DNA of 36,398 bases from Hassallia byssoidea VB512170 (GTDB lineage: Bacteria; Cyanobacteriota; Cyanobacteriia; Cyanobacteriales; Nostocaceae): NCBI RefSeq assembly GCF_000817785.2, contig NZ_JTCM02000022.1:40404-76801 (forward strand), given 5' to 3'. This document shows positions 1 to 36,398 of the stretch, piece by piece. Positions within the stretch are counted from its first letter, which is position 1. Each line of letters opens with the position of its first letter. Below the pieces are notes generated by a model, which saw nothing but the letters and a program-made list of their open reading frames with translations, ran no database searches and was not told the DNA's origin. The position numbers and the translations under genes are program-made.

Positions 1-110
1 TTATACTCATCGACGAGTATCAGAAGGAGATTCATCAGTCTTTTATACTCATCGACGAGTATCAGAAGGAGATTCATCAGTCTTTTATACTCATCGATGA
101 GTATTAATAC
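1..110. repeat. 42-bp tandem array with an 18-bp palindrome
   Basis: Two complete 42-bp units (1-42 and 43-84) are identical, and a third begins at 85 and diverges after its palindrome. Each unit opens with a near-perfect palindrome (ATACTCATCGACGAGTAT); in the third copy the palindrome is perfect (ATACTCATCGATGAGTAT). The remaining 24 bases, starting CAGAAGGAG, are identical in the two units, so they are not CRISPR spacers. The array runs off the left edge of the window and may be longer. It lies downstream of the debranching enzyme gene. Function unknown. Confidence 0.85.
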
Positions 111-215
111 TTGGTTGCTCTCAAATTGTTTTTTTAGTAAATAGATAAGTGTGGCAAAAGTTATTTCTTCTTTTACCCTCTTCGTAAGGGTTTGAGCGGT
201 TTTAAATGCTTGGGA

Positions 216-237
216 TGAGCGGTAAACCGCTCACTAC
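216..237 (-). repeat. GTAG-hairpin repeat, single copy (REP-like)
   Basis: Read on the minus strand this is GTAG, then T, then a 7-bp stem GAGCGGT with loop TT and ACCGCTC. On the plus strand the stem is at 217-232, followed by A and CTAC at 234-237. The same hairpin, in the other orientation, occurs at 14264-14281. The expected partner hairpin on the left (about 190-210) is too degenerate to call. The hairpin ends 6 bases from the stop of the debranching enzyme gene, so it could also help stop transcription. Confidence 0.6.
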
Positions 238-243
238 GAGTTT

Positions 244-2622
244 TTAATTACGATAGTGACGAACTACTTCTGCAACTGACCAAGCTTGAGCGATCGCACC
301 TCTGGGATGATGAGGTTCATCACCATCAAAAATTTCCGATATTGAGCCAATACAAGCATCATTAAGGAAGTGATCTAACAACGGTTGCCAATCAAAGGGC
401 AGAGGTTCTTCTGGGTAAAAACGTTCCCAAGCGCGGATAAATGGACCTATTAGCCAACTCCAAACGGTGCCTTGATGATAAGCGCGATCGCGCTGTTCTA
501 AATTGCCTAAATATATACCTATATATTCGGGATCGCTTCTATCGAGACTGCGAAGACCATAGGGAGTAAGCAAGCAGGATGTTGCTTTATCAAGTATCTG
601 ACGCCCGTGCTGTTGAGAAAAGCCACAATGACGCAACGAAAGCGCTAAAACTGCATTTGGGCGAATTTGAGAATTTCGGCGATCGTCTGGCTCAATTGTG
701 TCGTACAAATAGTCTAGCTGCGGATTCCAAAACTTTTGTAGAGAAAATTGTACCTGTTTGGCTTGCTCAATATAACGTCGCGCTTGCTTAATTAACCGCG
801 TTGATTCCGCTGGTGGTTGTTGTTCGCTCAAGATTTCTGCCCACCGAGAAGCCCAACATAAAGCCGAATACCACAGCGCATTGATTTCTACTGGTTTACC
901 GCGACGGGGAGTTACAGGCTGTCCTTCAACTACCGCATCCATCCAAGTCAGAGCTTCACCACGAGTATCCCAACTAACCAGCCCATCGGTAGAATCAACC
1001 TGGATATTATACCGCGTACCGCCGATAAACGCTTTGTGGATTTGCTGTACTACCGGATATTGTTCTGCTAAAAATTCCCAATCTTGAGTAGCTTCTAAGT
1101 AAAGTCCTAAAGTTTCAATCCACCATAGCGCTGCATCGATACTGTTATAAAACGGTTCCCCACCAACATCAGGAAATGCATTGGGAATCAAGCCGTAATG
1201 ACAGTAACGCCCAAAAGTTTCCAAAAGTCCTTTTGCCAGTTCAAAGCGCTGCGGAACCAACGCTAAACCCGGTAAAGCAACCAAAGTATCGCGTCCCCAG
1301 TCATTGAACCAATGATAACCAGCAATCACAGTCGGTCCAGCAATAGAGGCTCGATAAACGATAAATTGATCGCTTGCTCGTAGTAGTTTTTGCCATGTTG
1401 GAGATGAGGGGATGGGGAGAGGGGGAGATGGGGGAGTGGGGGATGGGGAGAGGGGGGGACGACTTGGGGAGGGGGGGACGACTTGGGGAGTATTATTCAA
1501 AAATTCTCCTTGTCTTTTTGTCTCCTTGTCTTTTTGTCTTTTTGTCTCCTTGTCTCCTTGTCTCCTTGTCTCCCCCTCTCCCCTGTCTCCACATCCAAAA
1601 ATCTGGGAAAGCCTTTCCTGTTCGGCTTCCAAAGCTTCTGCAAAGGTTTCTGAAGTGAGAACATCTGACGTAGGTTCGGGAAAACCTACCCGCGCTTCTA
1701 AAGTGACTGCATCTCCTCTATTGAGAGCGACTGTTAAATAACCAGGACTGAAGAAGTCTTCGCGATCGCCTAATCCCCGCTGCGTCTCTTCTAACAATTG
1801 ATAATTCCAATACCAAACTGTGTCTGATTGATAATTTCCTTTTTGCCAGCGCAAATGCCAAGGTGTGCCAAAGTTGCCAGAATTTATCGCTTGCAGACAC
1901 ACTTGCTGTTGTCCTAGCATTTGCGAGAAGTGTAATTCTTCTGTTGCTTTTTGTTGATGATGAAAATCGCGATCGCCTATCAACAGTCGCAGCCTTAAAA
2001 TCGCCGCATCCTTACCCTCATAGCGATAGTGAATTAAAATGCGATGACTCAAAGAGGAGGGGGCAGGGGGTGACAAGGAGGACAAGGAGGATGGGGGGGA
2101 TGAGGGGGATGGGGGTGACAAGGAGGACAAGGAGGACAAGGAGGACAAGGAGGATGAGGAAGATATTGCTCCCTTGTCTCCCTTGTCTCCCTTGTCTCCC
2201 TTGTCTCCCTTGTCTCCCTTGTCTCCCTTGTCTTCCCATTCCCTACTCCCTACTCCCCATTCCCTACTCCCTACTCCCCATTCCCTACCATAAGGCATGA
2301 GCAATTGTCTGCTTAACTGCCAGTCATCCTCACCCCAAATCCATTTTGGGACTGGGTTAATATCAAAAGAGCGTTGCAATTTATATCCTGTTGGCTCAAC
2401 TTGACCAGTACCCCAGAAATTTGTCCCTAGTGCCACTACCCGTCCCGGTAGTTCCAGACTGGCTTCTAGGTGCGAAAACAACAGGGTGCGTCCGGAAGGT
2501 GGACTGGTAGCGGCAATCAGCCAGCCGTGATAAGTGCGCGTGCGGACATCAGAAACTGTACCACTGGCAAAACTTCCCATGCCATTGGTCAGCAACCATT
2601 CTCTTGTATCTAAATCGTTCAT
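244..2622 (-). CDS. Glycogen debranching enzyme (amylo-alpha-1,6-glucosidase, GH133) with in-frame repeat insertions
   Basis: Predicted to hydrolyse alpha-1,6 branch glucose residues of glycogen in the cytoplasm. The N-terminal domain begins with REWLLTNGMGSFASGTV, and the (alpha/alpha)6 catalytic part runs from about residue 412 (WFNDWGRDTL, YNSIDAALWW, SWDTRGEALTWMDA, RAYHQGTVWSW), as in bacterial glycogen debranching enzymes. At 792 residues it is longer than I expect for the family. The excess is two low-complexity stretches, residues about 112-193 and 343-408, made of DKG, REWGVGS, SSL and PSP repeats encoded by STRR-type DNA. Both fall between conserved segments and keep the frame. The start is ATG without a strong Shine-Dalgarno. 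It is divergent from the peroxiredoxin gene. Function is confident; whether the inserts leave activity intact is unknown. Confidence 0.93.
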   Translation of the reverse strand: MNDLDTREWLLTNGMGSFASGTVSDVRTRTYHGWLIAATSPPSGRTLLFSHLEASLELPGRVVALGTNFWGTGQVEPTGYKLQRSFDINPVPKWIWGEDDWQLSRQLLMPYGREWGVGSREWGVGSREWEDKGDKGDKGDKGDKGDKGDKGAISSSSSLSSLSSLSSLSPPSPSSPPSSLSSLSPPAPSSLSHRILIHYRYEGKDAAILRLRLLIGDRDFHHQQKATEELHFSQMLGQQQVCLQAINSGNFGTPWHLRWQKGNYQSDTVWYWNYQLLEETQRGLGDREDFFSPGYLTVALNRGDAVTLEARVGFPEPTSDVLTSETFAEALEAEQERLSQIFGCGDRGEGETRRQGDKETKRQKDKETKRQGEFLNNTPQVVPPSPSRPPLSPSPTPPSPPLPIPSSPTWQKLLRASDQFIVYRASIAGPTVIAGYHWFNDWGRDTLVALPGLALVPQRFELAKGLLETFGRYCHYGLIPNAFPDVGGEPFYNSIDAALWWIETLGLYLEATQDWEFLAEQYPVVQQIHKAFIGGTRYNIQVDSTDGLVSWDTRGEALTWMDAVVEGQPVTPRRGKPVEINALWYSALCWASRWAEILSEQQPPAESTRLIKQARRYIEQAKQVQFSLQKFWNPQLDYLYDTIEPDDRRNSQIRPNAVLALSLRHCGFSQQHGRQILDKATSCLLTPYGLRSLDRSDPEYIGIYLGNLEQRDRAYHQGTVWSWLIGPFIRAWERFYPEEPLPFDWQPLLDHFLNDACIGSISEIFDGDEPHHPRGAIAQAWSVAEVVRHYRN
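1399..1593. repeat. STRR-type repeats inside the debranching enzyme gene (second block)
   Basis: G-rich plus-strand units such as GGGAGAGGGGGA, a 20-bp tandem duplication around GACGACTTGGGG (about 1457-1490), and C/T-rich units of CTTGTCTC and CTTGTCTTT type. Read on the minus strand they encode residues about 343-408 (RQGDKETKRQ repeats, then a Pro/Ser-rich run) without breaking the frame. Confidence 0.85.
2044..2287. repeat. STRR-type repeats inside the debranching enzyme gene (first block)
   Basis: Three repeat types lie next to each other: GACAAGGAG 9-mers (about 2070-2150), TTGTCTCCC 9-mers (about 2172-2231), and heptamers CCCTACT / CCCCATT (about 2236-2287). They encode the DKG repeats and REWGVGS repeats of residues about 112-193. 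Heptamers keep the frame because they occur in sets of three (21 bp, seven codons). Confidence 0.88.
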
Positions 2623-2762
2623 TGGCTACTCAAAATCGTTATGACTATGATATAGTCGTAACAGATCGTAATTAAAACTGTGACAGCTCTTAAGGGTGAG
2701 TTTTATTGCTCTCCAAATTACTAAGCTGATAGACAAATATAAGTTCCAGGAGAATTAAGTAA

Positions 2763-3374
2763 ATGCCCCTCACTTATTCAGCAGAAGGATGCCTTCGGGT
2801 AGGTCAACAAGCTCCCGACTTTACAGCAACCGCTGTGGTAGACCAGGAATTTCAAACAATTAAACTGTCCGAGTATCGCGGCAAGTATGTTGTCTTGTTT
2901 TTCTACCCTCTAGACTTTACCTTTGTTTGCCCGACAGAAATCACAGCATTTAGCGATCGCTACGAAGAATTCAAGAAACTGGACACGGAAATTCTTGGTG
3001 TTTCGGTTGATAGCGAGTTCTCCCATCTCGCTTGGATTCAGACCGATCGCAAGTCTGGTGGTGTCGGGGATCTCAACTATCCTCTAGTATCTGACATCAA
3101 GAAAGAAGTTAGCGCTGCTTACAACGTTCTTGATCCAGCAGCAGGTATTGCCTTGCGCGGTCTGTTCATCATCGATAAAGATGGTGTCATTCAACACGCT
3201 ACCATCAACAACCTAGCTTTTGGTCGCAGCGTCGATGAAACTCTGCGGACATTGCAAGCAATTAGATACGTCCAGTCCCACCCCGACGAAGTTTGCCCTG
3301 CTGGTTGGCAACCCGGAGACGAGACAATGGTTCCCGACCCAGTGAAGTCCAAAGTGTACTTCTCCGCTGTCTAA
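2763..3374 (+). CDS. Typical 2-Cys peroxiredoxin (AhpC/TSA family)
   Basis: Reduces hydrogen peroxide and organic peroxides with thioredoxin-type donors in the cytoplasm. The 203-residue length is typical. The peroxidatic cysteine is C56 in the FVCPTE motif and the resolving cysteine is C178 in EVCPAGW. A GGVGDLN loop at 99-105 and a C-terminal YF at 199-200 correspond to the GGLG and YF motifs of peroxide-sensitive, overoxidisable 2-Cys peroxiredoxins, a type known from cyanobacteria and chloroplasts. AGGAG at 2748-2752 sits 10 bases before the ATG and supports this start. The gene is divergent from the debranching enzyme gene and is followed by an imperfect inverted repeat. Confidence 0.96.
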
Positions 3375-3416
3375 ATTTCGCAAAGAAGCGTCTTTAGTTG
3401 GGACAGTATACATAAT

Positions 3417-3489
3417 AACCACAGATGAACACTCTTATAAACACGCAAGATAAATTAATTGGTGTTAAGTTCGGTGTTTATCTGTGGTT
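3417..3489. repeat. Inverted repeat of the AACCACAGATAAACAC type
   Basis: The left arm at 3417-3433 (AACCACAGATGAACACT) pairs imperfectly with the right arm at 3473-3489 (GGTGTTTATCTGTGGTT), and the right arm is followed by T-rich sequence. Related arms occur at 4989-5060 (AACCGCTGATATACGC with ATCTGCGGTT) and singly near 10693-10749, so this is a dispersed family. Here it may also end transcription of the peroxiredoxin gene. Confidence 0.6.
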
Positions 3490-3536
3490 TTATTGTAAGA
3501 GAATGGTTATTAGTTGGTGGTTAGTAGTTAGTAGAA

Positions 3537-3567
3537 TATCCCCGACTTATTTAAGAAGTTGGGGATA
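3537..3567. terminator. Hairpin with ATCCCCGACTT / AAGTTGGGGAT arms
   Basis: An 11-bp stem with one mismatch encloses a short A/T-rich loop upstream of the second peroxiredoxin-like gene. No clear T-run follows, so it may be a dispersed palindrome rather than a terminator. Confidence 0.45.
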
Positions 3568-3622
3568 TGAAAGTCTATAATTTTCCTAAATAAAATAATA
3601 GTTACTTACAAGAGACAACATA

Positions 3623-4165
3623 ATGCTGACATCAAATGATTTTAGTGGCTTATTGAACGAGCGCTTCTTTCGCAACTTTCTACCAATTCCAGCGACAAAT
3701 AAACTGTTTTTGGGAGTAGCAACACCAGATTTTCAACTACCAGATATTACCAACGGCACATTAGTAAAGTTATCGAATTATAGAGGTAATCAACCAGTAT
3801 TACTTGCCTTTACACGCATCTTCACCGAAAAGCAATATTGCCCCTTATGCTTTCCTCATATCAAAGCATTAAATGAGAACTACGAGCAATTTAAAAATCG
3901 CGGTATAGAAGTTTTGATGATTAGCAGTACCGACGAACGGCAAAGTCAAATAGTTGTGAGAGATTTAAAATTAAAAATGCCTCTTTTGAGCGATCCCAGC
4001 TGCCGCACGTTTCGTACATATCAAACTGGGCAAGCATTAGGCGCACCTTTACCAGCGCAGTTTGTGTTAGATAAACAAGGCAGACTACGCTATCGGCATT
4101 TATTTTCCTTTTTAGATCATAACGCCAGCATTAAGACATTACTAGAGCAGTTTAATGAATCGTAG
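3623..4165 (+). CDS. Peroxiredoxin-like redoxin with a CPLC motif
   Basis: A 180-residue AhpC/TSA-type thioredoxin-fold protein: GVATPDFQLPDI begins the redoxin domain (about residues 31-42), and the active-site region QYCPLC places cysteines at 73 and 76. This CxxC pair is unlike the TxxC arrangement of the 2-Cys enzyme upstream and is closer to thioredoxin-like or PrxQ-like proteins. LLSDPSCRTF and PAQFVLDKQGRLRYRH match the later strands of the fold. No signal peptide, so probably cytoplasmic. The ATG lacks a good Shine-Dalgarno. Function is inferred from fold only: thiol-dependent peroxide reduction or disulfide exchange. Confidence 0.8.
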   Translation: MLTSNDFSGLLNERFFRNFLPIPATNKLFLGVATPDFQLPDITNGTLVKLSNYRGNQPVLLAFTRIFTEKQYCPLCFPHIKALNENYEQFKNRGIEVLMISSTDERQSQIVVRDLKLKMPLLSDPSCRTFRTYQTGQALGAPLPAQFVLDKQGRLRYRHLFSFLDHNASIKTLLEQFNES

Positions 4166-4223
4166 TAATCGCTTCAGCGATTCTTATTTCTACAATACTT
4201 TCAAGCACTGAAGTGCTTACTAC
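4162..4223. repeat. Paired inverted GTAG hairpins (REPIN-like element)
   Basis: GTAG (4162-4165), T, hairpin AATCGCT-TC-AGCGATT (4167-4182), a 20-bp spacer, hairpin AAGCACT-GA-AGTGCTT (4203-4218), A, CTAC (4220-4223). Both hairpins have 7-bp stems and 2-nt loops, and the two halves are in inverted orientation. The stems differ at two positions, each with the compensating change. The first GTAG overlaps the stop codon of the upstream gene (TAG at 4163-4165). Confidence 0.75.
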
Positions 4224-4271
4224 ATAATTAAGCTTACCCATAGTCTCCTCATGAAACGGTGAGGTTTTATC

Positions 4272-4922
4272 ATGCTCAAGCTGTATAACTCAGCGATTTC
4301 GCCAAATTCGCGCCGTGTTTGGATTACCCTACTGGAGAAAAAACTTGAGTTTGAACTCGTAGAAGTGAAACTGGATGGCGAACAGTTTAAACCAGAGTTT
4401 TTAGCGCTTAACCCTTTTCACCACATTCCAGTATTGGTGGATGACGGCTTTAATTTAGTAGAATCCTTGGCAATTCTAGACTATTTAGAAGCAAAATATC
4501 CTACGCCTGCAATGTTGCCTAAAGATGCCAAGGATTTAGCAATTGTGCGAATGGTGGAACTGATAACAGTTAATGAATTGTTGCCTGGGACAACTCCACT
4601 GTTTCCAGTGATGTTAGGCTTGCCTGGAGATCCAGAAAAAATTGACCAAGCAAAGCAGAAAGCGTCAACAGTACTAAAGCTGTTTGAAAATTTACTTGAC
4701 GATCGCCCTTACTTTGGCAGTGAAAATCTAACTCTTGCCGAACCTGTTGCTGGCACTATAGTACCCTTACTGGCAGGGCTTGGCGTGTCTTTGAGTGATT
4801 GTCCCAAATTGAGTGCTTGGTGCGATCGCTTGACGGCGCGTCCAACCTGGCAAACTACCCAACCAACCCCAGAGATAATTCAAGCCTTTAAGCCTATCTT
4901 CCAGGCTCGAATGGCGCGATAA
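4272..4922 (+). CDS. Glutathione S-transferase family protein
   Basis: A 216-residue cytosolic GST with the N-terminal thioredoxin-like domain (residues 1-80) and the helical C-terminal domain. SPNSRRVW (10-17) carries a possible catalytic serine, HIPVL holds the cis-proline (P53) that binds the glutathione backbone, and VESLAI (63-68) is the usual glutamate-serine gamma-glutamyl contact. GAGG at 4261-4264 lies 7 bases before the ATG. The specific substrate cannot be told. It follows two peroxiredoxin-type genes on the same strand, giving a small thiol/peroxide detoxification group, but the hairpin element between them argues against one simple operon. Confidence 0.9.
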   Translation: MLKLYNSAISPNSRRVWITLLEKKLEFELVEVKLDGEQFKPEFLALNPFHHIPVLVDDGFNLVESLAILDYLEAKYPTPAMLPKDAKDLAIVRMVELITVNELLPGTTPLFPVMLGLPGDPEKIDQAKQKASTVLKLFENLLDDRPYFGSENLTLAEPVAGTIVPLLAGLGVSLSDCPKLSAWCDRLTARPTWQTTQPTPEIIQAFKPIFQARMAR

Positions 4923-4988
4923 AATAGTTGAAAAATTAAGCTAAATTCGTACCTAGCTAATGACTAGATGCGATGAATGATTATTGCA

Positions 4989-5060
4989 ACCGCTGATATA
5001 CGCAGATACACGCAGATTAAACAGATAAAAATCTGCCTTTATCCGCGTTTATCTGCGGTT
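4989..5060. repeat. Inverted repeat of the AACCGCAGATAAACGC type
   Basis: Left arm about 4989-5020 and right arm about 5030-5060 are imperfectly complementary over some 30 bases. It sits between the converging GST and dnaJ genes and could act as a bidirectional terminator. It is related to the repeat at 3417-3489. Confidence 0.6.
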
Positions 5061-5066
5061 AAAATT

Positions 5067-6071
5067 TTACAGCTTAACTTGCTGCAAATGACTGCGGGGA
5101 TTGTAAGTACGGATAGCGCGGAGTTTTTCATAATATTCGCGCTCTTCTTGGCTGAGGTCTTTTGGGGGAGCGATCGCTACTTTCACCAACAGATCGGAGC
5201 GTCCACCCTTGGGTAGATGCCAACCTTTACCGCGCAACCGCAAAGATTGACCGGAACGCACTCCAGCGGGAAGCTTGACGTTAACCATACCATCGGGTGT
5301 GGGTACATCAATTGAGGCTCCCAAGGTGGCTTCATCTGGCGTAATTGGCACTTCGCACACCAAGTTATCGCCCTCAAATTGAAAGAACGAGTGCGGCTGA
5401 AGTTCTACGCGCAAGTATAAATCGCCTCGTTGTTGATTAAAGGGATTAACTTGACCTTTGCCACGCAAACGCAGACGAGTACCGGATTTAGCACCTGCGG
5501 GAATGCGGACATCAATAGTTTCGTTACCTAAACTGAAGCGTTTTTGGACACCGTGGAAAGCTTCGCCAAAAGTTAAAGCGATCGCTGCTTCGCTATCTTG
5601 TGCCGTAGCACCCGCACTCGCATCTTGAAAGCCAAAATCGTTAAAGCCACCAAAACCACTTTGTCCATTTGTGGAAGTGCTGTAAGAATAGCTTTGTTGT
5701 CTAGTACGGCTGCCTGTAGTGCCACCAAAGCGTCCTAGCAACTCATTGATAAACTCGTCAAAGCTGCCGTATTGACCGAAGTCAAAACCGCCCATATCGA
5801 CACCAGCACCACCACCAGAGGGAAAGCCTTGACCAACCTTATTCCAGTATTGACCGAATTGGTCATACTTTTTACGTTTGTCTGCGTCTGACAAAACTTC
5901 GTAAGCTTCGTTAACTTCTTTGAAGCTTGCCTCTGCCTGTTTGTTGCCAGGATTGACATCAGGGTGATACTTACGCGCTAGTTTACGAAAAGCTTGTTTA
6001 ATTTCTTCTGGAGTGGCAGTTTTATTAACTCCCAAAATTGCATAATAGTCTTTAAAATCGGTTGCAGCCAT
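5067..6071 (-). CDS. DnaJ/CbpA-type co-chaperone without zinc finger
   Basis: Class B J-domain protein expected to stimulate DnaK ATPase and deliver unfolded clients. The J domain is at residues about 6-73 with HPD at 36-38. A Gly/Phe-rich linker follows (about 80-160: [18 protein letters not shown]), then the two beta-barrel client-binding domains (about 165-320; [18 protein letters not shown] and [18 protein letters not shown] show the internal duplication). No CxxCxGxG zinc motifs, so it is not DnaJ proper. A perfect AGGAGG at 6079-6084 lies 7 bases before the ATG. It converges on the GST gene. A DNA-binding role as in E. coli CbpA is possible but not visible here. Confidence 0.93.
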
Positions 6072-6275
6072 CTACCAGCCTCCTATAGAAATCCCTGTTA
6101 TGTTTTTATGTAAGATATGAGATAAGCTGTTTGCCAGGTCTAATGCCCAGTAAACAAACCATGATTTTAAATTAACAAACATTAGCAAAAATCAAGTGGG
6201 GTTGTCGCTGACAGTATCAGGGCAATTCCCGTACTTTCGTGCTGGAGAAGCCGCAATACCCTACAAGGGTATCGC

Positions 6276-6305
6276 TGCCCCCTGCCCCCTGCCCCCTGCC
6301 CCTTT
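6276..6305. repeat. CCCCCTG heptamer STRR
   Basis: About four tandem copies of TGCCCCC just downstream of the P-loop kinase gene. A 14-base duplication, TACTTTCGTGCTGG, flanks it (6233-6246 and about 6321-6336), one copy at the 3' end of the kinase gene. Confidence 0.7.
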
Positions 6306-6320
6306 TCCTCTTCGATGACG

Positions 6321-6779
6321 CTACTTTCGTGCTGGGGAAAAGCAAATCAACTCGTCTAGTCCCTCCTCCAAGCTTGGGGGTGCATCCCGGAGTTGACGAT
6401 GCATCCGAAAAATGACTTGTTCAGGAACCGGGTTCAGCCGCTTTTTATTGCGTGCCAAACACAGCCAAATCGGTGTATGCAGCCACATCCCGGTAATGTG
6501 AGTAAAGCCTAACTCGCGGGAAGTGTGGATTACCTCACGTCGATTGCGTCGTTGGGCATTAGTAGCATCATAAATTGCCGTGCTATTTGTAGCGATCGCC
6601 TGCTGAAGTTGCCGCTGAATCTCTCGCCAAACTCTCATCCACACTCCTTGAATTGCCTCATCACCAAAAAGCTGTCCCCGGATGGCATCGCTAGAAATCA
6701 GCTGCCTCTGGGGACACTCTAACAGTAATTGTTTCGCCAAAGTGGACTTACCGCTACCAGGAAGACCAATTAGCAACAA
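6321..6779 (-). CDS. Small P-loop kinase (AAA_33 / polynucleotide-kinase-like); start uncertain
   Basis: The protein opens with a Walker A motif GLPGSGKST, followed by SSDAIRGQLFGDEA and IYDATNAQRRNRREV, the lid and substrate region of zeta-toxin/T4 PNK-like small-molecule or nucleic-acid kinases, and ends with LRDAPPSLEEGLDEL. The substrate is unknown. The open frame extends upstream to a TTG at 6962, but those extra residues (SPCLLVSLSPCP, GEWGVG) are pure STRR translation, so I place the start at TTG 6779 (or 6776), giving about 152 residues with the P-loop at the N-terminus. No ATG exists upstream in this frame. The gene lies downstream of glgC on the same strand, separated by the repeat block. 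Confidence 0.75.
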   Translation of the reverse strand: MLLIGLPGSGKSTLAKQLLLECPQRQLISSDAIRGQLFGDEAIQGVWMRVWREIQRQLQQAIATNSTAIYDATNAQRRNRREVIHTSRELGFTHITGMWLHTPIWLCLARNKKRLNPVPEQVIFRMHRQLRDAPPSLEEGLDELICFSPARK

Positions 6780-6781
6780 GA

Positions 6782-6960
6782 GTGCTGAGTGGGGGAGTGG
6801 GGAGAGGGGGGGACAAGGGGACAAGGGGACAAGGGGACAAGGAGGACAAGGGGACAGGGAGACAAGGAGACAAGGAGACAAGGAGAATAATTCTTCTTTC
6901 TCCCCCTCCCCCCCTCTCCCCCTCCCCCACTCCCCACTCCCCACTCCCCACTCCCCACTC
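6782..6960. repeat. STRR block between glgC and the P-loop kinase gene
   Basis: Tandem ACAAGGGG / ACAAGGAG units (about 6811-6885) are flanked by G-rich and C-rich heptamer runs (CCCCACT, TCCCCAC; about 6900-6960). The block fills the whole space between the glgC stop and the conserved kinase P-loop, and it keeps an open frame fused to the kinase. Confidence 0.9.
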
Positions 6961-6967
6961 AATACTT

Positions 6968-8257
6968 TTAAATTATCGTTCCATCAGCAATCACGGCATT
7001 TTTCAGCACAACGACGATTCCGCTACGGATGTAAAAGCCTTGACTTTCGCGTTCGGCTTCTTGCACGTTATCTTTATTGATAATTTGCACATCGCAGCCG
7101 ATGCTGGCGTTTTTGTCAATGATGGCGCGGCGAATTGTGGTGTTAGCACCGATACCCAAGGGAACTTCACCATCTTGACAGTGTGTATGTCGTTCGGCGA
7201 ATGCTTGATAAAAATCGGCTCCCATGATTAGAGTATCTTCAATAACGGAACCGGATTCAATGCGCGATCGCACTCCCAAAACCGAATGATCGATTCGGCA
7301 ATTTTTCAAAATACAACCTTCACCTATCATCGATTGGGAAATCTGGCAATCTAATAGTTTACTCGGAGGTAAGTAACGAGCGCGGGTATAAATTGGAGAT
7401 TTTTCATCATAAAAGCTAAAAGGTGGTAAGGGTTGCTGAGTCAGCGCCAAATTAGCATCATAAAATGATTCAATTGTTCCAATGTCTTCCCAGTAGCCAT
7501 TAAATAAATAAGCTTGAACGTTGTGATCTTTAGCTGCATCCGGAATAATTTCTTTCCCAAAGTCAGTTTTTTCTAAAGATTCTTTCAACAACTTGATCAA
7601 AACGTCTTTTTTAAAGACATAAATCCCCATCGAAGCGATGTAGGGCTGCCGTTGAGCTTGTTCTGCTGATAAACCGAGTACACTTGTATCAACGCGCATC
7701 TGATATAAGTCATCGCCTTTGGGTTTTTCGCTAAAATCGATTACTCTACCAGACTGATCGATTTTCATCAAGCCAAAATCCGAAGCGCGGCGATCGTCCA
7801 TCGGGATAACTGAGAGAGTAATATCAGCCCCAGTATCGCGATGACGCTGCACAAACTCGCGATAATCCATCCGGTACAAATGATCGCCTGATAGAATGAG
7901 AAATTCCTGTGCATCCCATTCTTGCAACAGCCAAATATATTGACGCACAGCATCCGCAGTCCCTTGGAACCAATTGGGATTTTCTGGCGTTTGCTGTGCG
8001 GCTAGCACTTCTACAAATCCTTCATTAAAACCAGAAAAGTTGTAAGTACGGGCAATGTGGCGGTTTAAAGAGGCTGAGTTGAATTGAGTCAGAACATAAA
8101 TTTTGAATATTTCTGAATTTATGCAGTTACTGACAGGAATATCTATTAAGCGGTACTTTCCGGCTACGGGTACCGCTGGTTTAGCGCGTAATTTGGTAAG
8201 CGGATAAAGACGAGTACCCGCACCGCCACCGAGAATGATTGCTAATACTTTTTTCAC
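6968..8257 (-). CDS. glgC: Glucose-1-phosphate adenylyltransferase (ADP-glucose pyrophosphorylase)
   Basis: Makes ADP-glucose from ATP and glucose-1-phosphate, the committed step of glycogen synthesis. The 429 residues match the cyanobacterial enzyme. Visible motifs: [12 protein letters not shown] and RAKPAVP near the N-terminus, [35 protein letters not shown], and a C-terminal left-handed beta-helix ending in [15 protein letters not shown], where cyanobacterial enzymes bind the activator 3-phosphoglycerate. The start is GTG at 8255-8257, supported by GGGAG at 8265-8269 seven bases upstream. No ATG competes. It lies within 6-12 kb of the debranching enzyme and a GH13 amylase, but not in one operon with them. 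Confidence 0.97.
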
Positions 8258-8433
8258 AAAATTTCTCCCAACTGCCTTTCAACTCTCACATACAGTTTAG
8301 GACTGTCTGAGACAGCTGGTAAGGGGGGGATCGTATATTGTTCTAAGTTAACTTTGCGGGATGTTTCTAGTAAACAATGAGAAAGGTTATCGCGGCAAAA
8401 GCGATCGCCTGTATCAAATTGCGTTATTTATTA

Positions 8434-8730
8434 TCAAAAGCGCACACGTTTCATACCATAGCCCTGATTAGCCAGATGCAATGTTTGCGACAGTTTCACA
8501 TGTTGCACCCACGGCTGCTCAGACAATTGGGAAATAGCATTTGGAGACAGTGTTGCCGTGAATACATCTTTGCCACTAGTAACTCCACTGACACCTAAAT
8601 TTTCTAAAGTGGCAGTTTCGGCATTTGAAACAGGCTTGGTATGGATGAAAACCTGCAAGCTAGGTTCATCTGTATTTTGAACGTCTTTAAGTGCCATAGA
8701 CAGGGGGGCATCAAATTTTTGATAATTCAT
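8434..8730 (-). CDS. Stand-alone subtilisin-propeptide-like protein
   Basis: A 98-residue protein that resembles the propeptide region of the S8 protease encoded just upstream. Its SPNAISQLSEQPWVQHVKLS aligns with LSSLDPLSEEAVVHRIKPS of that protease (about residues 82-100), the usual shape of an inhibitor I9/propeptide domain ending before the catalytic domain. There is no signal peptide or catalytic domain. GGGAG lies about 10 bases before the ATG. It is on the same strand as the protease, separated by 130 bases containing a GGTAGG/CCTACC hairpin. I infer an intracellular inhibitor or folding helper for the protease; an unrelated function is possible. Confidence 0.65.
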   Translation of the reverse strand: MNYQKFDAPLSMALKDVQNTDEPSLQVFIHTKPVSNAETATLENLGVSGVTSGKDVFTATLSPNAISQLSEQPWVQHVKLSQTLHLANQGYGMKRVRF

Positions 8731-8763
8731 ATTGCGACGACTCCCAGGTAAAATGGTAAAAAA

Positions 8764-8781
8764 GGTAGGAAAAAACCTACC
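8764..8781. terminator. Hairpin GGTAGG - A6 - CCTACC between protease and propeptide-like gene
   Basis: A 6-bp stem with an all-A loop, preceded by an A-rich run (T-rich on the minus strand). It lies 80 bases after the protease stop and may end or attenuate its transcript. Confidence 0.4.
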
Positions 8782-8860
8782 CTATAGCCAAGCTATCAAA
8801 TTTATCGATTGCGATCGCCTGTCTTTATACTGAAATCATCAACTGTGCTTCTATGCCTGT

Positions 8861-10591
8861 TTAAAGATTTTTGGCATCAATCAATCCAAAACCCCATTTA
8901 CTATCAAACGTTCCCGCTGCTTTTTGGGGGATAGAACTATTTTTGCGTAACAATTCTTTCACCCCAGCTGGGTCAAGTTTGGGGTTACGTTGCAACAACA
9001 GTGCCACCAACCCAGTAACGAAAGGTGTTGCCATACTTGTGCCAGCGGAAACCACAAACTTAGAATTAATCATCGACGATCGCCCAAAACCTTGAGCAGT
9101 AGATGATAGTGTAGAAACAATCATCGCTCCTGGTGCTGCGACATCCGGCTTTTTGGCATCATTCCGCAGCGGACCTTCACTGCTAAAATCAGAAATATCA
9201 TGCAATTCCAAGCCCACTTCTTGAGGTTTGGCATCAATATCTGTATATTTCACTTTCGTAGTGTAAGAAGCCACCGTAACCGCACTTTTAGCAGCTCCTG
9301 GGGAACCAATTTTCACAGCATCTTGCACGCTTTTACCGGTGAAGAATACCGCCGAGCTATCGTCTAGCGTCCACACATCCAAACGTGTTTCACTCGAACC
9401 TGTGTTACGTATCCGCAATTGCCAAATGCCGCCCATAACTGGCATTGTACCATTACCGCGAATTTGCACAAAGAAATTATGATCGCCGTTGATTGGATCG
9501 GGTCCTGGTGTGGCTATTTGCACCTGTGCATCTGCCAACTGGTAATCTTGAGTGGGATTGTCTTTGGTAATGATTTTTTGGAAGGGGGTAACAAAACCGT
9601 TAGGAGTCCGCACAGATACTTCTAATTGACCTTTGCCAGAATACCAACCGTTTAACCAGGCAATGCCTACTTGGTTTTGAGGAACATTCAAGCGGATAGT
9701 AGACATGCGACTGGTAGAGACTTTCGCTTGAGCGTGAATGTTGTCGTTACCCTCATTACCTGCGGCACAGCATACAATTCTTCCAGGACCGGTTTCCGCA
9801 TCAATGATTTTTGATAAGGAGTCGCTGCCATCATGAGCATCAGCATGTCCACCCAAGCTTAAATTTACTACCGCTGGGCGTTTTAGTTCACTGGCAACGC
9901 GGAAAATGTAACGAACTGCATCGGCAATGTGAGCATCTTGTAAGTCGCTTTTGACGATGACTAATTCGGCTTTTGGTGCGACACCGCTATAAGTGCTGTC
10001 AGCAGCGGAGGCAATGCCGGCAACGTGAGTGCCGTGTCCTTCTATATCCTGAGAAATTGTCAGTTGGTCTTTGCTTAATTCTGCCCCGTAAGCACCTTCT
10101 TTAACACCCGGACCGGGTAGAGTTTGATCCCAAATGCGTAAAATTCGACCTTTAAACGCAGGGTGCTTCGGATCGATACCGGTATCTACAACACCGATGA
10201 CGACTTTTTCTCCTGTGAGTCCGCTTTTGTTTTGAAACTCTGACACATGTACGTCTTTTTTTGCGACATCCATCCGCAGATGCATTTTGCGTGATGGCTT
10301 GATGCGATGGACTACAGCTTCTTCAGATAAGGGGTCTAAACTACTGAGGGGTAAAAAAGCTGTGCGGACACTTCCGGTGTTTTGGTTGACTTCGATACCT
10401 TGTTGTAGAAGGTGTCTTAAGTCAGCGTCTTCGTCGCAGTAAATAAAAACGATGCTCTTGGTTTGCGCTATAGCGCTTCTGGATGCCATGATACCAAGCG
10501 ATCGCGTCTGTGGAATTAAAGCTTGCGCTCCTTCGCGTTGGTAGTCTTCATACGCTAACAGCAGACCAGGTGAAAGTTTTTGGTGTCTCAT
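8861..10591 (-). CDS. Subtilisin-like serine protease (peptidase S8)
   Basis: A 576-residue subtilase. The catalytic triad is D136 (VVDTGID), H186 (GHGTHVAG) and S519 (GTSMATP), and the oxyanion Asn is in AAGNEGN (about 279). Residues about 40-110 form a propeptide-like region. An insertion between the His and Ser blocks (about residues 290-440) looks like an added beta domain. There is no obvious signal peptide, so it is either cytoplasmic or exported by another route. The start ATG has GAGGT five bases upstream. It is followed by the small propeptide-like gene, which suggests a protease-regulator pair. Confidence 0.93.
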   Translation of the reverse strand: MRHQKLSPGLLLAYEDYQREGAQALIPQTRSLGIMASRSAIAQTKSIVFIYCDEDADLRHLLQQGIEVNQNTGSVRTAFLPLSSLDPLSEEAVVHRIKPSRKMHLRMDVAKKDVHVSEFQNKSGLTGEKVVIGVVDTGIDPKHPAFKGRILRIWDQTLPGPGVKEGAYGAELSKDQLTISQDIEGHGTHVAGIASAADSTYSGVAPKAELVIVKSDLQDAHIADAVRYIFRVASELKRPAVVNLSLGGHADAHDGSDSLSKIIDAETGPGRIVCCAAGNEGNDNIHAQAKVSTSRMSTIRLNVPQNQVGIAWLNGWYSGKGQLEVSVRTPNGFVTPFQKIITKDNPTQDYQLADAQVQIATPGPDPINGDHNFFVQIRGNGTMPVMGGIWQLRIRNTGSSETRLDVWTLDDSSAVFFTGKSVQDAVKIGSPGAAKSAVTVASYTTKVKYTDIDAKPQEVGLELHDISDFSSEGPLRNDAKKPDVAAPGAMIVSTLSSTAQGFGRSSMINSKFVVSAGTSMATPFVTGLVALLLQRNPKLDPAGVKELLRKNSSIPQKAAGTFDSKWGFGLIDAKNL

Positions 10592-10692
10592 TTTTACCTC
10601 AAATTATGTTGAATTCCTGTAAGCAAAGTATTGATTTTAGCAGCATCAGCACTCCTCGCATTAATTCACGCTTTCATTTATAATTGCCACTA

Positions 10693-10750
10693 AAGAAAGA
10701 ATTAACCGCAGATGAAGATAGATAAACGCCGATAAACGCAGATAAATTTG
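10693..10750. repeat. Single arm of the AACCGCAGATAAACGC dispersed repeat
   Basis: TTAACCGCAGATGAAG followed by GATAAACGCCGATAAACGC matches the arms of the inverted repeats at 3417-3489 and 4989-5060. No complementary arm is seen here. It lies just upstream of the S8 protease gene. Confidence 0.5.
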
Positions 10751-10801
10751 TACCTCAGCAGACTAGGAAAGGCTATAATTACCAAATTAAGCCATTAATA
10801 A

Positions 10802-10830
10802 TTATAATCAGCAAAAAATGCTGCTTATAA
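10802..10830. repeat. 29-bp inverted repeat TTATAA(T)CAGCA - A5 - TGCTG(C)TTATAA
   Basis: A near-perfect hairpin with 12-base arms (one mismatch). It lies about 25 bp before the left hairpin of the IS605-like element and 210 bp upstream of the S8 protease start. It may belong to the element boundary or be an independent terminator. Confidence 0.5.
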
Positions 10831-11018
10831 GGATACTCGTTGAAAACCCTTGAAGATGTGGCACGTCATAGTGCCACATCTGTACTTTAGGCAAGGGATG
10901 AAAACGGTTAAAGGCGTTTACGCCTTTGTGGTGCAATGCCCTCTAATTAACTCTTCTAAATACTCGCGCTTCGCTAACCCCTTATTTTATAACACTTTTG
11001 GCTGAAAACCCCGAAATT

Positions 11019-11051
11019 AAAACCTAAAAACCCAAAAAGTTTTTAGGTTTT
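11019..11051. repeat. 12-bp perfect hairpin AAAACCTAAAAA / TTTTTAGGTTTT
   Basis: Arms 11019-11030 and 11040-11051 enclose a 9-nt loop inside the putative IS605-type element. It could work as a transcription stop or as part of a structured RNA. Confidence 0.6.
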
Positions 11052-11082
11052 AATGTCTTTTAAGACGGGACGGGAAAGCGGT

Positions 11083-11115
11083 GCGGGGGATTTATCCCCC
11101 GCTTGATTTTGTGTT
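11083..11115 (+). terminator. Rho-independent terminator-like hairpin
   Basis: GCGGGGGAT-TT-ATCCCCCGC (11083-11102) is a perfect 9-bp GC-rich stem followed by TTGATTTTGTG. It lies inside the putative IS605-type element and would end a transcript entering from the left. Confidence 0.6.
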
Positions 11116-11289
11116 ATCTTATTTTTAACAGGAACGGTAATCAACCTGTATAAAAACCTAACTGCTTAACAGCAATCTGTACCTTGACAATTGAATCTTG
11201 TTGGTTCTACTGCATTGTTCTAGTTTCCTCCTAGCAGTAGGTAAAAGATTCATAGGAACTAGACGACTGGTGAATTTTGAAACAAATCG

Positions 11290-11449
11290 TTTCAGTTAAA
11301 CAGAACTTGCAGCAATGCAACTAGGGTAGGGCATACCCAAAGTTACGCTTGGGGAGAGTCCCACCTCTGGGGTAGGTAACGTAAGGAACCTAGTTTAAGT
11401 GGTCTCGTTGAACCAAGAATCCCCGTCGATTTATCGCGGGGAGTGTCAA
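11290..11449 (+). ncRNA. Candidate omega-RNA-like 3' structured segment
   Basis: In IS605-group elements the right end encodes the omega RNA used by TnpB as guide scaffold. The run from ACTAGGGTAGGGCATACCC through GTTGAACCAAGAATCCCCG to GGGGAGTGTCAA has that layout: several short stems, a final GC hairpin, then the TCAA end after which the guide would begin (11450 on). No tnpB is present in this window, so it would be an orphan scaffold. Identified from layout and remembered cyanobacterial IS605 ends, not by alignment. Confidence 0.4.
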
Positions 11450-11524
11450 TGATTCAACACCAATCTTAGAGATTACGGAAAAACTTGAATAAGGTTATCA
11501 ATAGTCAATAGTCAACGGTGGATT

Positions 11525-11766
11525 AAGCCTTGAGCATTGAACTTTAAGCCTTGAGCATTGAACTTTAAGCCTTGACCATTGAACTTTAAGTCTTGAGCTT
11601 TGAACTTTAAGCCTTGAGCTTTGAACTTTAAGTCTTGAGCTTTGAACTTTAAGCCTTGACCTTTGAACTTTAAGCCTTGACCTTTGAACTTTAAGCCTTG
11701 ACCTTTGAACTTTAAGCCTTGACCTTTGAACTTTAAGCCTTGACCTTTGACTTTTGACTTTTGACT
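11525..11766. repeat. 21-bp tandem array (three degenerate heptamers per unit)
   Basis: Ten complete units of AAGCCTTGACCTTTGAACTTT and an eleventh (from 11735) that changes into pure TTGACTT heptamers (to about 11766). Variants are grouped: AGCATTG in the first two, ACCATTG in the third, AGCTTTG in copies 4-6, ACCTTTG in copies 7-11, showing stepwise growth. Each unit is three related heptamers (AAGCCTT, GACCTTT, GAACTTT), so it belongs with the STRR class. It is open in one minus-strand frame (repeating KVQRSRL) only because the period is a multiple of three. It lies about 80 bp upstream of the GH13 gene. Confidence 0.9.
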
Positions 11767-11842
11767 GATTATCTATCATAAGTGTGAGTTACAAATATGT
11801 AAGTATTTGTAACGATGTCTGTGAAGGTATATTGAGCGATTC

Positions 11843-13303
11843 ATGGATATTCAAACACCAGACTGGGTTAAACATGCAGTTTTCTACCAAATTTTTCCAG
11901 ATCGCTTTGCCAGAAGCAAACAGCCGCGCAAACGGCTTTCGCATGAAGCACGTTGGGAAGATTGGGAAGCAATACCTACACTCCAAGGTTACAAAGGCGG
12001 AGATTTGTGGGGTATTCTAGAGCAGCTGGACTACATACAAAATTTGGGCATTAACGCTATTTACTTTACGCCGATATTTCAATCGGCTAGCAATCACCGC
12101 TATCATACCCACGATTATTATCAGGTAGATCCGATGCTGGGGGGCAATGTCGCTTTTAAGGAATTGCTAGACGCAGCGCACGATCGCAATATCAAAGTTG
12201 TTTTGGATGGAGTTTTCAATCACTCCAGTCGCGGCTTTTTCTTTTTCCACGACGTTTTAGAAAATGGTCCTCATTCGCCTTGGGTAAATTGGTTTAAAAT
12301 TGAAGACTGGCCCGTTTCGCCTTACAACGGTGAGTATCCGGCAAATTATGAAGGCTGGGGCGGAAATCGAGCCTTACCAGTATTTAACCACGATAACCCG
12401 GAAGTTCGGGAATATATCATGGAAATTGCCGAATATTGGATTAAATTAGGTGTTGACGGATGGCGGTTAGATGTGCCATTTGAAATAAAAACTCCTGGTT
12501 TTTGGCAAGAATTTCGCGATCGCGTTAAAGCGATCAATCCCGAAGCATACATTGTCGGGGAAGTTTGGGGAGATTCCCGCGAGTGGTTGGATGGTACGCA
12601 ATTTGACGGAGTGATGAATTACTTGTTTGCAGGACCGACGATTGCTTTTGCGGCAGGCGATCGTGTAGACTTAGAACAAGTGCAAAGTCGCGACTACAAA
12701 CCCTATCCACCCTTATTTGCCGCCGAGTACGCTGAAAAAATCCAAGAATTATTGGAACTTTATCCTTGGGAAATTCAGCTAACTCAACTAAATTTGCTTG
12801 CGAGTCACGATACAGCAAGATTGATGTCAATCGCTGGTGGTGATGTTGCCAGTGTAGATTTAGCAACTTTACTAGTATTAACCTTTCCCGGTGCGCCCAG
12901 CATTTACTATGGTGATGAAGTTGGTTTACCTGGTGCGATCGATCCAGACTCCCGTCGTGGTTTTCCTTTAGAAGCTAATTGGAATCGAGAAATTCTCAAT
13001 ACTCACCGTCAGTTAATTGCTTTACGCCATTCTTACCCATGTTTGCGTACAGGTGATTACCGAGTCTTGTACGCTCAAGGGGCACTTTACATCTTTGCGC
13101 GAACTTTGGGAACCGAGGAATTAATAATTGCAGTTAACGTTGGTACTGCGGAAGCAAAAGCAAAGTTAGAATCTGTAAATCTGCAATCTCAACCGGACAA
13201 ACTTTTATTTGGCATCGCTGAAGTTGAGTGGAGTAATGAAGAAGATAAGCAACTTTCTTTGACTCTTCCCCCACGCAGTGCCTGCATTTTGGGTGTAGGT
13301 TAA
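11843..13303 (+). CDS. Alpha-amylase family glycosidase (GH13), neopullulanase/cyclomaltodextrinase-like
   Basis: A 486-residue (beta/alpha)8 enzyme acting on alpha-glucans or maltodextrins. The four GH13 regions are visible: DGVFNH (122-127), GWRLDVP with nucleophile D210, GEVW with acid/base E240, and ASHDTAR with D323. PDRFARS near the start and NHRYHTHDYYQVDP (84-97) are typical of neopullulanase-like members. There is no signal peptide, so it is cytoplasmic and could act on products of glycogen debranching. The ATG lacks a strong Shine-Dalgarno. A strong hairpin terminator follows at 13313. Exact specificity cannot be read from sequence. Confidence 0.92.
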   Translation: MDIQTPDWVKHAVFYQIFPDRFARSKQPRKRLSHEARWEDWEAIPTLQGYKGGDLWGILEQLDYIQNLGINAIYFTPIFQSASNHRYHTHDYYQVDPMLGGNVAFKELLDAAHDRNIKVVLDGVFNHSSRGFFFFHDVLENGPHSPWVNWFKIEDWPVSPYNGEYPANYEGWGGNRALPVFNHDNPEVREYIMEIAEYWIKLGVDGWRLDVPFEIKTPGFWQEFRDRVKAINPEAYIVGEVWGDSREWLDGTQFDGVMNYLFAGPTIAFAAGDRVDLEQVQSRDYKPYPPLFAAEYAEKIQELLELYPWEIQLTQLNLLASHDTARLMSIAGGDVASVDLATLLVLTFPGAPSIYYGDEVGLPGAIDPDSRRGFPLEANWNREILNTHRQLIALRHSYPCLRTGDYRVLYAQGALYIFARTLGTEELIIAVNVGTAEAKAKLESVNLQSQPDKLLFGIAEVEWSNEEDKQLSLTLPPRSACILGVG

Positions 13304-13312
13304 ACAATAAAT

Positions 13313-13345
13313 AAAGATGGTAGGCAATGCTTACCATCTTTATTA
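13313..13345 (+). terminator. Terminator of the GH13 gene
   Basis: AAAGATGGTAG and TTACCATCTTT form a stem of about 13 bp with a very short loop (GCAATGC closes with two GC pairs), followed by ATT. It starts 10 bases after the GH13 stop codon. Confidence 0.75.
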
Positions 13346-13511
13346 GGTAATGGGTAATGGGGAATGGGTAATGGGTAATGGGGAATGGGGAATGGGGAAT
13401 AGGGAGACAAGGGGACAAGGGGACAAGGGGACAAGGGGAGAAACCCAATTACCAATTACCAATTACCAATTACCAATTACCAATTACCAATTACCAATTA
13501 CCAATTACCAA
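13345..13511. repeat. STRR block: GGTAATG/GGGAATG, ACAAGGGG and CCAATTA heptamers
   Basis: Three arrays in series: heptamers GGGTAAT/GGGGAAT (about 13345-13400), ACAAGGGG 8-mers (about 13407-13438), and about nine copies of CCAATTA (13445-13511). They fill the space between the converging GH13 and hypothetical genes. Open frames found here on both strands are repeat translation only. Confidence 0.92.
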
Positions 13512-13519
13512 CTGTATAT

Positions 13520-13819
13520 CTAACCTAAGGAACTACCTGCTTGTTTCAGCAGAGAACCTAACTCTTCAGCTTGTGCGTTACCAGCACCAGCAGATGAAGT
13601 CTTTTCACCAAGGCTGTTTAACAGCTGACTTAATGAGTCAGGAGTAGCAGTAGCATTTAATAAAGATGCTTTGAGTTGACCTAAAGCGCTAGCAATTTCC
13701 GGTGCAGCATCCTTAAGTTCATTTTCCCAGCTTTCGATGTTGCTTACCGCCGCATCAGCTGGAATAGAAGTTATACCACTCTTTAAGGCTGAGATAGTTG
13801 CATTTAAATCGGCTGCCAT
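13520..13819 (-). CDS. Conserved-looking hypothetical protein (99 residues)
   Basis: I do not recognise this protein. It is acidic, Ala/Leu/Ser-rich and probably all helical (NATISALKSG, IESWENELKDAAPEIASAL, LSQLLNSLGE), with no membrane segment or signal peptide. Two in-frame ATGs exist. The first (13834) gives MENLL, but its codons contain GGAG, which sits at the right distance before the second ATG (13819, MAADLNATIS), so I choose the second. It converges with the GH13 gene across an STRR block that ends 8 bases from its stop codon. Confidence 0.7.
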   Translation of the reverse strand: MAADLNATISALKSGITSIPADAAVSNIESWENELKDAAPEIASALGQLKASLLNATATPDSLSQLLNSLGEKTSSAGAGNAQAEELGSLLKQAGSSLG

Positions 13820-14203
13820 GAGTAGATTCTCCATTAGTTAATTTACGGTATTTGTTTGTAAAAAAGGCATAGCAGTTGACAGCACCGATTACCGCTTTTT
13901 GAGCTGCTTTAATGTCTTCATGTTGTTAGTTGGAGCGTTGTTAGCTGTTAGTTGGAGGGTTGTTCTACTATCCACTAACCATTATCCACTATCTAATAAC
14001 CATTTAGGAAGATGCCATGTAATCTTGACAACCTTCATCTAAAGACCAAGCTTTATAAGCAGTATCTGCAATGCGAACTCATGAATTTTTATAACAAACA
14101 GCATTGATAGTATTAATTTTTGTGAGCTAATTACATCTATCTTTGGGGTAAGTTATAGTATTCATTGATACAATTTATTTTTCAATTGCCGCAAAAAACG
14201 CAG

Positions 14204-14232
14204 AAACCCGGTTTCTTAGAGAAACCGGGTTT
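14204..14232. repeat. Palindrome AAACCCGGTTTCT - TAG - AGAAACCGGGTTT
   Basis: A perfect 13-bp stem with a 3-nt loop. It lies about 160 bases downstream of the FAS1 gene, not followed by a T-run on the minus strand. It is likely a dispersed palindromic repeat. Confidence 0.75.
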
Positions 14233-14259
14233 GACAAGGCGGGTATCTTTTTTACTTAA

Positions 14260-14315
14260 GTAGTGAGCGGTTTACCGCTCAAAGCAAGGATTTTAAGGGC
14301 TAAAGCCCTTACTAC
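14260..14315. repeat. Paired inverted GTAG hairpins (REPIN-like element)
   Basis: GTAG (14260-14263), T, hairpin GAGCGGT-TT-ACCGCTC (14265-14280), a 14-bp spacer, hairpin AAGGGCT-AA-AGCCCTT (14295-14310), A, CTAC (14312-14315). It has the same plan as the element at 4162-4223 (GTAG-T-7-2-7, inverted pair), with unrelated stem sequences. The first hairpin matches the lone copy at 216-237. Confidence 0.75.
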
Positions 14316-14388
14316 GTTAAAGAGCGTTTACTTATGCCCATCTACTTACAATAAAATTGCTATATCACATATTGCCAGAGTAAACATT

Positions 14389-14811
14389 CTAGGAACCAGC
14401 AACCATAGCAGGCATTAACACTTGGTCAATAACATGAATTACCCCATTGTCGGTGAGGATGTCCATTTTTAGGACATTGGCATCATTGACTTTTATTTTG
14501 CCGTCAGCAGACTCGATCGCCAAAACTGAACCCTCAACCGTCTCTGCTTCTTCAATTTGCGCTAAGTCGTCAGACCTAACATCGCCAAAACTGACATGAT
14601 AGGCGACAATCTTTTTTAGCTTGGGGATATCTTGCAGCAACGCATCTAAAGTTCCTTCGGGTAGCTTGGCAAAAGCTTCATCAGTAGGTGCAAAGACTGT
14701 ATAGGAACCAGGAGTATTGAGAATTTCTTCATCGAGTTTAGTAGCTTTAACAGCCTTTAACAGAGTGTTGAAGTTTCCAGCTTGGACAGCAGTTTCCACA
14801 AGATTAGCCAT
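14389..14811 (-). CDS. Fasciclin (FAS1) domain protein
   Basis: A 140-residue protein that is one FAS1 domain: LVETAVQAGNFNTLLKAVKA, the H1 box YTVFAPTDEAFAKLP, IVAYHV, and the H2 box NGVIHVIDQVLMP. FAS1 domains mediate adhesion or carbohydrate/protein contacts. Most bacterial FAS1 proteins are exported, yet no signal peptide is visible here, so location is uncertain. The ATG directly follows a HIP1 octamer and has no clear Shine-Dalgarno. It is divergent from rpoZ. Confidence 0.92.
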   Translation of the reverse strand: MANLVETAVQAGNFNTLLKAVKATKLDEEILNTPGSYTVFAPTDEAFAKLPEGTLDALLQDIPKLKKIVAYHVSFGDVRSDDLAQIEEAETVEGSVLAIESADGKIKVNDANVLKMDILTDNGVIHVIDQVLMPAMVAGS

Positions 14812-14944
14812 GCGATCGCTTTGATTAATTAATTTGGTGTTACAAGTTACTTATAAATAGACAATCATCCTATTAACCTCTATCAACAGAGCAGTATATC
14901 TATCAGTGCTGCTAAACTGGGGAAGACCCCAAGAACCACCGACT

Positions 14945-15181
14945 ATGCTAAAGCGTTCTAAATTCGAGACAACTCAGTCCCAAATTATGCACCGTGCTGA
15001 GGATCTGATTAGTGCAGCTTCAAATCGCTACCGCATCACGGTTCAGGTGGCAAATCGTGCCAAACGCCGGCGTTATGAAGACTTTGAAAATAATGAAGAT
15101 ATAATGATGAAGCCAGTACTCCGGGCAATTATCGAGATGTCTGATGAACTTACTCAACCAGAAATTATTGGCGAATTATAA
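14945..15181 (+). CDS. rpoZ: DNA-directed RNA polymerase omega subunit
   Basis: A 78-residue protein with the omega signature: [26 protein letters not shown], then [19 protein letters not shown]. Omega binds the beta-prime subunit and helps core assembly; in cyanobacteria it also affects sigma factor recruitment. The frame opens 13 codons upstream (14906), but [19 protein letters not shown] is the family N-terminus, so I start at ATG 14945. The next gene begins 22 bases after its stop, suggesting co-transcription. Confidence 0.93.
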
Positions 15182-15203
15182 AAAACGCCTCCAGAAAGGT
15201 AGG

Positions 15204-15704
15204 ATGAGCAAAAAATCATCGTTCATTCAACCGTACTTGCAAGCACTCACTGCCTTAATGGTAGTGAGTTTGCTTGTTTTCGGTTCAGGGGTGGGCAAAT
15301 TAATTCACACAAATTTCTTTGGTATCCAACCTGCCGTAGCCCAAAGAATTAGTCCGGGTGAAGTTTGGCAAAAAGTATATCAGCAATTGCCCGACTTTCC
15401 ACGAGAAAATAAGTACATCAATAAAGAAACTGGCAAAGTTGCCGAAAACAATACTCTAGCAAGTCGCCTGCTCAGATATCATGTTTATGTAAAAGAACGT
15501 GCGCCAAATTATCGATTCGATTGGAAGTTAACTTTGGCAGATTACCTGGGTGCAAATGAAGTTATGTATGTGACGACATATCCAGGTAATGACACTTTAC
15601 GGCAAAATCCTTTAGAAGGCGACAAAGCAGCCATTTCCCGTCTTAACATTAGCCAGCGAAACGCCTTAGTGCAAGTCTTAGTCAACATCTTTACTAGGAA
15701 TTAG
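15204..15704 (+). CDS. Hypothetical secreted or membrane-anchored protein downstream of rpoZ
   Basis: I do not recognise the family. From ATG 15204 (AAAGG six bases upstream) the protein has 166 residues. Residues about 12-30 are strongly hydrophobic (LQALTALMVVSLLVFGSGVG) and AVAQR at about 44-48 looks like a signal peptidase I site, so it is probably exported to the periplasm or lumen side. The mature part (ISPGEVWQKVYQQLPDFP, DWKLTLADYLGANE) is short and without cysteines. The frame opens upstream at 15144 inside rpoZ, but that start would spoil the signal peptide. It probably shares the rpoZ transcript. The stop is immediately followed by an STRR array. Confidence 0.75.
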   Translation: MSKKSSFIQPYLQALTALMVVSLLVFGSGVGKLIHTNFFGIQPAVAQRISPGEVWQKVYQQLPDFPRENKYINKETGKVAENNTLASRLLRYHVYVKERAPNYRFDWKLTLADYLGANEVMYVTTYPGNDTLRQNPLEGDKAAISRLNISQRNALVQVLVNIFTRN

Positions 15705-15908
15705 GGAATGGGTAATGGGGAATGGGGAGTGGGGAATGGGGAGTGGGGAATGGGGAGTGGGGAATGGGGAGTGGGGAATGGGGAGTGGGGAATGGGGAAT
15801 GGGGAATGGGTAATGGGTAATGGGTAATGGGGAATGGGTAATGGGGAATGGAAAGAATCTCTCATTCCAATTCGCAATTACCAATTCGCAATTACCAATT
15901 CGCAATTA
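15705..15908. repeat. STRR block: GGGGAATG/GGGGAGT heptamers and a 14-bp CCAATTCGCAATTA array
   Basis: About 20 heptamers of GGGGAAT, GGGGAGT and GGGTAAT (15705-15850) are followed by three exact copies of CCAATTCGCAATTA (15867-15880, 15881-15894, 15895-15908). The last base of the third copy is the A of the next gene's start codon. Confidence 0.92.
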
Positions 15909-16273
15909 TGCAACGTTTAATAAAAAGTGGATCTGATTGGCGTATTGGCTGGAATCCTAACGCACCTGAATTTAAAGGTTTGGTGGGTACAGATGATTGG
16001 GCGATCGAATTAACCGAAGCTGAGTTAAATGACTTTTGTCGGCTACTAGCGCAGCTAGCAGACACGATGAAGCAACTAAAAGACGAATTGATGGATGAAG
16101 AGAAAATCGCCTGCGAAGCCGAAAGCGATTTATTATGGATGGAAGTTGAAGGCTATCCCCACGCCTACAGCTTGCGCTTTATCCTCAATACAGGGCGTTG
16201 TGTAGAAGGTAAATGGAATGCTGACGCTGTTGCTGGCTTGCTGCAAGCAGCTGCAACGCTGAAAGTATTTTGA
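15908..16273 (+). CDS. DUF1818 family protein
   Basis: A 121-residue protein of a family I know only from cyanobacteria (and plastid relatives): RLIKSGSDWRIGWNP, FKGLVGTDDWAIELTEAELNDFCRL, SDLLWMEVEGYPHAYSLRFIL, GRCVEGKWNADAVAGL. The function is not established. I choose ATG 15908 because the upstream 20 codons (from 15848) are translation of the STRR array. The whole upstream region is repeats and there is no Shine-Dalgarno. tRNA-Pro follows. Confidence 0.85.
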   Translation: MQRLIKSGSDWRIGWNPNAPEFKGLVGTDDWAIELTEAELNDFCRLLAQLADTMKQLKDELMDEEKIACEAESDLLWMEVEGYPHAYSLRFILNTGRCVEGKWNADAVAGLLQAAATLKVF

Positions 16274-16306
16274 ATCAATCTTGATTGTTATTTTTCTTTT
16301 AACTTA

Positions 16307-16315
16307 TGCTATAAT
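16307..16315 (+). promoter_or_regulatory. Extended -10 promoter candidate for tRNA-Pro
   Basis: TGCTATAAT matches the extended -10 consensus (TGnTATAAT). No -35 with proper spacing is seen. Transcription would begin near 16322, giving a leader of about 77 nt before the tRNA. Confidence 0.45.
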
Positions 16316-16351
16316 GGCAAAGTTAAGTTGATTTTAGATTCAAAACTGGAA

Positions 16352-16393
16352 AAATCCCAAATCCCAAATCTGAAATCTAAAATCCAAAATCAA
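16352..16393. repeat. Six degenerate AAATCCC heptamers in the tRNA leader
   Basis: AAATCCC, AAATCCC, AAATCTG, AAATCTA, AAATCCA, AAATCAA follow each other exactly in 7-base steps and end 5 bases before the tRNA. This is another STRR-class array. Confidence 0.7.
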
Positions 16394-16398
16394 ATTAA

Positions 16399-16472
16399 CG
16401 GGGCGTAGCGCAGCTTGGTAGCGCGCCACTTTGGGGTAGTGGAGGTCGTGGGTTCGAATCCCGCCGCTCCGA
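16399..16472 (+). tRNA. tRNA-Pro (anticodon GGG)
   Basis: Cloverleaf of 74 nt: the acceptor stem CGGGGCG pairs with CGCTCCG, with the C1-G72 pair typical of bacterial tRNA-Pro and discriminator A. The anticodon stem is CCACT/AGTGG with loop TTGGGGT, giving anticodon GGG (reads CCC). The T arm has GTGGGTTCGAATCCCGC. The 3' CCA is not encoded. Confidence 0.95.
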
Positions 16473-16564
16473 TTGATAAAGTAAATATTTACAAAGCAGT
16501 GTAAGCTGTAGTGTGGGCAATGTCCAAGCTACAGTTTTTTAGTAATTCTTAATCCAAAATCGGT

Positions 16565-18175
16565 ATGACATCCGCACCCAAACTACTCACCGATCCGTTT
16601 CTGCAACTACCTAGGGAAACTTCAGTACGAGTTGTTTGGTTTACCGAGTTTCCCGGTCAACACACAGTCACTTATGGCGAAAATCTCGATAAAATAGCCG
16701 TTGCTACTACAACTAAACTCAGTCGCACGCGGGAAGACCAAAACTCGCAAGTAGCAAATCAAACTGAATATCAACAACCTGTCAAACGCGATATTTGGCG
16801 ACACGAAGCTGAGGTTACTGCTTTAACTTGCGGTGTGCGGGTTCCTTACCGCATCACGAGTGTGCGGGAAGATGGTGAGAGTGTTAGCAGCGATGTGTTT
16901 ACCCTTGCACCTTTGCCAAAACCAGGTACACCTCTGAAAATTTTACTTACTTCTGACCATCAAATCAAGCCGATGGTAGCAGCAAATCTGCAATCATGTG
17001 TGGAGACGGTTGGACGAGTGGATGCAGTTTGGTTTGCGGGTGATTTGGTGAATGTAAGCGATCGCGCTAGTGAATGGTTTGATGATAATCGCGGTGGTGC
17101 TTTCTTTCCGTGTTTGCAAGGTCGTGCTAATTATAAAATAGATAATACATATTACACTGGCGGGCAAATAATTCAACATGCACCAATGTTTACTTGCATC
17201 GGTAATCATGAAATTATGGGACGTGTCAGAACAGAAAGTTTAAATGATGAATTTAATGATACGATTCCTCGTACAGTTGCCCAAAAGTTATACGGTGAAT
17301 CTCTGAAAGATAATTCTTTTAACACCGATACTTACGAAGAGATTTTCACCCTACCGCAAAGTAAAGAAGGTGGTAAAACTTATTATGCAACTAGCTTTGG
17401 TGATGTGCGTCTAGTAGTACTTTATGCGACAAATATGTGGCGAACTCCTAACATGGATGCAGACGCAAAAGGCAGGTATCGGGAAAAAGAAGCCGATTTC
17501 AAGACAAGTGAAAATTGGGGTTACGGACAGCATATTTATGAGGCGATCGCTAAAAATAGCAAGCAATATAATTGGCTAGTGCAAGAACTAAATAGCTTAG
17601 AGTTTCAACAAGCAAAATACAAAGTTGTCATGTTGCATCATCCCCCCCATTCTTTGGGTGGTAACGTTGTCCCGGCTTACACCGAGCCAGTGCAGATAAT
17701 TGAACGCGATGAAGATGGTAATATTAAAGCAGTGCGTTATGAATATCCCAAAAATGCAGATTATATTATTCGGGATGTTATACCGTTACTAGAAGCGGCT
17801 GAAGTGCAATTTGTATTTTATGGGCATTCGCATTTGTGGAACCGCTTTGTTAGTCAATCGGGAATGCACTTTTTAGAAACATCTAATGTTGGTAATTCTT
17901 ACGGTGCCCACTGGGGTGAAAACAAGCGAGAAGTGCCAATTGGCTATCAAGAAGATTATGCGGAAGTTGGCGATCCAAATGATTTAGAACCAATTATACC
18001 ATCAATTGCCCCGCTGTTAGGTGAAGATGGTAAACCTTTGCCTTATATTGCCAGTAATGACATCACCGTTTTTAGCATGTTCGACACAGGAACGGGTACA
18101 ATTAGCAGCTATCGTTTTGATACTCGCAAACCGAATTCGGAAGTAGTTAAGTTTGATGAATTTAAGTTGAAATAG
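16565..18175 (+). CDS. Metallophosphoesterase with N-terminal FNIII-like domain (purple acid phosphatase-like)
   Basis: A 536-residue binuclear metal phosphoesterase. Residues about 10-115 look like the beta-sandwich N-domain of purple acid phosphatases. The calcineurin-like metal ligands follow: LTSDHQ (D131), FAGDLVN (D160), IGNHE (N214-H215), LHHPPH and FYGHSH. There is no signal peptide, which is unusual for acid phosphatases of this architecture and suggests a cytoplasmic role or another export route. The substrate is unknown. It stands alone on the plus strand, downstream of tRNA-Pro, and converges with the Uma2 gene 8 bases away. Confidence 0.88.
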   Translation: MTSAPKLLTDPFLQLPRETSVRVVWFTEFPGQHTVTYGENLDKIAVATTTKLSRTREDQNSQVANQTEYQQPVKRDIWRHEAEVTALTCGVRVPYRITSVREDGESVSSDVFTLAPLPKPGTPLKILLTSDHQIKPMVAANLQSCVETVGRVDAVWFAGDLVNVSDRASEWFDDNRGGAFFPCLQGRANYKIDNTYYTGGQIIQHAPMFTCIGNHEIMGRVRTESLNDEFNDTIPRTVAQKLYGESLKDNSFNTDTYEEIFTLPQSKEGGKTYYATSFGDVRLVVLYATNMWRTPNMDADAKGRYREKEADFKTSENWGYGQHIYEAIAKNSKQYNWLVQELNSLEFQQAKYKVVMLHHPPHSLGGNVVPAYTEPVQIIERDEDGNIKAVRYEYPKNADYIIRDVIPLLEAAEVQFVFYGHSHLWNRFVSQSGMHFLETSNVGNSYGAHWGENKREVPIGYQEDYAEVGDPNDLEPIIPSIAPLLGEDGKPLPYIASNDITVFSMFDTGTGTISSYRFDTRKPNSEVVKFDEFKLK

Positions 18176-18183
18176 TTGCTTAT

Positions 18184-18882
18184 TTAGTCTAGGTCAATGC
18201 CAAGCATTCGCAATCTTTCAGCCAATTGTTCAGCGCGTTGTCGTTCTTGTTGTAACTCTATAGTTTGCTGTTCTAAGTCTAATTGTGCCTGTAATGCCGC
18301 TTCTTCAGGTGTTGGTACTAAACTACCATTCGCGGTAAAGTAGCGCAGTTTGCCTGACTCTATACCCAAATATAAGCTTAACTCCTGACTCCAGCGCCAA
18401 CCATTGCTATTTGCCGCAATTTCTTCATATTCACTTCCAACTAGTTTAAATCCGGCAAATTCTAACGTGTCAGGTGAAAAGTAGAAATATTCTGGTGTGT
18501 GGAAAGAGTTTTGATACAGGTTTTTTTTCAAATTTCGGTCTGTGTCAGCAGTGCTAGTCGATAATAATTCGATAATCAAATTGGGATATTTGCCGTCTTC
18601 TTCCCAAACTACCCAAGAGTTGCGGGGACGCTTTTGAGTTTGTTTGACTAAGAAAAAATCGGGACCGCGAAAATCACGATTTCGCAGTTGCTGGCGACTA
18701 AAATAAATGGTAAGATTAGCACCGATGAAATAATCATTTTTGTCGCGCCACAGCCAATCTAAGCAAGTGACAAGCAACAATAGCTGCATATAGTGGAGAG
18801 AACTTTCCATTTCTGGCTCATCGCTGTATAACTGACTTGCATCAGGCATCATTGCTTCTAATTGCTGTGCAGTTAAAGCCAT
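18184..18882 (-). CDS. Uma2 family (DUF820) PD-(D/E)XK nuclease-like protein
   Basis: A 232-residue member of a large cyanobacterial family with a restriction-endonuclease-like fold. The PD-(D/E)XK residues are in RGPDFF (D75), LIIELLSTST (E105) and DRNLKKNLY (K119). The C-terminal 50 residues (from about 180) are charged and heptad-like (QAQLDLEQQTIELQQERQRAEQLAERL), a predicted coiled coil often seen in the longer members. The biological role is not established. It converges on the metallophosphoesterase gene. Confidence 0.88.
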   Translation of the reverse strand: MALTAQQLEAMMPDASQLYSDEPEMESSLHYMQLLLLVTCLDWLWRDKNDYFIGANLTIYFSRQQLRNRDFRGPDFFLVKQTQKRPRNSWVVWEEDGKYPNLIIELLSTSTADTDRNLKKNLYQNSFHTPEYFYFSPDTLEFAGFKLVGSEYEEIAANSNGWRWSQELSLYLGIESGKLRYFTANGSLVPTPEEAALQAQLDLEQQTIELQQERQRAEQLAERLRMLGIDLD

Positions 18883-19047
18883 TTGGTTGTACCTTACAAC
18901 ATTTATGGGGCTAGTTTATATTATCATCGCACATAAGCGCGATAAGCGAATGGTGGTATCTTAGTAGTTCAGTTTTCAAAGAAAGAGCTTTAATCGAAGA
19001 GCGAGCCTATGACACACCGTAGGCGATCGCGAAAACGAAAATAAATT

Positions 19048-19293
19048 TTATTTACATTTATTGTAATCAAGTCTCTTCGGATGAAAGATAATTGAAACGT
19101 CCAGACGTGCCAATGCATATATTGCGAGCGTTTTTCTGCGCTTGGCAAACCAAACGCCATCGCATGTGCCAGTTGCGCTCATTCCTGGTTTTGCCTTTGC
19201 AAATTGCAGCATAGTTTGCACCAAATCAGAATCTACCAAGGCTTGGTTAGCATTTAAAAAAGAACTTTTTGCGCTTCTTTCTATTTCCGCCAA
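19048..19293 (-). CDS. Weak open frame, 81 codons, doubtful gene
   Basis: A minus-strand frame with a TTG start six bases after the stop of the YbaY-like gene. I recognise no family. A plus-strand frame of similar length overlaps it (19142-19351), so neither is safe. Apart from this, the 18883-19298 stretch shows only one HIP1 octamer (19024) and A/T-rich sequence. The segment may be a decayed gene end. Confidence 0.2.
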   Translation of the reverse strand: MAEIERSAKSSFLNANQALVDSDLVQTMLQFAKAKPGMSATGTCDGVWFAKRRKTLAIYALARLDVSIIFHPKRLDYNKCK

Positions 19294-19298
19294 AAATA

Positions 19299-19667
19299 CT
19301 ACTTCACCTCTCGCACACGTACCGATACCTGATTTGGATACCCAAATGTAAGAACTGGATAGCTCTCCATACTGATGTAATCTCCACGGTGAATTTGTTC
19401 ATCTCCATGAAGAGAGACGTGTACGCGGATTGAATAACTTGCCTGTTTATTTGAAGTCTCACTTTTTAGGGCAAATTTGACTTGATTCTCAGTCCCCACT
19501 TCATGGGAAATATCAGGAATCACTTGTTTGGCGATAATCTTAGAAGGAGCATCCAGAGAACTCACATCTTCAAGGTACACATTCACTTTGGCTCCAGAAA
19601 ATGAATCCAAGTCTTCAGAGAAAAGGATTTCGCCTGTTACGAGCAAAGACGCATTATTTGACGACAT
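19299..19667 (-). CDS. YbaY-like domain protein
   Basis: A 122-residue beta-rich protein resembling the YbaY lipoprotein domain: VTGEILFSEDLDSFSGAKVNVYLEDVSSLDAPSKIIAKQ, then QVKFALK and YSIRVHVSLHGDEQIHRGDYIS. In E. coli-type homologues the domain follows a lipobox, but here there is no signal peptide or lipobox cysteine. The function of this domain is not firmly known. No clear Shine-Dalgarno precedes the ATG. It is the last recognisable gene of the minus-strand run of secreted-type proteins, 175 bases after the astacin gene, with a nested inverted repeat in between. Confidence 0.65.
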   Translation of the reverse strand: MSSNNASLLVTGEILFSEDLDSFSGAKVNVYLEDVSSLDAPSKIIAKQVIPDISHEVGTENQVKFALKSETSNKQASYSIRVHVSLHGDEQIHRGDYISMESYPVLTFGYPNQVSVRVREVK

Positions 19668-19709
19668 TTGCGTTTATTAAAAAACAGAGTAGCTGCCTCA
19701 AATCCGAGT

Positions 19710-19807
19710 CTCAGTAGTCCGAAAATTGACAGGAGAAGTTTTGCCAGCGAATTGATGGCTGAAAACTTAATTCTTCGGATGGGAGTTTTCGATTCCTGAC
19801 TACTGAG
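19710..19807. repeat. Nested inverted repeat between the astacin and YbaY-like genes
   Basis: Outer arms CTCAGTAGTC (19710-19719) and GACTACTGAG (19798-19807) are perfect. Inside, AAGTTTTGCCA (19736-19746) pairs with TGGCTGAAAACTT (19756-19768) with small bulges. The structure could regulate or end transcription between the two genes, or be a small mobile element. Confidence 0.6.
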
Positions 19808-19841
19808 TTTAGCCTAGCAGTTATACGGAGACATCCTCAAG

Positions 19842-20831
19842 TTAAGGAAGGTAGACTACCTGACCCGGTTGCAAATTATTAGCCTCCTGTTCTGTAAAAG
19901 AGCCGCCATTGGCTGATTTCATGATTTCACGCCAACGGTTGCCATCACCTAACTCTCGTTCAGCAACTAAATAAAGTGTATCTCCCTGTTTTATGGTATA
20001 CGGACGTAACTGAGGAGTTGTCCCTGGATAGAGAAATCGGATAGTAGCTATATCGCCATTGCTAAGACCATTTCTTTGCCCGATGGGTCTTCCAGATGAA
20101 ACGGTTGTAATTGTTGGTTGACCGTTTTTAGAAAAAGCTGTCGATCCGTAATGCATGATCGAGTCATAATCGTAAGCGCCGTGGTCATCACCGTCATTGA
20201 TGTGTTGGTTAAAGTTATGCTGGTGGTCAGGCTCAATGTTCTGCCAGTGAATTTGAATGTGTCTATCCCTATCTTCTCGACTTTGTTCGTGCCAAAGCCC
20301 CAATGCATGACCAATTTCGTGGATTGTAGCACCCAAGCCGCAACCATTGGCTAGAGTAATATGTTGTTCGCCCCCCCGCATACCTATAACAGACGAGCAG
20401 CCTTTACCAGGTCGGAAGCGAATGTAGTTCGGATACTGACTTGCATTGCTGCTTGTTCGATGCACGAACCTGATGGAGGTTTTCTCTTGCCAGTGAGCGA
20501 TCGCATTTCTTACGCGCTCCTGATTGGGGAGATTAGGATCGATTTCATACGGCACAATACCATTAGTCCAGCGGTACTGCTGTCCAGGGATGAACAGACC
20601 GCGTGTACCAGCATCTTCTTCAATATCTTGCCCAGTCCGGATAGCAGCAGTTTTCTTTTCCATTTCTTCAACGGTGCCGAGGACGATACAGCCTTCAAAA
20701 ATGGCTAGCCCATCGACGACCGAGTACTGAACTGCCTTATTCTTAAAGGTAGCTCCAGATATGAAACCTGTGCGAATATCGTTACTCTTCAGTAATCCAT
20801 CAAAGTTGGTTGCGTCTTCATTGTTACTCAT
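19842..20831 (-). CDS. Astacin-like zinc metalloprotease (M12A) with C-terminal LysM
   Basis: A 329-residue protein. The astacin zinc motif HEIGHALGLWHE is at 171-182, with the Met-turn SIMHYGS at 224-230. The catalytic domain starts near residue 85 (YRWTNGIVPYEI). A LysM domain (about 277-328: YTIKQGDTLYLVAERELGDGNRW ... GQVVYLP) should bind peptidoglycan or chitin-type glycans. Residues 1-80 look like a propeptide. There is no signal peptide. The frame opens at 20915, but ATG 20831 has the purine-rich leader shared with other genes of this cluster, so I start there. The predicted role is proteolysis at a glycan-rich surface. Confidence 0.9.
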   Translation of the reverse strand: MSNNEDATNFDGLLKSNDIRTGFISGATFKNKAVQYSVVDGLAIFEGCIVLGTVEEMEKKTAAIRTGQDIEEDAGTRGLFIPGQQYRWTNGIVPYEIDPNLPNQERVRNAIAHWQEKTSIRFVHRTSSNASQYPNYIRFRPGKGCSSVIGMRGGEQHITLANGCGLGATIHEIGHALGLWHEQSREDRDRHIQIHWQNIEPDHQHNFNQHINDGDDHGAYDYDSIMHYGSTAFSKNGQPTITTVSSGRPIGQRNGLSNGDIATIRFLYPGTTPQLRPYTIKQGDTLYLVAERELGDGNRWREIMKSANGGSFTEQEANNLQPGQVVYLP

Positions 20832-20861
20832 GATTTTCTCTTCTTTGAAGTTGAGTTTTAT
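20832..20861 (-). promoter_or_regulatory. Shared translation leader (astacin gene)
   Basis: Read on the minus strand: ACTCAACTTCAAAGAAGAG then AAAATC before the ATG. It is nearly the same as the leaders of the two LysM genes (22883-22910 and 23557-23583) and similar to 29424-29436. Confidence 0.6.
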
Positions 20862-21006
20862 TGCTAAGTGAAAAATGACTTTTCGGCGATTTGTAACCAA
20901 AGCTCTGTCACACAACTACTGTCACAATCGACCAATTACAAGGACACCTATGGCAAGAAGTGAGTGCGATTGCCCTTCAAGCAATCGCACTCTTGACGTT
21001 TCAGCT

Positions 21007-21939
21007 TTAACGTCCTACCGAACAAAGCGTCACATCAAAGCTCTTCTGCGTTGGACAACTGTGCAAACCTGCTTCATCGTCATATGCGAAACTATAAGCA
21101 GTAGGACATGTTTTGCGTACAGTCTGGACAAACTTTGTTTGTACGACAGGTCCCCTGCGACACCGCTCGACATCGTTGTACGGACAACATAAATCGATAC
21201 CGGGCGGTTGGGTTTCAGGCTTTCCTAGACCAAAAGGAGGGGGATAGTTCCATTTCTTACACGGAGACAAGCATTGTACGGCTTTACCGCCATTGAAGAC
21301 CCTCAAATCCCCTAAACCTTGTTTTTCATCTTGAGGACAGCTATTCAGAGAAAGATTACAATTGGTTGTTATACATGAACCTGACTCCCCACCTCTTGGT
21401 TTAATCTCGACAGGAAGGCTGTATCCGTCTACTAGGCTGATGTTATACCAAGCATTATCTTTTGAAGAGAGGTTCGGAAAGTTAATTTCAACTTTGGTGT
21501 CAGCTGGAGGTTGACAACCTGATGGAGGGCATGGTGGTACTGCTTGTCCCGCCGCACAGTTCATGCCACGATCGTCACAGCCGACTTTTGGCCAGAATCT
21601 TCCTGCCCAACCACTACTTGGAATAGAATAATCGTGCGATTGACCCTTGGATAGTTTAACAGTACCATCCGGCAAAGGAGTTATATTGGCGTTAGGTATT
21701 GTTGCCATCCAGACGGGAAAGTTACACTGATTGGTAACTGACAATCGAGTCGTATGGCTCGTGGCTCTTGATTCTTGTGCGATCGCCGCAGAGGCACTGG
21801 GAAAAAACAGCAAGAATGTTAGTGATATTACTAAAAGCGTGGTTCTTGCTTTGGTCACTGCTCTTATTGCAATGGCAGAAACTCCGGACAGGGCAGATGA
21901 AAAGAGCGACAGTATATGGAGTGTTCGAGATTGTAACAT
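21007..21939 (-). CDS. Thaumatin-like protein (PR-5 type) with signal peptide
   Basis: A 310-residue protein whose mature part has exactly 16 cysteines, the number that forms the eight disulfides of plant thaumatin-like proteins. Order of motifs: LSVTNQCNFPVWMA, GWAGRFWPKVGC, AWYNISLVDGYSLPVEIKP, DLCCPYND, CPTAYSFAYDDEAGL, FDVTLC, all in thaumatin register. A hydrophobic signal segment lies at about 33-52, ending ASAAIAQ. AGGAG at 21947-21951 lies 7 bases before ATG 21939, so I prefer it over the TTG at 21984; an internal GTG could give a shorter signal peptide. Plant members bind beta-1,3-glucan and many are antifungal; here a similar role is inferred. Confidence 0.88.
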   Translation of the reverse strand: MLQSRTLHILSLFSSALSGVSAIAIRAVTKARTTLLVISLTFLLFFPSASAAIAQESRATSHTTRLSVTNQCNFPVWMATIPNANITPLPDGTVKLSKGQSHDYSIPSSGWAGRFWPKVGCDDRGMNCAAGQAVPPCPPSGCQPPADTKVEINFPNLSSKDNAWYNISLVDGYSLPVEIKPRGGESGSCITTNCNLSLNSCPQDEKQGLGDLRVFNGGKAVQCLSPCKKWNYPPPFGLGKPETQPPGIDLCCPYNDVERCRRGPVVQTKFVQTVRKTCPTAYSFAYDDEAGLHSCPTQKSFDVTLCSVGR

Positions 21940-22093
21940 TGTCGGACTCCTGCTTTTACACAGAGATTGATTGCGGTTTTCCAAGAGAGGAGCGGAAATA
22001 ACACGCCCCTCGGTTCTAACTTTCGTGACGCTGCCTTATTATGTCTGCAATACTTGAGTTTTGGCGGGAGCAGTACAGGCAATCTATAAAGTT

Positions 22094-22882
22094 CTAGGAG
22101 AAATCTGCTGCTTGTACGTTATAACCACCGTATTCTTCCATATACTTGAGAATCGATGTTCCATACTCATCATGAGATGGTTGGTTTTTTAACAAAAGGT
22201 CAGCTACTCCGTAAGGACCGCGCAGATGTGCCCCTGCTAGGATACCAGAGAGGCTAATAGTGATTGTTTTTGAGGCGCCTCTGTCATTAAATGTCTTTTG
22301 CTGACCGAGGTAATTGTTGATAGACTGTCCTTGCGCCCCAAGCGCACCGTTAACACGTTGCAAATTTAGGTTAAAAGCCTCACGAATTGCAGCTTCTTGA
22401 ACTTCACGGGAATTTTTGAATTGTTCTTTACTATTAATGCCTCTCTTTGCTGTCCAAGTACCTCGCCAGTAATTTTTGTCAGCACCGTTTCCATAGTAAA
22501 CATCGGCTTTGTAGTAACCAAGGTCAATTAGCAAGGGTTCTCCAAATTGGTACTTGCCCATAAACCCTAGTGTGTTTTCAGAGGTGTATTGTCTTGGGTC
22601 TCCTGATGGAAACCCCGATTCAAATGCTCCCAGTGCTTCGAGCATTTTTTGGAAATTGCCCTTACCAGCGCCGCCGCCACCATTACCAGGTTGACCTTGC
22701 CCTGGAATAACAAGTACCATTCCAACTTGAATCTGTTCGGGATTACCTCCAATTACATTGCGATTAGCTTCATAAATTTCACGCCAACGATTGCCATCCC
22801 CGTAGACTTTTTGGGCTATCAAAAACAGTGTATCTCCAGATTGAACAGTATAAGTTTGACCAAATGCTTGAGCAGTTGTCAT
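22094..22882 (-). CDS. LysM protein with lysozyme-like C-terminal domain
   Basis: A 262-residue protein. Residues 9-60 are a LysM ([20 protein letters not shown] ... VGMVLVIP), then a Gly-rich linker (61-75), then an alpha-helical domain from about 77 with GAFESG (possible catalytic E88) and [10 protein letters not shown] (106-115). The GKYQFG motif recalls lysozyme/transglycosylase-like muramidases, and the rest ([18 protein letters not shown]) I know only as a cyanobacterial module attached to LysM or calcium-binding repeats. The likely role is cleaving or binding peptidoglycan or chitin. There is no signal peptide. AGGAG sits 7 bases before the ATG within the shared leader. The first 65 residues differ from those of the next gene at only five positions. 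Confidence 0.78.
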
Positions 22883-22910
22883 GATTTTCTCCTTTCAAAA
22901 GTTGAGTTTT
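22883..22910 (-). promoter_or_regulatory. Shared translation leader (LysM-lysozyme-like gene)
   Basis: Minus strand: AAAACTCAACTTTTGAAAGG then AGAAAATC before ATG. It contains a strong AGGAG and matches the leaders at 20832-20861 and 23557-23583. Confidence 0.65.
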
Positions 22911-23031
22911 GTGGAATATATCGAATAGGAAGTGGTTCTTTGATTCAAGAATTATTGAGAGTCCATGCTAGTGTCTGCATTAAATAACTTGGTTCCTAGT
23001 ATTAGAGAAATTGAAATTCTTTAACAACCAA

Positions 23032-23556
23032 TCAAAGAATTGCTTTGACTGGCTGTCTACCTAAATTAATTGCCTCTTGGATGGTATCGACAAATAGATC
23101 AATTCTATTACCGATAATTGCCGTACCCTTATCTAACGCAGATGCAGGAACCTGCCTACCGTCCCATAGTATCAGGGTGAACTCTTTTAGCAGGGGAATA
23201 ACATTTGGGTCTACAGCACACTGTACGCGCCCTCTACCGCTTAGGGCTTCTTGCAATGTAACTCCATGTACACCTGTTGCAGGCGGATGTCCTTGTGTTT
23301 CTTCCCTGCTATAGAATGTAGCTTCTAGATTTAATGTGTTAGGGGGATTGGGATTCGGATTCGGCTGACCAAGTCCTGGGATAACAAGTACCATCCCAAC
23401 TTGAATCTGCTCTGGGTTCCCTCCTATTACACCACGATTAGCTTCATAAATTTCACGCCAGCGATTGCCATCCCCGTAGACTTTTTGGGCTATCAAAAAT
23501 AGCGTGTCCCCAGGTTGGACAGTATAAGTTTGGCTAGATGCTTGAGCAGTTGTCAT
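23032..23556 (-). CDS. LysM protein with 3D (Asp-Asp-Asp) double-psi barrel domain
   Basis: A 174-residue protein. LysM at 9-60, a Pro/Asn linker (63-74), then a 3D domain with its three aspartates in [10 protein letters not shown] (D116), [12 protein letters not shown] (D142) and RIDLFV (D153), as in MltA/YuiC-type lytic transglycosylases. It is expected to cleave peptidoglycan glycan strands or a related polymer. There is no signal peptide. The start is fixed by AGGAG in the shared leader. It lies between the LysM-lysozyme-like gene and the GH17 gene on the same strand. Confidence 0.85.
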
Positions 23557-23583
23557 GATTTTCTCCTTTCAATAATTGAGTTG
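23557..23583 (-). promoter_or_regulatory. Shared translation leader (LysM-3D gene)
   Basis: Minus strand: CAACTCAATTATTGAAAGG then AGAAAATC before ATG; near-identical to 22883-22910. Confidence 0.65.
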
Positions 23584-23609
23584 TAAAAAGACCAGAAGCC
23601 GCAATTAAG

Positions 23610-24602
23610 TTACGCCCTTTTCTCCGTATACTTTCCTTGGTCGTTGAGATACCACAGACCGTAGTGTCCCTCAGCACCGTTTGGTCCAGACCAAGGGTTT
23701 TCTGGAGGAACTTGGGCGTTCTGGTTGCTTTTCCAAGGCTCGTCAAATGCCTCAAAAAGGTAAGTTGTTACTTTCTGCTCAAATGCCCACTTATCAATTG
23801 CCTTGTAGTAGGCAAGAAGATTTTGTACATTGTTGGCTGTGTTGTTAAAGCTAATTCCTTGGGAAGACCATCCAGTTTCGCCAATCATGACTTCGCACTG
23901 CGGCTTAATTGCGGCAACAGCTGTTTTAATAGTATTGAAGGCTTGAGCTACCCCATTTACACCTTCAATCGGAGTGGCTGTATTCAAAGCCGGATAAAGG
24001 TTGCAAAGGATAAAATCGCAATTCTGAATGAGGGTTTTCAACTCGTTGTAAAACGGGCTGTTTGGGTTGGCAATATTTCCAAAAGTATGCGATCGCACGC
24101 CCACTTTGATATTCAGGCTTCTAGCTTTCTGCTTGTTAGCTACAATCATCGCGTTGACAGCATTGGTTGTCTCTGCGTTAACTACATATTCATTTGTGAA
24201 TACAAAAGAAGTTACCGTATTGGGATAAACAGCGTTCGCTGCTATTGCCGCAGAAAAAGCAGCTTTAATTTCTGCCTGTTGTAGTGCCGCGTTTGGCAGT
24301 TGCTGATAAATTCCTTGAGCCACCTCAATAACAACCTGACCCCTCTGCTGATTCAACTGAGCAGCAGCAAGAGCAACGCGACAGTTAGAATCTACTTGAT
24401 CCCAAGGTGTTGTGGGCTGGTGATAGCCTGCATAACCCATCCCATATGTGCAAATTTTGTTGAATTTGGAGGCAATGACCTCAAGCATACGGACAATATC
24501 CTGCTGGCTGTATGAATTCCACCACGGAGTCGTGGCGTTTGGAGGAGTTCCAGTCCAGCGACCAACATAAGGCTGAAAAGCAATACCAAGAAATTGAGAC
24601 AT
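23610..24602 (-). CDS. GH17 family beta-1,3-glucanase-like hydrolase
   Basis: A 330-residue (beta/alpha)8 enzyme of glycoside hydrolase family 17 (plant PR-2 family). The acid/base glutamate is E138 in FVFTNEYV and the nucleophile E242 in VMIGETGWSSQG. LGIAFQPYVG opens the barrel and LFEAFDEPWK with EGHYGLWYLN closes it, as in bacterial and fungal GH17 members. The likely substrates are beta-1,3-glucans (callose, laminarin, fungal wall). The protein starts directly with the catalytic domain; no signal peptide and no binding module. It is on the same strand as the LysM and CAP genes. A second GH17 gene survives only as a C-terminal remnant near 29.2 kb. Confidence 0.9.
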   Translation of the reverse strand: MSQFLGIAFQPYVGRWTGTPPNATTPWWNSYSQQDIVRMLEVIASKFNKICTYGMGYAGYHQPTTPWDQVDSNCRVALAAAQLNQQRGQVVIEVAQGIYQQLPNAALQQAEIKAAFSAAIAANAVYPNTVTSFVFTNEYVVNAETTNAVNAMIVANKQKARSLNIKVGVRSHTFGNIANPNSPFYNELKTLIQNCDFILCNLYPALNTATPIEGVNGVAQAFNTIKTAVAAIKPQCEVMIGETGWSSQGISFNNTANNVQNLLAYYKAIDKWAFEQKVTTYLFEAFDEPWKSNQNAQVPPENPWSGPNGAEGHYGLWYLNDQGKYTEKRA

Positions 24603-24690
24603 AACAAAATCTTCTGTTCAAGTGAGATTTATAAGAGTGAAGGAGTACTTATTAGCGTGCGACGTGCTAAATATTACCCATCCTCATCAT

Positions 24691-25101
24691 TTACAAGGGT
24701 GTACCAAAAACTTGTGTCCAGTAGTGTTTGTAATTAACGTCACCCATATCCTTAGCTAAGAAATAATAACCAACCCCTATTTCCTTATAATCTGGAGTCA
24801 GAATGTTTTTGCGATGTCCTGGGCTGTTCATCCATCCCTTAACGGTATCTTCTGGGGTAGACCGACCTGCTGCAATATTTTCTGCTGCACGGGAGTATCG
24901 ATAGCCTGTAGCTTTAATGCGGTCAAATGGGGATGAACCATCTTCTCCTGTATGATTGAAATAGTCCCGCATTGCCATGTCTACACTGTGCTTTTGAGCG
25001 GCTACAGCTAACCGACCATTGAATCTCAATGGTGGTAAACCTGCTTTCTGACGTTCGATGTTAGTGAGTTCTACAACACGATTGATAAATTCTTGGCTCA
25101 T
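24691..25101 (-). CDS. CAP (SCP/PR-1-like) domain protein 1
   Basis: A 136-residue single CAP domain. The cavity residues H50, E74, H96 and H126 are present (DYFNHT, AAENIAAG, SPGHRKNIL, KHYWTQVFG). CAP proteins include plant PR-1 and bacterial YkwD; they bind sterols, lipids or peptides, and no general enzyme activity is agreed. There is no signal peptide, against the habit of the family. GGGAGG lies 8 bases before the ATG. It is a paralogue of the next gene (same length, same cavity residues), a tandem duplication. Confidence 0.92.
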   Translation of the reverse strand: MSQEFINRVVELTNIERQKAGLPPLRFNGRLAVAAQKHSVDMAMRDYFNHTGEDGSSPFDRIKATGYRYSRAAENIAAGRSTPEDTVKGWMNSPGHRKNILTPDYKEIGVGYYFLAKDMGDVNYKHYWTQVFGTPL

Positions 25102-25189
25102 GGTAACAACCTCCCAAATGTAGAAATAGATTTTAATAATTGGTCAGTAAGGGGCGATTTGGTTAAATTCAATCAAATTACGTCTTTGA

Positions 25190-25597
25190 TTAGGGTTTGC
25201 CAAAGCATTGTGTCCAGTAATGTTTGTAATTAACGTTACCTGTATCATTGCCTAGATAGTAGTAACCAACTCCAATTTCTTGATAATTTGGACTCAGGAT
25301 GTTATTGCGATGTCCTTCACTGTTCATCCATCCTTCAAAAGCATTTTCTGGGGTGGAACCACCTGCATAAATGTTTTCACCGACATAGGTTGATGGATAA
25401 CCTTCAGCTTGGGCACGATCTGAAGGTTTGCTTCCATTTGGGCTTTTATGACTGAAAAAGTCCTCCAATGCCATGTCTGCACTATGTTTCTGTGCTGCTG
25501 CTGCTAACACAGGGTTAAATCTCAGCTCTGGCAAACCAGAAGACCGACGTTTAGCATTAGTGAGTTCTACAATGCGATAGATAAAGTTACGATTCAT
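25190..25597 (-). CDS. CAP (SCP/PR-1-like) domain protein 2
   Basis: A 135-residue paralogue of the adjacent CAP protein, collinear without gaps and with the same cavity residues (H50, E74, H96, H126; DFFSHK, VGENIYAG, SEGHRNNIL, KHYWTQCFG). The surface loops at 52-72 differ most. There is no signal peptide. AGAGG precedes the ATG within a leader similar to that of CAP 1. It is the first gene of the minus-strand run. Confidence 0.92.
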   Translation of the reverse strand: MNRNFIYRIVELTNAKRRSSGLPELRFNPVLAAAAQKHSADMALEDFFSHKSPNGSKPSDRAQAEGYPSTYVGENIYAGGSTPENAFEGWMNSEGHRNNILSPNYQEIGVGYYYLGNDTGNVNYKHYWTQCFGKP

Positions 25598-26199
25598 AGT
25601 TAATAACCTCTTAGTTAAGAAATTCTAGGAGTGATTAAGCTAGTAATTGGTCTGAAGACTAAGTAATCAAGCATGAAAAATATTAGAGATTTCCTCTAAT
25701 TGGCAATACGGCTCCACGACTGGCTTACAGCATCGTTTGCTGGATTATAAAATCAGCCAGTTTGACAGAAAAACTAGAATTTGAGCTATTCTTCTGAGCA
25801 GAAGGTGAAGCTCTAGATAATTGCTTGTTTTTCCTGCTTCTATTTTTAGATAGATTCAAGTCCAATCGACTTATACACTTGTATGGGTTGTGTTAGCCCA
25901 ATATCGTCCAATAGCAGATCGGGTGTCACCAACAGCCGTACAAGTGCTGAAAGTCTTGCTAACCAAGACTTTGATAAAAATTTATTTGGTCACAAATACG
26001 ATGAATGCCAACTTTAATTTTATTTTTGAAATCTTTTTTTGCCACATAAGCGATGACTTTGGCTTCAGGCAGTTAGCATTTTTGCTACTTCTACCAGATT
26101 AATACCAGTTTTTGCAAGACAACCGCGCTACATCATCTGCATAAGTTCACAAAACCAAAATCTATATATATATGTAGCTCTCCAGAACATTGAGAAAAA
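25598..26199. other. Gene-free stretch between CAP 2 and the sigma-like gene
   Basis: About 600 bases that separate divergent genes and should hold both promoters. A 70-codon plus-strand frame (25890-26102) has no recognisable content and I do not call it. A run of TATATATATATG at 26163-26174 is low-complexity. I cannot fix promoters. Confidence 0.5.
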
Positions 26200-27762
26200 A
26201 TGGTCACTGGTGAAATAGGTTTGCTGTTGATGTCATATCTGATGAAAAGCGAGGTAATTTTAAAACCTATGGTAGCACCGTCAAGATACTGGATAATGTG
26301 GATAATTGATTCTCCTAGAGTGGAATATAATAAGCTAAAAGATGGCTACAAACTCAGGACAATCCACTTAGCACAGGAGTTCTTCAGGGTACAATTTCCC
26401 AAGTTAGCCAGTCAACCCACACTATCGTCAGAAGAAAACAGACATGTTCAAGCTGTTGTGTGGAAAATGTTTCGTTCAGCTGACGATATCCGCGATCGCG
26501 CTTTTGCTGGGCTTTGTTTGAGATGCTATGTATCTCAGACAATTCTCATCAGCTGCAAAAAAATTTCTCATACTTGTAAACCCCAAGTTGAGAACCCTTT
26601 TAGCTATATTGATTTGCTTCCATTCGTTTTAAATGACGATGGTAAAGAAGAGGTGCTGTTGGATAGTGAAGAGCAAACTCAACTTATCTTGAATCATGAT
26701 TACACAACTCGACCAATAGCTAAAGGAGGAGAGTTTTTTAGCGTTGAAATTTTGCGGAAATTTAATCCAACCTTAAGTTCTAGTGAAAGCTTAGATAATT
26801 GGACTTGGAGATTAACCCAACAAAATCAAAATTTAAGGTTATTTCTGTGGGAGTTAGGGGTAAGGACTCCCAGTGACTGCGCGTTATTATGTAGACATAT
26901 TCCCCGTTCTCTGGAACCGCATCTTCAAAAAGGAGACCGCGAAATTGTAGAGGTCTTTCATGCAGTCTATCGTCGAGACAGACGCAACTCACATGAAAAA
27001 GGACGTTGTTCTGAACCTACGCTAAACCAACTGCAAGAAATGCGCGATTTGTTGCAGCAACGAAATATCATTCATTCTCATCAAAAACTAATTTATCATC
27101 TCAAAAGAATCGCAGAAATCTTACGTCAGGATACGCTTTATAAAAGAACAGGTAGTCCCAAAACAATACCTATAGAAGTGTATGATAACTCCACTAATGA
27201 CTATGTTCCCAATCTAGAGTTAGGTTTTTATACTGACACCGGACTAGAGGAAATTGAATTAGACCAATTAAAAGAGGATTGTCATGCCTTATTTGAAGAG
27301 GTTTTATATGAAGCGATATCAGAAGTGATTTACCAACAAATTGAAGGTTTAAGAAAAAGTAAAGGTTACAAAAGTTTTGCTCAAAAATTCCATGAAGGTT
27401 TGCAACTTTACTACGAAGAGGATAAGTCTTTAGGGGAGATTGGTAAATTGTGGGGGATACCTTGGTATCAAGCCAGACGCATATTTAAATTAGAAAACTT
27501 TCTGGAGAATGTTCAGTATCGCACAGAAGAAAAATTTATTGACAACATTTCAAAAACATCTACAAAATATCGAGTTACAACAATTTCCACTAACCCAGAC
27601 TATTTAAAAAATGTTGCTGAATCAATTAGAAATTATGCTTTGAATAAAACATTTAATGATGCACACGCAGAAATACAAAGCGGCAAAAAACAGCAAAAAA
27701 ACAGCTTATTTGCTCAACTAATACGCCGTTATCTTAATGATTCAATCAAAGAGGCAGCATGA
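26200..27762 (+). CDS. Sigma-like helix-turn-helix protein upstream of DUF1822
   Basis: A 520-residue, largely helical protein that I cannot assign firmly. Near residues 408-432 it has a convincing HTH (DKSLGEIGKLWGIPWYQARRIF), placed like region 4 of sigma-70 family proteins, and before it an acidic helical stretch (LDQLKEDCHALFEEVLYEAI). Cyanobacteria often have a sigma-like gene directly before a DUF1822 gene, which supports this reading. The N-terminal 40 residues are hydrophobic-mixed and poorly supported: the ATG at 26200 has no Shine-Dalgarno and a later start is possible. It is 64 bases upstream of the DUF1822 gene, same strand, probably one transcript. Confidence 0.6.
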   Translation: MVTGEIGLLLMSYLMKSEVILKPMVAPSRYWIMWIIDSPRVEYNKLKDGYKLRTIHLAQEFFRVQFPKLASQPTLSSEENRHVQAVVWKMFRSADDIRDRAFAGLCLRCYVSQTILISCKKISHTCKPQVENPFSYIDLLPFVLNDDGKEEVLLDSEEQTQLILNHDYTTRPIAKGGEFFSVEILRKFNPTLSSSESLDNWTWRLTQQNQNLRLFLWELGVRTPSDCALLCRHIPRSLEPHLQKGDREIVEVFHAVYRRDRRNSHEKGRCSEPTLNQLQEMRDLLQQRNIIHSHQKLIYHLKRIAEILRQDTLYKRTGSPKTIPIEVYDNSTNDYVPNLELGFYTDTGLEEIELDQLKEDCHALFEEVLYEAISEVIYQQIEGLRKSKGYKSFAQKFHEGLQLYYEEDKSLGEIGKLWGIPWYQARRIFKLENFLENVQYRTEEKFIDNISKTSTKYRVTTISTNPDYLKNVAESIRNYALNKTFNDAHAEIQSGKKQQKNSLFAQLIRRYLNDSIKEAA

Positions 27763-27826
27763 GCAAATTATTTCCCATAAAATACTGATTTTATCGCAGC
27801 GTAGCATATAACCATGAGCTAAGATT

Positions 27827-28948
27827 ATGATTAATACCTCTATTTATTCAAGATACTGGAGACAAGAATTGTCACCAAAACTTATTTGGCTGGAACCGGA
27901 ACATTTTGAGTCAGCTAAAGAAATTAGCGACCGAAACTTAAGCGAAACACACCAGTGGAAAATTTATTTAAATGCATTAGCGCTACTTGGTTTTGAAGAA
28001 TGGCTGAGAGAAAGAATTCCAGATGTCAAAATTAATCGAGATAACTGTTCAATATTTAAATCCGACAGCGCTAATGTGATTGATGTTGTTTATAATCTAA
28101 GTTTAGGTGGATTTAACCTTTGCTTAATTACTGTAGATAACCTAATTGATGATTTTGTCACTGTACCCAAAGAAGTCATCAATTACCCAAAAATGATTGC
28201 TCATTTTTATGTATTGATTGAGGTATTAGAAGAGGAAGAAAAATTAAATATTAACGGTTTTTTACGTTACGATAAACTCGTGAAATATTGCCAATCAATT
28301 AATTTGGAAGCTCAATCTGATAGTTGTTATCAGCTACCGCTTTCTTGGTTTGATCCTGAGGTAAATAACTTATTGTTATACTCGTGTTTCTTGTCACCAG
28401 ATGCTATTCCTTTACCATCAATAGCTGAGGTTAATCATACAGATATACAAACTATAAGCCAGACTACAAGCATCGTTAAGAAAGCGCTAGTAAACGTGAG
28501 CAGTTGGTGGCTTGGAGTTTTTGAAGAAGGTTGGCAATCCACCAAAGATATTCTGAAGACGCTTGATAATAACTATGCTTGGGGTTCTGCAAGAAGTAAG
28601 TCGGTTGATTATCATTGTGGGGCGAAAAAGTTAGATTTTGGACTATTGTTAAATGGTCAAGCATTAGCTTTAGTTATCAATGTAAAACGGTTGGAAGATA
28701 ATGAAGTCGATGTGCTTGTACAGGTTATTCCTTACAATGAGTCACCTGGCAATGAGGAATATCTACCGTCTGGGTTGAAGCTGAAAGTGACTCTTAATCC
28801 TAGTACTTCTGAGTCAGAAAGTCAGGAAGTCACTGCGAGGAAAGCTGATAATATCATTCAGTTAGAATTTAGTGAAATTTTAGGTAGACAATTTAAGGTT
28901 GAAGTCGGCTTTCAGGGTGCTGTGATTACTGAGGAATTTTTGTTGTAA
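27827..28948 (+). CDS. DUF1822 family protein
   Basis: A 373-residue protein with the N-terminal features of the cyanobacterial DUF1822 family: LIWLEPEHFESAKEIS, WKIYLNALALLGFEEWLRERIP and LSWFDPEVNNLLLYSCFL. The C-terminal third (about 280-370) looks beta-rich (LKLKVTLNPSTSE, QLEFSEILGRQFKVEVGF). There are no membrane segments. The function is unknown; members usually stand between a sigma-like gene and a CHAT- or CHASE2-domain gene, suggesting a signalling or stress module. Here the expected downstream partner is replaced by decayed insertions, and the CHAT gene lies 2.3 kb away in convergent orientation. Confidence 0.8.
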   Translation: MINTSIYSRYWRQELSPKLIWLEPEHFESAKEISDRNLSETHQWKIYLNALALLGFEEWLRERIPDVKINRDNCSIFKSDSANVIDVVYNLSLGGFNLCLITVDNLIDDFVTVPKEVINYPKMIAHFYVLIEVLEEEEKLNINGFLRYDKLVKYCQSINLEAQSDSCYQLPLSWFDPEVNNLLLYSCFLSPDAIPLPSIAEVNHTDIQTISQTTSIVKKALVNVSSWWLGVFEEGWQSTKDILKTLDNNYAWGSARSKSVDYHCGAKKLDFGLLLNGQALALVINVKRLEDNEVDVLVQVIPYNESPGNEEYLPSGLKLKVTLNPSTSESESQEVTARKADNIIQLEFSEILGRQFKVEVGFQGAVITEEFLL

Positions 28949-29015
28949 TTTTTTCAAATGGTGTTTAGCCTAGAGTAGACTTTTGCCAGTGCTGGGGTCA
29001 AATGAGCAATCGTAC

Positions 29016-29082
29016 GTGCGACCCGAAGTCGCACAGGAGAGTGGAACCCTCAAAAAGTTCCCAGGTTAGTATCCAAAACCTG
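29016..29082. other. Three consecutive hairpins
   Basis: GTGCGAC-CCGAA-GTCGCAC (29016-29034), GGAAC/GTTCC (29043-29061) and CAGGTT/AACCTG (29062-29082) follow one another with little spacing, downstream of the DUF1822 gene. This looks like a structured RNA or transcript end, but I cannot place it in a family. Confidence 0.35.
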
Positions 29083-29156
29083 TACCCGCTTAAAGGGGCT
29101 TTGCGCTTAATCACAAAGTTTCATAGCTAGAGGGTTAAGTGCCCAACCTGATTAGT

Positions 29157-29252
29157 AAAGCCATTCACGCTCATGGAGGCTAGGGTACTGAGGGACACTA
29201 CGGTCTTTGGTATCTCAATGACTCTGGTGGTTATACACAGAAGCATGTCTAG
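29157..29252 (+). pseudogene. Remnant of a second GH17 gene (C-terminus)
   Basis: After a TAG at 29181-29183, the frame 29184-29252 reads GTEGHYGLWYLNDSGG, then YTQKHV and a stop. This matches the last 20 residues of the GH17 enzyme encoded at 23610-24602 (GAEGHYGLWYLNDQG, then KYTEKRA and stop). The rest of the gene is gone. It lies on the opposite strand from the intact gene and just upstream of the GH16 fragment, so a beta-glucanase gene pair probably once stood here. Confidence 0.8.
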
Positions 29253-29423
29253 CAATAAGCATAAACAATGATGGGGAGAGTTGAGCAATTTATAATCTCT
29301 TAAGATTCTGGTGTAATTAAACACATATTTATTCTGGTTCTAGTTACAACCATCATCTTCGTTAATGTGACGTTGAGGATGCGCGTGGGTGGATGAAAAT
29401 GCAAGTGAAAACCGTTATCAAAA

Positions 29424-29436
29424 TTCAAAGAAGAAA
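29424..29436 (+). promoter_or_regulatory. Shared translation leader before the GH16 fragment
   Basis: TTCAAAGAAGAAA directly precedes the ATG at 29437; compare TTCAAAGAAGAGAAAATC before the astacin ATG. Confidence 0.45.
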
Positions 29437-29589
29437 ATGGCTGACAAAAAAACGATTAATTTTTCTGGCTATGTATGGGAAGTACGCTCTTCCGGTGATG
29501 GTGGTCCAGGTCCAAACCACTGGAGTAGTGATAATGTCTGGGTTGACCAAGATGGTTATTTACACCTGAAAATTACTCAACAAAATTAA
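29437..29589 (+). pseudogene. N-terminal fragment of a GH16-type beta-glucanase
   Basis: From ATG 29437 the frame encodes 50 residues: MADKKTINFSGYVWEVRSS, GPGPNHWSSDNVWVDQDG, YLHLKIT, then a stop at 29587. This is the first strands of a bacterial GH16 (lichenase/laminarinase-like) fold. A frame shift separates it from the catalytic fragment that follows. The A/T-rich codon use resembles the neighbours. I would expect a strand with W..AEV next; it is missing. Confidence 0.7.
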
Positions 29590-30307
29590 AATCGGCGTTG
29601 AATCGGAGGGCTACAACCCCGAAGAGAAACGCCAAAGAAAGGCAATCCGTATTTATACAGATAAAAAGTATAATGGAGGGCTGTTCATTATCGATTTAGA
29701 CCACATACCTGAAGGAATGGCGGTATGGCCAGCGATATGGCTGGTTGGAACGGGACATACATGGCCTGAGAACGGAGAAATCGACATCATCGAAGAAGTC
29801 AACTCAACACCCTCTGCGAACAACAGCAACCAGTCAACATTGCACACCAGAAAGGGATGTGTCCAGAACGTCCCACATATTTTGCATCCCGACTGCAACG
29901 CCAACAACGCTTTCACGGGATGTGGCATCATGGGACCAGAAGGCTCTTTCGGCCACGGATTCAACCAGAACGGTGGTGGAGCATACGCTTGCGAGTGGAT
30001 CTACGACCAGACAATTAAAATCTGGTTCTGGAAGCGTGCTGACATCCCTGCGAATGTCCTTGGAGATTCACCTGACCCGAACACATGGGGAACCCCTTAC
30101 GTCAGTTTCAATCCGTGTCCCGGATATTTCAAAGACATGGAGATGGTCGTCAATACGACCTTGTGCGGAGACTGGGCTGGCAATGTTTTCCCTGGAGGAT
30201 TAGAAAAATGCGGTGGGTACCTTTGGGACACAAAAAATAATCCTAAATTCCGAGATGCATATTTCCTCATCCGAAGTGTAAGAATCTTCACGCAAAAACC
30301 AACTTAA
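29570..30307 (+). pseudogene. Catalytic part of a fungal-type GH16 endo-1,3(4)-beta-glucanase
   Basis: Frame open from 29570 without a normal start until ATG 29717, which lies inside the domain. Residues: KIGVESEGYNPEEKRQRKAI, RIYTDKKYNGGLFIIDLDHI, then PEGMAVWPAIWLVG and the catalytic NGEIDIIEEVN (ExDxxE), and on to a normal stop after IRSVRIFTQKPT. The spacing WPAIW - NGEIDIIE - LHTRKGC follows the fungal Lam16A-like GH16 group. Codons are rich in C-ending forms (AAC, GAC, TTC, CCC), unlike the neighbours, which suggests transfer. Without its N-terminal strands in frame it is probably inactive, unless frameshifting or a minor start rescues it. Confidence 0.75.
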
Positions 30308-30340
30308 ATGTCGGTAATTCATAGTTCTTGCGACATAATC

Positions 30341-30372
30341 AGGTTAAATGTAGCCTAGGCTACATTTAACCT
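30341..30372. repeat. Perfect 32-bp palindrome
   Basis: The 16-base half AGGTTAAATGTAGCCT is followed by its exact complement AGGCTACATTTAACCT, with no loop. It starts 34 bases after the GH16 stop and is not followed by a T-run. It could be an element end, a protein-binding site or a cruciform. Confidence 0.85.
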
Positions 30373-30580
30373 AGGGAAGAACAATGGACTTTCATTTAGT
30401 ACACGGGGCGCGGAAATAAAGTACCCATGTTATGGGACACTGGGTTTAGCTGAGATTAATCGCCCTCAAAGCGTCTAAAAAGGACGAGGACATGGCACAA
30501 TTAACTCCAAAATCACTCACCTGAAGTGAGTGCGATCGCTTCGGAACTAGAAAAATTGCGATTGGCGACATAGCGCACCA

Positions 30581-30718
30581 CAGCAAATAGCACTGCGAGC
30601 CAAAATAATCTTACTGGCGGACAAAGGCAGCAATAATCGTGAAATTGGACGGGAACTCAACATCAGTCGATACATGGCTCGTAGATGGCGTAGATATAGC
30701 GTAGCTGACACGATATAG
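30581..30718 (+). pseudogene. IS630-type transposase N-terminal remnant
   Basis: 46 codons, QQIALRAKIILLADKGSNNR, then EIGRELNISRYMARRW, to a stop. This is the N-terminal HTH of IS630/Tc1-type transposases. The start, the rest of the HTH region and the DDE domain are absent; upstream codons in this frame no longer match. After ARRWR the frame enters the left arm of an inverted repeat (30692-30720), which appears to have cut the gene. Confidence 0.65.
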
Positions 30719-30929
30719 GCAAAGTAGTACAAACTTACCTAAAATCTGATTTGGTAGTATGACAGTAACACGACTATAACCCTTATTCTTTCGTGCAACC
30801 TTGTGCCAGCTTTCTCTAACGAGAAGCAAACAAGACTTGGATGATTCATAAAAAAGCGATAGCTAAAAAGTTTATACGGTAATACTTTCAGCCTCAGAAT
30901 GCCTATATCGTGTCAGCCCCGCTATATCT
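30692..30929. mobile_element. 238-bp segment bounded by 29-bp inverted repeats (MITE candidate)
   Basis: The left arm 30692-30720 and right arm 30901-30929 are inverted copies with 27 of 29 bases matching (AGATATAGCGTAGCTGACAC and so on). No open frame lies between. The left end has TA just outside/at the boundary but the right has TG, so a clean TA duplication is not seen. It is inserted at the IS630 remnant. Confidence 0.55.
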
Positions 30930-31167
30930 GCCCCGTGTTGACAGTTCTGAAACAGAACCGTTGACCGTGCGTGCAAAGTTACCTCCAGACCAAAAATGGA
31001 ATAATGAAGAGATTATATTAGCTTTGCCGCCTCAAAATATCCACTGGTTTGATGTTCAATCAGGTGATGCTCTTTGGTTGCACTCTTGTGTCGTCATCTT
31101 TACCTCCAACTTCGTTCTCGCTTCTTTTGAAAGCTCAGAATTAAGTTGTCGCATCTCAATTGGATGA
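30910..31167 (+). pseudogene. Unrecognised gene fragment
   Basis: 85 codons starting with GTG inside the right arm of the inverted repeat. The part LTVRAKLPPDQKWNNEEI, ILALPPQNIHWFD looks like genuine protein, vaguely like the TOBE-type tail of an ABC transporter ATPase, but I cannot assign it. The last 30 residues look unconstrained. It is probably the 3' piece of a gene cut by the insertion. Confidence 0.3.
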
Positions 31168-31236
31168 GTTACTGTACAACTAGAAGAGGCGATCGCCAAA
31201 ACTAACCAGCAAATTAACGAAAATTATAACTCACCT

Positions 31237-34200
31237 TTAAATTTCGATACTGTTACACAGAGTGCGATCGCTCTCATTCACCTTAGGATTGCTTTTCAGA
31301 TAATCACCTACCCAATTGCAACCATCAACCAGTAGCTGATTTGACTCCAAGCCCAAATCCCACAAAATTAATTTTCCTAAGTTGTCAGCTGAAGCAAGTT
31401 GATTGCCATCAGAGGTGAAATTTAGGCTCCAGACGGAATCATCGTGTCCAAAGTAAGTTTTCAGTTCCTTTCCGTCAAGACTCCAAACTTTAACAGTCTT
31501 ATCTAAACTGGCAGTAGCAATTGTTTTACCATCTGGACTAAATCTGACACGGAAGACTCCAGCTTCATGCCCTTTAATGGTTCTAATAAATTTACCTTCT
31601 CTTGTCCAAAGTTTGACTGTTTTATCCTCACTGGCAGTAGCAATCATCTTGCCGTCGGGACTGAAACTGACACTATGAACTCCATCAATATGCTGTGTAA
31701 GGGTTGTGATTAGTTTACCTTCTTTTGTCCAAAGTTTCGTAGTTTTGTCCCAACCAGTGGTAGCGATAATTTTGCCATCGGGACTAAAACTGACGCTATT
31801 AGCCCCTTCCCCATCTTCATCTTTACCTTTTGTATGTGCCTTAATACTTCGGAGTTGCTTGCCATCTAAGTTCCAGAGTTTAACAATGCCATCATAACCA
31901 GCAGTGGCAAAGATCTTACCATCAGGGCTAAAACTCACTTGCCATATCCATTTTTTATCGTGTCCCTTGAAATCTTTGATTTTCTCTCCTTTGCGATTCC
32001 AAAGTATTACAGTTCCATCAGTGGTAGCAGTAGCAATTATTTGCCCATTAGGGCTAAAATTGACGTGAGTAAACTCTGCTTTATCCAATTTAAGAGTTTT
32101 AATTAATTCACCTGAACGCTTCCAAAGTTTAACAGTTTTGTCCTTACTAGCAGTAGCAAATTCCTTACCATCAGGGCTAAAACTTACGCTATAAATTGCA
32201 CCGCTATGCGCCTGATAGATTTGATGTTTCTTCCCTTTTAATTGCCAGATTTTGGCAGTTCCATCCTTGCTAGCAGTGGCAATCATCTTTCCGTCAGGAC
32301 TGAAACTCACGCTCCAAATCCAATCATTATGTCCGCTCATCAGGGTTTGGAACTTATCGCCAGATTCGCCCCAGATTTTAATAGTTTGGTCAGCACCGAC
32401 AGTAACAATCTGCTTTCCATCAGGACTAAAACTAACGCTAGTGACCGAATTTTTATGATCATCTAGGGTTCTTATCTCTTTTCCCTCAATGCTCCAGAGC
32501 TTCACAGTTTCATCCCTACTAGCGGTAGCAATTTTCTGACCATTGGGGCTGAAACTCACACTCCAAACCCAATCAAAATGTCCAGTCAAGGTTCGCAGTA
32601 ATTTCCCATCTTGGCTCCAGAGTTTGACAGTTTTATCCTGACTGGCGGTGGCAAGAGTATTACCATCAGGACTGAAACTTAGGCTCAAAACAGGCTGGTC
32701 ATGTGCTTTAAAAGTTTTGATTAATTTACCTTCTCTTGTCCAGAGTTTAACATTTCCTCCGGCATCAGCGGTAGCAATTGTCTGTTCGTTTGGACTAAAA
32801 CTTAGACCATCTACACGATCAAGCTTTTTTTTATTCTCCTTGAAGGTAGTGATTAATTTACCTTCTCTTGTCCAAAGTTTGACAGTTCCGTCCCAACTAG
32901 CTGTTGCAATTCTGTTTCCTGTAGGGCTAAACCTGACTCTACGTACCAAAGCTTCATGCCCTTTGAGGGTTTGTATCTGAGTCCCATCTAAACTCCAGAG
33001 TTTAACAGTTTTGTCCTTACTTGCAGTGGCAATCATCTTACCGTCGGGGCTGAAACTAACGTCTGTAACCTCATCTTTATGCTTTTCCAATCGATTGCGT
33101 TCCGTAACTTTATAGAGTGCATTTTGTAATAAAGTATCAACCTGCTTTTGGATATCAGCCTTTTCCTGAAGTCTATGAACTACTAGATAAGTTGGTGCTT
33201 CTTTCAGTTTTCTGGATGCCCTCAAACTTTCTATCAGCGCTTCAAAATCTTGCTCCGAGGTTAAAAGCGCTTCACTTGATACACTAATAGCTTTGATTTC
33301 GTTCAATTGGGCATTCTGCCATTGCCACCAAGCTGACCCAGCGAGCATCAAGGCTACCAGCGAAACACCAGTAAGCCCGAAAATAGTTAGCTTTCGTCTC
33401 AGCCTCTGTTTTTGCTGCTCTTGTTTGCGCCATGTAATGCTAGCGGTAATAAAATCTCGCGCTTGTGGTGTTAGTTCATCTCCCCGTTGTTTGTACCAAT
33501 CTTCTGCTACTGCTAGGCGCGTTCCTTGCAATAAAGCTTCTGGGTTTTGATTACTATTTTCCCAATCACGTACATCTTGCTTGAACCTTTCTTGCCAAAT
33601 GCGAAACTCACGGTTAGTTGTTATCCACTTTCGCAGAGTTCCCCATTCCCGAATCAACGCTTCATGGACAATTTCTACTGTTTCTATTTCATCAATTTTA
33701 TCCCACCCAGTCACCACTAAACGCTCATCAGCCAAGTGTTTGACTAAACCCCAATTTTCCTTCCCCACCTCGTTGCGAGTCGCCACACGCCTAGTGTCTT
33801 CTGTCCCTTCCCCTGGACGCACTAACTGAATAAATACCCTTTCTGCTTGTTGTTTCTCTTGCTCAGATAGGTTTGTTAATGCTGACGAAGCGTGTTTTGC
33901 TAAAGCTTTTTCTAAACCGCCAATTTCTTCATAAGCTTGATGCGTCAAATACCAATTTTTCTGTTTCGACCACAGTTGAGCTAAGGCAAACTCCAGCATA
34001 GGTAAACGACCAGGGCGATCGCCCACATCATTAATTAGTTTACTTGTTAACCCCTCCTCCAGTTCCACCTTCATTTTTAAAGCTGGTTTTTCAATCGCAT
34101 CTCGCAATTCCTCAGAGTCCATTGGAGTTAGTAACAATGGGGGGTATTGTTGCAAAGCCTTTCCCATTGATTGATCGTCAAGCACAATTCCCAAAAAATC

Positions 34201-35898
34201 CGCTCGCAACGTCAGCACCAGCGTAAACCCCGAAGTTTTTCTTACTGCCAAAAGCAGTGCATTCAAAAAACTGTGGCGTTCTTCCTGGGCAGCAAGAGTG
34301 TAAAGTTCTTCAAACTGGTCTGCCACTAACACCAAACGGTGATATCCTGAGGAGTTAAGAATATTTTCGAGAAAATGGCGTAATACTGTCTCATCATGTC
34401 GCAGGTTTACCTCAAATTCTAGTTCCGCTAAAGAGCTAGCAGTTTCTCCTAATGCTTCTGTTTGTCCTTGTACCACAGACTTGCAATATTTGCTCAACGC
34501 TACAGCCAAAGCATCAAACGGATTTTTCCCCGGACGAAAACTGATTATCTCTACATTGCCTTTCTCTTGTAAACGAGGAATCAACCCTGCAAACACCACA
34601 GACGACTTCCCACTCCCAGAAGCACCAACTACAGGTACGAGCGGGTTGCTGCTGACGGCTTTCACTAAAGAAGCAATAAACTTCTCCCTACCAAAAAAGA
34701 AATCTGCATTTTTCTGACAAAACGCAGATAAACCTTGATAGGGACAATCAGGAAGTTCACCAGAAAGTCCTCCTAAATCTTCCCAACTCGGTGTAGGACT
34801 AGTTGTATTTTGACAGATAATTGGCAACCAGCTTACCCCCGGTAGCCGCTTCTCAATATCTTTGTCGTCTGCAAGTTCTAAGAGCTTATCTCTTGCTTGT
34901 CGAACTGAATTAAATAAAGATTCACCTTTTGAAAAAGAACTTAAAAAATATTGGAGAAACTTTTGTGCTAATTTATCTGGTACTTCTTCGCGCCAGACAA
35001 TAATATAAGGTAAGTTTAAATCTGCTAATTGTCTTGCTAAACCTAGACCGTCGCAGGAATTGAAGATTGCTAATTTTAAACCTTTGTTAATAGCTGCCTT
35101 CAGTGTTCTTTTGATTTCTGCCAAACTTAAACTATCATTGGGATTAATATTTATTATGCCTGTTTGACCATCACCTTTTGTTTCGCTATGACCGGCAAAA
35201 AAAAGGATATCGCAGGCTTCTTCCCAGAGCGTATTAAAATCGGAACGATTTGGTTCTGTAAGAACGATGAGTTCTGCTGATCGTTTCTTCAATTTTTCAA
35301 GTAATTCTTTATCTGCACTAGTATCAATATTTGTACTATCTCCAAAAATACTGATAATCCTAGGTCTTCTAATTTTACCAGAAGCCGATGATTGTTCCGA
35401 TGTCGTAGTACTTGCAACACAAGTGTGAAAACAAACAGCCGGTTCACAAAAAAACTTTTGAGCGAAAAAACCCCATTCCTGCCAAGGTAGTCGATGTAAG
35501 ATGTCTTTGGTCGCAAGGCAGGCAATTTTCTCAGTGTGGATAAATAGACGAATTTCTGGTTGAGAGTCTTGTGGCAGTGCTTGTTCTAATTTTGACTGAA
35601 TGGGGTGAAGCCACTGATGAAGGTGACGGCATAAACCCTGAGCATAATTATCACAATCTGTTTTGGATATATGAGTGACTTGGTTATTTTTAAAACCACC
35701 TCTGGAATGGTTCAGTAACGAATAGTATTGCTCTTTCCAACGTTGATAAGAAACTGAAATTTCCGTATTTGGAGGTAATTGCAATTCTAGTTGTGTGATA
35801 TTCTCAATTGCATTTGCTACCGTTATCTTAAGATTAATTTTACCAAAGCCGCGCTCAAAGTTACCGTCACCAAACTCCAAATTTACCCATATTTCCAT
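31237..35898 (-). CDS. CHAT protease - nSTAND NTPase - 14x WD40 protein (NLR-like)
   Basis: 1553 residues. The N-terminal MEIWVNLEFGDGNFERGF is a module common in cyanobacterial CHAT/CHASE2 proteins. A CHAT (caspase-like) domain follows, with the catalytic dyad H237 (FFAGHSE) and C282 (FNSCDG). Then an nSTAND1 NTPase: GREKFIASL, Walker A GASGSGKS (425-432), Walker B LVLVADQFEE (522-531). A hydrophobic segment at about 838-860 is a likely membrane anchor. Residues about 935-1520 hold 14 WD40 repeats (SVSFSPDGK..ATAS.DKTVKLW), two seven-bladed propellers. The plan is that of an NLR: sensor propellers, oligomerising NTPase, protease effector. The role in immunity or regulated death is inferred. 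It converges on the decayed zone downstream. Confidence 0.93.
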   Translation of the reverse strand: MEIWVNLEFGDGNFERGFGKINLKITVANAIENITQLELQLPPNTEISVSYQRWKEQYYSLLNHSRGGFKNNQVTHISKTDCDNYAQGLCRHLHQWLHPIQSKLEQALPQDSQPEIRLFIHTEKIACLATKDILHRLPWQEWGFFAQKFFCEPAVCFHTCVASTTTSEQSSASGKIRRPRIISIFGDSTNIDTSADKELLEKLKKRSAELIVLTEPNRSDFNTLWEEACDILFFAGHSETKGDGQTGIININPNDSLSLAEIKRTLKAAINKGLKLAIFNSCDGLGLARQLADLNLPYIIVWREEVPDKLAQKFLQYFLSSFSKGESLFNSVRQARDKLLELADDKDIEKRLPGVSWLPIICQNTTSPTPSWEDLGGLSGELPDCPYQGLSAFCQKNADFFFGREKFIASLVKAVSSNPLVPVVGASGSGKSSVVFAGLIPRLQEKGNVEIISFRPGKNPFDALAVALSKYCKSVVQGQTEALGETASSLAELEFEVNLRHDETVLRHFLENILNSSGYHRLVLVADQFEELYTLAAQEERHSFLNALLLAVRKTSGFTLVLTLRADFLGIVLDDQSMGKALQQYPPLLLTPMDSEELRDAIEKPALKMKVELEEGLTSKLINDVGDRPGRLPMLEFALAQLWSKQKNWYLTHQAYEEIGGLEKALAKHASSALTNLSEQEKQQAERVFIQLVRPGEGTEDTRRVATRNEVGKENWGLVKHLADERLVVTGWDKIDEIETVEIVHEALIREWGTLRKWITTNREFRIWQERFKQDVRDWENSNQNPEALLQGTRLAVAEDWYKQRGDELTPQARDFITASITWRKQEQQKQRLRRKLTIFGLTGVSLVALMLAGSAWWQWQNAQLNEIKAISVSSEALLTSEQDFEALIESLRASRKLKEAPTYLVVHRLQEKADIQKQVDTLLQNALYKVTERNRLEKHKDEVTDVSFSPDGKMIATASKDKTVKLWSLDGTQIQTLKGHEALVRRVRFSPTGNRIATASWDGTVKLWTREGKLITTFKENKKKLDRVDGLSFSPNEQTIATADAGGNVKLWTREGKLIKTFKAHDQPVLSLSFSPDGNTLATASQDKTVKLWSQDGKLLRTLTGHFDWVWSVSFSPNGQKIATASRDETVKLWSIEGKEIRTLDDHKNSVTSVSFSPDGKQIVTVGADQTIKIWGESGDKFQTLMSGHNDWIWSVSFSPDGKMIATASKDGTAKIWQLKGKKHQIYQAHSGAIYSVSFSPDGKEFATASKDKTVKLWKRSGELIKTLKLDKAEFTHVNFSPNGQIIATATTDGTVILWNRKGEKIKDFKGHDKKWIWQVSFSPDGKIFATAGYDGIVKLWNLDGKQLRSIKAHTKGKDEDGEGANSVSFSPDGKIIATTGWDKTTKLWTKEGKLITTLTQHIDGVHSVSFSPDGKMIATASEDKTVKLWTREGKFIRTIKGHEAGVFRVRFSPDGKTIATASLDKTVKVWSLDGKELKTYFGHDDSVWSLNFTSDGNQLASADNLGKLILWDLGLESNQLLVDGCNWVGDYLKSNPKVNESDRTLCNSIEI

Positions 35899-36398
35899 AA
35901 ATTAGCACCCTAGATTAGTTCACATATCCCATCATTATTGTTTTTCAAAAAAGAATAATCAAAATAGAAAAGGATTAATAAATTTTGGTTAAGACTATCC
36001 CAGATAGTACTCACAAGTGGCTTGTAGGTGGAAAATAAGCCTTAGTTCATGTACACCGATCAACTACCATTAGGCGACTTTTCAGATCCTGTCTCTACTA
36101 AGAGTGTAAAAAACCCTAGAAGGAGTGCGATAATCGCAGTGTTTTATCCAATCTCATACATAGCTACAAGTGTAAGAATGTTGATTTCGTAAAAAATATT
36201 ATTTGAAAACTAAATACACTCTATTTGAACAGTATTTAGTATGTGTCTGACTTGAACTGTCTAAAATATTGTAAGCTGTGGCGCTAATAGCTAAGTATTA
36301 CTAATACCAATTCTCTATGAAGTTGCACTTAATAAAGCGGAGGTGATGTAATTCCATCCACAAATCGAAGCGATTGCTTCCGGAGAAATGGAATCTGT
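35899..36398. other. Gene-free right edge
   Basis: About 500 bases, A/T-rich, holding the upstream region of the CHAT-WD40 gene. A hairpin CTAAATAC/GTATTTAG (36210-36239) is visible. GCGGAGGTG near 36337 resembles a ribosome-binding site, but no open frame is convincing before the window ends. Confidence 0.5.

What the first reader, a model, noticed from the sequence alone, without database searches (positions are those of the whole stretch)
19299..30307. Cyanobacterial gene set mirroring plant PR-1, PR-2 and PR-5 defence proteins
Within 11 kb lie two CAP proteins (PR-1 family), a GH17 glucanase plus remnants of a second GH17 and a GH16 glucanase (PR-2-like activity), a thaumatin-like protein with the canonical 16 cysteines (PR-5 family), two LysM hydrolase-type proteins and an astacin-LysM protease. 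The eight genes from the YbaY-like one to CAP 2 are on one strand with short gaps. Sequence shows the families and the clustering. From known families, GH17, GH16 and TLP act on or bind beta-1,3-glucan, and LysM binds chitin or peptidoglycan. I infer a co-evolved set for attacking or handling eukaryotic (fungal, oomycete, algal) or bacterial walls, possibly linked to symbiosis.
Basis: partly seen in the sequence, partly recalled or inferred. Interest (0 to 1): 0.88.

Follow-up and report, generated by a model that had tools for sequence, protein, structure and literature searches.

The report
Cyanobacterial fungal-wall-attack gene cassette
A cyanobacterium carries, side by side, a thaumatin-like protein, a glucanase-family enzyme, two CAP proteins, LysM-tagged wall proteins and a protease, and relatives carry reshuffled versions with chitinases and other glucanases, which fits a modular kit for attacking fungal-type cell walls.

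Summary
Window 19299-25597 carries eight minus-strand genes: YscW/YbaY, LegP-like astacin-LysM, thaumatin-like protein (TLP), LysM plus unassigned domain, LysM-3D, GH17, CAP, CAP. A GH17 scrap and a broken GH16 lie at 29.2-30.3 kb. The set is rare: TLP in 4 and GH17 in 10 of 217 genomes of the family; each was found only in the own genome among 388 and 368 genomes sampled from the class. It recurs in other genera and in a Coleofasciculus MAG, rearranged, with LysM-GH19 and LysM-GH18 chitinases, GH64 and GH16 glucanases, GH30, a LysM-alpha-1,3-glucanase or LysM-CAP exchanged in. Pairwise dN/dS is 0.10-0.30 for all eight genes. I read it as a modular wall-lytic cassette, most likely against fungi or fungus-like eukaryotes. 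The likeness to plant PR proteins is functional; CAP and GH17 are not plant-type, and the closest TLPs found are bacterial. Unexpectedly, of 89 cassette proteins only the five TLPs and one other have a strongly hydrophobic N-terminus, so export is unexplained. Contractile-injection delivery is not supported. Caspase-like genes lie near 6 of 15 loci (not the window's), so release by lysis is a bold, untested option. No activity was measured.

The parts
19299..19667 (-). YscW/YbaY-family protein without signal sequence; accessory role unknown (chaperone-like role only inferred from the family name)
   Evidence: Pfam PF09619 33.8 bits, cut-off 22.6; orthologues in L004 and L005 cassettes; dN/dS 0.24-0.30
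19842..20915 (-). LegP-like astacin metalloprotease with C-terminal LysM; likely ATG start at 20831
   Evidence: Astacin 182 bits; NCBIfam LegP 329.5 bits, cut-off 300; LysM 18.8 bits, under Pfam's cut-off 20.9, matched by cassette LysM; dN/dS 0.13-0.27
21007..21984 (-). Thaumatin-like protein with hydrophobic leader and 16 Cys in the mature part; listed TTG start probably too early
   Evidence: PF00314 122.6 bits; 14 distinct PDB TLP sequences matched; hydrophobic N-terminus; dN/dS 0.15-0.25
22094..22882 (-). LysM + unassigned domain 'X262'; lysozyme-like by a recalled motif only
   Evidence: LysM 38.5 bits, rest unmatched; relatives in L004, L009, L050; structure model too poor to use (pLDDT 44.6)
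23032..23556 (-). LysM + 3D-domain protein
   Evidence: LysM 39.7 and 3D 37.1 bits; LysM-3D or 3D-LysM in L004, L005, L008, L040, L041, L044, L045, L055, L057; dN/dS 0.10-0.24
23610..24602 (-). GH17-family enzyme (beta-1,3-glucanase or transglycosylase type), no signal sequence
   Evidence: PF00332 37.1 bits, C-terminal part; PDB GH17 6fcg, 4wtp; Foldseek: rank 1 a mannosidase, ranks 2-3 GH17 4wtp/4wtr, model pLDDT 54.8; conserved TNE and GETGW; dN/dS 0.10
24691..25101 (-). CAP protein 1 (no signal, no Cys)
   Evidence: PF00188 100.6 bits; YkwD model 130.7 bits, below cut-off 171; dN/dS 0.12-0.27
25190..25597 (-). CAP protein 2
   Evidence: PF00188 94.5 bits; dN/dS 0.15-0.16
29175..29246 (+). 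GH17 C-terminal scrap (pseudogene)
   Evidence: tblastn 71% over 24 residues with one stop
29579..30301 (+). Broken GH16-type glucanase (pseudogene)
   Evidence: tblastn 90% to the LysM-linked enzyme at L008/L042:7543, 80% to L045:5147; L045:5147 matches GH16-type glucanases; the window fragment itself has no Pfam match

Best explanation
The locus is one version of a modular wall-lytic cassette of filamentous cyanobacteria whose products act together on a chitin/glucan wall. The TLP is exported and probably binds or loosens beta-1,3-glucan. GH17 (in other versions GH16, GH64, GH30) cuts beta-glucans, GH18/GH19 cut chitin, an alpha-1,3-glucanase cuts alpha-glucan. CAP proteins may bind sterols or wall ligands. 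LysM anchors several enzymes to chitin or peptidoglycan, and the astacin cleaves protein. The most likely target is fungi or fungus-like eukaryotes that grow on, parasitise or partner with the cyanobacterium. Shown: families, co-location, recurrence, member swapping, purifying selection (pairwise). Inferred: substrates, target, joint action. Unknown: how the signal-less enzymes leave the cell.
For: Gene families. Recurrence in G406, Cyanomargarita calcarea, Rhizonema PD38 and a Coleofasciculus MAG: in all five TLP loci GH17 lies within about 3.3 kb of the TLP (in L005 only a GH17 scrap). Other GH17 and GH19 neighbourhoods hold overlapping sets. Members exchanged in: LysM-GH19 and GH18 with LysM (the latter's LysM sub-threshold in Pfam, matched), GH64 and GH30, GH16, alpha-1,3-glucanase with LysM. 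Co-location statistics. TLP and GH17 found only in the own genome in class samples. dN/dS 0.10-0.30. LysM fused to eight kinds of partner. PMC8547705 (passages) independently describes LysM-GH19 chitinases in Nostocales and lichen-forming cyanobacteria and suggests a role with fungal or bacterial partners.
Against: No activity, expression or target was measured. Of 89 cassette proteins in 23 loci only 6 pass the hydrophobic N-terminus test (5 of 5 TLPs, one stand-alone X262); ordinary secretion predicts the opposite. LysM, 3D and bacterial CAP also fit bacterial peptidoglycan. The window version has no chitinase and its extra glucanases are broken. Loci L043 (only a lysozyme and a C14 gene near GH17), L054 (only caspase-like genes) and L056 (GH19 alone within 10 kb) do not show the set, and the L047 match was no cassette. 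Most genomes of the family lack the set. All anatomy outside the five TLP loci comes from similarity to my own reference set (phmmer), not from full annotation.
Confidence: 0.66

Rival explanations
1. Feeding rather than defence: the cassette digests dead fungal or algal wall material in soil crusts or lichens for carbon and nitrogen.
For: The same enzymes would serve; such enzymes are often nutritional in soil bacteria (general knowledge).
Against: TLP, CAP and astacin are odd for simple feeding, and most members lack a leader. I recognised no uptake gene among the ORFs that were annotated, but made no search for transporters.
Confidence: 0.15
2. Own-wall or anti-bacterial use: LysM, 3D, X262 and YkwD-like CAP proteins remodel the cell's own peptidoglycan or lyse bacterial rivals, and the glucanases trim sheath polysaccharide.
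For: 3D proteins occur in 214 of 217 genomes of the family, so the domain has an ordinary role there; CAP genes number 3-10 in each of 18 genomes, 101 of 121 outside the cassettes; CAPs resemble YkwD.
Against: Two of the own genome's three 3D matches are frames of 420-422 aa elsewhere, unlike the 174-aa cassette protein; chitinases, GH64 and alpha-1,3-glucanase have no obvious own-wall substrate; the set is sporadic.
Confidence: 0.12
3. Effectors loaded into a phage-tail-like contractile injection system: the recurring LysM would be a docking tag.
For: Leaderless enzymes with a shared LysM; PDB matches of the window LysM include a tail-tube initiator (9g8s, E 9e-9).
Against: The own genome has no PF06841 tube match; 14 of 18 cassette genomes have one against 158 of 217 overall (p 0.43). 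The best PDB match of the LysM is the potassium-binding protein Kbp.
Confidence: 0.03
4. A hotspot that collects unrelated foreign genes, with no joint function.
For: Scraps and turnover at 29-30 kb and in L005; large genomes.
Against: The same families keep meeting in different genomes and orders beyond expectation, some neighbours share near-identical LysM modules, and the genes are under purifying selection.
Confidence: 0.06

Closest known systems
Plant pathogenesis-related proteins PR-1, PR-2, PR-5 (PR-3/PR-8 chitinases in relatives)
   Same: Same families at domain level: CAP, GH17, thaumatin; GH19 and GH18 in relatives. PR numbering is recalled
   Different: Clustered in a bacterium; CAPs and GH17 not plant-type; closest TLPs found are bacterial; most members without leader
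LysM-GH19 chitinases of cyanobacteria (groups CHIT 11-I and 11-II, PMC8547705; passages read)
   Same: LysM-GH19 proteins of the relatives' cassettes look like this kind; I did not assign them to the paper's groups
   Different: The passages read treat the GH19 gene alone; they describe no gene cassette, TLP, GH17, GH64 or CAP partners
Fungus-lysing enzyme sets of predatory or biocontrol bacteria (Streptomyces PMC13170338, Corallococcus PMC8466578; search listing and abstract starts only)
   Same: Chitinases and glucanases in bacteria that attack fungi
   Different: Here compact, exchangeable, LysM-tagged, mostly leaderless and in a phototroph (comparison not made gene by gene)
Anti-fungal glucanases and chitosanases reported from Calothrix and Anabaena (review PMC10300848; passages)
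   Same: Cyanobacterial enzymes reported with anti-fungal action
   Different: Single enzymes; no cluster, TLP or GH17 in the passages read
Legionella LegP and Legionella thaumatin-domain proteins (PMC4256840; passages, which name thaumatin but not LegP)
   Same: Astacin passes the LegP model; Legionella TLPs are distant relatives
   Different: The astacin carries a LysM and sits in a wall-lytic cassette; three Legionella TLP frames are 652-724 aa with the domain in pieces

Membership tests
Thaumatin-like protein (PR-5 type) | Full-length thaumatin domain | tested here: met
   PF00314 positions 1-209, 122.6 bits
Thaumatin-like protein (PR-5 type) | 16 cysteines in the mature protein | tested here: met
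   17 Cys in the ORF, one in the leader
Thaumatin-like protein (PR-5 type) | Acidic cleft residues R-E-D-D-D | tested here: inconclusive
   Four of five positions keep R/E/D in the alignments, one D is N; the positions are recalled, not from a call
Thaumatin-like protein (PR-5 type) | Groups with plant PR-5 | tested here: inconclusive
   Closest relatives found are bacterial, but no eukaryotic rows were in the tree or collections
GH17 beta-1,3-glucanase (PR-2) | Family domain above cut-off and (beta/alpha)8 fold | tested here: met
   37.1 bits against 28.2, over the C-terminal part only; alternating strands and helices and GH17 structures at Foldseek ranks 2-3, from a low-confidence model
GH17 beta-1,3-glucanase (PR-2) | Two catalytic glutamates | tested here: met
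   TNE and GETGW conserved in window, L008, L009; the second aligns with solved GH17s; the catalytic roles are recalled
GH17 beta-1,3-glucanase (PR-2) | Plant-type enzyme | tested here: not met
   6fcg (E 3e-7) and 4wtp (E 2e-5) rank before 4hpg (E 0.019, plant origin recalled)
   100.6 and 94.5 bits
   0 and 1 Cys, no hydrophobic N-terminus
LegP | NCBIfam equivalog cut-off | tested here: met
   329.5 against 300 bits
LegP | Dot/Icm type IV secretion | not tested
   No search for Dot/Icm genes was made
Co-transcribed operon | One strand, short gaps | tested here: met
   Gaps 53-174 bp between listed ORFs
Co-transcribed operon | Single transcript | not testable with these tools
   No expression data; promoter-like sites 15 against 13.5 in shuffles, terminator-like 2 against 6.0
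Contractile-injection-system effectors | Tube gene in the same genome | tested here: not met
   No PF06841 match in G000

The most novel reading that the evidence does not exclude
A sacrificial anti-fungal arsenal: the LysM-tagged hydrolases are kept in the cytoplasm, the disulphide-rich TLP alone is exported, and caspase-like (C14) or stress-induced lysis of single cells in the filament releases the whole wall-digesting kit onto an attacking or partnering fungus.
Probability: 0.25. Interest if true: 0.88.

Novelty: new variant of a known kind. Interest (0 to 1): 0.68.

Why it matters
If the reading is right, some filamentous cyanobacteria hold a compact, exchangeable kit against fungal-type walls that reaches, largely by its own route, the families that plants use as PR proteins. 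That makes testable how lichen and soil-crust cyanobacteria hold fungi in check or partner with them, and it points to LysM-tagged anti-fungal enzymes in a phototroph. The lack of leaders raises a concrete question about enzyme release in multicellular cyanobacteria.

Tried and rejected
Contractile-injection loading: rejected as general, because the own genome lacks a tube match and cassette genomes are not enriched. Direct descent of the TLP from a plant: not supported; the five cyanobacterial TLPs form one clade (100/100) whose nearest rows are Myxococcota, but no eukaryotic rows were included. TLP neighbourhoods outside cyanobacteria: annotated genes around the Comamonas TLP show no cassette; in L010-L025 phmmer with my own reference set found only weak U306 (GH16-type) matches in L016, L018 and L020 (20-26 bits), a limited test. 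Structure of the LysM-X262 protein: pLDDT 44.6, not used. Anti-phage defence library: no match for the seven cassette proteins given (YbaY to CAP1; CAP2 was not given) nor for the two genes at 26200-28948; the 1553-aa protein matched one model (133 bits, short part of a 1972-position profile, through its WD40 repeats). Promoter and terminator scans: no excess over shuffles. LysM homogenisation: within-locus median identity 0.65 (24 pairs, range 0.39-0.91) against 0.59 for the same partner between loci (119 pairs), a small overall difference; six within-locus pairs of 0.77-0.91 are the striking ones.

Limits of counts. Five genomes with short or odd GH19 matches (G567, G424, G586, G536, G212) were left out of the 15-genome GH19 set; with all 20 the overlap p is 2e-5. 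The GH17 match of G477 (below cut-off, L047) was left out. L042 is taken as the same contig as L008 (same length and ORFs) and counted once. The C14 listing was cut, so 6 of 15 is a lower bound; the 10-kb radius was chosen after seeing the first loci. The window shows no C14 match by phmmer. The 89 proteins include at least five N-terminally cut frames (four, and the L005 GH17 scrap), and seven sit between 1.6 and the threshold 2.2; of these the GH19 without LysM at L050:155 may have a leader by eye. The test is hydrophobicity, not a signal-peptide predictor. dN/dS is a crude pairwise estimate.
Full report
What is there. The window is the last 36.4 kb of a 76.8-kb contig of a 7.5-Mb genome. 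Eight minus-strand genes between 19299 and 25597, with gaps of 53-174 bp between the listed ORFs, encode a YscW/YbaY-family protein, a LegP-like astacin with LysM, a thaumatin-like protein, a LysM protein with an unassigned domain (X262), a LysM-3D protein, a GH17-family enzyme and two CAP proteins. The TLP has a hydrophobic leader and 16 cysteines in its mature part. At 29175-29246 and 29579-30301 lie remnants of a GH17 and a GH16-type gene. Pairwise dN/dS against G406 (all eight genes) and Cyanomargarita (six of them) is 0.10-0.30, so the genes appear to be kept.

Rarity. The thaumatin family was found in 1 of 388 genomes drawn from the class (the own one), 3 of 99 relatives and 4 of 217 genomes of the family. 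GH17 was found in 1 of 368 class genomes (own) and 10 of 217 family genomes, 9 over the cut-off. GH19 was found in 20 of 217, of which I treat 15 as chitinase-type. A scan of the species-genome collection with a TLP alignment gave 23 loci: three cyanobacterial (Cyanomargarita, Rhizonema PD38, a Coleofasciculus MAG), seven Legionella or Legionellaceae, and the rest Myxococcota, deltaproteobacterial or unnamed bacterial records; the window's own record may be left out of that scan, and its patterns reach only part of the family.

Recurrence. G406 carries TLP, YbaY, astacin-LysM, LysM-X262, LysM-3D, GH17, CAP, CAP: the window's set with the TLP in another place, next to a C14 caspase-like gene and to crystallin-CAP and metalloprotease-crystallin proteins. 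Cyanomargarita carries CAP, CAP, LysM-3D, LysM-GH19, a GH17 scrap, TLP, LysM-GH18, astacin-LysM, YbaY, then CHAT-TPR and C14 genes. Rhizonema carries GH64, 3D-LysM, LysM-CAP, GH17, TLP, GH30 and a LysM-linked GH16-type enzyme. The Coleofasciculus MAG contig carries GH19, GH17, TLP and LysM-X262; MAG contigs can be misplaced. Other GH17 or GH19 loci add GH64, GH16, a papain-like protease, a sulfatase, a lysozyme and an alpha-1,3-glucanase with LysM; the protease and sulfatase may be mere neighbours.

Statistics. In 18 genomes CAP lies within 10 kb of 16 of 22 anchors (0.26 expected); 20 of 121 CAP genes are there. GH64 was found in 4 of 12 genomes searched, and 5 of 5 copies are in cassettes. 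GH17 and GH19 share 6 genomes (0.62 expected). All four TLP genomes of the family have GH17. C14 genes lie within 10 kb of 6 of 15 anchors (0.39 expected), but not in the window. Relatives are not independent, so these p-values overstate.

Mechanism. Across versions the families cover beta-1,3-glucan (GH17, GH16, GH64), other beta-linked glycans (GH30), alpha-1,3-glucan, chitin (GH18, GH19) and protein, with LysM as a shared binding module and TLP and CAP as likely wall or sterol binders (family knowledge, not tested). That combination fits a fungal wall better than a plant, oomycete or bacterial one (inference). The LysM is attached to astacin, X262, 3D, GH19, GH18, CAP, the GH16-type enzyme and alpha-1,3-glucanase; in the window two enzymes share a LysM at 91% identity, while the 3D protein of Cyanomargarita bears a different LysM type. 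This points to module exchange, although the overall within-locus excess is small.

Export. Of 89 cassette proteins in 23 loci, 6 pass a simple hydrophobic N-terminus test: all five TLPs and one X262 protein; at least five of the 89 are N-terminally cut and seven are borderline. Contractile injection is unlikely: the own genome has no tube match and cassette genomes are not enriched. Lysis of single cells under stress is reported in Anabaena ('ghost cells', PMC8894136; abstract and one section read). The same section reports that mutants without the injection system showed no notable phenotype with the predators tested, and that ghost cells lacked peptidoglycan in every case, which speaks against LysM holding enzymes on a ghost-cell wall. 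With the C14 neighbours, a lysis-release model is possible but unproved.

Origins. The five cyanobacterial TLPs are one clade (100/100); the nearest other rows are Myxococcota, at 42-45% identity for L010-L019. The Cyanomargarita LysM-GH19 matches structures named class I and basic endochitinases (up to 304 bits) better than those named chitinase A or C (up to 196 bits); their plant and Streptomyces origins are recalled. PMC8547705 (passages) argued for transfers of some bacterial GH19 lineages from plants, with low node support, and for LysM-GH19 in cyanobacteria. The GH16-type enzyme matches beta-1,3-1,4-glucanase and laminarinase structures best (their fungal origin is recalled).

What is in print. 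Searches for thaumatin + cyanobacteria + GH17 (none), thaumatin + horizontal transfer, cyanobacteria + chitinase + glucanase + antifungal, Rhizonema genomes, GH19 + cyanobacteria + horizontal transfer, chytrid + cyanobacteria + chitinase, thaumatin-like + cyanobacteria + genome and GH64/thaumatin/cyanobacteria listed no paper whose title or abstract start describes this cassette. Only the top rows of each were seen and only open-licence papers are held, so this is not proof of novelty.

Noticed in passing
window 26200-28948; L005 2687-5401: A 520-aa gene without a Pfam match and a DUF1822 gene flank the cassette in both the window and Cyanomargarita, so these two cassettes share one side of their context.
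   Followed up: partly
L004:6580-8694; L005:16595-18625; L043:3830-7318; L053:10799-14350; L054:1509-9217; L057:3945-7754: Caspase-like (C14) genes lie near cassette anchors more often than expected (6 of 15 anchors, 0.39 expected).
   Followed up: partly
window 31237-35898: 1553-aa nSTAND-WD40 protein 5.6 kb from CAP2; its N-terminus looks CHAT-like by eye only. A similar protein lies beside the GH19 cassette in L055.
   Followed up: partly
L052:12155-14176; similar N-termini in L046 and L058: PatG-type subtilases lie near several cassettes; only the L052 one was checked by Pfam.
   Followed up: partly
window 244-2622: A 792-aa ORF contains low-complexity inserts (GDKGDKG, KETKRQKD repeats), as if intergenic repeats had entered a coding sequence.
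   Followed up: no
window 11498-11779: ORF made of a repeated 7-residue unit (RSRLKVQ) from a short DNA repeat, probably not a gene.
   Followed up: no
L023, L024, L025: Legionella-type TLP frames are 652-724 aa with the thaumatin domain in separated pieces.
   Followed up: no
L006 (Comamonas endophytica plasmid): A TLP gene on a 647-kb plasmid, with no cassette in the annotated neighbourhood.
   Followed up: yes
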